Below are positions 1-64,000 of a DNA stretch of 64,000 nt, piece after piece. Where the stretch lies: contig OZ021732.1 of assembly GCA_963978545.1 (NCBI GenBank), positions 67,160,328 to 67,224,327 on the forward strand, written 5' to 3'. Below the pieces are notes generated by a model. The model did no database searches and was not told where the DNA came from. It worked only from the letters and a program-made list of their open reading frames with translations. This DNA is from Linyphia triangularis (Eukaryota; Arthropoda; Arachnida; Araneae; Linyphiidae). A program made the position numbers and the translations under genes. Positions within the stretch are counted from its first letter, which is position 1. Each line of letters begins with the position of its first letter.

Positions 1-840
1 TGATTTTTGAGGCGTTACCTGACGTATTAAAAATATATCACCTACTGTAACACCTCAGAGTTATCTATTAATTGGAATTATCATATCAGTTTCTTCCTGA
101 GAATATAGTGTGTACTTATCAGGTGACTGATGATTTGAAATTGAAAGAAAATTATTTATTCTGTAGAGAATTTGTGGAAATTGATACTTGTGCAACAGTA
201 CGGGGTACGGGAGATATACTCATATTTAATTTCATTTAGAAGCTGTCAGTGACGATATCAACTTCCTGCAAAAAAGGATATACTTACTCCACTTTAAAAT
301 TGCCGACCGCCAACTTGAACTGAATTGTGATCAGGATTTTTCAATACTATTGACGATTTTAATTATTTGCATTTTTTTTTCTATTCAATATGTTTTAAAA
401 CATCCATCACTTGGCACTTTTAAAGGAATTGATGAAATTTCGGAAATTTGCCGAGTGCCATCTTTCTTTTCAAAAAACTTTTGCGGAGTGAGATAATGAA
501 GATACCTATGATTTGTGTTTGTAAGATATCTATTATATTTGTGTGCGCAGTCCATCAATGTAGGCGGGGGAAAAGACACAGACTCCCTTATAAATAGAAT
601 TCTAGTGTAAAAATGCCGATTCCTGAAACTCGGGTCGGTATTTTTAATATTTTTTGTTCGACATTTTTTTTTTTTTTAATATTTTTTCATTCAATTCGAT
701 TTTATTGAGGATCGACTTTTTAAAAAAAGGGTTCAATAAAATTTTGAAAATTTGCCGACTGTTCAACTTTCTAAAACTTTGGGGGGGCGAGGCGCCCCCT
801 TCGCCCCCCATTCGCGACGTCCCTGGTTATAAGGTAACCA
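1..840. repeat. Degenerate transposon segment, copy 1 of 2
   Basis: This segment is similar along most of its length to 26089-27345, including the opening GAGGCGTTACCTGACGTA, the block around GTACGGGGTACGGGAGATAT, and a G-rich/C-rich close ending in GACGTCCCTGG. The end reads CAGGGACGTCGC on the other strand, which looks like a hAT-type terminus, but no partner terminus is visible because the window starts inside the repeat. Short open frames here are not convincing genes. At about 150 it keeps the uninterrupted form of a site that carries a MITE in the second copy. Confidence 0.55.
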
Positions 841-860
841 AACGCAACATTATACGATAA

Positions 861-3724
861 AGTTGTATGCTATTTTTAATATATATAGTAGCTCTAAACT
901 AATGTAACACCTCTGTCTTATAAACTTACTAAAATATATTAGTAAATGTGATATGCAAAAATTAATAGAAAATAGTAACAAATAACATGTTATCATAATA
1001 ATAATAACAAAATATTTTGCAATTAACTGTGTAAAAAGATATCTGTATTAAAGAAAACTTCGATGTAACATGCTATTTTTAAAATGGAAAAACTATTTTA
1101 AAACGGAAAAACCTCTGCACAGGCCCTATAATGTACTTGTACAGACCGACCCGGTGATTGCGTGGACCGGACAGCCCTATGGCCAGTACGCCCTAGCTCA
1201 TGATCTTGAAAATGTTGAAAAACACAACTGAGTTCTTTTTATATCCCGATCACGATGTCACTTTTGATTGTGCCGAAAGGTATTTTGATACAGTTAGTAA
1301 GATGAGGTAATACGATTCCATTGTCTCTGTTGTACCTCGTGTGCTTTTCGGTTGACAAACTGAAATGTATTTGCTTTTGTAAGATGACCTATGAGCTCGC
1401 AACGCATTCAACGTTGAAAGGTATTTAGTCTGGGTTTCTAAAACAGAGTGTGCTATGGGGAAGTAAGTTTCCCAATAGGACAATGACTTCCACACAATGC
1501 GCACATTCTGGCTGTTTTTTTGTTTGTCTTTTCCCTGCTATCGAAGTATTTTAATAAGCGTCTGGAACCTTTTTTTTGTTGTTGTTACTTTTACATTAAA
1601 TGTTTATTTGCTATGCAATCTGTTGAAACTGTTAATTGCATTGCGTTGGAAGCAGAGTTCGCCAAAATGCGTGAAATCTGCGTGAACACGCATTGAAAAT
1701 CAGTTTCACTCCATAGAATTAACCTCATGCGTGAATTCGCGCATCAGCACATCATGGTTAAATTTAAAAAAAAAAAAAAAAATCCTCCATTTTATGAATC
1801 AAAGATCGTACTAGTCGTTTTTCGAAGGGTGGCGCTAACTCCCTGCTCATTTTCTTTGAAAATAGAGTCCTATTCTGAAAAAAATTGCAAAATGTTCGTT
1901 TATTTTCCAACAGAATACAATATGCGGATCATCCCCACCAAAATCTTCTGTCACGCATGCGCATTCATGTTCAAACGTGCCTCGAGCAGACAAGTGACCA
2001 TAGACTATAGGTCTATGCAAGTGACTGACTGAGTTATTGAATAGTCATGGCGTCATTGGTAGGTGGATTGTAGGGGGCCATGCCACAATTTCTAAGTGTT
2101 AGCACGAATGGCCATTTCGAAAGTTCCTTGATGAGTTAGTGCATTTCGCCGGCTTTTTACCATGCTTTCTTGCATAAAATAGAGAAAAAAGGAAATGGAA
2201 AACGTAAATTAACAAAAATGCAGTCAGCAAGTCGATTTTTTCTTCTTCTTAAGGCGCCAGTAGGACTGGACTGCCGGTAAGTTCAGATCATTTCGTCTAT
2301 CACAGGCGATTTTTCGAGGGGTAAGCCATAAAGTTCGTAAGTCGTCAAGTTCTACTTCGCCGTGATTTGGCAGTCAGTTTTCACGGGACATCAATGTGGT
2401 GTCACCGGACAGCATAGTGTTAATAGTTAGTATAAGGTTTATAACCATCAAGTATTTTTAGTAAGCATTTAAAAAGGCATATTTCCACTCTGATACGCGG
2501 AATCGCGATCATGCTTTACTGTTATTGCTGTAGTTATTAATTTTGTCAAAAAACTTATTTTGCATTAGTTTTAAAGAATTTTTGTTTAAAAAAATACCCT
2601 TTGGATTTAAAAAATACCCTTTAAAATTTAGAGAGGGGAGGAAAATATCCTTTGGAAATATTTAACAGGCAAACACAGGTTGGAAGTTATGTGGGGTGAG
2701 TTGGAGAAACTATCAATAGAAATACTGTAAATAGAATGTAAATAAACTAAATTATATTTCCATCGACACTACCGACTTGTGCCATATGCTCCAGTAGCAT
2801 TTTCGATACATACCTATATAGCTGAAAAATAAAAATAATAAAGTTTAGTTCAAAAGGCACCCTAATGTTGTACAGCAATCTTAAAAAACGAGATGCTATG
2901 TCGATCAGCAGACATTTTTGTTGCTATGCCAAGTTAAATAAGACAATAATATTCAAAAACTTATAAATGTCGACATAAATCAATATTCCATTAAATTCAT
3001 AGCATAGATTCAAAATAAAATGTGCTACGATACGATGAAAATTTGCGGAAGGAATTACCCAAATATTCAACTACGATATCCTTTTTCAACATCCGTGATT
3101 AAATTGAATAAAAGAAAATAGTTGATCATATACAAAACACAGGTTCAGGTCCAGAGTACGTTTTCATAAAAAAAAAAACTATTTGCAATTAATTCATCTA
3201 GCATATTCTATACTAAGAGTTATTTTTTATTGTCGTTGAAAGACTAGATCACCAAACCAATGATCGATGCTGCACTTGCAATTTTTCACTAATGTTAGCA
3301 AACAAACAACAATTTTCTGACTTATGTTTTATAAAACCAATGCAATCTGAAGGCATCCCTTATTTTTGAAAATGGTCAGACACAACAAAAGCTATGACAG
3401 ATGGTCTCTGCTTTATTATCGATCAATCTAATTCAAGGGCCAGTCGACTTTTTTGTGCCAAGAGCCTAACATTCAATAATCAGAATAGCAAAATTTTTAA
3501 ATAGCCGCAAAATGCAGCTAATCAGTACCAATATGAGCTTTTAACTACAAACATATTCATACCATTTTTTTTTAAAAACTATATTGTATAAAAATCATGG
3601 CAGAGGAGACAAGTCGGTAGTTCATGTTTGTTTGGAATTAACGCAACAATTCAGTCCATTCTCACTTAAATTCGCGATTTTTCTCTTCCTAGTGGGCGAA
3701 GTTGAGGCCACATTTTTCCTATAT
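861..3724. other. No gene recognised; AT-rich repeat-like DNA
   Basis: I see no supported gene. The stretch has many A/T runs and short frames without coding character. Around 1130-1200 a GC-richer patch (GACCCGGTGATTGCG to CCAGTACGCCC) resembles the hAT-like end at 35230-35289, so it is probably a decayed copy of the same family. Bases just before 3725 form the left flank of the BEL element, ending TATAT. Confidence 0.5.
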
Positions 3725-4014
3725 TGTGAAGAATTGCTCTTCTATAAAATAGCTACAAACTTTCTACACTGCAGAAACAAGTCTATATTGACCCGGATTA
3801 ATTTATCTTTTCAACTAGAACCCAAGGCTCACCTAGTTCTGAAATATTTAGATAAATAATAGAGCTAACTCAGACGTAAACTTAACGGCTCTACTTTATT
3901 TCACACAAAAAAAAAAACACGAACTGAAACACAAACAGATTTTCGTGATGCCACACCTAGAAAAGTTATATAATTCAATTAGTAATGAAATAGAGTTCGC
4001 ATCGTGACATCACA
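3725..4014 (-). repeat. BEL element 3' LTR
   Basis: This 290-bp LTR starts TGTGAAGAATTGC and ends GACATCACA on the plus strand. It lacks the extra ACTGAA found in its partner at 9461-9756. Because the element is on the minus strand, this is the 3' LTR, and the polypurine tract lies just to its right. Confidence 0.93.
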
Positions 4015-4060
4015 TCCTCCCACCTTGAGTAGTGGAAAGTTCCACAACTCAACAACTCTA

Positions 4061-4684
4061 TTAGAGATCCAACCTTTCGGGAATTTTTACAGTTCGACCT
4101 AGCCTTGTCTTAGTTTGAACAATTGCAGAGTCGATGGAGTTATCACCAGAACACTTAGGAATGTCATCCTTCATAGAGGCAACTTTCGTAGATAGTGCGT
4201 TTTTATCTATTGGAAAAGGCGATTCACTGGAAGAAATCTCTAAAGGGAAGACGCGCTGAATCGGACGCAGAATTTCTCCACGAGAAGTTCTAAGTTTGAT
4301 GAGTCGACACACACCATCTTTCCTTGGCAGCATTTCTATCACTTTTCCCAGTGGCCAGTCGATTCGATTAGCGTTGTCACTTTTTATGAGAACAATATCC
4401 CCGGGAGCAATCTTCGAAGTTTTAGTCTTTTCTGACCTCCTTATCAAAGATCCAAGATATTCGGACCTGAACCTTTTTCTAATGTCTTTCTGCAAAGCTA
4501 GCCTGTATTTGATGCGATGGTTAAGACTTTTATGATCAGCAGCATCACAGTCTGGAACACCAGAGAGCTTGATATCCCGAAGAAACATGGCAGGGGTAAG
4601 TGGAACAAATTCTGAGTCACATTCGTCGATGTAAGTCAAAGGGCGTGAGTTGATAACAGATTCGCAATCACAAATAACAGTCAC
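4061..4684 (-). pseudogene. BEL pol, C-terminal part (DUF5641-like)
   Basis: This is the remainder of pol after the in-frame TAA. It opens with CDCESVINSRPLTY, the usual tail of the BEL integrase core. It then carries the DUF5641-type C-terminal domain: a Lys/Arg-rich RFRSEYLGSLIRR helix, followed by the SH3-like segment APGDIVLIKSDN, WPLGKVIEMLPRKDG, and ILRPIQRVFPLE. The natural stop is at 4063-4061, about 46 bases before the 3' LTR. The 207-codon span is open throughout, which supports recent loss of function in this copy. Confidence 0.9.
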
Positions 4685-4687
4685 TAA

Positions 4688-6373
4688 TTATTCGTAAGTC
4701 AAACTTGCTCTTCCAAGTATTCTTCTCAAAAGACTTTTTAGAATACCAATTAGCCTCTCCCACCATCCACCCCACCAGGGTGAAGAAGGGGGATTAAACT
4801 TCCACCTAATTGGATGAATAGCATTGTCGTTGCAGATGCGGTCCCAATCTAAACTTCTTAGCAAATTGGAAGCTCCGACGAAATTCGTGCCATTATCGCA
4901 GTATATGGTTTCACATCGGCCCCTCCGGGCAATAAATCGCCGTAGAGCTAGCAAGAAACTTTCGGTAGATAGTGAAGTAACAATCTCTAAGTGGACAGCT
5001 CTATATACGGCGCATGTAAAAATGCATACCCAAGCCTTTTTTCCATCCTTTAAAAATAAAGGTCCCGACAGGTCAGTTCCACAGATCTCGAACACATTTG
5101 CTTGTCGTATTCGATCTTCAGGCAAAGGAGCAGATAGAGCATCACAACATTTAGAAGAAAATCTTTTGCAAGAGACACACTTTGAAGTGACAGAGCGCAC
5201 TGTTTTTCTTCCACTCAAAATCCAAAAATGTTCTCTCAAAATATTAAGCAGAATCTGAGTTCCAGCATGACTATTTTTTATATGATGAGAAAATATTAGC
5301 CTTCTGACAACTTCATGACTGGACGGAAGAACAGCTGGTTCCCTAAAATCTTTTGTATCCTGACGGAAAACGATTTTCGTCTTGAGCCGTAGTATTCCAT
5401 CAATATCCTTATGCGCACTCAAAGCTTTTAGTTTTTCATCATGCTCGTTTGAAAAAGATTCAGACTGAATTAATTTTATCACTTGTTTCTCTGCTGCCCT
5501 GTAGTCTTCAGCATCCAGATCTCCTTTTTTCCTTAGCTGAACATCGCATCTACAGTTCTTTACAAATCTCAAAATCCACCCCACTAGCTTCACAATGCTT
5601 TCATATTTTGAAAAGCGCTGATAAAGCCAGCCTGTAGATGAATCGTTATTTACAGATGCCAGAGCCAATATTGAACTTTTCTTTTTCTCTTTTAGTACCT
5701 CAGCTTCATCCAGGTCATCATATTCACTGCATGGTCCTTCGTCTTCAAATGAACTAAGCCATTCTGGCCCTTCCCACCAACGTTTGGTTTTCATTAAAGT
5801 ACTTGCTTTGCATCCTCGGGAAGGCAAATCTGCAGGATTGTCAAATCCAGAAATATGACGCCAAGAAGATGCTTGGCTGATATTCCGTATTTCTTGAACT
5901 CTGTTATTCACGAAAATAGACCAATTTTCATCTTTAGTGATCCAAGTAAGAACGGTAGTAGAATCACTCCAATAAAAACATCTAATATCCGTCCATCCAA
6001 GAGCATCTAACACTGATTTCGTTAATCTTGCTCCCACCAATGCAGCAAGCAGCTCCAACCTTGGAATTGTCGCAACTTTTAGAGAAGATATTCGGGATCT
6101 TGAGGCTAAAAAATGCACCATTTCACTTTCTCCCTTTTGTACAAAATACGTAACGGCGGCATATGCATCTCTACTTGCGTCGCAAAATGTATGAATGGAG
6201 AAGGCCTTCATATTTTCTGAAGTAACTTTGATCCAGCGAGGAATGTTAATGTTCTCCAATTCTTTTAGTTCCCTAAACCATTGTAAAAATTCTTGTCGAA
6301 AGGGGGTCCAGTGATTTCTTCGTCCCATCCCAAAGATAATTTCCAGGTTTTTTGTAGCATAATCTTGGGACAA
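4688..6373 (-). pseudogene. BEL pol, second part (RNase H, integrase)
   Basis: This continues pol in a shifted frame. It begins with the end of the RT connection (FRELKELENINIPRWI), then an RNase H-like domain (HTFCDASRDAYAAV, and ATIPRLELLAA, a BEL hallmark). The integrase follows: a zinc-binding HHCC module (HHIKNSHAGTQ through CVSCKRF), then a DDE core with Asp in CGTDLSGP, Asp in YCDNGTNFVG, and Glu in GGWWERLIG. The frame closes at a TAA (4690-4688) inside the integrase C-terminal part. The sequence right after it, at 4684-4061, is in the same frame, so this is a point stop rather than a natural end. Overlap with the upstream frame at 6265-6373 reflects the frameshift. Confidence 0.92.
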
Positions 6374-9300
6374 AGCATTACAGGTGAGGCAAAACCAAAA
6401 GGGTCAAAAACTTTGTGAGTAACAGATAATATAGTACGTTTGGTGATGTTTTCGATATTTACTTCTTTCAGCCAGTTGATATTTAACGAAAAACAGTCTT
6501 TAGTTTTATTCCATTGAAGGCCTAGAAGATCCTCTGTATTAGATCCTCCATCTTCTGTTAGTGAAGATGAAGACTCCCAATCCCGCAGAATAAAACCACC
6601 TTTCTTCATTAACTCATTAGAAGTACTCATTAATCGCTGCAAATCTAATTCATTGTGAACACTGGTTACAAGATTATCCACATAAAAGCTCTTCAAAAGG
6701 CAGCCAGTTACAAAAGGATCAATATCAGCATTCTGTTCAAGATGGTACTTCAACACAGCTCCCAATAGAAATGGACTGCTGCGAACGCCGAAAACTACTC
6801 TGGCATGACGAAAAAATCTGTAGTCTTCACAAGCTTTATTTGTCCACCACAGAAATCTCACAAAGTCACGGTCTTCTCTACAAAGGCAAATTTGCAAAAA
6901 GGCTTTCTTTATGTCTGCGATTACGCCAATCTTCTTTTCTCGAAATCGCAGCAAAATATTAGGAATCAACTCAATCAAGTTTGGCCCGCTATGTAAGGAG
7001 TCATTTAGTGACGGATGTCCCTTTATTCGAGCAGATGTATCAAAAACCGGGCGAATTGGAGTGGTCTTACTAACTTTGATAACAGGTAGGTAATTTGCAG
7101 GCAAATCTTTATCTTCAACTGGTACTTCTTCGATAATTCCTTCACGTAGCCATTCTAAAAATATGCCTTCATAGTTGTCGTACAAATTTTCCTGAAATAA
7201 TTTCTTGGTTGTGGTATCTAATATTCTTTTAGCTTGTTCAAAATTGTTCGGTAAAGGTACAGAGTCATCCAACCAAGGCAAGTGGACTTCATAGCGATTA
7301 TCTTTGTTGTGCCTAACAGTTTGAAGAAAATTTTCAGTAGTCAAATCTTCTTGCTCTTTCTTAGAGAGCTTCTGAATAGGATCCTTGATCCCAATAGAAT
7401 CCAGCTTCCAGAAATCTGAAATGCCAAATTCTTTAACGAAAAGTGATGTCACCAACATGGCATTGCTTGACGTTACTGCACTTTCAGGAACTTTTCCTAA
7501 CAAAGTCCATCCAAGCAAAGTTTCGATGGCCACTAATCCGCTTGATAGGACTCTACGCTGACCGGTTAAAATCTTTCCAAAAAGATCAGCTCCTATAAGT
7601 ACTTGCACGGGATGTGCCTTTTCTCCAACATCACTTAATGTTATATTCATTTCTTGAAGCTCTTTTAACCAAGGCCCTGAATTCACAGGTGATACATCAT
7701 TACATATAGTTTCTTGATCCAATGCTTCAAAGTTGCACGCAAAATTGTTCTTAATATTTTTCAATCTAATTCTGTAACATGTATGCACACATTCTTTGGA
7801 TTTAATCCCGCCAAACAGTGAATGTACTAGAGTTTCTTTCCTTACATGTGCATATTCCATTTCTTCAGCAAGACTCTTTACAATATAGGACTTTTGTGAG
7901 CCGGTGTCCAGAACAATTCGCAAGACTATGTCTTTCTTATCTGATATGAGCTTGCACTTTAGAGTCTGTAAAAACACTTTAGGACCCACACTCAGGTTAG
8001 ACATGTTGACCTCGTTGACAACTTCAGCTTCTTCTGTCATTTTGAAATCACTTTTCCTTGACTCATTTGTTTCGCACATTAAGGGAACATGCTTCTTCTC
8101 GCAAATTACGCATCTCAAAATTGAACGGCATTTTCGGACGGGGTGACCGGGAGCCAGACAGGCAAAACAACAATTTTTCTCCCTTAAAATCTTTTGTCTT
8201 TCAGGTAAACTCATCCTTTGTGCAGAAAAACAGTCTGAGCTGGAATGAGTTTTCTCGCAAAATACACACGACTTTCTGGTTTCTTGAGTATGAGGATTGT
8301 TAAAAAGACCGGCGGCTGTGGGTGTTTTATTCTGTTTCACTCTTGTTTCAAATTTCTTATTTCTAAACCCATTACTGTCTTTCTTTTTATTCAAGCCGAA
8401 ACCTTGCATTGCCAAACAAATCCTTTCCTCCGATTCTACTTCAGATTTTAAAAATGTTAGTAAGCTACTAAGCCTTTCTTGCGGTTCCCCACTGTGACTG
8501 AAATCAGGACTTCTTTGCCTTTGCCATACTCTTAGTATATCTTCCGGTAAACATGACTCAACCAAAGGATGAAGCAGAGCAGCACTTTTATCTATTGTTA
8601 CGCCAAGTGTCTCTAAAGCCCTGATCTGAGATTCCAAATGGTCATACAGAGCACATATATTAACAGTAGAACTTTGCGAAGCGTTTTCCAAGACCAATCT
8701 TAAAAGCTCGCGTACATAAAATTCCACTAATAAATCAGTTCGACCAAAACGCGATTTTAAAGATTCTACAGCTTTGGCGTAGTTGGCGCCGGTTGGCGGA
8801 AAACTTTCCACTACCTCCCGAGCGCGTGATCCGCTAACGGTTGCTTGCACTAAATACTGAAATTTATTTTCTGGTGCTATATCTATATAATTATGAACAT
8901 GTTCAAACTGGCTCCAAAATGGCAACCAGTCTTTTAAATCTCCCGAAAAAGGACGTAACTCTACCTTAGGTAAGTGAAATTTCTTTTTTACACTACCTGA
9001 TTCTGTAGATTGATCATTTTCTTGAGCATCTAAAGCTTTCAGGGAATTTAATCTCGCTATTTCCAACTCATGTTGTCTTTGTCGTTCTCTCTCTTCGACT
9101 TGGCGCTTTCTCTCCTCGTCTTGGCGCTTTCTCTCTTCGTCTTGACGATTTTTTTCTTCGTCTTGACGCTTTCTTTCTTCTTCAAGTTTTCTTTCTTTCT
9201 CTTCTTGAAGTTTTTGAATTTTAGCCTCCTCTTCTTTTTCCTGCCTTTCAGAAATAGTTGTGGCTAACACGGCTGAAACAAAGTCCGGATCTTCTGTATA

Positions 9301-9426
9301 GCATTTACTGTTTAGAATAACATCTTTCAGTGTAGATATGGTAACTTTCAAAGGTAAGTCCTCGTCAATCTCTTGGCACAAGTAAATTAAGTCTTCCTTT
9401 TTAAAGCCTTTAACAGATTTAAACAT
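6265..9426 (-). pseudogene. BEL gag-pol, first part (Gag, protease, RT)
   Basis: This is the upstream part of a single gag-pol polyprotein. The first ATG is at 9426-9424 (MFKSVKGFKKEDL); the open frame extends five codons further up without an ATG. In order: an N-terminal Gag helix region, a coiled-coil rich in Glu/Arg/Lys/Gln repeats (about residues 65-130), a DUF1759-like Gag core, three Cys/His zinc-knuckle-like clusters (CVFCEKTH, CCFACLAPGH, CVICEKKH; about residues 385-450), an aspartic protease with VLDTGSQKSY (about 505), and reverse transcriptase with ADIKKAFLQI and FYVDNLV. The YVDN box, with Asn for the second Asp, occurs in other BEL/Pao elements. The frame ends near 6265 because of a one-base shift in a C/T run near 6290-6310, after which the sequence continues in another frame at 6373-4688. 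Confidence 0.92.
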
Positions 9427-9442
9427 AATAACGCTTACCAAT

Positions 9443-9458
9443 CCTGACGCGGACGCCA
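9443..9458 (-). promoter_or_regulatory. Primer-binding site of BEL element
   Basis: Two bases after the 5' LTR the minus strand reads TGGCGTCCGCGTCAGG. Its complement ends in CCA and fits a tRNA acceptor plus T-stem (CCTGA, CGCGGAC, G, CCA). This is close to arthropod arginine tRNA ends used by related elements. The tRNA identity is inferred. Confidence 0.7.
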
Positions 9459-9460
9459 GA

Positions 9461-9756
9461 TGTGAAGAATTGCTCTTCTATAAAATAGCTACAAACTTTC
9501 TACACTGCAGAAACAAGTCTATATTGACCCGGATTAATTTATCTTTTCAACTAGAACCCAAGGCTCACCTAGTTCTGAAATATTTAGATAAATAATAGAG
9601 CTAACTCAGACGTAAACTTAACGGCTCTACTTTATTTCACACAAAAAAAAAAACACGAACTGAAACTGAAACACAAACAGATTTTCGTGATGCCACACCT
9701 AGAAAAGTTATATAATTCAATTAGTAATGAAATAGAGTTCGCATCGTGACATCACA
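9461..9756 (-). repeat. BEL element 5' LTR
   Basis: This 296-bp LTR is nearly identical to 3725-4014, with one 6-bp tandem gain (ACTGAAACTGAA). It is the 5' LTR and so should carry the element promoter. The gag start codon lies only about 35 bases downstream, leaving almost no leader between the primer-binding site and gag. Confidence 0.93.
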
Positions 9757-10029
9757 TATATAGTATATCGAAAGCAAAAGCAAATGGTGTTGTATAACAG
9801 TAAAATCCATCTCAATCGAGGACGAGAATACAAATAACACCAACAAAATATAGGTACAACTGAGACTGTGAGGCATAGTCGGTGAACAACTTATGCGCAT
9901 TTTAAATGTTCCGTATTTTGACTGATAAGAAGTCAGTTAGACGTTGACTTTAAGTTGGTATTTGAGAGCATTGTTAGATTACCAGTCCACCCTACTTCTC
10001 CTTGTGTTTCGTCGGTCTTCGCGTTTCTC

Positions 10030-10200
10030 TTGTTTATAGGGTTTGAGATTACATTCATAATGGGTTTACCCAAACAAGGCACAAATTTACTATCATTTAT
10101 TGTTTTATCGGTTTATTCTTAGGTTAAGTTAAACTAAAAGAGCCGCAAATATCCATAACGAGCCACATGCGGCTCCGGAGCCGCGGTCTGCCGACCCCTG
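10030..10200. mobile_element. hAT-like transposon end
   Basis: The right end reads CCGACCCCTG at 10191-10200, which is CAGGGGTCGGCAGACC on the other strand, a classic hAT/Charlie-type terminus. It is followed inward by the GC-rich palindrome CGGCTCCGGAGCCG. I found no partner terminus; the left part may have been lost. The left boundary is approximate. Confidence 0.5.
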
Positions 10201-12463
10201 GCCTAGTGGAACGGGATACATCTCATTCAAAGGCAGAATCCTTGTTATCTTTGAAAGAGCTTCTTATTATATTGATTTCCATTGCAACTCTACCCGCCTT
10301 TGATTTGAAACGACAGTTAGTTAACATTATTGTGACATCAGCGTCTTTTGGTAAAGATGTAAAAAAAAAAAAAAAAAAAAAAAAAAACATCCTCATTGGT
10401 TTTAATAAAAATTGTATTTAAACATAAAGTATAAGTATATGCAAGTATTCTAAGTAATAAATGCATGATATTATATTTGATACTTATCACTTAATGTCAT
10501 GTTCCCACTTCTTAAGCCAAACCAGATTTTAAAGTTAACTATTTTGTCACGAAACTGGGATTTATGCCAAACGTCAGTTGTGGTCTATTTGTTCTAAATC
10601 AGAAGTATAGACTGCATCATATGTAATAATAGTTTAAACGAACATTAGGAAAATCAGATTATTTAGAAGGATAGTTAACAAGGACTATTTATGATAGTTG
10701 TACAATGTCTACGACTTGATAAAATTACATTTTGGTGCAAATAAAAGTACAATTTCAAGAGTTTGGAATAGTGTTTACGTATTTAATTAAGTTTTTCACA
10801 GAACACAATGCATTCTTTATTTTAGTATTTATTAAATAAAATATGAATATCGTATATTTGTGCATTACAAATATACAATCTTGCATTATTTAAATGCAAA
10901 CGCGATTTCTTTTTTAACTTTTGAATATATTTGTTGAAATATAAATTTGACCATGTTGATGCTCAAAGAAATTAATAAAAGTTACTAAATTTAAGATTCA
11001 TTAAAAATGTGATTATCAATATTTTAAAATATCATTTACTTGAAGGAATAACACAATGCGATCTTCTTTTAGTTAGAATATTATAATTTATTATGGTAAA
11101 CATTGACTTAGTTCAAGTCCATTGAAATTGACATTTCAGACATTTGGCTTTTATAATTTATTAAATTTTTTATAAAATAAAATTTTATAAAATGGGAATT
11201 CTTTCGTATGTATCTATTACACAAACTTCCATAATTTTGATACTAACATTTACAATTCTTTTAAATACAATATATTTTTCAGTTGGGAAATGTTCATTTT
11301 TGGAGATTGTCCGAATACATAACATTGAAATTCCCTGAAGTTAAAGGCAAAATAAATTCTTCACGCCCAATCAGATCCGATTGTTAACGTTAAAGTATTG
11401 ATATTTAAAGCATTTGAATTGCAGAATCGAGCGAAGCTATGTAAAGTCATAAAGACGTACAAGAAGTCACAACTTACGTACACGGAACGTATTTCCGAAT
11501 ATTTACGTATTTCGGAATATTAAGCAGCTGGTCAAATAGATCTTTTGAGTTTTTTTTTTTTTTTTTATCATACGTTTCATCCCGGCAAAAACCATGGTGC
11601 ATTTCGTATCAAAGTAAATATTTAGTTTGTGCCCTGCAATACGTGCGGTGTTTTTTTACAGATGTTTAAACATTTTTACCTACAGTTAAAGAATCTGATT
11701 TAAATGTGTACATCAAAACTAATTAATTACCAAAATCGGGGATTTCATACTAATTCATTTATTTTAAATATTTCTTATAAGAGTGACAAGTCCTTAATTT
11801 TCATTTTAACGTCTCTTAAACATTGTTTACGTCATATTTGCCATTTAGCCACTTTTATAGCCGTTTATAAAGTAAAACGGGTAGGTCATCTTTTACAAAA
11901 ATTGTTTATGATCATTACTTAATGTGTTTTTCTTGCGGAGTACAAGCGGATCTTCCGTTATGCTGCAATAGGTAAAACAACGACCATTTGTTCGAATTCA
12001 AAGAAAACGTTGAATAATAAACAAAAGCCAAGTGTATTTACATACTGTTTCAATATTAATTCACTGAATTGTGCAGTATTCGTGCAAAAATAGAAAACTT
12101 TTGAATTTTGAAACATGCACAGTAACCTTAAAAAAAAGTTGCCTGCAGGGCTCAAAATTTTCTACAGTTCATTATTTATAATAATGTGTTAGGCCTCATT
12201 TACACACTACCAGTCGACGTACCAATTGAGATCGCCAGTTTGTGACGTCGTGTGATATCACTTGGCTACTGGTCACAGTAGAAAAAACTTTTTATATTTA
12301 CTGGCGCCGACGTGTTTCATCATCAATCACCTGCTATCTTACATGACAACCGATAGGTGGCGCAGCGGTCGCTACGCTGACGTCACATAATTGACGATCT
12401 AAACTGGAACACCGACTGGGTACTTTGGTAACGTGTAAAAGCCTTCAGTCAACAAGTAAAACA
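10201..12463. other. No gene recognised
   Basis: The stretch is AT-rich. It has an A25-class run near 10360-10386, a T-run near 11550, and scattered short frames without coding character. A GC-richer patch at 12190-12410 (GGCCTCATTTACACAC, with GACGTC motifs) looks like a transposon terminus, but I could not pair it. Confidence 0.45.
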
Positions 12464-13740
12464 ATCTCTCTCTATATAAGGCAAAGCCCTCACTCATCAC
12501 TAATTCTCCCACTTCCCAAATAGTAGCTTTGCAAATTGGTACAAATATCCAAAAGAACAAACAGAAAAAGTAAGCAATTCTGATCTCGATTAAGTAACTT
12601 AAAGAGGTCGAAAAGGGGTCAAACATTCGAAATGAGGGATATTCGAATGTGCCACTTCCAAGATAGTCACAACTCTGATATTTAGTACAAATGACATAAA
12701 GGACAAATATAGAAAAAGTAAGTTATTCATATCTAAATTAAGTAATTTTAAGGTGTCGGAAAGGGGTCAAACATTCCAAACAAGGAATTTTCAAATGGCC
12801 CAATTTACAATGTAGTTACAGCTCTGATATTCGGTACAAATGTCAATAAGGACAAACATAGAAAAAGTAATAAAAAAGAAGCAACATAGAAAAAGTATCA
12901 ATTACCTAATTTTCAGGGTCGAAAAGATGTCAAACGTTCCAAAAAAGAATATTCCAATGTTCTACTTCTAATGCAGTTATAACTCTAAAAATAGGAACAA
13001 ATGACAACAAGGGTAAGCATTGTAAAAGTAAACTATTCCGATGTCGATTAAACAACTTTATGAGGTTGAAAAGTTCCACTTCAGGAATCTTCTAAACTAA
13101 TAACAACTCTGAAATTAGGTACGAATGTCAACAAAGGCAAACATAGAAGAAAGAAAAGAAAAATCAGCTATTCGATGTCTCTTAACCAATTTTAGGATTG
13201 AAACGTTCCAAACGAAAAGTATTCCCATGTCCTACTTTCAATATAGTCACAACTTAGAATTTTGGTACTAAGTGTAAGCATAGATAAAGTAAGCTATTCC
13301 AATCTCGATTTACTAATTTTAAAGGGTCGAAACGTTCGATACGATGAATAGCGCAAAGTCCTGCTTCCAATGACGACACAACTCTTAAATAGAATACAAC
13401 TGTCAACAAGGTAAATTATTCCAGTCTCGATTAACCATTTACAGTGTCAAAAGGGGTCTAAACGTTCCAAACGAGAGATATTCAAATGTTCCGTAAAGTC
13501 ACATGTCAGAAAATTGAAACCAAGATAAAACACAGGTAAATAAGCTATTCTGATCTGGTTTATTTATTTTAAAACGTTTAAAAGGAGTCGAACAGTTCCA
13601 TACGAGAAATATCCCAATGCTCTACTTCCAATATAATTACAATTATAAAATTTTCGACAAATGGCAGCAAAAGCAAGCATAAATAAAGTAGACTATTCTG
13701 ATTTTGGTAAACCAATTTTCAGGGATCGAAACGGGATAAA
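12464..13740 (+). repeat. Helitron-like repeat with about nine degenerate ~150-bp units
   Basis: The left end CTCTCTATATAAGGCAAAGCCC matches in type the start at 18489 (AATCTCTATTTATAAAAGAC), a form common in arthropod non-autonomous Helitron/Helentron repeats. Inside, a unit of about 130-155 bp recurs roughly nine times with heavy divergence. Each has an ACAACTCT-like block, GGTACAAATGTCAACAAGG, an AAACATAGAAAAAGTAAG block, and GGGGTCAAACGTTCCAAA. A clear 3' end is not visible here. Open frames over it are incidental. Confidence 0.5.
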
Positions 13741-15812
13741 ATGCCGAATGGACAATTCCCGCATTTTTTAAAAACGAATGAAATTAGTTTATTATCAAGA
13801 AGAATTTCTTTCTGATTCCAAATATTCAAACAAAAGTTCTTTAAAAAAATTAGTAATTTAAATATTAAGTAAAGAAATTGTCCCAAAACACCATCCGATC
13901 GCAGTCCGATCAAAACACTCCGCAATAGCTGTGATGTCCCGATATCTTTCCGTTCTCTATGGTTATCAGAGCGGCGTAGACAGGGAGGCCCCCCCCCCCC
14001 CCCCGAAATGATTAAAAGTGAAAAAAATTTATTCGATTTTTTAAGTATCATGATTGTATATTATTTTTATTTATCAAGTTTTATTCGTTCTTCCTGTAAC
14101 TCTAACTGCCGTCTTTTAAAAACTTAACGATATTTATTTCAAACTTATGAAGAACTTCTAATGGGGAGCTGTTCTTTTCCGACCGTTCTCAATGGCGGCC
14201 TAACCCTCTCCCTTCTTGACCTTGTTGAATTAAAACCATCAAACAGATCAGGTTCGAAGTTTCGTAGTTATGGATAACTATTAATAAAGAATTCCACAGT
14301 ATTACGACGAACACATTAATTTTGACAAACGTCAACCAATCTTTCGAATACGAACAGATATTATTATTTTTAAAATTACAGATATTCTTTTTAAAACTAC
14401 GCCAGAGTCTCCATGGCAACTCTCACTTTACAATTCGTAATCGTTGCTACTCACTTGTATAAGAACATGGTAAGTAATTAATAAGTAATTTTAAAATATT
14501 GAAAAAATATATTCGAAATTTTTATTGCAATAATATTTTAATACTTTGATAATCTACCTGATAGAAAAGTGCACAAAGAAATACCGTTTAGACAAGCATT
14601 TGCACGAGTTAACTTATTGCCAACAAACCAATGTGTAAAATGAGTTTGTATGTCGAATTGATATTTTGAAATGGGAATTTTTAAATTATAGTTTTACATA
14701 TAGTAATTACAGAATAAGTTTTTTAAAAAATCAGTCATTATCCTGTTGTTTTCAACTCTTTATCATCATTATTTCCATAAAACAAGAACTTTATGAATAA
14801 AACAAGATTTTTATAAATGAAACTATTGTGTCATAACTTTTAAAGAAAGGATTAAAATAAAATAATATTTGGTGTAATTCAGCTGTGTCTAACCCACGAA
14901 ACAACTGAATTTTATTAACACTAAGAGTACAAACCAAATTGCTTACATGTGTGTTAATTATAGTGTCTGATTTGAAGCCCCGATTTTTATTCTTAGTTGG
15001 ACACTAACTGTTTTTTTTTCTTTCCCCTTTTTTTTTTCTGTCCCCCCCCCCCTTCTTTTTTTTTGCCCTTCTCTAAGCTAAAGTGGACTTTAAAAAAAGA
15101 ATTCTTTAATTTCAAGAATTCTTTAAAAAAATTTTTTAGGTTAAAAAAGCCATGTTGTTAAATTGGCTAGTGAGAAAATACAGAGATATGCAAATTCTTA
15201 TGGATTGTCCTGAATTTTTAGGGCTTTGTTTCTGAATTTTAGAAATATTTTGTGTTATTAGCAGGTTGAATCGTTATAGTGTCATTTGGTATTCTATTTA
15301 TTAACATTTTAATTTAATGTGTAAAGAAAAATAACCATTTCTGAATATTACTAAAAGTTGAAGAGGGATACTTGTGATTGTTAAGGAGATCACATGTCTA
15401 CAAACTGAAGTTGGCACCTCAGAAATTACTAAGTATACAAACCCAAATTATCCATTTATCATGATTTACAATTTTTGTTTCGGCCCCCCCCCCGAAAAAA
15501 AAAAAATCCTGGCTACGCCACTGATGGTTATCGCGAGGTTTCTGCCAAATAGTTGGTGTGTATTTGGTAGACAGTTTCCATATCCCGTTCCAGTAGGCGC
15601 GATTTGCGAGAAACTTGCAAAACTGTTTCCGCTGCTGCATTTCAAGCTAAGTTATTTCAGATGAAGTGACGTCACATTCGATTCAAATGTGTCGTTTTAC
15701 GAATGTGTCGTTACGTTGTCATTTAAAATTGAATAAAAAAAAAATTAAAAAATGCGGAAGTTGCCCATTGTAAAATGCATGAATGCCTATTTTGATTTCT
15801 AAAATATACATG
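13741..15812. other. No gene; transposon termini and homopolymer tracts
   Basis: No coding region is supported. A C18-class run at 13989-14003 and a C9-A12 tract near 15484-15506 each lie next to sequences of the kind found at hAT-like ends. The clearest is CCTGGCTACGCCACTG ending at 15523, which reads CAGTGGCGTAGCCAGG on the other strand. Partners were not found. The remainder is AT-rich single-copy-looking DNA. Confidence 0.45.
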
Positions 15813-16805
15813 ACTAGCTGAATACCCGTGCTTCGCTACAAAATTTTAACATGCGCAATATTTTAGCTAACTATGAGGCCTCGCGTTGCGGAAATCTGTC
15901 ATTCGTGTATAGGTCCCAGTTTTTGGCGCTTCACTCGCAAGAAAGTTCATCGCTAAGCAAAATCGACCTCGCTTCGTTCGATGAAAAAATCATTGACACA
16001 TAAGTACAGGCTTACTTCACTCGTTGAAAGGTTCATTGCTTTGCAAGCAAATGCTCGCTTCACTCACTAAAATCTAATTGCTACGTAAAGCCTTGATACT
16101 GGAAGCCTCTCCTTTGTCGAGGGGAAAAAAAAAAAAAATCCCGATAATACAATAATACAACACCCCTTTAAGATTATTTTAACACGTGTTTGTGGAAAAC
16201 AAAATTAGAAGCCAAAACTATTTATGTTGAAACTTTCAGAGCTCTAAGCCTATTAGAAGTCGCTTTTTGTAAAAAAATTAATTAAAAAACAAATTAAAAT
16301 TTTAACATTCTTTTTATCAGTCCAATTAGAAGGTCAAAACTACTTGTGTTGGAAATTTCAGAAATGTAGCCCAATCACAAATCGTTTAGTAAAATATTTG
16401 TTAATTAATTAAAAAAATAAAATTAAAAAAACACATAAAATTTTAAAATTCTGTTTTTCAAAAATCCAATTAGAAGTCCACAACTACTTATGTGGAAAAT
16501 TTCAAAGCTGTAGCCCTATTAGAAATCGTTTTGTAGAATATTAATTAATTAAAAAAAAAATTTAAAAAAATTCAGAATTCTGTTTTTCAAAAGTCCAATC
16601 AGAAGGCCAAAACTACTTATGTTGAATATTTCAGAGCTGTAGCCCTATTAGAAGTCGTTTTGTAAAAAAAATTGTTAATTAATTAAGAAAATTAATTACA
16701 AGAAAACTAATCAAAATTTTAAAATTCTTTTTTTTAAAACTTCAATTAGAAGGCTAAAACTACTTATGTGGAAAATTTCGGAGCTGTATCACTGTTTGAA
16801 GTCAC

Positions 16806-16844
<39 letters not shown>

Positions 16845-17056
16845 AAAAGAACTAAAATTTTAAAGAAAAAATGTTAACATTCTGTTTGACATGTATACAA
16901 TTAGAAGGACAAAACTACTTATGCTGAAAATTTCAGAGCTATACTCCAACTTTAAGTAGGTTTCTATAGATACACAGAGCCACAGACAAACAGACACATA
17001 GCTTGTTTTATTATTATAGATAAAATTTCGTAGCGAAGAACGGGTATTCAGCTAGT
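15813..17056. mobile_element. Helitron-like (DINE-type) element with inverted ends
   Basis: The left end CTAGCTGAATACCCGTGCTT and the right end CGGGTATTCAGCTAGT form an inverted repeat of about 36 bp. The right end, GTAGCGAAG..ACGGGTATTCAGCTAGT, is the form seen at the 3' ends of arthropod Helitron/Helentron-associated repeats. The core (16205-16960) has six diverged units starting at about 16205, 16325, 16468, 16599, 16744 and 16900, each with AATTAGAAGG..AAAACTACTTATG and TTTCAGAGCTGTAGCCC. A related fragment lies at 32075-32235. No replicase or helicase gene is present, so this is non-autonomous. Confidence 0.5.
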
Positions 17057-18488
17057 AGTTAAATAAATTGATCAGTTTGGAAGCCAAGGAATAGTATTAT
17101 ACTAAAAAAGAAAGAATTTAAATGTTTCCAGAAAAGTATCTCGTTTTTCAAAAATTAATCACAGATTTAAAATATTTTATTTTTAACCCGTCAACGATTT
17201 ATAATTGTTTGACTCGTGAAAAATAAATAACCACATAAAGAGCTAACACTTAAAAAAATGGTTATCAATTTTTACAACACTCATTTCATGAATCGGCATT
17301 ATCAAAAATAACAATCGTTCATGTGGAACCAGGAATAGTTTGATATCATTTCCTCAATGTCAAATATGTGTTTTTATGGTTGTGATATTGAACAGCAGTA
17401 GAAAAGATAGCGCTAGCAATTATCTGTTTTGTTTCATTATCACGCGGAAGTACCTCCGAAGAGCTGTATTCGTCATGCTGCATGAAAATCATTCTTCTTT
17501 TCGTCCTCATTCTAAAAATGTCTTTATTAGAAACGAACAACTTCATCTGCGTATTCTTATCTTATCAAAAAAAAAAAATTGGCACGGATGTCCAAGGCAT
17601 CACCCCAATTAAATAAAAATGAGAAGTTTGAACTCCCTTTTTTTGCACATCTCAAAATGCACTTCTCACATCTCGCAACTCGATATCAAGTAAACTTGAA
17701 AGGTAGTAGTTTATAAAAGGTAGTAGTAAACATATCCGTCTCCTCTAGAATCCATCTTCATAAAGCGTAGTTTTAAAAATAATATGCGAATAACTTTTTT
17801 TCTTTATAATTCTGTATTTGGGAAATAGCATTCTTTTCGATTTTCAAATATAATATCGGCACTTCTCCCCCCCCCCCCCCCTTCACCCCGGTGAGAGGGT
17901 GGGAGGGGGACAGTAGTACCTCAGGCTTTTAAAAAACTAAAATCAACAGTTTATTAAGAGGTGTATTTTTTTTTTCCCTATACAAGGTTCGGTTTACCAT
18001 TTATTTTATATAGATAAAACTTGTGCATGTGGCGTCACTCTTGATCTCAGTAGAATTATTAGAGAGGCAACTGGCAATAACCATTATTAATAAAAGGATA
18101 AGTGTGAGGAGTATCGAATAACGGGAGACATTTTCCCCTTTTGTCTCGTAAATGGTATCCACTGTTCTCTCAATTCCTAGGCAATGTATTGAATTTGGAT
18201 TATTGGACATCAGATACGACAACGAGCTTTATTTTTAGAATTCGGTCTTTAATTCCATTTTTTTTTTTTTTTTTTTGGAAGTTTAAAGATGTAATTCTTC
18301 ACTTTGAACAAATCCCTTCATTATTTTGGTTCACTATTAATAAATTTAATTTAAATGTTGAAAAACTTCAGTTGGATACTCATAATGGATGCGATTTATC
18401 ACCAGACCGACCAGCTAGTTAAACGAAAAGCGCCGTGCCGAGTTCTGCTTTCCAAATCAAATTTTTCATTATATCCCTTAACAATAGA
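17057..18488. other. No gene recognised
   Basis: AT-rich DNA with a C12-class run near 17869, a T-rich run near 17968 and a T19-class run near 18258. The short frames here have no domain, splice or codon support. Confidence 0.45.
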
Positions 18489-18893
18489 ATCTCTATTTAT
18501 AAAAGACAAAGCCCCCACTGACTGACTATTCACTTGTTTTCCTACTACCAACAGTCACAACTCTGAAAATTGGTAAAATATCAACAAGGACAAACATAGA
18601 AAAAGTAAGCTAGTCCGATCTCAATTAACCAATGTTAAGGGTCAAAAAGGGATCAACCGTTCTAAATGAGGAATATTCAAATGTCCCACTTCCAATGTAG
18701 CCATAACTCAGAAATTTGGTACAAATGTCAACAAGGGCAAACATAGATAAAGTAAGCAATTCTGATTTTGATAAATCATTTTTAATGAGTCGAAATGAGG
18801 TCAAACGTACAAAATGTGATGTGCATGGATGTCTTTCGATTGCTAAAATGCTCATGGTAAAATTTTGTAGCGAAGCACGGGTATTTAGCTAAC
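18489..18893 (+). mobile_element. Short Helitron-like repeat, probably near complete
   Basis: This starts AATCTCTATTTATAAAAGAC, continues AAAGCCCCCACTGACTGACT, and ends GTAGCGAAGCACGGGTATTTAGCTA, the same 3' form as the element ending at 17056. It holds two of the ~150-bp units found in about nine copies at 12464-13740. Its compact size, about 405 bp, makes it a useful guide to the family's ends. Confidence 0.55.
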
Positions 18894-18950
18894 ACAATAT
18901 ATAACAGCGATGAACTTCCAAAATAATAATAATTTCTCTAAGCAATCTTA

Positions 18951-19130
18951 GCCGACCAAACGGTATAGTGGTTAGCGTGCTAGCTTCTGGACCGCGAGGA
19001 TGCGGGTTCGAGTCCCGTGTTAGGCATGGGTGTTTGTAAATGTATGTTGGCTTGTCTATAATGACGAGTTTTTCGGCGCATTATAGCCCTCGTGTTGCTG
19101 ACGGCGCCAGATAATCTAAAAACAACCAAC
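18951..19130 (+). repeat. tRNA-derived SINE (family A), complete
   Basis: The body is flanked by a 12-bp duplication TAAGCAATCTTA (18939-18950 and 19131-19142). The head is tRNA-like, with a TAGTGGTTAGCG A box and GGTTCGAGTCC B box, so it carries an internal RNA polymerase III promoter. The tail includes GGCGCATTATAGCCC and TGACGGCGCCAGATAATCT and ends in AACAACCAAC. Copies on the minus strand lie at 26344-26490 and 42241-42363. Confidence 0.85.
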
Positions 19131-19447
19131 TAAGCAATCTTAAATGAGCAGGCTGCACGGATCCACTAGTCATGAAATAAATGTAATTTAAATTTTCAGA
19201 AATTTTTTATTTTTTAAACATGCTTATTTCTCAAAAAGTTAACTGGGGAATTGTTATACGGCTTATATCTTGGGTCACGGACCTCGTTAAACCTCACGGA
19301 TTGTAAAGGGTTGTCGAACTCTGGTCAGAACAGAAAATCACAAGGCAACCGATTCATTTGGGAAACTAATCACAAAACCAAATAATTAAGTTCCCCCTTT
19401 TCCATTTACCATCGAGCGAAACCATGTAATCGTTATTCTTTCTTTGT

Positions 19448-19577
<130 letters not shown>

Positions 19578-19669
19578 AATTAAAGAAATTAGAAGATAGG
19601 ATATGGGTTCTATTACTATTTCTCTTAAAGTTGGTAATTGAATGAATTTGTATAGAAGTTGCATAGGAC

Positions 19670-20069
19670 CAGGGCCTGATTTACCATTAGGCCCACTAGG
19701 CCCGTTCCTAGGGGCCCCCAAATATAGGGGCCTCCAAATTTTGAAAGTTTTCTGAAAATTTTAAATATAATGGTCTTTTTATGGGAAGTACTGAACAAAA
19801 ATAATAAAAAAATTTTAGTTACACATCCGCAAATTCCATATTTTTTACAGTCGCAGAGAGTTAAGTTAGATAGAGGAAATTAAGATCATACTAATTATAA
19901 CAAAAAAATCGTGTGAAAGTAAACTATGAGTTTTAATTGTAAAAAGCTAGTCTTAACGAATGTAGCTTGATCTGGTGATATTGTGGCGTAAGGAAATAAA
20001 TATTTGCTATTGGGGGCCCCTCTCTGAATGTGGGGGCCTACAGTAAAAATATTTCTAAATCGGGCCCTG
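19670..20069. mobile_element. Short inverted-repeat element, hAT-like
   Basis: The left end CAGGGCCTGATTTACCAT pairs with the right end TAAATCGGGCCCTG. The flanks share ATAGGAC (19663-19669 and 20072-20078), in the range of an imperfect 8-bp hAT duplication. The interior is AT-rich, with G/C runs near both ends (GGGGCCCCC, GGGGGCCC), and shows no transposase. It is therefore a non-autonomous element of about 400 bp. Confidence 0.6.
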
Positions 20070-20079
20070 CGATAGGACT

Positions 20080-23000
20080 ATTAGAGATTTGATTAGTTGT
20101 ACTTCAAGTGGCAAAAGCCTGGAAAACTACTACACTGCTCAAGAAACTATTTGTCACAAATGCCATAATTTCTATTCGCTTTTGATATTAAATAATATGG
20201 CATGCTTCATGAGACTGGGGATTTCCTATTAAAGACGAGTTCAATCATGTAACCATTTTAATACATTTTCAATTATTTTTTTTTTAATTAATCTTAAAAA
20301 TAAGCTAACATTTCCGCACCCTTTTTCTTATAGCTTAAATGTATCATTAGGACATGAGAGCAGAATTATATCTAATCAGATGACCAATGCGATAACAATA
20401 ATATAAACAGGATTCCAATGTGTAATTTCCCCACCTTCACAAACCCTTGCGACACCAAGAATATAATAACTTAAAGGATCCTTATCTAAAAAGATGAGCA
20501 CACAAACAGACCAGGCCCATATTTTGAGTGTCCTTAGATCTCGTAAGATGCAACTTGAAAAGCTTTCTTTTATTTCCACTGATAGGTAAAATAAGATACC
20601 CGATATAGAAATCCCATGCATATCTATGGGAGCTCCAATCTTTTAGGTCATTTTATGAAGAACCTTTATGCTGGAAAATCTCTTTCTCATATGAACAGGC
20701 CGTTGCAACGTGATATAAAAATATATAAAAAGACTAAGGAGAGGGATCTTACGTATTCAATTAACCAATAGTTCGGTTAGAAAAAGGGTGGAAATTTTCG
20801 GTACTTATGTATTGACTGTTGCGAGACAAAAAGTTCCCCAAGCATATTCCCTTAGTTCATCGAAACGGTCAGTCCGGACGGATGCCCCTTCATCCGTATA
20901 GCAGGCATTCTACGTGGTTGGTAGCTATGTACTCGTACTCCGACGGTGATACGAGGTCTTTTTTGTCGACGGGATCATATATAACTACCATATGTTTTAA
21001 ATATATATGTTCTCAATCCAATGATATGTTCTCAGATGGCTTATTTACAAGCGCAAAGCGACAAAAACAATATTGGAACCCGTGAGCCGATTTTTTTTAT
21101 GAGCCAGGGTGCAGCTGAGCCCTTAGAGGTTATTACTCGGAGGTTGATGCTTCGTTGTTAACGGCTGTTACGTCCATCTAATCGATGGTTACGTCAGGCT
21201 ATGCGAGTGAAGAAGAGGGGGGGGGGGGGATTGTATCTAAGATATTATGGTGTATTATAATAATTTTCTGTTAAGAATTTGCAGTTTTCGTTGTTTCAAA
21301 TTGTTTTTAGTTTTTTCTGCAAATAAAATTTAGAAGGAAGTGGGAGAACTGGGATTTTCTAATGTTTTGTTTTATTGATCAAATTCATTTTAATTTCTCA
21401 AAGTGACATATTTCTTAATATTCTATTATTTGTATTTTGCTTGTGATAAAAAAAATTAACTCATTAAACAAAGTTTTGGATATATATCCTTTTTATGCAT
21501 TGTCAACTCTTAAGTGCAATTGCAACTTATTTAAGCAATTTTGAGCTCAAGATCTCATAGTGTTGAAGCAATACGAAACAGTCAACGATTCCGTGACATT
21601 AACTACCTCTTTTTTGTCCCCAAATTTTTATAGAAAGCAATGCACTCAAGTATGAGTCTGTCAAGTTGCAGCTCGATTGGATGACAGTAAAGGGTTAATT
21701 AGCCCTCCGCAGATGTGTTCGTCACGCGTAAAATTGAAATAATATAAAGGGGGAAAACATACAATGTATTTGAAAGAAAACATACGTCTGGGGGGACTTA
21801 AGTTTTCTTGTTCAAGGAAGATAGATAGGAGATATAGAAATGTTTACCATTGGATATATTTTGACAATATTAAACAACAAAAAATACCAAATAGGAGATC
21901 TTGTTGAAAAACCAGTTGGCAATTACTAGTTTTATCTAAGAATTACATTTGACAGGCAGAATCACATAGCCTTTGTCTAAGCGCACCCCCAAACGTTAGT
22001 GTAGAGGCTAAAACTAGAGGGGGGGGGGGGAATATAAGTTTATTGGAAATATAAATAATGTTCAACAATTGAAAATTAAATTAAAACTAAATATTTAGTA
22101 TTTTATATTAATTGTAAATTGTTTTTGCCAACCATACTCCAATATGTTAAAATAAACCAAAATCTCGATTTATGAGCATTTAGACGCTAGTATCTAAATT
22201 TTTCTTAAGATTAAATTAACCTCCACCCTCAAACACCCTTCTAGTTTCTTTAAATCGATTCCATATTTTTAGATTTATGAAACGAAAGGTATAATTTCTA
22301 GCTTGACGAACAAGAAGGACAAACAGACACATACTAATGAGGTTTTTGCAACGAACGTGTTGTTAGGAAAATGTACGTAAAACTAGAGGTGGAACATTGC
22401 AAACTTGGCAACTATACTATATTACAGGTCAGTATTTTAACATTTTATATGGATTGGCATAATTAATCATTTGTGTTCTATATTTTGAAACGAATTAAAA
22501 AAAAAAATAGTATACGTATATATTTATCTTTGTCTCCTATGCAGTCTATAAATGTAACAGATTTAGTCATGATTTTTTACCGTAGTGAGAAAATGGTATT
22601 TTAATCACCTAAAATATAAACTCAGCTATTAAAAGTCTTCTTCTTAGCTCTTAACTTTGCATTTTATTATTTAAAAGTATTTGAAAGAAAAACTGGGACA
22701 AACTAATTTTAAATTGAAAGAAATTATCGGCTTTGGGACGATGTACAGTTTACCTTGGGCTTTAAGTCCAATCCCATTACAAAGTTTTTTTTTATTTGAG
22801 TTTTATAAAACATCGATACAACCGAACAACATCAGCAATCACCATACATATCTTTTTATAACAGCAGGCGCATTCCCACTCAATGCCTTTCCAGCGTAAG
22901 TCCACACATTAAGTGGGGATGGACACATGACCACACTTTTGACTAATTGAAAACAATACCTTTGGGTTTAGGTCCAGAGTAAAAATCTTCACCCATTTGA

Positions 23001-23172
23001 TGATAATTACTGTCACAAATATCATGAAAAAGGCATGCTGGGTGACATTTTTGGCTTCATAAGTCAATTTCAAATTGATGAGAAAATTTAAAGCACTGAA
23101 ACAAAAAGAACATAGCCTCTGAAGAATCTTATCGATAAGCAACTATTAGACTCGGCTTTGCGCAAGATTTAT
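20080..23172. other. No gene recognised
   Basis: AT-rich DNA. There are G-runs near 21219 and 22020, a GC-normal patch at 20850-20990 without a believable exon, and several frames of 60-90 codons lacking domains. No repeat with paired ends was found by eye. Confidence 0.4.
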
Positions 23173-23446
23173 AAGAGGAATTAGGGATACTTGACCCGAT
23201 ATTTAGTTTTGGGTATTTAGTTTTTATTTTACATTACTTATGGGTGCATAAATTATGTATATTTATTACACAATATTTATGAATATCTTTCTGAAGTATT
23301 AATTGTAAAAGTGGTAAAATATAAAACATAAAGAAGTGATACCACTTCCAATTTATAAAACCTTCCCTATTCTGTGAAAAAGGCATTGAGTCAAGTATCC
23401 CTAGGGGTCAAGTATCCCTAGAGGTCAAGTATCCCTAGTTCCCCTT
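23173..23446. mobile_element. Small inverted-repeat element (MITE-like)
   Basis: The left end AAGAGGAATTAGGGATACTT pairs with the right end TATCCCTAGTTCCCCTT. At the right end the motif GTCAAGTATCCCTAG is repeated three times at a 17-bp period (23390, 23407, 23424). The flanks are AT-rich and a target duplication is not certain. No coding sequence is seen. Confidence 0.5.
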
Positions 23447-25271
23447 ATTATTGTACAGGTTTTTAATAAAAAAAAATTAAATCGTATTGACTCCATTTAT
23501 TTAAGTTTTTATTAATTACATAATGAGATGATAATCAACAAATAAATGAAAATCTCTCAAGGTTTCAGTTTCAAAAATGAAGTTTAATTCCTTCATTAAA
23601 AAAATTTGGGGAGCGCAATATCAAACAACTTTCAATTACACTATGATATTGGTCGTAGCATAAAAATTTTATGGTGTTATTTACCATTTTCATAGCCAAA
23701 ATGGTGAAATTGGCGATATTATTCGATAGAAATTACGTTGTTCTTTCTTGTGAGTCAAACAAGAAAAATCAATCGTTGATGGGCAAGGCTCAAGGGCAGA
23801 GAGCTATGTGTTAAAGGTAGAATTTTTGTTTCACTTTTTACCCTTTTATCGCATTTCTACAGAAATTTCTGAGGTGGGGACTGTTAGAACACTTTAAGAG
23901 GTATTAGCACAGAGATTTTAATCAAAATCATTAGAGCAGTTTTTTAAAAATTGCTGAAAAAATGTTTTTTATGATTTCAACCTTATTTGCTACACGCAGG
24001 GCCGTCGCTAAGAATTTCGATTGGGGGGGCGTTAGACATACTTTTGCCGACTAAAATCAAGACAAGTACGGTGTAAATGTAGAAAATACCCATTAAGGTG
24101 TTAATCTACTATTAATTAAATTGTATTAATGCAAAATTAATGCATAATTTTTGTAATTAAAATATAATTATATGTTAATTATTGATTAATTAATTGTTAT
24201 TGAGTTTATAACTAATTGTTATTTTTTTTTATTCAATGGTGAATTATTTTATTTAATGTGTAATTAATTTTAATTAATGTTTTTAATATTTTATGGCATT
24301 TCATTAATACGTAATTAATGTCATATTTTAAGTAAATTCCCATCACATTTTAGTTAAAGTTCCATCAAATTCATTTAATTTTTCATTTTGTTTAATAAAT
24401 ACCCCCCCCCCCTCTTTCCCGAACAAAGGGGATAATTTTAAGAAGTGCTTTTTTGTTGGGAGGGGAGGCATTTATCACTTGCAGATAGAATGCATTCTCA
24501 CAATCTTGAACCAATTCAGTAACATGAGTAGTACAAAGGCTCCATCTCAATAAAAAAAAAAAAAAAAAAATTCAAATTGCAGTTTCGAAAAAATTAGTTA
24601 AACGTTTAAAGTGGATGGAAATCGCACTACAACACGGAATAAAATAAATGAAAATATTGATCAAATATGTGCCTCTAATTTAGAATTGTAAAAAAAACTT
24701 AATCAAACAAATTCTGGAAAAAAATTCCATGTAAAATCCGGGCAGATTGTTGCTATCACACAAAACTACTAACGCAAAACACTGCGATTTTTATAATAGA
24801 GACAATGCCAGGGACACATAAGAAACATGCACTTACATTGCCACATGTCTTTTGAAAAATAAAGTATTGTGGAAGAAGTAATTCAAAAGAACAAAATATA
24901 TGGGTAGTAAATTATCAATTCGAGCAAAAAATTCTGTACAGCTTTTAACAAACATCAAATTAGGAAGTTCAATTCCCATTTTCGAAAAATCTAAGATTAA
25001 ACAAAGACTTTTGTCGCCTTATACCTCCCTGTTAGCGATCTGCACATCCCTGCAAATAATCCTGTCGGTACTCATGGGCAATAAAAATTGCATTTCAAAA
25101 TACAATAATTATTAAAAACGTTTTGTTAATGTATTATAATAATTGTTAGATAGTATTATAACAAATCTTTCAATACTTTTCCAATGATTATTTTGTTGCA
25201 ATAAATACGACATTGCCTTCCAATTTACATGGCATGCATTATTTCGGTAACACATTTGTTGTGGTCTAGTG
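23447..25271. other. No gene; one unpaired transposon end
   Basis: At about 23998 the sequence CAGGGCCGTCGCTAAGAATT looks like a transposon terminus similar in type to the ends at 840 and 27345. It is followed by a TTAATT-rich stretch (24100-24370) and a C-run near 24402. I see no coding region. Confidence 0.4.
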
Positions 25272-25690
25272 TACAAATGACAGATACAACACCTAGGCAC
25301 TAGTAGTCACTTTTGCCTAGTGGTTAGAGCGCCTGTCATCTGATCTAGAAGTCCCGGGTTCGACTCCCGTTAGCGCACACCGCTACGTGGTGTCCCGAAT
25401 ATTCGAACACATCAGTGGCACCATCTACTGCACGACCTCCCCACTACCACCTCAGCATCTCTGGCGACTCACTGCCACACAGAAAGGTACCTCTGATGAC
25501 TCACTGCCACACTCGACTCAAACGCAAGCAACTCAACGTTCACCCCTTCGCAACTCACTGGGAAGGGGCTATGTCGCGGTCTCGTGTACAAATGACAGAT
25601 ACAACACCTAGGCACTAGTGATCACTTTGCCTAGTGGTTAGCGCGCCTGTCTTCTGATCTAGGAGTCCCGTGTACGACTCCCCATTAACG
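25272..25690 (+). repeat. Partial tandem pair of tRNA-derived repeats
   Basis: A block that starts GTACAAATGACAGATACAAC and continues into GCCTAGTGGTTAG..GCGCCTGT occurs at about 25270 and again at about 25585, a period of 315 bp. Each holds a tRNA-like head. The first has an intact B box GGTTCGACTCC; the second has GTGTACGACTCC and is damaged. The spacer carries GGTGTCCCGAATATTCGAAC and repeated ACTCACTGCCACAC. This is best read as two SINE heads in tandem, the second truncated at the window-right side. Confidence 0.6.
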
Positions 25691-26088
25691 TACACCGTTA
25701 CACATTTATAATAAATGAAGTACTATATAACATCATTTATAGAGTTCTACTTGACATTATTAATTGCAATAATTTGGCAAAATGTAATAGAAATATTTTT
25801 CTTCCATTTCACTCAACTTCACGTTATTAATGAGTAAAAATAAACCTTGTTGAATAACCTTATAAAATGTATTTTTTATTTTTATCTTTACCAAAAAATA
25901 AGTAAATTTTATTCGAAATTAAAACTTCTCGCAAGACTAGTAGTGTGCGTAAGGTATGTATTTGATAAAAGAGGGCTCATTTTTCAGATATTAAAATTTA
26001 GATGTTTTGATATTTTCTGTAAGACTTTCAATTCATATGACGTACAATACACACTTTATGTAAATGACGTTTAATGGGCATATAATGG
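25691..26088. other. No gene recognised
   Basis: AT-rich DNA between the tRNA-derived tandem and the second copy of the repeat found at the start of the window. No feature is supported. Confidence 0.4.
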
Positions 26089-26294
26089 TTTTTGAGGCGT
26101 TACCTGACGTACTTAAAATGTCACCTACTGTAACACATCAGAGTTATCTATTAATTGGAAGAATAAGTAATTATTGTCAGTTTCTTCCTGAGAATATAGT
26201 GTGTGCTTACCAGGTGACTGAATTTAAAAACTTACGACAATCGACTTAACGATTTATACAATTAAATGTACTGATTTGAAATTGAACGAAAATT

Positions 26295-26702
26295 GAGAAC
26301 TAGAAATGGAAAACGACCGAAGTCCAAAAAAGTAAATATTTCAGGTTGGTTGTTTTCAGATTATCTGGCGCCGTCAGCAACACGAGGGCTATGATGCGCC
26401 AAAAAATTCGTCATTTGACAAGCCAACATACATTTACAAACACCTATGCCTTAAACGGGACTCAAACCCGCAACCTCTCGGTCTAGTATTTTTTTTTTTT
26501 TTTTAGGAGAACCGAAAAATGATCGCATCTGGTACTTAATCAATAAGTACATACTTCAGATTGAATTTGAACTTTTGCTAAGGGAGTTCGCACTTTGAGC
26601 GTTCTCCACTTCGTTTAGCGTGGCCTTTAGGACATTTTTCCGTAAAAAAAAAAAGATTTTCTATTTTTTTGGTACTTAGGTCGTTTTCAATTTTTAGTCC
26701 TC
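26295..26702. mobile_element. MITE with AATT target duplication, carrying a SINE
   Basis: The ends GAGAACTAGAAATGGAAAAC and, inverted, GAGGACTAAAAATTGAAAAC form imperfect inverted repeats of about 37 bp. Both flanks are AATT (26291-26294 and 26703-26706). The homologous site near 150-156 has a single AATT and no insert, so the boundaries are set by an empty site. Inside is a truncated minus-strand family A SINE (26344-26490). Without it the MITE would be about 260 bp. Confidence 0.75.
26344..26490 (-). repeat. tRNA-derived SINE (family A), truncated
   Basis: This reads GGTTGGTTGTTTTCAG, then AGATTATCTGGCGCCGTCAG and GGGACTCAAACCCGC on the plus strand, the reverse of 18951-19130. It stops shortly past the B box, so the A-box part of the tRNA-like head is missing. 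Confidence 0.75.
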
Positions 26703-27345
26703 AATTATTCATTCACTGTAGAGAATTTGTGGATATTGATACTTGTGCAACAGTACGGGGTACGGGAGATATGTTTATATTTAATTTCATTTAGAAGCTG
26801 TCATTGACGATATCAACTTAAATGTTCCTGCAAAAAAAGGATATATTTACACCAATTTAAAATTGCCGACCGCCAACTTGGGCTGAATTGTGATCAGGAT
26901 TTTTTAATACTATTGATGATATTAATTATTTATATCTTTTTCTATTCAATATGTTTTAAAACATCCATCACTTTGGTTCTTTTAAAGGAATTGATGAAAT
27001 TTTGGAAATTTGTTGTATGCCGTATTTCTTTTCTAAAAACTTTGACGGGATGAGATAATGATTGATTGATTTGTGTTCGCAAAATTCCTATTATATTTGT
27101 GTATGCAGTCCATCAATGTATACGGGAAAATAATAGACTTCTAGTGTAAAAATGCCAATTTGTGAAACTCGGGTCGGTATTTTTAATATTTTTTGTTTTT
27201 ATCTATATTTTTTTTATTCAATTCGATTTTATTGTGGATCAACTTTATAAAAGGGCTCGATAAAATTTCGAAAATTTGCCGACTGTTCAACTTTCTAAAA
27301 CTTTGGGGGGGTGAGACGCCCCCTTCGCGTCGTCCCTGGCTACAC

Positions 27346-27945
27346 GAAAACCTTAATGGTAGGTCCCATGGCCACAACTAACCCGCACACCAAATTTGAA
27401 CATCGTAGGTCAATTTGTTCCGGAGTTATGCTGACCACGTACACACAGACAGATATATCTTCTAGATCACTTTTTTGAAATCAAGATGTTCCAAAACGTA
27501 AAAAAAAAGCACACACAAAAAAAACAAAATCGATTTTTTTTTTTTTTTTTTTTTTTTGACCGAATGCTATACTTTCATTACGCTTTGTAAACAGATGGGT
27601 AATTGAAAGTAATAATTGATGTTGGAAGTTTTCAGTTTCGGGGCAGTGAACTTATTTTTGTTTTACTAAGATAATTCCTTCCATTACAGTCAACTTGGAA
27701 AATATAGCTTGTGAAAATCATTTATCCTCCAATATACTTCGCTAAAGAAGCTTAATAAAAATAGTTAGAAAATAAAGTATTTATCAACCAGTGAAATAAA
27801 AGCAGGCGATGAAAAAAACCTGCCTAATTTCAAGCCTAAGAATGTAGTAATCTGTTAGGGTGTGTCTTTTTAAAACAAATCTAGTTTTATTCCAATCTTT
27901 TGATTTAATTTTTTTACACTTGATCATCATAACGAGAGAAAAAAG
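27346..27945. other. No gene recognised
   Basis: AT-rich DNA with a T-run of about 21 near 27536. A phrase at 27360-27450 (GGTCAATTTGTTCCGGAGTT, ACACACAGACAG) resembles Helitron-like repeat interiors, but the ends are not visible. Confidence 0.4.
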
Positions 27946-27959
27946 ATCATTGTCACGAG

Positions 27960-28143
27960 GTTGGTTGGTTGGTTTGTACGCTCAAAGACCCATTTTTATG
28001 TATAATAACGGCTAATCAGGCTGGGACTTGCAGCTTAACGTGGATTCCGAATCAAAACGAACATCCATGGCTAACTCGAGATTTGAACCTGTCACCTTTG
28101 GCATACAAGGCCAGAGCGCTAACCCCACAGCCACCAGATGGGC
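27960..28143 (-). repeat. tRNA-derived SINE (family B), complete
   Basis: The body is flanked by a 14-bp duplication ATCATTGTCAYGAG (27946-27959 and 28144-28157, one mismatch). On the minus strand it has a tRNA-like head with GGGGTTAGCGCTCTGG and the B-box-like GGTTCAAATCTC, and ends in AACCAACCAACC. The GGTT-type tail is shared with family A, but the body differs. Confidence 0.8.
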
Positions 28144-28157
28144 ATCATTGTCATGAG

Positions 28158-28995
28158 ATTAAAAATAAAAAAAAAACTTATCACCCAGTCTCACCATTAA
28201 AGGGGTAACTTAAATTCCACTGCGCCAATTTTTTTTCTATAGGCATCTTGATTAATCCAGATTATCGGGAACCCAATTTTGTTCTGATATTTAGTGGTTA
28301 AGGTGATGAAACCGAGGACTGGGGATGAAAGAAAACATGCTTTTCACTTGCAATCACAACTAATTGATTTAGGCAACACCAGGCCACAGATATTTCAATT
28401 CGAGTAATGCCAGGCAATTCACTGAATTGTCAATATTTTCAAAAACCATTTTTGTTTATAGTATTTGTAATATTCACTTACACACACAAACATGTTAAAA
28501 TTGTAACTCTTCAATTTTGATTACTTTGCAGCAATAATAAGATAAAGAATTTTGTTAAAATCCTTGTTGCCATGTTTCATGGACACTATTTACTTGTATA
28601 TTAAATTTTAACATTGTGGCTTGATATGCAGTTTAATAAGGCAAATAAATTGATGTATTTAGCATCTGAAATGTGATATTTTGCATACACTATCATGACA
28701 GCATAGTTTTTTTTTTCTATCTAACCTATTTATTTCTATCTACTTCTTTATCTATATGATCTTAGATGAGAAATTTCAGAATCTGCTCAGGTACCAACTT
28801 TTTTATGGTAGTCATTCTATACATGCTTTTTTCACCCTTGAAGTATGAAAAATATATATATTATATTCGTTGATTTGAGAGGTAGTGAAAAAATTTTAAC
28901 GTATAATTTTCATTGAGGAAATATCACTAATGTATATATAATGTTGTACTCTGCTATTTTGTAAATAATGTTATTGATAAAAATCAGGTAGATTA
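28158..28995. other. No gene recognised
   Basis: AT-rich DNA downstream of the ENY2-like gene on its strand. No exon, repeat end or RNA gene is supported. Confidence 0.4.
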
Positions 28996-28996
28996 A

Positions 28997-29008
28997 TGAA
29001 TTTTATTT
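28997..29008 (-). terminator. Candidate polyadenylation signal
   Basis: On the minus strand AATAAATAAAAT follows the alternative terminal exon by about 90 bases. In so AT-rich a region AATAAA is common by chance, so its support comes only from position. Confidence 0.35.
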
Positions 29009-29095
29009 ATTTTTTTAAAAAAACTTAAAATAAAATTTAAAATTACAAATGAAAATTGAAATATTTTTACAATAATGAGTCATGAAAATCCCACT

Positions 29096-29148
29096 TTAGT
29101 CTTCTTTCTCAACAATACTTTGTACAGTCGGCAAAAACGTTTCAGCAG
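29096..29148 (-). CDS. ENY2: Alternative terminal exon of ENY2-like gene
   Basis: Acceptor TGCAATTTCAG precedes a short frame that, joined directly to exon 6, reads SAETFLPTVQSIVEKED then TAA, in the correct phase. About 90-100 bases downstream the minus strand has AAATAAATAAA, a candidate polyadenylation signal near 29000. Skipping exon 7 would give a 247-residue product with this end. With exon 7 included, this segment would be 3' UTR. Confidence 0.5.
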
Positions 29149-29799
29149 CTGAAATTGCATGTCAAAGGTTATAAAATAGGGTTTTTTAAATACAACAAAA
29201 CTTTTACTCTAGCCTAAATTAAATTCCTCAGGATCTTCTAAAAGAAATAATGATTATGTTAAAAAAAATTCATAATGAAAAAATAATACTATTTGTTGTG
29301 CAAAGGCTTTCAATACCTTATAATAGGAAGACTTATATGAACTGAAACGCACAATTCTAATAACTTGGAAAGCATTTCAATTGTTTTAAAATTATTTAAT
29401 CCTGTAATCAAAAACTATTTTTTTACTGATAAAATTCATCAATCAATCTAACCAAACTGACTATTTAATGATCAAAATTATCTACTCAATTTAATAACTT
29501 TAAAAATTCAAAATATAGGTTTCAGTTTTAGAAACAGCTTGCTTAAATTTGAACACAAAATCGACTGAAGCATTGCTATACTCAAAAATCACAAATCAAA
29601 ATTTATGTGTTTAGCCAACCACACACCAATTTAGCAAACACTGTTTTTAACATCATCCAATAAAATGTATCCCCTTTCACTGTTTCGCTCATTTGTATAA
29701 TGCAGATGTGTAAGATTCAGGCTTTAAAAATGCAAAATTTTTAAATGCAGCAAAATAATTTTTATCTCAATATTCTCTTTTTTTTTTTTTTTCTTCTTC

Positions 29800-31290
29800 T
29801 TTTTTTTTTTTGCCGTTTACAATATTAGGTCAAAGAAGTACATTGACTACAAGGATTGTTATATAAAAAGTGGAGAAAAAGCAAAAATTTTGAAAACATT
29901 GGTGATCTTGTTTATGCTTGTTATTAAAGAAATATCTTTAAACTTTTACTTTAGAGATATATTATGATCTTAATACAAAATTTTGTACAGAACAGCAGTG
30001 GCGATGGTACTTATGTAGGTCAGGTTGGAACTGTGATAATAATAAAGAGTTAGTTAACGAAAAATAAAATAGCAAAATGTATACTTAATGATAGCTTTAA
30101 TAACGAAAACACTTATTAATATTCAGGCATGTAAGTGAACCTTAAGAAAAGAGATGGAAAAAAATCAACCTACAAGCAATCCCAAAATAAAGTTACAATA
30201 TTTTCAAATTAAAAAAAAGTGGAGAGAAAAAAAAAGTTGAAAATTGTTAATTGATATGTACAATCAACCAAAAAAAGTATGTATTAAGCAATAAAATTGT
30301 CAACTAATTGTTCACAAAAATATTATAAATTAAAAAAAATAAAAAAATAATAATAAATAAAATAGCTTGCACATTTGATATCTGAATAAGCAAAGCAATG
30401 CATTTACAAGGTACACCTGTCGACTGATCAAAAAACATCCTAATGTTACAATTGGAATCAGACAAAACTATATGAAATCTTTTACCAACAGCTTATCTAC
30501 AAAATTTGAAGAGCAAATAACTGGACTTTTTTTCATTAAAATTGAAAAAGATTTTACAAGTTAGTTTATGAAACCTTTAGACCAGATATTGTACCTTAAA
30601 ATTTTGTTAACCCTGCAGGAGAAGCGTCGTTAATTGATGGCAAAGAATGCTTTGGACCTACGTTTGAAAGATCTAACACATCCATCACAGGAATAATTGA
30701 CTTATATTACTGGTGTTATACTCTACAAAAAAAAGCATTAAGTGTATATGGCACAGAGACAGGCTGAAAATGAAGCATTAAGTGTGTGACAGAAGACAGG
30801 TCCTCTTAAGACACTAGTGTCTTAAGACAAGTGATCATATTGTAGCTGAAGGTTATTAATGAAAAAAAGATTTACACTTAGACTTAGTTGAAGATATATA
30901 CTTAGAAAAAAGATATTCACTTAGTTAGAGGGGAAGATAATGTATTATTAAGAGCACAAATCAAATCTTAATGAATTAATATCTGAACATGGGCCTTTAT
31001 ATTTTTAGGATAAACAGCACTCTTTGGTGCAACGAAGTGACAAAATTGTATAATAGATCTATTATCTTACATAAGTATACGTAAGATAAATTGTGTGATT
31101 AGATGCTTAGAAAAGAGGTTAATCATATTATGAAGGATTTTCAAAGGCTACGAGGCAAAGACAAAACATTATTTTGTTACCTATTTCATCTTGATAGAGT
31201 TTCAGAAAAATTTCGAAGAACATAGTGGTCTAATTATGAAACATATTGAATATCAAGTAGAAATAAATTGCAAAGTAATTATTTTTATCC
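29800..31290. other. ENY2-like intron sequence, nothing else recognised
   Basis: AT-rich DNA between the cassette exon and the alternative terminal exon. A CT/T-rich tract lies at 29775-29810. A local duplication CTTAAGACACTAGTGTCTTAAGAC at 30815 onward forms a palindrome. No coding exon with splice support was found. Confidence 0.4.
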
Positions 31291-31293
31291 TAC

Positions 31294-31384
31294 CTGAAGT
31301 TGATTTTCATATTCTCAATCGAGGAAAAATACATCTATGATGTAAGACTGAGATCAGAATCCTCTTCATCTGAATACAGAACAG
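31294..31384 (-). CDS. ENY2: ENY2-like exon 7 (cassette with stop)
   Basis: Acceptor GTCTGATTTCAG and a possible donor ACTTCAG/GTAGGA bound 91 nt. In phase with exon 6 it gives SVLYSDEEDSDLSLTS and then TAG at 31337-31335. The acidic Ser-rich end resembles a casein kinase 2-type tail. If the donor is used, this is an internal stop-containing cassette; otherwise it is a terminal exon. Confidence 0.6.
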
Positions 31385-34300
31385 CTGAAATCAGACATGG
31401 TTTTGTAAGAGCAACATAAAAAAAAAATTAAGTAAAGAATAAAACTCATATTTCAGTATAAAAATGTATCTCACCTCACTGTTAGTAAACGTAAAGTGTT
31501 TTAGAGTAATTTATAATTACAAAAGCAATCCATTGACGAAATTGAAGATTTTCTAATGTTATAAACCAAGGTCAGGCATAAAAACTTTTTCTTTTTTGGA
31601 AAAAAATTGGTTAATAAGTTTCTTAATACAACTTAACTTTTAAATAATTTTACAAACGGCACTGCATTACAAAAAAAAAAAAAAAAAAAAAAAAAAAACT
31701 TGCAAATATTTTTCTGCTCATCAGTAAATGTTTCTATGTGACAAAATATGTGTTTTGTAATAATATTGAAAATGTTATAAATGTATTCAATAAACTGCTG
31801 CAAATAATTTGAAATAACATTCCCACCAAAGAAATCAGAGCCAATTAGCTAAAATGAGCCCTATTGAATGGCTTTATCAAAGTGATTTTAAAGATGCAAT
31901 GTATTAACACTAACATTATGTTATTTTAATTAAGAAAAAAAAAAAATGTGTATCATTTTAGATACAAAAACAAGCACTGCATTTTCAATGCATCAAAAAG
32001 AAATAAAACTATGTTTATTACATATCACAGAAATTAGTCCAGATTAAATAAATGTTTAGATTAAAAATTTTAAGAGTTCTTTTTTTTTCAAAAGTCCAAT
32101 TAGTAGGACACAACTACTTATGTTGAAAATTTCAGAGCTGTAGCCTTAACAGAAATCGTTTTGTAACAGAACTGTTATTTAAAAAGAACTAAAAATTTTA
32201 AATTCTGTTTTTCAAAAGTCCAATTAGAAGACCAAAACTTTAATTATAAAGACTCTTTTCTCCATAAATTACAAAGCAGTAATTTGTGAGGTAAGTGGAA
32301 GGAGAGGCACTGCCCAACCCTCTTTTTAGTTTTAAGTGGTCATAAAATTGAAATAAGTGACCACCGAAAGTGAGAAAGAGTTTGTGCTCTTAGCTATCCA
32401 AGCGTTACTTCTGGTAAGCAGTGGTTTTTACTTTTTCATTTAAATAAGTTATATGTGATGTACATTAAAAAAAGGTATTATGGGAAAAAGAAAGGAATGC
32501 ATAATTTTCATCTACAAGAATTTTACATTAACTTTTACCAATGAATTAATACTAAAATATATCAAAATATAAAACAAATCAAAGTCTGTACTTAAGAATT
32601 ACTTACAAGTAGAATAACCAGGTAATTCTGATTCATACAGTTCTTGGATCTTGTCTAGTATTTCATCTGCTAGGCTCGCAGGAACTAATTCTGAAAGTAA
32701 ATATATTTATTTATCATTAATTAATCAACAAAATATTTGCTTTCTATTTAAATTCAAGAGAATCTCTCTATATATAAAAATAAAATTTTGGTCATTTAAG
32801 CTCTAATGACGTCAAAACTGCTCGGTGGTTTCTTGTTTTGAATATGTATAATAAAAAAATTCCATAGGGTTGTCTGGTGCAATCACCGGGCCGGTCAGTG
32901 TCTGCAAAAAATGGTCCGGTATGGAAGTTCGTTCTTTTTTTCAATATAAGTAATCGTATTTTTTTTTTTTTTTTAACCCGTTGCATTTGAATCCTAATTG
33001 TTTTCATCAATCGCTCCCTTTTTCGATTAGTCGGGGAGATAAGGTATTCTAAGAAAAGTATGGGGTATTGTTGACAATTGTGGAGAAGCGGCCAATGACT
33101 GCTACTTAACGCCCGAGGTGAGGAAAGGACCAAGGAGATCTGAGGACCACCCGCATGGTCCAGACGTGGATGGGCTATTAACTCATTATTATAATGGCCC
33201 GCTAAGATCGTTGGCGACAGAGTATATAGTGTTCGGACATCTTAAAAAGCAGAAATTTTAAGTAAAGTTTCTCAGGGGGTCAATTTTTCGAGGCGGCAAA
33301 GACTCTAGCTCTAATTACATCACCAGTCGAACGAAATTGACAAATGATGGAACACAAGTCACAACACCAAAAAAAGAGTGACCGTTGTTTTGTTAGAGGC
33401 CATTTCCATTTCACAAATTGGTATGGTTCCATACGAAGTTAAGCTGGCAGCAATTACATACTATAGTCAATACCAAACGAAAATGTTGCAGCTGATTACA
33501 TAAAACTTCAAATATACATTTCAAGTAAGTGCCATTATTTTAAATTATTTATATATAATGGTTCTTAATTCTTAAAAACTTGAAATGAATTAATCTAATT
33601 CATATGTAAAATTATGTTTAGTAGAGAAAAGATTTTTATTTAAATTTTATCTCTCCGTATATATATAAAATTCAACGTTTATCTATGTTTATTTACGCTT
33701 ATAACTCCAGATTAACTGAACCAATTTGGATCACGTTTGTGTCGATTAATAACTTTTTGATACGAATATAAACACATATTTAACATTGCATTGTGCTAGT
33801 GATCTACCTGGCATTGTGGGTTTAGAGTACAATTCGAAATCTAAGCTTTTTATATGGGTTTTTTTTCGAAATCAGAAAAATTAAATTTTCTGTATTACAC
33901 ATTTTCCATTCATAGTTATTTTTTGAAGTCCGTATAATCTTTTTTTTAAAAACTGTAGTATTATTGATTAAGATGTTATTGAGAGGGATTCAATTGTAAA
34001 TAAAAATTATTAAACAATTTTTTATAAATAATAAGAGATACATCTCTTATTATAATCATAATTATACGATTTTATGTAGATAATTTGATTCACTCCACAG
34101 ACAAGGGGTAATTATTTTATTTTGTGTTGTAATGCAATTTCATTTTGTCTAAAATTATTTAAATAGAATAGAATGACAATTGGGTATGTGCCAAACAATC
34201 TTCAATTATGACCTGTTTAAAAATAATTATTAAAAAAAGAAATTAAGTAGTGGTAAATTTAAAAAAGGATAAAATCTTAATAGAAATTCATGAATTTAAC

Positions 34301-37300
34301 CAATAACACGTTAAAATATATTTCGTAGAAATCAAAGTTATCTGTTGAAGAAATTAGAAAGTTAAGATATGTTTGCTAAAAACCTAACTGAAATGTCAGA
34401 GCATTAAAACTTGATAAACCTATTTATATATGCAAGTTCCTCAATTTATGTATACGCTTAATTATAACAGTATTGTCACGAATTTGTGCATCTTATGATC
34501 CATCACATATTTTTCTATATCTGAACTCTGCTCTTCTTCTTTCCTTCCCCGTTCTCCTCAATATTTTTTAATAATTTACGCCTAACTTTACGCCATCACA
34601 TAATTTTTCAAAGTCCCCAGTTTTCGATTAATTTGTGATGTTTATCTATAAGGGATATGTTCTTTGGATCAACGGATAAAACTATTGACAAATCATAAAG
34701 TAGCAATCGACACTACTGAGATTAATAATCATTTAAACAAAACTTTAGAAGTTTTATCTACGTGTGCAGATACAGAACCAAACAGCAATGATATTTGTTC
34801 AAATGACAAAGATCTCTAGCATTACAACTCTTTACATATTTTGTACCTTTTAAAGTTAAGTATATAGTATAATTTCGAATGTCATTTTCTAATAAACATT
34901 TTTTATAAACCTAAGCATTCTTTATTTTGCAATTTAGATATTGTTTTATTTTGTAACAAACTATCAATAGTTTATTACACCAAGTTCACTCAAAGGGGAT
35001 ATAAGGATTAAAAACAGAAAAAAATTTAGTTAATTAAACTAATTATTAAAACAATTCCATTATAAAAATGTATAAAAATGTTTATATAATCATCGAAATT
35101 AATTATTCATTATAAATATTTCAATAATAAAATTTATTAGTTATTCAAAATATTTCATTATTAAAATTAATTAATTAGTGGAATTTTACTAACAAAAGTA
35201 ATTAAAATTTGATAAATGATTATAATTAAAATTTGGGCCGGCATAAATCTAAAATCACCGGGCCGGTTTTATGTCCCAGTACGCCCCTGAGTCTGAGTTG
35301 TATTTTATGAATTTTGCAGTTGGGCACACAACATCCACAAAAATTAAGGACTTTTAAGGACCTAAAAGCATTTTCAAGGACTTTTAAGCACCTCTAAGTA
35401 CTTTCACCTTGAAAACGAGTTCAAAAATATTGTTGTTGTTGTTGTTTCTAATCTCCCTTTTGTCTGACGAAGTCAGACAATATCAGTGAAGCCATTGACA
35501 TTAATGAAGTCTGACACTAGTTGTGGACAGTTATAAATGTCCTCCCAGTCTAGTCCAAGGCAGTCCAAAATGTGCTGAGGTGATGACTGTTCTTTTTGGC
35601 ATTTAGGGCAAAGAGAAAAATTTTTGCTTCCCCCGGAATATGTTAGGCCTTTAAGGTGACCACTAGCAAGTCGGGACAGACGGGTATTGGTGTGCCTATC
35701 ACAAGGAAGAGATAGGGAGTGTCCTGGCTTTTTGGCTTTATACCATTCGTGAGATGGAGGTATATGCCATTTCGCTTTATTTTGAGCAATTTTCTTTGAG
35801 TATAACTCTTGATATGTGAGTTCTTGAGTAGAGAGGACAGGGTGTTCTAGTCCCTCCTTAGCAAAAGTGTCAGCCAATTCATTTCCGTGGATGTCTACAT
35901 GTGACGGGATCCACTGAAAGTGCACTTTGTGCAGTCGGGATATGCTCTTGACTTTGCGTATTATGGATAGACTGGTTTTGTCTCCCACGAGGGCCCAGTT
36001 TTTAAGGTGTTGAATGGAACTTCGGCTATCGGATAGAATCCATAAGTCTCCGTAGTTGACCTCGCCAAAGATAGTCTCTAAACCCAGGTCAATTGCTATT
36101 AATTCGTTTCGAAAGACAGAGCAGAAATCTGGATTACGTTGTTTAATAGAATGTTTCTCTACGGGCGTTTCTATATAAATTCCACTGCCTGCCTGTATAT
36201 CTATTTTGCTGCCATCTGTATAGATTTTGATGTCAATTGAAGGAATTTGATTAATAATTTCCAATGCCAATTGCCTAAGAAATTCAAACAACATTCATTC
36301 TTATTAAGTGTGGTGGGAAGGCAATCAATAAAATCAACATTGGAGAGTCCATCGTAAGTGTTCAAATTAGTATTAAGACAGTGGGGCTCTACATTATCTG
36401 CCATCAAAAATATTAAGCACCTTTAATGACTTTCAATGACCGTGGGAACCCTGATATGTGAAATGAACGATATTTTTATAAGATACTGGGGTCCTGATAA
36501 GACTAGGCTAAACCAGGTAGTAAACTACTAAATTATACAAGATATTAAATTTCAAAAATAGTTTAAAATAATTATGTTCAGTGTTGAAATTTACACAAAT
36601 ATTTATTTGTAATAAATTAAGACTACTTTAACTCATGAGTTAAGAGAGTTTTAGCAGATTTTTTTTTATTGAGGTATAAACCTAACATATTTATTCGTAA
36701 AAGAGAATAATATTTTGTTTAAAACAATAATTGCTAAAGTATTGCGAAAATAAAATGTTACCAAACTTATAATGCTAATCTACTTTCGATTACAATATCA
36801 AAAACAAAAAATTATTCATAAAATCAATTAATTTAGGCATTCAAGTATTTTATTATTTAATGCTCAACTCTCTATTTTTAGACTTGATGCCAAATTATGA
36901 GTAAAACTCTGCTTGGGAAGGTAAAATTTTAAGTCTATTCATAACAATAGTATTGTCACAATTTATCTTTTATATGTTCCCAGGCAGGCAAAAAAGTAAT
37001 TAAAAGTTACTGAAAAGTAAGAAGATTAGCTTCTAATCTATTCATAGCAATTATGATAAAAAAGCAATGTAGTACTATAACGTTGTAACGAATAACAATA
37101 TATCACATTACAGGGAAAGAATGCACAACTTCAATAAAAGAATTCTTTATTTTCAGGTTAAAAAAAAAACAAAAAAACATGAATTACACATTTTTACATT
37201 AAATAAACACTTTGTCAAGAGAGTTTACAATCTTAACTAAGCAACAAAAAATATTTTACTTATAATTATAAGAAACTACTTTATTTCACTTACCCTTGCC

Positions 37301-40300
37301 TTTTAACTTAACAGAATCATAAAGATTTTCTAATGTTAGATTTTTATTTTTCCTAATTTCAGCTGTAAAGAGAAAATAGGCTTTCAAACAGCAGGCATAT
37401 ATTTAAATCAGGACTCAATTTTTTTATTAACTTAAATAAATTTTCAAGAGAAGTAACCTAAAATATACAAGTCCATCTCAAAAGTTTTAATACTTTTAAA
37501 AATTAATATTAACCACTTTTCGAAAAATATTTGTAAAAAAAAAAAAAAAAAAACTCAGTATTTTACTTTTACATCACAAATTTTACATGCATTTTGTGCA
37601 GTAGATTTCTAGGTTTTAATATAAATTCCCTCTTTTTTATGACTCAAAATAAATATGATATTTTCAAATTTTTCACTAATTACATGTAATTAATATGCTA
37701 AATCAATGATTAACTGTTGATTTTTATAAGCAAACAAAATCTAAAATATCACAATAACATATTTCTGACAACATTGGAATTTTAAAATTAGTAAAACTTT
37801 TACTGGAGAAATTCTTACTTGCCTGATTAAAACATCAAAAATAACCCCTCAAATATTTGTAAATAGAAGAAACTTATTCTGTCCCATACAAATACTAAAT
37901 TTCTTTGTAAGGAGTATTAAATTAAAACATGTTCTAATAAAAAAAAATTAAATAGATAATAGAAACGAAATAATTAAAAATGAAAATTTAAGAAATAAAT
38001 CTAAAAATAAAATTGTTAATTAAAAACCTTTAACCAGGTGTTTAAGTTTAGAAATTATAATTGAGTTAAATGATCATTGCCTATAATTTTATGTGTGCAA
38101 AACAGATTTGTGTCATGTGATAAGAGAAATTAATTGAACAGCCAACAAAATTCTTTAGCTTATGAAAGGAACATAAAATTTATATCTTGATACTAGTTAT
38201 TACTAAATAATAGTAAGAAAGTAGAAAAAAAACAAAAAAAAAACGATAAGTTATGATTAGTAACAAAATAAATTTTTTACTTTCATCATGAAAGCTTTTA
38301 ATAAATATAACTGATTCACCTCTGAGGATGTTTTTTATGTCTGCTTTCCAGCCACATTCTGTAAGCCTGGTATCCACAAAATCATTCAACCTGAATTAAT
38401 AAATATATTGAATGCTAAAATATAAATTAATTGACAAACTAAAATAAAATTTTTAAGACCCAATAAATTAACACATTGAAATTTATCAAGCAGAGAATTA
38501 AACTACCAACAAATATGTAGATTTATGTACTCTTTAGTGGATCAGTTCATAAAAAAAAATTCACATAAATTTGCTTAATCGAGAATAAAAAAGGTTGGAA
38601 AGTAAAAATAAGAATCACTGGATAATAAAATTAAATTAATTGTGGAGATAAACTTAAAAGACAATTTAGTTAGATATGGCTAAGAGTTGATAAAAAGTGG
38701 GAAAAGGGGCACCTCTTTCTCTATAAAAAAGTATTGGATGGGAAGTAATAAATTTTTTAAAGATATGATATGAGCATAGTTGATTTTTTTTTCTATTTAT
38801 CATAGTCTACTTTAGTTTACATTGAACAGCAGTTTAATTTTATTTTCTGACTTATTGTATTTAATATTTTATACTTTTAAAAACAGTATAGGCCAAAGAA
38901 AACAAATGGTTTGTTTTCTATAACCTTACCTACCCTAAAATTACAATACAAAAATTTTGACCCTAAAGTTTTATTAGACTTTTTAAAAAATTTAATTATG
39001 TATAAAAAAACATTTATTAAAGCAATTATTAATTTATTATTACGTAATGAGCAGTTAAACCAGAGGAAATACCCAATTTCAATAAATACCTGGATATATA
39101 CTCAGGATATTAATCCAAAAAAATAAATATACCCAAGTATTTTATATCACTGATAATTATATAATATTTTTCTAATTTAACTTAGAAATTTTTTCAATGT
39201 AATCGTTACTTTTTTCTTAGTTGTATATGCTAGATGCAAAGTTCAAAAACGCTCATTAAGTCAAACAAAAAGTTTATCGCAACAAGTTATAATGTTTACT
39301 GATTTTCAGAATATGTTATTGCCTGATTTTCTGCCTAAATTATAGTTTTTTTTTAATTATGTTGAGGATAGAATAAGATAATAACTTGCAAAATTGAGCA
39401 GGCAAAAAACATAAAGAAAAAGAACAACAATAGGTTTTGGATCATTCCCAATACATTGTGGTCGTTTTGTTTGCTCAAAAAGCGATTTAGGTCTTTGAGT
39501 CTAATACTATATACATCAACTTGTTATTTGGACAGGACTGAAATATGTTGAAAGATAAGACATAAAAGTTTTAAAAATAATAAAAATAATGAATAAGAAA
39601 AATAATGCACTTCTTAATCACAGTGTTCTTTACCTCGCCATTTGTGCTGTCATTATAAGTTTGTTTCGAACATCATCTGTTCTTTCTTGTGCCCTACAAA
39701 TGCAATAAAAAAATTAATACATTGTAAATTATTATTATTATTATTATTATTATTATTTTTTTTTTTTGCAATTCAGTGCAGGAAAAAAAAATCAATATTT
39801 GAAGATAACCTTAAAAGAATGAAATTATTATAACATATTGCCTTTCAAATTATTTTGCAATCATCAGCTAAATATGCTAAAAAGTTCAGTTTTATATATT
39901 ATATGACTTTTTTTTTTACAATTTCTAATATACATTAGGAATGAACATCTTTGATATTTTGTAATTCCAATATATGTGGCGTTGCAGATATGAATGGTGA
40001 AATCACTAAAGGTTGTCAGAAAAATGTGTTTAAAAAGTTTTCCGTGCATTAATTTTCTCATGATTGCATCATTCTCTGTATATTTTGAGTGGAAAAGAAG
40101 AGCGAACTCAATATGAAAAATATGCCTGTAGAACCTGTGAAGGGTCTAGATTCGGATGGGGAATAATTTATTTTTTTGCCCCAATGTTGAGTTTGTCTTT
40201 CGTATCTGCAAGGCTTCATATAAATTTAAAGCTAAATTTTGTATAAGAGTCATATGTTTGCTAAGTTTACAAGCAGGCTTTTTAGTATGGTAGTACTTTT

Positions 40301-41371
40301 TATGCCATATTAGATTTAAGTAAAGTTCTAACAATATTTCTTATATTAAAAATTTTAATTAATTCAAATTATTGACTGGCTGGTCTTTGACCCACAATTT
40401 TGGCTGTCGAAGTACTACAATCAATTTATGTAATAGCATAATAATATATCGATAACAAGCCTAAAGCCAACCAAAGAGAGAAAATCCACATGTAATGAAC
40501 TCAATCAATTAAAATAGAATGTTTACACATATCTCTTTATGGTGAGTATACAATACCTCTTTCCAGGAAAAGCAGAATAAACTTCTTTTTCTTCATCACT
40601 ACTAGCAGTAGCAGCATCTTCATCATCTTCTGCATCATCATCTTCTGCATCTTCCTCATCTTCATCATCATCGTCTTCTGTATCATCATCTTCATTAATA
40701 TCATCATTGTCTTCTTCTGTATCATCATCTTCATCATCATCTTCACTATCCTCTTCTTTGTCATCATCTTCTTCTGTATCATCGTCTTCTTTTGCATCTT
40801 CCTCTTTTGCATCTTCATCTTCTACATCTTCATATTTTTCATCCTCATCTTCTTCTTCCCCTTCATCCATATTTCCAGCATCCTTCATAGAGCAGTCATT
40901 AATGGAATTAGATGTTGTCTCTTCTTTTTTTACAGATTCTTCTTCTTTCTTAGGGGAATTCTAAATGAGAAATACAGAATCAAATTAAACAATAAGTTAT
41001 TTACTTTTTATAACAGCCAATACATGTATAATCATTTAACTATTGACAATTTAATTTCCCCAATGACGTTGAAAACTTTGCTACTGTTTATTTACGTAAC
41101 AAAATGCCAAAATGTTGAGATTTCTAAACAGTGCACTTCATGAGGACAAACGATAAATTATTTAGACCAGATTTTATTCGGCATAAGGTGCAATTGAACA
41201 TTATTTGTTATTTGACGTAATGTATTTAGGAATGTGGCAGCGTTCCGCTGCCAAGTTCGATGTCAAAGCGGCAGACATGCAAATGTATATTATGTTGACA
41301 GAGCTTAGACCCATTTTCGACCCCTCACAGCTCAGCTTCTATTATAGCTAGAACCCTGATTTTCTTACCAT
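31335..41371 (-). CDS. ENY2: ENY2/Sus1-family protein with acidic N-terminal extension
   Basis: ENY2 (Drosophila e(y)2, yeast Sus1) is a small nuclear helical protein shared by the SAGA deubiquitinase module and the TREX-2 mRNA export complex. Here seven exons join on the minus strand: 41371-41369 (ATG only), 40960-40557, 39693-39634, 38390-38320, 37362-37294, 32690-32607, 31384-31335. All junctions are AG/GT and the phases agree. They give 741 nt, 246 residues. Residues about 137-230 are ENY2-like: KLIMTAQMARLNDFV, then LTECGWKADIKNILR (compare the family's LIECGWK), and KELVPASLADEILDKIQEL (compare the family's ALVPDSV motif). Family members are usually near 100 residues, so the Glu/Asp-rich residues 2-135 are unusual. 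The introns contain transposons. The assignment rests on remembered family motifs and the splice logic; transcripts were not available. Confidence 0.8.
32075..32235. repeat. Fragment of Helitron-like ~150-bp unit
   Basis: TCCAATTAGTAGGACACAAC, then ACTTATGTTGAAAATTTCAG and AGCTGTAGCC match the internal unit at 16205-16960. It is a partial, unflanked copy inside an intron of the ENY2-like gene. Confidence 0.5.
32607..32690 (-). CDS. ENY2: ENY2-like exon 6
   Basis: This 84-nt exon has acceptor TTTACTTTCAG and donor TCTACTT/GTAAGT. It encodes ELVPASLADEILDKIQELYE and then SELPGYST, the last helix of the ENY2 fold. A preceding intron of about 4.6 kb holds a LINE and other repeats. Confidence 0.8.
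32763..35289. repeat. Mixed transposon remnants in intron
   Basis: TCTCTATATATAAAAATAAA at 32765 and a similar start at 33651 look like Helitron-type 5' ends. GC-richer patches at 32870-32925 and 35230-35289 both contain CACCGGGCCGG. The second ends GTACGCCCCTG, which is CAGGGGCGTAC on the other strand, a hAT-like terminus. Limits and nesting are uncertain, and no intact gene is present. Confidence 0.4.
35432..36403 (-). mobile_element. 5'-truncated LINE (I-type, RNase H end)
   Basis: This 972-bp insertion is flanked by an 11-bp duplication TCAAAAATATT (35421-35431 and 36404-36414). In its sense the 3' tail carries AACAACAACAACAACAAT next to the duplication, as in LINEs with short-repeat tails. 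It holds only the last part of ORF2. It interrupts an older repeat whose right end is GTGGGAACCCTG (36444-36453), again a hAT-like CAGGGTTCCCAC terminus. It lies in the intron between exons 5 and 6 of the ENY2-like gene, on the same strand. Confidence 0.85.
35473..36294 (-). CDS. LINE ORF2 C-terminal RNase H domain
   Basis: This open frame of 273 codons has an RNase H fold: IKIYTDGSKID (first Asp), FRNELIAIDLGLE (Glu), WILSDSRSSIQHL (Asp), and FQWIPSHVDIHGNELADTFA (His and Asp). It is followed by a Cys/His region (CPKCQKEQSSPQHILDC) usual at the end of such ORF2 proteins. In a complete LINE it would degrade the RNA strand during reverse transcription. Here the reverse transcriptase is missing by 5' truncation. 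The start shown is an internal Met, so the frame is a fragment without its own promoter. Confidence 0.85.
   Translation of the reverse strand: MLFEFLRQLALEIINQIPSIDIKIYTDGSKIDIQAGSGIYIETPVEKHSIKQRNPDFCSVFRNELIAIDLGLETIFGEVNYGDLWILSDSRSSIQHLKNWALVGDKTSLSIIRKVKSISRLHKVHFQWIPSHVDIHGNELADTFAKEGLEHPVLSTQELTYQELYSKKIAQNKAKWHIPPSHEWYKAKKPGHSLSLPCDRHTNTRLSRLASGHLKGLTYSGGSKNFSLCPKCQKEQSSPQHILDCLGLDWEDIYNCPQLVSDFINVNGFTDIV
37294..37362 (-). CDS. ENY2: ENY2-like exon 5
   Basis: This 69-nt exon has acceptor TCTCTTTACAG and donor GCAAGG/GTAAGT. It encodes EIRKNKNLTLENLYDSVKL and then KGK, matching the family region that precedes the LVP motif. Confidence 0.8.
38320..38390 (-). CDS. ENY2: ENY2-like exon 4
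   Basis: This 71-nt exon has acceptor TTAATTCAG and donor CTCAGAG/GTGAAT. It encodes LNDFVDTRLTECGWKADIK and then NILR. The ECGWK segment is the most recognisable ENY2 family motif. Confidence 0.82.
39634..39693 (-). CDS. ENY2: ENY2-like exon 3
   Basis: This 60-nt exon has acceptor CATTTGTAG and donor GCGAG/GTAAAG. It encodes AQERTDDVRNKLIMTAQMAR once the split Arg codons are completed. It begins the ENY2 domain's first helix and keeps phase with both neighbours. Confidence 0.78.
39722..39768. repeat. (ATT)n then T-run
   Basis: About ten ATT units followed by a T11 tract lie in the intron just upstream of ENY2-like exon 3. A pure low-complexity repeat. Confidence 0.9.
40557..40960 (-). CDS. 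ENY2: ENY2-like exon 2 (acidic extension)
   Basis: Acceptor TCTCATTTAG and donor AAAGAG/GTATTG bound 404 nt. It encodes a Lys/Glu-rich start (NSPKKEEESVKKEE), then a long run of Asp/Glu with spaced Ala, Thr and Lys, and ends EVYSAFPGK. The DNA is a GAT/GAA trinucleotide-like tract, so its length may vary between individuals. The plus-strand Ser-rich frame over the same bases is a shadow. Confidence 0.75.
41369..41371 (-). CDS. ENY2: ENY2-like exon 1 (start codon at splice donor)
   Basis: The minus strand reads AGCAACACAATG then GTAAGAAAATC. The ATG is directly followed by a strong donor, so the first coding exon contributes only the start codon in phase 0. This fits exon 2, which opens in phase 0 with Asn-Ser-Pro-Lys-Lys. 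The 5' UTR upstream and the transcription start were not located. The choice is inferred, since an internal Met in exon 2 could also serve. Confidence 0.6.
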
Positions 41372-42226
41372 TGTGTTGCTCCGTGTGAGTAGACGAAAAA
41401 TAACAACATAATTGTTAACATTGAACAAGGGAACATGGTAAAAAAAATCCTTTGACAATCGCCGAAGTCACCGGAATTTTGTTTTTATGGTTCTGACCAA
41501 AACTTTAGCCAGGGCTACAGTCGAAACTATTTGATGATTTTAGACCATTTTTTTATTATTATTCTCAGCTTGATTAGTGGAAATGCTATTTGTATGATTT
41601 GATGGGTATCTGCATACCTCGGAAATGATCCCGATGCTTGAGAATGTTAGACTGACCTACAGCTTACACGCTTTAATATATTCAGACCTTTCTTTTTTCA
41701 TTCTTCTCAGATTTATTAAAAAAAAGTCCTTTTGTATGAATTAATGCCTAAGGTAAACGGATTGCGGATATTTATCTTTTGCTCAATTTCAAGAAGTGAC
41801 TTTGTTACTTTAAGTTGAACTATTAAAACAGTATTTAATATTTATTGTCACTTTCAATATAAAAAGTAGTATGTGAATCAAATGGTGTTGTCACTTACAC
41901 CATTTTTTTTTCTGATAACGACAATATGATTATTCACGCTAAAATATCCATCTTAATCATTTAGAACACAATAAACACAAAAAAAAAGAATCGATATCTC
42001 CCAAAAAACAACTAGCAAATTCCAATATTTTTGGAACAAAAACCATGTTGTTCACACTTATTTCATTAGTTGGTCAATGACTCAAGATGCAACAATGTCG
42101 AAGCACATTTTTCTAAATCTCGAACAGTGCATATAAGTTCTGAGTCAATATAATAACAACTAATCAGTGAGAAAGTTAATTGTATCTTTTAACTCTTGGC
42201 AAATCAATCAAGTCATTAAAATTAAG
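41372..42226. other. Upstream region of ENY2-like gene; promoter not resolved
   Basis: This should include the 5' UTR and promoter of the minus-strand gene. I see no clear TATA or initiator arrangement. A GC-richer stretch lies inside intron 1 (41230-41340), on the other side of the ATG. No other gene is supported. Confidence 0.4.
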
Positions 42227-42240
42227 GGATAAGGTTTTGA

Positions 42241-42363
42241 TTGGTTGGTTGGTTGTTTTCAGATTATCTGGCGCCGTCAGCAACACAAGGGCTATAATGC
42301 GCCGAAACATTCGTCATTAGACAAGCCATACATTTACAAACACCCATGCCATACACGGGACTC
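42241..42363 (-). repeat. tRNA-derived SINE (family A), 5'-truncated
   Basis: The body is flanked by a 14-bp duplication GGATAAGGTTTTGA (42227-42240 and 42364-42377). It matches the reverse of 18951-19130 from the AACC-type tail to the B-box region, then stops at CGGGACTC, so the tRNA-like head is mostly missing. Confidence 0.85.
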
Positions 42364-43039
42364 GGATAAGGTTTTGAAGAAGTATGAACACTTCAAATTT
42401 TGTGTTGTCAAATGGAAAGACATAAAAAGCATATAAACTTCACTTTTCTGCATCCAAGTATTCCCAATTTTACAATTGGAGTTTTTTTCAAAAAGATGTA
42501 ATATAGGACGGTACATTTGGCAATTTTTCTTTTTTTCATTTGGCGTTTAAAAAATTCGTCAAAATTAAAAAAACAGTAACGGAAGTAAAATTAAAATATA
42601 AATAATAAACTAAATTAAAAAAAAACTTTCCCATACGGGGATTGACAGAAACAGCTTTTATCTGGAAAAAAATGCCAAATAAAATCGCTCCAAAGAAATG
42701 TCCAATACTATATCTATACCAGTTTTTCTTTCATTCTTTTTATTTGAATGAGTTTTTTTATTTTAAGAGATATGTATGTTTTCTTTCATTCATTTAACTG
42801 AACTATAAACTCTATATTAGTTATAATAAAACAGCTTTTGTAATCTAAAAATTATACGTTTAACCTTTATTATTTCTTCATCCATTTTGTTGAGACTTTT
42901 TGAAGAAAGCAAAAATACTATTCACATTTAGAATATTTAGAATAACTTCCTTATTTTTATAGTAAAAAAAAATCTCCGCCGAAAAAAAAAGTTAATGCTT
43001 TTGTTCTATGCTTTTGTTTACAAGAAAAATTACACTCTA

Positions 43040-44151
43040 CAGTTACAGTTAAGTTCCTTTCACATCTGTGGTGGTGGGGGATCTCCAAGCAAACGAAAAT
43101 TGAACAGGAGAATGGGGGGAATTAAACCCCTATCTCCGTATACATATAAGAACCACAATCAAACAAAAAGGGAAAAAACCTAACCCTTAAGGGAAAAATT
43201 GGAGTAAGGTTCGACCTAAACAAGGGGATGAGAAATTTTGACTGGTAATCAGACTTTTGACACCAAACATTGATGGAAGAGAAGAAACCAGTTTTGAGAG
43301 ATGAAAACGTTGTGACGAGAATCTAACAAAATAAAGTATTTTATGCAAGATATCTTCAAATTTATTGTATGATGGACCCATAGGGGAGTCAGCTAAACCA
43401 ATTTTATGGAGCAAGCCTTTCAGAAGGAAAAGGCCCCTAAGAATCCTTAATCCTTAGGATTTTTACCTCCAGATGTCTGGATGCAGTCCAGTCGTAATAG
43501 GGAGGGGGATCGATTTGGATGTTAAATGACGAAAAGTATTTCGAAGATTCCCAACTCTGATAAAAATCAACAGATATTTCCTTTCTGATGAAAATTTTAA
43601 TGTCTTTCTAGACGAGAATAGCAATAGAGGGACAAAAAGAATCACCCGAAGCATTGCGAGCAAGGAGATCAGCTCTTTCGTTAAGATTGATATCTGCATA
43701 CGCATTGCACCACATAAGAACAATGGGGGATTGAGACGCTTTCCTTATTGAAAGATTACGGGTCTCAGAAACGAGAGAACCAGCTTCCCTTATCAAATTT
43801 TATAGCCTCATTACTCCCTCACTGTCTGAAAAGATCACTGTCGGACCGTCTACCAATAAAAATTTCGCCAGGTAATAAATTTTCGCCAATTCCGCTGTGA
43901 AGATGGACACATCAGGTATACGAACTGAACGAGATATAGAGTAATCGTGATTGGTAATGCCAAAACCTACTCCAGTTTGACATTTGGAGCCATCTGTAGC
44001 CCAAAATGCAAAGTCCTTATACTTCTCTCGAATCAAGCGGAAGAGAGAATTGATTAATTGCGGAACTTTGTTCACATAATTAGGGAAGAAATTCACAATA
44101 AATCCAGTTGGTGGGTTTGGGAAAGATGTGGGGAGAGATTGGAATAAACTA
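43040..44151 (-). pseudogene. LINE ORF2 fragment 4: RNase H and C-terminus
   Basis: This is the last piece of an interrupted LINE. On the minus strand a frame from 44096 carries an RNase H start (FWATDGSKCQTGVGFGI, FTAELAKIYYLA, VIFSDSEGV). A shifted frame continues WCNAYADINLNERADLLARN. The tail near 43414-43187 reads KIGLADSP and DILHKILYF, a Cys-poor decayed ORF2 end. Several frameshifts and stops make it inactive. Its upstream edge (44150-44151, TA) is the insertion site of the first 4.8-kb element. The LINE sequence continues at 48956 on the other side. The left limit, about 43040, is a guess at the 3' UTR end. Confidence 0.8.
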
Positions 44152-44286
44152 CCCAGGTAGCACAGCAGTATTGGCCAATGTCGGAAACCGGAGCTCTGGA
44201 AGATTGGCCAATCCTGGGTAATGTCGGAACGGCCAGCACCGAACGGCTAACATTTTTGCAATATTGGCCAATATCGCAGGGCGGTC

Positions 44287-44491
44287 TTGGCCGATCTCGA
44301 GGAGCAGTTTTGGCCGATATCGATGCGTAGTTTTGGCCGATCTCGAGGAGCAGTTTTGGCCGATATCGATGCGTAGTTTTGGCCGATATCGAGGAGCAGT
44401 TTTGGCCGATCTCGATGCGTAGTTTTGGTCGATATCGAGTAGTAGTTTTGGCCAGTATTGATGTGCAATCTTGGGCAATATCGATGAGCAT
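44287..44491. repeat. 23-bp subterminal tandem array, nine units (copy 1)
   Basis: The units read TTTTGGCCGATATCGA plus TGCGTAG, or TTTTGGCCGATCTCGA plus GGAGCAG. Two diverged units (TTTTGGCCAGTATTGATG, TCTTGGGCAATATCGATG) close the inner side. Because 23 is not a multiple of three, all three minus frames stay open and give overlapping repetitive peptides, which are not real proteins. Confidence 0.92.
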
Positions 44492-46209
44492 GGTTTAAAC
44501 CAAATGTTTTTTGTTTTTTTAAGAATAATTTAAAATTGTATTTTTATTTATAATTAGATTTTTTTAATTATTTGATGTTGTAAATTACTTCTATTTTTAG
44601 CTGAAATAAAATATGTTCTAATGTCTAAATAAAATATTAAAATTTAATATGATTTGAATGTCCCCATAAGTAGAACAATTGTTTTTTTACTTAGTTCAAA
44701 TTGCTTTCAAAATGAATATTCATTGTTATTTGAGCATAAATTATTCTTGTTTATGTCAAATTTTATTTATAAATATGTATACAAGTAATTAGAAAAGGAT
44801 AAAAAAAAAAAAAAAAAAAAAAAACTTGGTTTAAACCAAAAAAAACATGGTTTTTTTCCAAACCTGGATGAGCAGTTTTAGCCACTACTATGAGCAATTT
44901 TTGGAACCGCTACTGTTTTTTCACTATATCACAGAGCATTTTGGATAGATTTGCTACTCAACATATCTGAACTTTCTTTTTGGTGGAAGGAGTGGTTGCA
45001 AATGATAATTCTTATATGCGTTTAGATTCAATTTTGAGCTGTTCAATGTTTAGTATCACATTGTTGCCCAAAAACCCTTAATAATCTGTTAAGTTATACT
45101 TAAACATTTGTAAAATAATGTTTTCACCTCTCCTACCAAAAAAAAACACATTTAGATAACAAAATGTCTGATATTCAAGGATTTAGAAAGATACATGCAG
45201 TTTTAAACTAGAAAACTGCCAGTAGAATTTAAATAGGTCAGGAAAACTGCCAGTATAGGTCAATCAATACTCATTGAACTTTTTATGCTAAGGTTTCATA
45301 AAAATAGAAGGTTGAATTTAAAACTTGTGAAGTATATTTTTTATGCACAGATCAATTTCATTTATGAAGTCACTTTTCATTTTTAAAACATCATTTTTCT
45401 CCATACATTAAGAATCGAATAGATAGTAAATAAATCTCATTTTAATGCCTTTAGTTCATTCACTTCAAATGTAATAGCAATAAAGTGAATTAAAATTGCA
45501 GATCCCCCCCCCAACATTGAAAAAGTTTTCATCTAAAAATTATTTGACAAAAACATTATTTTTAAAAATCCACAATAATATTTACATGTATACCTCATAT
45601 AATGAATACTTTCATTTCTATTTTAATTGCTTTTTGGTGACCGATAATTGATATTTTATGGCTTAAAAACCATGCACACTTAAATTAAAGGTCACTTTCT
45701 GCAGTGCATATATATAATAAAAACATAAATTTAATACAAGCTGTTTATTATAATACATATTTTATTTTACATATTTTATCTTCCTTTGAAGTTTCCACCT
45801 CGGTGAAGAAAACAAACCTGAAATATAAAATTGTTCATTTCTGTTTTAATTAAGATTACATTAAAATTTAAAAATCAAATTATTGCCTCAAACTTTTTCT
45901 AGTCTTTAGCTCTTTTTATTTTATCCAAACTCTTTTTGTAACGGAACTGCAATTTGTTGTCAATAAAAGAAATCATGCAATGCAGCATTTACTGCCAATA
46001 AAGAAAAACAGAATTGCAAAATGAAAAACAGAATTTTGCACGAAAGCATAAGATTGTTAACATTTTGTAAAATTTTTACATCAGAAATCATTTTCTACTA
46101 ACATTTAAGAAAATCATTCTAAACTGGTATTTGAATTTCAATCGCATACATTTGCACCAACCTCAAACAAGCACACCAAAAAACTATGAATTGTGAAATA
46201 AATACTAGA

Positions 46210-46240
<31 letters not shown>

Positions 46241-46660
46241 AACTCGTTCATTTTTCCTTAGCCGTTTAAAATTTTAATAAATAATTTATAAGAGAGAAAA
46301 ATCTCTTTTAAACTGTTAAATTAACCACCAAATAAATTCAAAATAAATAGTAAAAAGTGTTGTTGAAAAGTCTGAGATAAAATATAAAATACACTGTTGC
46401 ACTTGAAAAGTTATAGGAACTAATTTAGAACATAGTGTTTTTGTTGTTTTTTCTTCTGAACTAATTTCTCAATTATAAGCATATGACAAAGGTGATTTGT
46501 ACAAAATTGTTTAAAGAAACAGATCACTTTTTTTTTTTTTTGAAAGACCTGAGATTCTCCATTGCTAATTTTTATTTTAAAATATAAATTATTGTAACAT
46601 CAAATCGAAATTGCTTGGAGCATTACCTAATTGATTGTCATATAATCTTACCTGGCAGAG
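44492..46660. other. AT-rich interior of TIR element copy 1
   Basis: No gene was recognised except a short exon-like end at about 45785-45820 (minus strand: acceptor TTTATATTTCAG, then a short frame reaching TAA among AATAAA signals). GGTTTAAACC palindromes occur at about 44492 and 44828. Long A and T runs and a C-run near 45505 are shared with the other copies. Confidence 0.5.
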
Positions 46661-46667
46661 AAAGTTT

Positions 46668-46798
46668 TCACGCTTTTTGGTTTACAAATAAGTTTTTGGG
46701 CTGGAATATGAGTATGGCTTTTCTGTGTTAATAAATTTTCATCTTCTGAAGAATCACTCCCAATGCTAGATATTGAACGAGTAAGCTCAGCTTTATCT
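46668..46798 (-). pseudogene. Exon-like segment of TIR element copy 1 (acidic Ser-rich)
   Basis: On the minus strand AACAGGCATAAG precedes ELTRSISSIGSDSSEDENLL and a Lys-rich continuation that stays open to the donor CTGCCAG/GTAAGA. Copies 2, 3 and 4 carry the same segment, with about 45 more bases in the middle and a stop just before the donor. In copy 1 that part is deleted, so the frame runs through. It looks like a decayed coding exon, perhaps from an element gene. I cannot name the protein. Confidence 0.4.
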
Positions 46799-47193
46799 TA
46801 TGCCTGTTAAAAGGAATCTAAATAGGAAAATTATGGATATATGCTATCTCAAACTAGTTGCAAAACTTTATATACAATTTATTTATACAATTAAATATCT
46901 TATTTAAAGCACTTTTAATATAACTCACTAAAAAACCAATCTTCAGTTTGAGAAATTAAAATAGAATATTATTTAAATCTGTTAATAAATATCTGTTATT
47001 CATGTCCACCATTTCAAAAATCTACACCATCAAAACTTGAACTGATAAGTAGATCAATGACTTATGAAACATTATTTGTGATACCTTGAATTATTTGTAT
47101 ATACCCTATACAAAAATTGTAATTTAATTACTGTATGTACAATAGATTTTAAAATTAAATGTTTGCCATGTTATACTTGAGGGCATATATTCT

Positions 47194-47340
47194 TTAATCA
47201 TGTTCATTCCCCCCTTCCCCATTTGTTGCAAACTTCCAAAGACAACTTTTGTCTGAGATGAACCAAGATGAAGGAATTACTTCTACGGGTTCTCCATTTC
47301 CATCAATGAACCCTACAACAGTATATTTCTTTATTTTAAA
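47194..47340 (-). pseudogene. Exon-like segment resembling DUF4806 N-terminus (copy 1)
   Basis: After the acceptor TTCTGTTCAG a 48-codon frame reads KKYTVVGFIDGNGEPVEVIP then SSWFISDKSCLWKF. The pattern (aromatic, T/A, VV, F, D, then VEV, I/V-P, W, then C and W) is like the start of DUF4806-type proteins, which are multi-copy in arthropods. In copy 2 the same frame has TAG after the final Trp, copy 3 lost one base, and copy 4 stays open with conservative changes. The rest of such a protein was not found. Resemblance is from memory of the family and needs a profile search. Confidence 0.4.
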
Positions 47341-47696
47341 CTGAACAGAATAACAAATTAACTATTGAAAGGCCATACTGGCATTTTACTGCCAAGGGAA
47401 GGAAGGCTACAACTATTACACTTTTCATTCCAAGACAGAAAATAGCACTAACAATAATACTTGATTACAATATTTGATGTTTACTTTTCAAATGGAAAGT
47501 CTTTTCTTTAAATGAACAAAACATTTTTATTTTATAAAAACAACATCTTTGCATAGTGTGTTTAAATTAACCCAAATGAAGTTAGGCATTCAAAATATAT
47601 TTTTATAGATATTTCAAAAATTTCCATTCATTGCTCTTTTCTGAGAAATCAGTAATTGCACAAGACAGACCTTTTAAATAGGAGAATGTACATATA

Positions 47697-47863
47697 CAGT
47701 AAAACCCTGTTAACGCTAAGTCAATCTGGCCACTGAAATTGTTCGCTTTAACCGAATTTTGTGTTAAATATATTAACGTTAAGTTTTAAGTACGGAGAAC
47801 TGATTTTCCTTCGCATTAAATGTGATTTTATGCTAAGCAATTTTGCGTTAACAGGGTTTGCTG
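47697..47863. mobile_element. pogo/Tigger-like MITE inside TIR element copy 1
   Basis: The ends CAGTAAAACCCTGTTAACGC and GCGTTAACAGGG..GCTG are inverted, with TA on both sides. The 167-bp interior has no gene. The same insertion sits at the matching place in copy 2 (53028-53194), copy 3 (55674-55840, inverted) and copy 4 (63598-63768), so it entered before the element multiplied. Confidence 0.75.
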
Positions 47864-48539
47864 TATTTTTTCAAAAATAGGAGGCATAATAACATTAGTT
47901 ATACATATTGTTAAAATTGACATTTTCTAGAACATTTACTTTTTATGCCAAGCGGTTGATTGAGATAATGCACCCTATTCCACACCACCTTTGAGATTGA
48001 GTAATAGACGTGTTTCAATTTAATGTGGTTTCCTCAATATGCCCAATTCACAATATATTCTATTAACAGAGCTAATCATGGAGCTTGGATATTGAATTTT
48101 ATAAGCAATATAAACTAACGATAACAAATATGATAAATAGGAAGACAAACTAGAATGTAACATGTAGTATAAGTATTTCAATGATGAGCATAATTTGAAA
48201 CAAGCAATGGAGGGGTAGGGGGGAATGGCTAAATGAGTATTAGTTTGCATCCGTGTATGGATGAGATAAAAGCTGAAAATCTTCTTTATATTTTAAACAG
48301 CAGCATTAAATAAATAATTGAAACCAACTCGATTCCTAATCAAGTTTAATGTGAATATCAATCACCTTTGTCAACATCGCTTTTGTAGATCAAACCAAGT
48401 CGGCAATCAAGTATCGTTGAAATTAACTAAAACCAACTTAAACCAATAATGTAATACGTAGATACCCCATGAAATCGACAAATTATTGTGACAACACTTA
48501 CCAGTAATAAGTTTTCGATCCAATTTTAATGTTACTAAT

Positions 48540-48724
48540 GACCGTCGCGCCGGCGACATAACATAAATAAACTTAGTAAACACACATCCGGGCACTTCAG
48601 TTCTTTCAGCCACTCGGTGGCGATTCTTTTTGAGAAATTCTACGCATCGTTTTAAATCGGATTCGGCCAGTTTTGGCCGTAAGTCGAGATCGTTCCAAAA
48701 TACATGATTTTTTAAAAAATGCTT
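48540..48724 (-). pseudogene. Exon-like segment A of TIR element copy 1
   Basis: The minus strand carries FLKKNRHRVAERTEVPGCVF then TKFIYVMSPARRSLVTLKLD, ending at the donor ATTACTG/GTAAGT near 48500. A base change upstream breaks the link to the ATG that is open in copy 2. The segment is GC-richer than its surroundings. The protein was not recognised. Confidence 0.4.
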
Positions 48725-48955
48725 AAAACCGTGGCAAAAATATCACAAAACATATTAATGCAAACCTTCCTTTCTTATACATAAAATATTTTAATTTTAA
48801 AACTGTCGATCAACCTTTCAAACTTTTGAGTATCGTCTATCCAATATTGGGCGAGATTGGGCAATATCGGCATCGAACGGCCGATTTTGCGCCATTCCAC
48901 ATCGGGATTGGCCAATGTAGGGCTGATATTGGCCAATACTGCTGTGCTACTTGGG

Positions 48956-49290
48956 TAGGTTATCTCGAAATCTGAAAAGAGATTCGACCGACTTAACGGT
49001 AGGTTCAATTGAATGACTTCTAAGGGCCGATTCGAAATAACAGCTTGGAGGTAGTTGATAAAGATATCTAATGGAAAAAGAAACCTGGGCCGACTTTGCA
49101 CAGAGGCGATAAGGAGGGACATTTGCCACTTTGTAGATAACACCATTAGGAGCACATTTAAGGACTCCGAGGGCAAAACGAATTGCGGCTTTTTCTAAGA
49201 TTTCATACTTTTTGAAGTTGAAGATGCTATCCCTCAATCTCACCGCATTTGCAAAATCTAGATGGGGAAGCAGGACTTGAGAAACAACTT
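48956..49290 (-). pseudogene. LINE ORF2 fragment 3 (between RT and RNase H)
   Basis: This is LINE sequence between element copies 1 and 2. The minus frame reads VVSQVLLPHLDFANAVRLRD, then ALGVLKCAPNGVIYKVANVP and SLFRFRDNL. It is the connector region common after the RT of LINEs with an RNase H end. Removing the flanking elements and one copy of each 2-bp duplication keeps the frame continuous with 54291 on one side and 44151 on the other. Confidence 0.8.
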
Positions 49291-49426
49291 CCCAGGTAGC
49301 ACAGCAGTATTGGCCAATGTCGGAAACCGGAGCTCTGGAAGATTGGCCAATCCTGGGTAATGTCGGAACGGCCAGCACCGAACGGCTAACATTTTTGCAA
49401 TATTGGCCAATATCGCAGTGCGGTTT

Positions 49427-49610
49427 TGGCCGATCTCGAGGAGCAGTTTTGGCCGATATCGATACGTAGTTTTGGCCGATCTCGATGCGTAGTTTTGGCC
49501 GATATCGATGCGTAGTTTTGGCCGATATCGATGCGTAGTTTTGGCCGATCTCGAGGAGTAGTTTTGGCCAGTATTGATGTGCAATCTTGGGCAATAACGA
49601 TGAGCATTGG
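49427..49610. repeat. 23-bp subterminal tandem array, eight units (copy 2)
   Basis: Same unit as in copy 1, with eight repeats in a different order of the TGCGTAG and GGAGCAG variants. The overlapping minus-strand frames across it are artefacts of the 23-bp period. Confidence 0.9.
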
Positions 49611-51960
49611 TTTAAACCAAATGTTTTTCTTTTCCCTCAGAAAAACGAAATATTTTTTTTTAAAGAATAATTTAAAATTGTATTTTTATATATAATTAGA
49701 TTTTTTAAATTATTTGATGTTGTAGATGACTTCTATTTTTAGCTGAAATACAATATGTTCTAATGTATTTTAAAATAAATCTTCCAATTAAAAACTATTG
49801 AAGTTTTTATAAGTATCAAATGAATCGAAGAGCAATATTCTATGTATTATGTAGTAAACAATTACTATTGTATATATTGAATTTAAAAAATAGTACCTCT
49901 AAATAAAATATTAAAATTTAATGATTTAAATGTCCCCATAAATAGCAACAATTGTTTATTTACTTAGTTCAAATTACTTTCAAAAGGAATATTCATTGTT
50001 TATAAAACATAAATTATTCTTGTTTATGCTAAATTTTATTTATAAATATGTATACATGTAATTAGAAAAGGATAAAAAAAAAGACCTCTGTTTAAACCAA
50101 AAAAACATGTTTTTTTCCAACCCTGAAAGAGCAATTTTAGCTACTATTTTTTTATTATATCACAGAGCAGTTTAGGGTAGATTTGCCACTCAACATATCT
50201 GAACTTTCTTTTTAGTGGAAGAAGTGGTTGCAAATGATAATTCTTATATGCGTTTAGATTCAATTTTGAGCTGTTCAATGTTTAGTAACACATTGTTGCC
50301 CAAAAACCCTTAATAATTTGTTAAGTTATACTTAAACATTTGTAAAATAATGTTTTCAACTCCCCTACCAAAAAAAACAACATTTAGATAACAAAATGTC
50401 TGACATTCAAGGATTTAGAAAGATACATGCAGTTTTAAACTAGAAAACTAACAGTAGAATTTAAAATCCCTATTGGTCAATCAATACTCATTGAACTTTT
50501 TATGCTAAGGTTTCATAAAAATAGAAGGTTGAATTTTAAACTTGTGAAGTATATTTTTTCTGCACCGATCAACTTCATTTATGAAGTCCTTTTTCATTTT
50601 TAAAACATAATTTTTCTCTATGCATTAAGAATCAAATAGATAGTAAATAAATCTCATTTTAATGCTTTAGTTCATTCACTTCAATCATAATATTGTAAAA
50701 GCAATAAAGTGAATTAAATGGCAGACCCCCCCCCCCCCCTCCCCATTGAAAAAGTTTTCTCATCCAAAAATTATTTGACAAAAACATCTATTATTTTAAA
50801 AAATCCACAATAATATTTACATGAATACCTCGTATAATGAATAATTTTTCATACTTTCATTCCTATTTTAATTGATTTTTAATGACCGATAATTGAAACC
50901 CAATATAATTTAATTGATATTTTATGGCTTAAAAACCATGCACTCTTAAATTAATTGTCACTTTCTGCAGTGCATATTTATAATAAAAACATAAATTTAA
51001 TACAAGCTGTTTATTATAATACATATTTTATTTTACATATTTTATCTTCCTTTGAAGTTTCTACCTCGGCGAAGAAAACGAACCTGAAATATAAAATTAT
51101 TCATTTCTGTTTTCATTAAGATTACATTAAAATTTAAAAATCAAATTATTGCATCAAACTTTTTCTAGTCTTTAGCTCTTTTTATTTTATCCAAACTCTT
51201 TTTGTTACGGAACTGGAATTTGTTATCAATAAAAGAAATCATGCAGTGCAGCATTTACTGCCCATTAAAAAAAAAAAAAAAAAATTGCAAAATGAAAAAC
51301 ACAATTTTGCACAAAAGCATAAGATTATTAACATTTTGTTAAATTGTTATATCAGAAAACATTTTCTACTAACATTTAAGAAAATAATTTTAAACTGGTA
51401 TTTAAATTTCAATTGTATATACTGAGCTTGTATGAATTTAATTTATATAAAGTTCTCTGCAAATACGTTTGCACCAACCTCAACCAAGCACACAAAAAAA
51501 CTATCAATCACGAAATAAATGCTAATTCTGTTTTTTTTTATAAACTCGTTCATTTTTCTTTAGCCGTTTAAAATTGTAATAAATAATTTATAAGAGAGAA
51601 AAATCTCTTTTAAACTGTTAAATTAACCACCAAATAAAATCAAAATAAATAGTAAAAAGTGTTGTTGAAAAGTCTGTGATAAAATACACTGTTGCACTTG
51701 AAAAGTTATAGGAACTAATTTAGAACATAGTGTTTTTGTTGTTTTTTCTACTGAACTAATTTCTCAATTATAAGCATATGACAAAGGTGATTTGTTCAAA
51801 ATTGTTTAAAGAAACAGATAATTTTTTTTTTATTTGAAAGACCAGAGATTCTCCATTGCTTATTATATTTTAAAATATAAATTATTGTAACATCAAATTG
51901 AAATTGCTTGGATCGTTACCTAATTGATTATCATATATTCTTACCTGGTAGAGGAAGTTT

Positions 51961-54039
51961 TCACGCTTTTTGGTTCACAAACAAGTTTTTGCTCGTTTTT
52001 TTGTGGGATTCCAAAGAAGGGGGATCGTCTTTGAAATGGGCTGGAATATTAGTTCGGCTTTTCTTGGTTAATAAATTTTCATCTTCTGAAGAATCACTCC
52101 CAATTGAACGAGCAAGCTCAGCTTTATCTTATGCCTGTTAAAATGAATCTAAATAGGAAAATTATGGATATATGCTATCTCAAACTAGTTGCAAAACTTT
52201 ATATACAATTTATTTATACAATTAAATATCTTATTTAAAGCACTTTTAATATAACTTACTAAAAAACCAATCTTCAGTTTGAGAAATTAAAATAGAATAT
52301 TATTTAAATCTGTTAATAAATATCTGTTATTCATGTCCACCACTTCAAAAATCTACACCATCAAAACTTGAACTGATAAGTAGATCAATGACTTATGAAA
52401 CATTATTTGTGATACCTTGAATTATTTGTATATACTCTATACAAAAATTGTAATTTAATTACTGTATGTACAATAGATTTTAAAATTAAATGTTTGCCAT
52501 GTTATACTTGAGGGCATATATTCTTTAATCATGTTCATTCCCCCCTTCCCCATTTGTTGCAAACTACCAAAGACAACTTTTGTCTGAGATGAACCAAGAT
52601 GAAGGAATTACTTCTACGGGTTCTCCATTTCCATCAATGAACCCTACAACAGTATATTTCTTTATTTTAAACTGAACAGAATAACAAATTAACTATTGAA
52701 AGGCCATACTGGCATTTTACTGCCAAGGGAAGGAAGGCTACAACTATTACACTTTTCATTCCAAGACAGAAAATAGCACTAACAATAATACTTGATTACA
52801 ATATTTGATGTTTACTTTTCAAATGGAAAGTCTTTTCTTTAAATGAACAAAACATTTTTATTTTATAAAAACAACATCTTTGCATAGTATGTTTAAATTA
52901 ACACAAATGAAGTTAGGCATTCAAAATATATTTTTGTAGATATTTCAAAAATTTCCATTCATTGCTCTTTTCTGAGAAATCAATAATTGCACAAGACAGA
53001 CCTTTTAAATAGGAGAATGTACATATACAGTAAAACCCTGTTAACGCTAAGTCGATCTGGCCACTGAAATTGTTCGCTTTAACCGAATTTTGTGTTAAAT
53101 AAATTAACGTTAAGTTTTAAGTACGGAGAACTGCTTTTCCTTTGCATTAAATGTGATTTTATGCTAAGCAATTTTGCGTTAACAGGGTTTGCTGTATTTT
53201 TTCAAAAATAGGAGGCATAATAACATTAGTTATACATATTGTTAAAATTGACATTTTCTAGAACATTTACTTTTTATGCCAAGCGGTTGATTGAGATAAT
53301 GCACCCTATTCCACACCACCTTTGAGATTGAGTAATAGACGTGTTTTAATTTAATGTGGTTTCCTCAATATGCCCAATTCACAATATATTCTATTAACAG
53401 AGCTAATCATGGAGCTTGGATATTGAATTTTATAAGCAATATAAACTAACGATAACAAATATGATAAATAGGAAGACAAACTAGAATGTAACATGTAGTA
53501 TAAGTATATTTCAATGATGAGCATAATTTGAAACAAGCAATGGAGGGGTAGGGGGGAATGGCTAAATGAGTATTAGTTTGCATCCGTGTATGGATGAGAT
53601 AAAAGCTGAAAATCTTGTTTATATTTTAAACAGCAGCATTAAATAAATAATTGAAACCAACTCGATTCCTAATCAAGTTTAATGTGAATATCAATCACCT
53701 TTGTCAACATCGCTTTTGTAGATCAAACCAAGTCGGCAATCAAGTATCGTTGAAATTAACTAAAACCAACTTAAACCAATAATGTAATACGTAGATACCC
53801 CATGAAATCGACAAATTATTGTGACAACACTTACCAGTAATAAGTTTTCGATCCAATTTTAATGTTACTAATGACCGTCGCGCCGGCGACATAACATAAA
53901 TAAACTTAGTAAACACACATCCGGGCACTTCAGTTCCTTCAGCCACTCGGTGGCGATTCTTTTTGAGAAATTCTGCGCATCGTTTTAATATCGCATTCGG
54001 CCAGTTTTGGCCGTAAGTCGAGATCGTTCCAAAATACAT
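51961..54039 (-). CDS. Putative two-exon ORF of TIR element (copy 2)
   Basis: On the minus strand an ATG at 54039 opens exon A (54039-53835), which ends at a strong donor ACTG/GTAAGT in phase 1. An acceptor CATAAG at 52129-52128 opens exon C (52127-51945), whose first two bases complete the codon. Joined they would encode about 123 residues: MYFGTISTYGQNWPNAILKR, then a basic stretch, then ARSIGSDSSEDENLLTKKSR and a polar Lys-rich end with a TGA at 51963-51961. A further donor follows. The product was not recognised and is not a known transposase. Copies are so alike that conservation alone does not prove coding, and a nearer AG in the acceptor would break the frame. Confidence 0.35.
53028..53194. 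mobile_element. pogo/Tigger-like MITE in TIR element copy 2
   Basis: Same 167-bp insertion as at 47697, with TA flanks, differing at a few bases. Confidence 0.75.
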
Positions 54040-54289
54040 GATTTTTTAAAAAATGCTTAAAACCGTGGCAAAAATATCACAAAACATATTAATGCAAACC
54101 TTCCTTTCTTATACATAAAATATTTTAATTTTAAAACTGTCGATCAACCTTTCAAACTTTTGAGTATCGTCTATCCAATATTGGGCGAGATTGGGCAATA
54201 TCGGCATCGAACGGCCGATTTTGCGCCATTCCACATCGGGATTGGCCAATGTAGGGCTGATATTGGCCAATACTGCTGTGCTACTTGGG

Positions 54290-54591
54290 TTGGAGGATAT
54301 TCTGGGATTTAAGTCCCGTGCTTTTGTAGCTAATAAATTTGATAACATTCAAGAATTTGCTCCCTTTGATACAACTTAATAACCCATGTTCTTTCCAACG
54401 GAAGTTAAATTGTAAAAGAAGGCCAAGGATTTTTGTGTGAGGGACCCAAGGTATGCAAACTCCGTCAAGTAGGATAGGAGCTTTAATTTTAGATCTTTTC
54501 GGAGAGATGTCCAAAAAAAAAGATTTCTCTTGAGAAAAAGTTACTTTCCAATTCTTTGCCTAGGTATCTACCTTACCCAAAGTGTCATTAA
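54290..54591 (-). pseudogene. LINE ORF2 fragment 2 (downstream of RT catalytic box)
   Basis: LINE sequence between element copies 2 and 3. The minus strand reads AKNWKVTFSQEKSFF, then DISPKRSKIKAPILLDGV and TKILGLLLQFNFRWKEH, the region after the YADD box in LINE reverse transcriptases (the thumb-proximal VTFSQEKS-type motif). A TAG replaces an expected Trp codon just upstream. The frame is continuous with 59521 onward across the copy 3 insertion. Confidence 0.82.
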
Positions 54592-55673
54592 CCCAAGTAG
54601 CACAGCAGTATTGGCCAATATCAGCCCTACATTGGCCAATCCCGATGTGGAATGGCGCAAAATCGGCCGTTCGATGCCGATATTGCCCAATCTCGCCCAA
54701 TATTGGATAGACGATACTCAAAAGTTTGAAAGGTTGATCGACAGTTTTAAAATTAAAATATTTTATGTATAAGAAAGGAAGGTTTGCATTAATATGTTTT
54801 GTGATATTTTTGCCACGGTTTTAAGCATTTTTTAAAAAATCATGTATTTTGGAACGATCTCGACTTACGGCCAAAACTGGCCGAATCCGATGCGCAGAAT
54901 TTCTCAAAAAGAATCGCCACCGAGTGGCTGAAAGAACTGAAGTGCCCGGATGTGTGTTTACTAAGTTTATTTATGTTATGTCGCCGGCGCGACGGTCATT
55001 AGTAACATTAAAATTGGATCGAAAACTTATTACTGGTAAGTGTTGTCACAATAATTTGTCGATTTCATGGGGTATTTACGTATTACATTATTGGTTTAAG
55101 TTGGTTTTAGTTAATTTCAACGATACTTGATTGCCGACTTGGTTTGATCTACAAAAGCGATGTTGACAAAGGTGATTGATATTCACATTAAACTTGATTA
55201 GGAATCGAGTTGGTTTCAATTATTTATTTAATGCTGCTGTTTAAAATATAAACAAGATTTTCAGCTTTTATCTCATCCATACACGGATGCAAACTAATAC
55301 TCATTTAGCCATTCCCCCCTACCCCTCCATTGCTTGTTTCAAATTATGCTCATCATTGAAATACTTATACTACATGTTACATTCTAGTTTGCCTTCCTAT
55401 TTATCATATTTGTTATCGTTAGTTTATATTGCTTATAAAATTCAATATCCAAGCTCCATGATTAGCTCTGTTAATAGAATATATTGTGAATTGGGCATAT
55501 TGAGGAAACCACATTAAATTAAAACACGTCTATTACTCAATCTCAAAGGTGGTGTGGAATAGGGTGCATTATCTCAATCAACCGCTTTGCATAAAAAGTA
55601 AATGTTCTAGAAAATGTCAATTTTAACAATATGTATAACTAATGTTGTTATGCTTCCTATTTTTGAAAAAATA

Positions 55674-55840
55674 CACCAAACCCTGTTAACGCAAAATTGC
55701 TTAGCATAAAATCAAATTTAATGCGAAGGAAAAGCAGTTCTCCGTACTTAAAACTTAACGTTAATTTATTTAACACAAAATTCGGTTAAAGCGAACAATT
55801 TCAGTGGCCAGATCGACTTAGCGTTAACAGGGTTTTACTG
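55674..55840. mobile_element. pogo/Tigger-like MITE in TIR element copy 3
   Basis: The same MITE, inverted with its host element. Its left end has drifted to CACCAAACCCTG. Confidence 0.72.
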
Positions 55841-56169
55841 TATATGTACATTCTCCTATTTAAAAGGTCTGTCTTGTGCAATTATTGATTTCTCAGAAAA
55901 GAGCAATGAATGGAAATTTTTGAAATATCTACAAAAATGTATTTTTAATGCCTAACTTCATTTGTGTTAATTTAAACACACTATGCAAAGATGTTGTTTT
56001 TATAAAATAAAAATGTTTTGTTCATTTAAAGAAAAGACTTTCCATTTGAAAAGTAAACATCAAATATTGTAATCAAGTATTATTGTTAGTGCTATTTTCT
56101 GTCTTGGAATGAAAAGTGTAATAGTTGTAGCCTTCCTTCCCTTGGCAGTAAAATGCCAGTATGGCCTTT

Positions 56170-56345
56170 CAATAGTTAATTTGTTATTCTGTTCAGTTTA
56201 AAATAAAGAAATATACTGTTGTAGGGTCATTGATGGAAATGGAGAACCCGTAGAAGTAATTCCTTCATCTTGGTTCATCTCAGACAAAAGTTGTCTTTGG
56301 TAGTTTGCAACAAATGGGGAAGGGGGGAATGAACATGATTAAAGA
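56170..56345 (+). pseudogene. DUF4806-like exon segment, frameshifted (copy 3)
   Basis: The same segment as 47194-47340, after acceptor TTCTGTTCAG, but one T is missing in GTAGGGTCATTG, which breaks the frame after KKYTVVG. It shows that the piece is decaying in this copy. Confidence 0.4.
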
Positions 56346-59249
56346 ATATATGCCCTCAAGTATAACATGCAAACATTTAATTTTAAAATCTATTGTAAAT
56401 ACAGTAATTAAATTACAATTTTTGTATAGGGTATATACAAATAATTCAAGGTATCACAAATAATGTTTCATAAGTCATTGATCTACTTATCAGTTCAAGT
56501 TTTGATGGTGTAGATTTTTGAAATGGTGGAAATGAATAACAGATATTTATTAACAGATTTAAATAATATTCTATTTTAATTTCTCAAACTGAAGATTGGT
56601 TTTTTAGTGAGTTATATTAAAAGTGCTTTAAATAAGATATTTAATTGTATAAATAAATTGTATATAAAGTTTTGCAACTAGTTTGAGATAGCATATATCC
56701 ATAATTTTCCTATTTAGATTCATTTTAACAGGCATAAGATAAAGCTGAGCTTGCTCGTTCAATTGGGAGTGATTCTTCAGAAGATGAAAATTTATTAACC
56801 AAGAAAAGCCGAACTAATATTCCAGCCCGTTTCAAAGACGATCCCCCTTCTTTGGAATCCCACAAAAAAACGAGCAAAAACTTGTTTGTGAACCAAAAAG
56901 CGTGAAAACTTCCTCTACCAGGTAAGAATATATGATAATCAATTTGGTAACGATCCAAGCAATTTCAATTTGATGTTACAATAATTTATATTTTAAAATA
57001 TAATAAGCAATGAAGAATCTCTGGTCTTTCAAATAAAAAAAAAATTATCTGTTTCTTTAAACAATTTTGAACAAATCACCTTTGTCATATGCTTATAATT
57101 GAAAAATTAGTTCAGTAGAAAAAACAACAAAAACACTATGTTCTAAATTAGTTCCTATAACTTTTCAAGTGCAACAGTGTATTTTATCACAGACTTTTCA
57201 ACAACACTTTTTACTATTTATTTTGATTTTATTTGGTGGTTAATTTAACAGTTTAAAAGAGATTTTTCTCTCTTATAAATTATTTATTACAATTTTAAAC
57301 GGCTAAAGAAAAATGAACGAGTTTATAAAAAAACAAACAGAATTAGCATTTATTTCGTGATTGATAGTTTTTTGTATGCTTGGTTGAGGTTGGTGCAAAC
57401 GTATTTGCAGAGAACTTTATATAAATTAAATTCATACAAGCTCAGTATATACGATTGAAATTTAAATACCAGTTTAAAATTATTTTCTTAAATGTTAGTA
57501 GAAAATGTTTTCTGATATAACAATTTAACAAAATGTTAATAATCTTATGCTTTTGTGCAAAATTGTGTTTTTCATTTTGCAATTTTTTTTATTTTTTAAT
57601 GGGCAGTAAATGCTGCACTGCATGATTTCTTTTATTGATAACAAATTCCAGTTCCTTAACAAAAAGAGTTTGGATAAAATAAAAAGAGCTAAAGACTAGA
57701 AAAAGTTTGATGCAATAATTTGATTTTTAAATTTTAATGTAATCTTAATGAAAACAGAAATGAATAATTTTATATTTCAGGTTCGTTTTCTTCGCCAAGG
57801 TAGAAACTTCAAAGGAAGATAAAATATGTAAAATAAAATATGTATTATAATAAACAGCTTGTATTAAATTTATGTTTTTATTATAAATATGCACTGCAGA
57901 AAGTGACAATTAATTTAAGAGTGCATGGTTTTTAAGCCATAAAATATCAATTAAATTATATTGGGTTTCAATTATCGGTCATTAAAAAGCAATTAAAATA
58001 GGAATGAAAGTATGAAAAATTATTCATTATACGAGGTATTCATGTAAATATTATTGTGGATTTTTTAAAATAATAGATGTTTTTGTCAAATAATTTTTGG
58101 ATGAAAACTTTTTCAATGGGGGGGGGGGGGGTCTGCAATTTAATTCACTTTATTGCTTTTACAATATTATGATTGAAGTGAATGAACTAAAGCATTAAAA
58201 TGAGATTTATTTACTATCTATTTGATTCTTAATGCATAGAGAAAAATTATGTTTTAAAAATGAAAAGGGACTTCATAAATGAAGTTGATCGGTGCAGAAA
58301 AAATATACTTCACAAGTTTAAAATTCAACCTTCTATTTTTATGAAACCTTAGCATAAAAAGTTCAATGAGTATTGATTGACCAATAGGGATTTTAAATTC
58401 TACTGTTAGTTTTCTAGTTTAAAATTGCATGTATCTTTCTAAATCCTTGAATGTCAGACATTTTGTTATCTAAATGTTGTTTTTTTGGTAGGGGAGTTGA
58501 AAACATTATTTTACAAATGTTTAAGTATAACTTAACAAATTATTAAGGGTTTTTGGGCAACAATGTGTTACTAAACATTGAACAGCTCAAAATTGAATCT
58601 AAACGCATATAAGAATTATCATTTGCAACCACTTCTTCCACTAAAAAGAAAGTTCAGATATGTTGAGTGGCAAATCTACCCTAAACTGCTCTGTGATATA
58701 ATAAAAAAATAGTAGCTAAAATTGCTCTTTCAGGGTTGGAAAAAAACATGTTTTTTTGGTTTAAACAGAGGTCTTTTTTTTATCCTTTTCTAATTACATG
58801 TATACATATTTATAAATAAAATTTAGCATAAACAAGAATAATTTATGTTTTATAAACAATGAATATTCCTTTTGAAAGTAATTTGAACTAAGTAAATAAA
58901 CAATTGTTGCTATTTATGGGGACATTCAAATCATATTAAATTTTAATATTTTATTTAGAGGTACTATTTTTTAAATTCAATATATACAATAGTAATTGTT
59001 TACTACATAATACATAGAATATTGCTCTTCGATTCATTTGATACTTATAAAAACTTCAATAGTTTTTAATTGGAAGATTTATTTTAAAATACATTAGAAC
59101 ATATTGTATTTCAGCTAAAAATAGAAGTCATCTACAACATCAAATAATTTAAAAAATCTAATTATAAATAAAAATACAATTTTAAATTATTCTTTAAAAA
59201 AAAATATTTCGTTTTTCTGAGGGAAAAGAAAAACATTTGGTTTAAACCA

Positions 59250-59395
59250 ATGCTCATCGATATTGCCCAAGATTGCACATCAATACTGGCCAAAACTACT
59301 CCTCGAGATCGGCCAAAACTACGCATCGATATCGGCCAAAACTACGCATCGATATCGGCCAAAACTGCTCCTCGAGATCGGCCAAAACCGCACTG
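59250..59395. repeat. 23-bp subterminal tandem array, six units (copy 3)
   Basis: Six units in inverted order relative to copies 1, 2 and 4. The plus-strand repetitive frames over it are artefacts. Confidence 0.9.
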
Positions 59396-59520
59396 CGATA
59401 TTGGCCAATATTGCAAAAATGTTAGCCGTTCGGTGCTGGCCGTTCTGACATTACCCAGGATTGGCCAATCTTCCAGAGCTCCGGTTTCCGACATTGGCCA
59501 ATACTGCTGTGCTACCTGGG

Positions 59521-60074
59521 AATGTTCTGGATGCAGTCATTTGGGGAAGAGCCAGTGATGACAATGCTAATATCATCCGCGTAAATGAAAGGAAAAGAGT
59601 TTGTGGGGATGTCATTAAAAAGATCATGAATACAAGCATTAAACAGTAATGGGGATAAAATGGAACCTTGAGGCAAACCTCTCCATTTGATCTGCACAGG
59701 TCAAGCAGTTAAAAAGTCCTGAATGAGCAATAATAGGTTTCTCTCCAGACCTGCTTCAAAAAGCTTGTGAGTCAAGCCTTCCACCCAAACCCCATCGTAC
59801 GCACCTTTGACATCTAAAGAAAGGATTACAACCCATTTTTTCTTAGACCGTTGAAAATGAATGATGTGAGTCAGCTTCTGTAAACAATCAACAGCAGAGT
59901 GACCAGGGATAAACCCGAACATATTTAGATGAAAAAGTTTATTCTTTTGCGCCCACCATGAAAGACGAGAAAGTATCAATCTCTCAAAGATTTTGCTAAT
60001 GATTAGGATAAGGGCAATTGGCCGAAAGCTAGAAGCTAGTTTCGCTGGTTTATTGGGTTTCTTAATAGGGACTA
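59521..60074 (-). pseudogene. LINE ORF2 fragment 1: reverse transcriptase
   Basis: The minus strand carries the RT palm: PIKKPNKPAKLASSFRPIAL, then ISKIFERLILSRL, VILSLDVKGAYDGVW (first catalytic Asp), GLPQGSILSPLLFNACIHDL, and FPFIYADDISIVI (YADD box). A TGA at about 59700 separates two frames. With RNase H downstream this places the element in the RNase H-bearing I/Jockey-like LINEs. Sequence encoding the endonuclease would lie beyond copy 4, outside the window. Confidence 0.87.
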
Positions 60075-60204
60075 CCCAGGTAGCACAGCAGTATTGGCCA
60101 ATGTCGGAAACCGGAGCTCTGGAAGATTGGCCAATCCTGGGTAATGTCGGAACGGCCAGCACCGAACGGCTAACATTTTTGCAATATTGGCCAATATCGC
60201 AGTG

Positions 60205-60322
60205 CGGTTTTGGCCGATCTCGAGGAGCAGTTTTGGCCGATATCGAGGAGCAGTTTTGGCCGATATCGATGCGTAGTTTTGGCCAGTATTGATGTGCAAT
60301 CTTGGGCAATATCGATGAGCAT
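60205..60322. repeat. 23-bp subterminal tandem array, five units (copy 4)
   Basis: Five units, the shortest array of the four copies. It ends in the same two diverged inner units. Confidence 0.9.
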
Positions 60323-63300
60323 GGTTTAAACCAAATGTTTTTTTTTTTTTAAGAATAATTTAGAATTGTATTTTTATTTATAATTAGATTTTTTTAATTA
60401 TTTGATGTTGTAAATTACTTCTATTTTTAGCTGAAATAAAATATGTTCTAATGTCTAAATAAAATATTAAAATTTAATATGATTTGAATGTCCCTATAAG
60501 TAGAACAATTGTTTATTTACTTAGTTCAAATTGCTTTCAAAATGAATATTCATTGTTATTTGAGCATAAATTATTCTTGTTTAAGTCAAATTTTATTTAT
60601 AAATATGTATACATGTAATTAGAAAAGGATAAAAAAAAAACATGTTTTTTTTTCCAAACCTGGATGAGCAGTTTTAGCCACTACTATGAGCAATTTTTGG
60701 AACAGCTACTGTTTTTTCACTATATCACAGAGCATTTTGGATAGATTTGCCACTCAACATATCTGAACTTTCTTTTTGGTGGAAGGAGTGGTTGCAAATG
60801 ATAATTCTTATATGCGTTTAGATTCAATTTTGAGCTGTTCAATGTTTAGTATCACATTGTTGCCCCAAAACCCTTAATAATCTGTTAAGTTATACTTAAA
60901 CATTTGTAAAATAATGTTTTCACCTCTCCTACCAAAAAAAACAACACACATTTAGATAACAAAATGTCTGATATTCAAGGATTTAGAAAGATACATGCAA
61001 TTTTAAACTAGAAAACTGCCAGTAGAATTTAAAGTCCCTATAGGTCAATCAATACTCATTGAACTTTTTATGCTAAGGTTTCATAAAAATAGAAGGTTGA
61101 ATTTAAAACTTGTGAAGTATATTTTTTATGCACAGATCAATTTCATTTAAGAAGTCACTTTTCATTTTTAAAACATCATTTTTCTCCATACATTAAGAAT
61201 CGAATAGATAGTAAATAAATATCATTTTAATGCTTTAGTTCATTCACTTCAAATGTAATAGCAATAAAGTGAATTAAAATTGCAGATCCCCCCCCCCCCC
61301 CAACATTGAAAAAGTTTTCATCTAAAAATTATTTGACAAAAACATTATTTTTAAAAATCCACAATAATATTTACATGTATACCTCATATAATGAATACTT
61401 TTTTATACTTTCATTCCTATTTTAATTGCTTTTTGGTGACCGATAATTGAAACCCAATATAATTTAATTGATATTTTATGGCTTAAAAACCATGCACACT
61501 TAAATTAAAGGTCACTTTCTGCAGTGCATATATATAATAAAAACATAAATTTAATACAAGCTGTTTATTATAATACATATTTTATTTTACATATTTTATC
61601 TTCCTTTGAAGTTTCCACCTCGGTGAAGAAAACGAACCTGAAATATAAAATTGTTCATTTCTGTTTTAATTAAGATTACATTAAAATTTAAAAATCAAAT
61701 TATTGCCTCAAACTTTTTCTAGTCTTTAGCTCTTTTTATTTTATCCAAGCTCTTTTTGTAACGGAACTGCAATTTGTTGTCAATAAAAGAAATCATGCAA
61801 TGCAGCATTTACTGCCAATAAAGAAAAACAGAATTGCAAAATGAAAAACAGAATTTTGCACGAAAGCATAAGATTGTTAACATTTTGTAAAATTTTTACA
61901 TCAGAAATCATTTTCTACTAACATTTAAGAAAATCATTCTAAACTGGTATTTGAATTTCAATCGCATGCATTTGCACCAACCTCAAACAAGCACACAAAA
62001 AAACTATGATTTGTGAAATAAATGCTAATGCTTTTTTTTTTTTTTTTTTTTTTATAAACTCGTTCATTTTTCCTTAGCTGTTTAAAATTTTAATAAATAA
62101 TTTATAAGAGAGAAAAATCTCTTTTAAACTGTTAAATTAACCACCAAATAAATTCAAAATAAATAGTAAAAAGTGTTGTTGAAAAGTCTGAGATAAAATA
62201 TAAAATACACTGTTGCACTTGAAAAGTTGTAGGAACTAATTTAGAACATAGTGTTTTTGTTGTTTTTTCTTCTGAACTAATTTCTCAATTATAAGCATAT
62301 GACAAAGGTGATTTGTACAAAATTGTTTAAAGAAACAGATATTTTTTTTTTTTTTTTTTGAAAGACCAGAGATTCTCCATTGCTTATTTTTATTTTAAAA
62401 TATAAATTATTGTAACATCAAATCAAAATTGCTTGGAGCGTTACCTAATTGATATATTCTTATATATATATATTATCTTATATATATATTATTCACATAT
62501 ATTCTTACCTGGCAGAGAAAGTTTTCACCCTTTTTGGTTTACAAATAAGTTTTTGCTTGTTTCTTTGTGGGATTCCAAAGAAAGAGAATCATCTTTGAAA
62601 CGGGCTGGAATATGAGTATGGCTTTTCTGTGTTAATAAATTTTCATCTTCTGAAGAATCACTCCCAATGCTAGATATTGAACGGGCAAGCTCAGCTTTAT
62701 CTTATGCCTGTTAAAAGGAATCTAAATAGGAAAATTATGGATATATGCTATCTCAAACTAGTTGCAAAACTTCATATACAATTAAATATCTTACTTAGTG
62801 CACTTATAGTATCACTCACTAAAAAACCAATCTTCAGTTTGGGAAATTAAAATAGGATATTATTTAAATCTGTTAATAAATATCTGTTATTCATGTCCAC
62901 AATTTCAAAAATCTACACCATTAAAACTTGAATTGATAAGTAGATCAAAAACTTATGAAACAATATTTGTGATACCTTTAATTATTTGTATACCCTATAC
63001 AAAAATTGTAATTTACTTATTGTATGTACAATAGATTTTAAAATTAAATGTTTGCCATGTTGACTTGAGGGTATATATTCTTTAATCATGTAAATTCCCC
63101 CCCCCCCCTTCCCCATTCATTGCAAACTGCCAAAGACAACTTTTGTCCGAGATGAACCAAGATGAAGGAATTACTTCTATGGGTTCTCCATTTCCATCAA
63201 TGAACCCTACAACAGTATGTATCTTTATTTTAAACTGAACAGAATAACAAATTAACTATTGAAAGGCCATACTAGCATTTTACTGCCGAGGGAAGGAAGG

Positions 63301-63597
63301 CTACAACTATTACACTTTTCACCCCAAGACAGAAAATTGCACTATGAATAGCACTAACAATAATACTTGATTACAATATTTGTTTACTTTTCAAATGGAA
63401 AGTCTTTTCTTTAAATGAAAAAAACATTTTTATTTTATAAAAACAACATCTTTGCACAGTGTGTTTAGATTAACACAAAGGAAGCTAGGCATTCAAAATA
63501 TATTTTTGTAGATATTTCAAAAATTTGCATTCATTGCTCTTTTCTGAGTAATCAATAATTACACAAGACATACCTTTTAAATAGGGAAATGTACATA

Positions 63598-63768
63598 CAG
63601 TAAAACCCTGTTAACGCTAAGTCGATCTGGCCGCTGAAATTGTTTGCTTTAACCGAATTTTGTGTTAAACAAATAAATTAAAGTTAAGTTTTAAGTACGG
63701 AAAATCGCTTTTCCTTCGCATTAAATGTGATTTTATGTTAAGCAATTTTGCGTTAACAGGGTTTGCTG
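63598..63768. mobile_element. pogo/Tigger-like MITE in TIR element copy 4
   Basis: Same insertion, 171 bp, with a small internal gain (AACAAATAAATTAAAG) and TA flanks. Confidence 0.72.
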
Positions 63769-64000
63769 TATTTTTTTAAAAATAGGAGGCATAATTACAA
63801 TAGTTATACATATTGTTAAAATTGACATTTTTTAGAACAATCATTTACCTTTCATGCCAAGTGGTTGATTGAGATAATGTACCCTATTCCACACCACCTT
63901 TGAGATTGAGTAATAGGCGTGTTTTAATTTAATGTGGTTTCCTCAATATGTGCAATTCACAATATATTCTATTAACAGAGCTGCTAATCACGGAGCTTGG

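Follow-up and report, generated by a model that had tools for sequence, protein, structure and literature searches.

A decayed LINE interrupted by four copies of one DNA transposon in Linyphia triangularis

The interrupted LINE

Between about 43 and 64 kb of the window (the whole 64,000-nucleotide stretch of Linyphia triangularis DNA that was analysed), one decayed LINE is interrupted by four copies of one DNA transposon of ~4.9 kb, three in direct orientation and one (copy 3) inverted. On the minus strand, the ORF2 of the LINE is found as a piece running from the RT to just beyond the YADD box (60074-59521, matched by RVT_1), a piece with the end of the RT and the region following it (54591-54290), a connector (49290-48956), and a piece with RNase H and the decayed 3′ part (44151-43040, by RNase_H match and homolog alignment), the two middle pieces being assigned from the rejoined sequence and homolog alignment. 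The 3′ limit of the last piece was taken from the initial annotation; this piece, some 1.1 kb at the 3′ end of the visible LINE, has no insertion of the element. Between the LINE pieces lie copy 1 (44152-48955, plus strand, 4804 bp, complete), copy 2 (49291-54289, plus strand, 4999 bp, complete) and copy 3 (54592-59520, minus strand, 4929 bp, complete), followed by copy 4 (60075-64000, plus strand, at least 3926 bp), the right end of which is outside the window. Copy 1 was delimited by its 31-nt inverted ends and duplication, copies 2 and 3 by their ends and duplications, and copy 4 by its left end and flanking TA.

With the elements and one copy of each duplication removed, the insertion points are 552, 300 and 333 bp apart and span 1185 bp; the approximate spacings given by the initial annotation proved exact on recomputation, and its order and strand for the LINE pieces were confirmed by rejoining the sequence. 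The 2-bp duplications that it described are perfect in all three complete copies (TA/TA, TT/TT and AA/AA at copies 1, 2 and 3, respectively), and at copy 4 the left flank TA is the only one in the window. Three insertions are demonstrated in full and the fourth at one end, and we consider it almost certain that the array of four copies exists as described.

Each junction had also been said to close in frame, which applies to copies 3 and 2 and is not exact for copy 1. The rejoined frame is open through the copy-3 and copy-2 junctions, save for two stops within LINE sequence. At the copy-1 junction the same frame continues for 18 codons before a stop, RNase H lies one frame over, and the RNase H frame has a stop 3-5 bp ahead of the junction. 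These frames imply a one-base gain or loss located from ~3 bp before to ~56 bp after the junction, possibly not at the junction itself, and most simply caused by decay of the LINE.

In the rejoined LINE, RVT_1 is matched over residues 3-211 (E 1.8e-34), across the copy-3 junction at residue 184, and RNase_H is matched with an E-value of 0.0023 and a score under the curated cut-off, a match supported by the alignment of nine homologs. The order RT then RNase H is that of a LINE with RNase H; an N-terminal endonuclease domain would be expected beyond copy 4, outside the window. A search of ~5.8 billion proteins, in which 7749 candidates were scored, gave 168 matches at E ≤0.001; the best 10 of these 168 are 24-31% identical to the query, and seven of the ten span 99-100% of it. 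In the alignment with the nine homologs no gap falls at the copy-3 and copy-2 junctions (residues 184 and 284, respectively), two of the nine having an insertion ~5 residues before residue 184, whereas the alignment surrounding the third junction (copy 1, residue ~394) is variable and gapped. The LINE also lacks, relative to its homologs, ~12 residues immediately before the LPQG motif. Elsewhere in the window, a 273-aa ORF with RNase H (35473-36294) is identical to the RNase H of this LINE at 39 of 128 aligned positions and probably comes from a different LINE.

The transposon and its subfamilies

A 27-base end, CCCARGTAGCACAGCAGTATTGGCCAA, is present at seven ends with no mismatch in any of them, and a whole-window scan allowing up to 5 mismatches gave no further end. 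The ends begin CCCARG, with CCC at all seven in the window, and the terminal inverted repeats of copy 1 are 31 nt long and 94% complementary. No BLASTN match to copy 3 was obtained in 1-43500 of the window (E 0.001), and the exact terminal patterns gave no match in viral and prokaryotic contig collections, a negative of little weight given what these contain. Adjoining the left end of the element only is a subterminal array of 23-bp units with the core TTGGCCGATATCGA, located by Tandem Repeats Finder at 44264-44490 in copy 1 (plus strand, 9.9 units) and at 49403-49569, 59251-59415 and 60187-60321 in copies 2, 3 and 4 (7.3, 7.2 and 5.9 units, respectively), while the right end of copy 1 has merely scattered motifs related to the unit. 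Subterminal repeat arrays often bind transposase, and by analogy our guess is that the 23-bp array might be such a binding site. A short inverted-repeat unit with 18-nt arms (AAACCCTGTTAACGC...) occurs at 47702-47859 in copy 1 and at 63603-63764 in copy 4 and probably derives from an older MITE that had inserted into the element's ancestor; a stretch resembling it was noticed by eye in copy 3 (~55680-55835).

No transposase was found in six frames of each of the four copies (Pfam, E ≤1, stops read as X, copy 4 being incomplete), a scan that would miss a transposase unknown to Pfam. The only match in the 24 frames is WKF in copy 2 (E 0.11; score 12.8 bits, cut-off 25), only two ORFs of at least 150 aa occur in the elements, both running across LINE junctions, and Rfam gave no match at gathering scores in 42900-64000. 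Because there is neither a transposase domain nor a large internal ORF, a relative outside the window probably supplies the transposase in trans. A gene-like stretch in copy 3, with exon-like pieces marked by eye at ~54978-55037, 56220-56300 and 56738-56930, we took to resemble the N-terminus of DUF4806 proteins; the joined translation matched no Pfam family (E ≤1), none of four candidates was homologous at E 0.001, and we claim no such gene.

The element is of the non-autonomous TIR (cut-and-paste) DNA transposon type, although the features seen do not fix its superfamily. It is like other such transposons in its inverted ends, constant 2-bp duplication and want of a recognised coding domain, and unlike them in its one-sided 23-bp array and its length, 4.9 kb seeming long for an element without transposase. 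Topic searches of the literature, none of them by sequence, found no account of it. Tc1/mariner elements duplicate TA and are excluded by copy 2 (TT) and copy 3 (AA), and piggyBac and Kolobok, with their TTAA duplication, are excluded by the 2-bp duplications here. As the relevant passages of PMC4482050 describe them, ISL2EU elements (PHIS superfamily) form families in animals, duplicate 2 bp of A/T (AT within A|AT|T), usually have ends beginning GG, reach ~4840 bp in autonomous form and encode proteins with DDE, THAP and YqaJ domains. Compared with that description, the present element is alike in its 2-bp A/T duplication and similar length, but its duplications are TA, TT and AA, its ends are CCC, and no DDE, THAP or YqaJ Pfam match was obtained; ISL2EU was set aside on the duplications and ends. 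Spy, also of the PHIS superfamily and lacking a target duplication in the description consulted (PMC11304231), is excluded by the 2-bp duplications. The range of 2-4 bp that PMC4482050 gives in passing for CMC (CACTA, Mirage, Chapaev) includes the 2 bp seen here; the scans yielded neither an autonomous relative nor, in the copies, a transposase with which to compare.

Pairwise divergence separates two subfamilies ~6% apart, A (copy 4) and B (copies 2 and 3), a division new with respect to the initial annotation. Copies 2 and 3 differ from each other by 0.62% in the left part and by 0.85% in the right part to the end, and from copy 4 by 5.4-5.9%. Copy 1 is 1.9% away from copy 4 in its left part and 5.6% in its right part; its distance to copies 2 and 3 is 6.0-6.1% in the left part, and in the right part 0.8-1.0% when counted to the end or 1.0-1.3% when counted only to the limit of copy 4. 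Copy 1 is a mosaic with one breakpoint, A on the left and B on the right, also absent from the initial annotation. At 193 informative sites, where copy 2 equals copy 3 and differs from copy 4 and where copy 1 matches either base, 111 sites before the best breakpoint are of A type (the base of copy 4) and 18 of B type, against 1 and 63, respectively, after it, a single-breakpoint fit that none of 2000 shuffles equalled; the 18 B-type sites on the left are mostly changes private to copy 4, as expected. The breakpoint falls within 46726-46869, breaks at 46726-46780 or at 46813-46869 costing an equal 19 exceptions, and nine bases at ~46763 that copies 1 and 4 have in common and copies 2 and 3 lack favour the later side. 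The right parts have 11, 7 and 11 private differences in copies 1, 2 and 3, respectively (a star), so they are about equidistant and neither copy 2 nor copy 3 is singled out as donor. A crossover between copies, with deletion, is an unlikely origin of copy 1, as the LINE sequence is continuous across it and TA flanks it on both sides. The mosaic could be an old and widespread recombinant form.

Accounts of the cluster

Nesting of one transposable element in another is routine in repeat-rich genomes, and the present locus is like other nested elements in that one is interrupted by another; it is different in that a single family struck the same host element four times within 1.2 kb and never its own copies. 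A divergence of ~6% hardly arises in place among copies otherwise less than 2% apart, from which we infer that lineages A and B each reached the LINE, two being the minimum that the divergence calls for. Local hopping, which the initial annotation had offered among its explanations, is therefore rejected as sole cause, the A/B divergence (5.4-5.9% for copies 2 and 3 against copy 4, 0.6-0.9% for copy 2 against copy 3) ruling out a single founder. According to the sections of PMC3952818 that deal with these elements, Sleeping Beauty often re-inserts near its donor and, like piggyBac, is unprotected from self-insertion. Relative to that account, the cluster is similar in that copies of one family lie close together, and dissimilar in its two subfamilies ~6% apart and the absence of self-insertion.

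None of the copies is nested in another, though the copies gave more target DNA than the LINE did. If existing copies attracted new ones, insertions inside copies would be expected, and the earlier suggestion of a preference for sites near existing copies suffers from their absence. We modelled the three later insertions as uniform over the LINE and the earlier copies (whole copies, flanks ignored, post hoc), and the probability that no copy was hit is then 0.0016 by length for the 1185-bp core and 0.009 for 2.4 kb of LINE, or 0.0006 and 0.0045, respectively, when weighted by A/T dinucleotides, a span of ~0.0006-0.009 in these simple models. The LINE core has a higher G+C content (0.393) than the copies (0.285-0.299) and a lower density of A/T dinucleotides, so that an element simply drawn to A/T sites would be expected to land more often in the copies. 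The missing self-insertions argue against plain local insertion and towards a preference for the LINE or self-avoidance.

How surprising the cluster is depends on the number of independent events. When four insertions are placed at random in the window emptied of copies (45.3 kb), they are confined to 1185 bp or less in ~7.5e-5 of trials; the figure is post hoc, as the pattern was chosen for being striking. For assumed copy numbers and genome sizes and independent insertion, the expected number of four-hit clusters within 1185 bp is 0.0003 at 10,000 copies and 3.3 at 100,000 in 2 Gb, and 1.7 at 30,000 copies in 0.5 Gb; for pairs of arrivals that close together, chance would give 5.3 at an assumed 3,000 copies in 2 Gb. 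The initial annotation's wording that the hits are hard to explain by random insertion was thus too strong, two arrivals being sufficient if the close pairs are local hops, and chance combined with local re-insertion is viable because only two independent arrivals are required. That pure chance produced the cluster, in a family abundant enough for a few of its kind to be expected, we consider unlikely: the estimates at 100,000 copies in 2 Gb and 30,000 in 0.5 Gb would allow it, and the other 42.9 kb of the window, free of copies, is compatible with it (0.6 copies expected at 30,000 in 2 Gb and 2.1 at 100,000), but such copy numbers are very high for a 4.9-kb element and the lack of nesting is left unexplained.

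A real preference of the transposon for this LINE family, through some feature of sequence or chromatin that would make its copies hot spots genome-wide, would explain why both subfamilies arrived in one 1.2-kb stretch, why earlier copies were never hit, and why the first 43 kb of the window has no copy. We regard it as a possible but doubtful account, since it is drawn from one locus chosen for being striking, the only shared context is a weak AC-TW at three of four sites (three with both flanks and one with its left flank), the ACTW motif has a frequency of 13.5 per kb in the LINE against a higher 21.2 per kb in window 1-42900, and the final 1.1 kb of the visible LINE escaped insertion. Very improbable, in our judgement, is an assembly artefact in which copies or LINE pieces were misjoined through long near-identical repeats. 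The copies are indeed long and up to ~99% alike, the subfamily switches in the middle of copy 1 as it would at a misjoin (the assembly could have switched inside that copy), and the LINE frame shifts by one base at or soon after the copy-1 junction; against this, the LINE pieces are ordered and non-overlapping, the duplications match in all three testable copies, and two of the three junctions are ungapped in the homolog alignment.

We tentatively lean towards an account with two or more arrivals and short-range re-insertion, the dead LINE being tolerated and possibly favoured as a target, and with a later conversion or templated repair in copy 1. Each subfamily would have reached the LINE at least once, and re-insertion at short range probably then gave the pairs copy 4/copy 1 and copy 2/copy 3, a full-length relative elsewhere providing the transposase in trans. 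Gene conversion, or excision followed by templated gap repair, would later have replaced the right half of copy 1 with that of a B-type copy; the closest candidate donors are its neighbours, copies 2 and 3. The LINE would have served as a tolerated landing site, somehow favoured over the AT-rich body of the element itself, whether by local DNA composition, chromatin or self-avoidance. To judge from its decay, the LINE was presumably dead before the insertions. Copies 1 and 4, with their difference of 1.9%, may have arrived separately instead of forming a local pair, and the missing self-insertion speaks against the short-range re-insertion in this account too. A LINE or site preference is suggested by its fit to the arrivals of two subfamilies and the want of nesting, at one locus.

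As it stands, this is a single locus with a clear cluster of nested insertions and a tidy new example. It would be a bold and rather improbable extension that the family targets one LINE family, or a feature within it, and avoids its own copies, a safe-harbour strategy with dead retrotransposons acting as landing pads on which neighbours exchange sequence by conversion. Were its copies to prove enriched within one LINE family and scarce within one another, the family would offer natural target choice together with self-avoidance in a eukaryotic cut-and-paste element, and the mosaic copy 1, beside its possible donors, would be a test case for conversion or gap repair between neighbouring transposons.

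Other features of the window

A nearly complete BEL/Pao LTR retrotransposon occupies 3725-9757, with flanking repeats of ~297 bp that are 97.98% identical and ORFs matching DUF1759, RVT_1, Peptidase_A17, the H2C2 integrase zinc finger and DUF5641. The best named matches of its ORF at 6265-9441, which rank behind two unnamed proteins, are from the spiders Argiope, Uloborus and Araneus (48-55% identity), with an insect soon after (49%); none of them is close, and they make a spider host genome probable. Within 40560-40960 is a long CTT/CAT-rich stretch that resembles an acidic repeat on the minus strand, and its three minus frames have no Pfam match at E ≤1. Two diverged tandem-like repeat families each occur at two places, one at 12463-13731 and 18488-18816 and another at 16187-16966 and 32061-32239, and a direct repeat of ~650 bp pairs 150-804 with 26703-27328 at 83% identity. 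Three copies of a 120-144 bp repeat (18987-19139, 26344-26486 and 42239-42364) are ~90% identical and possibly represent a SINE or MITE.
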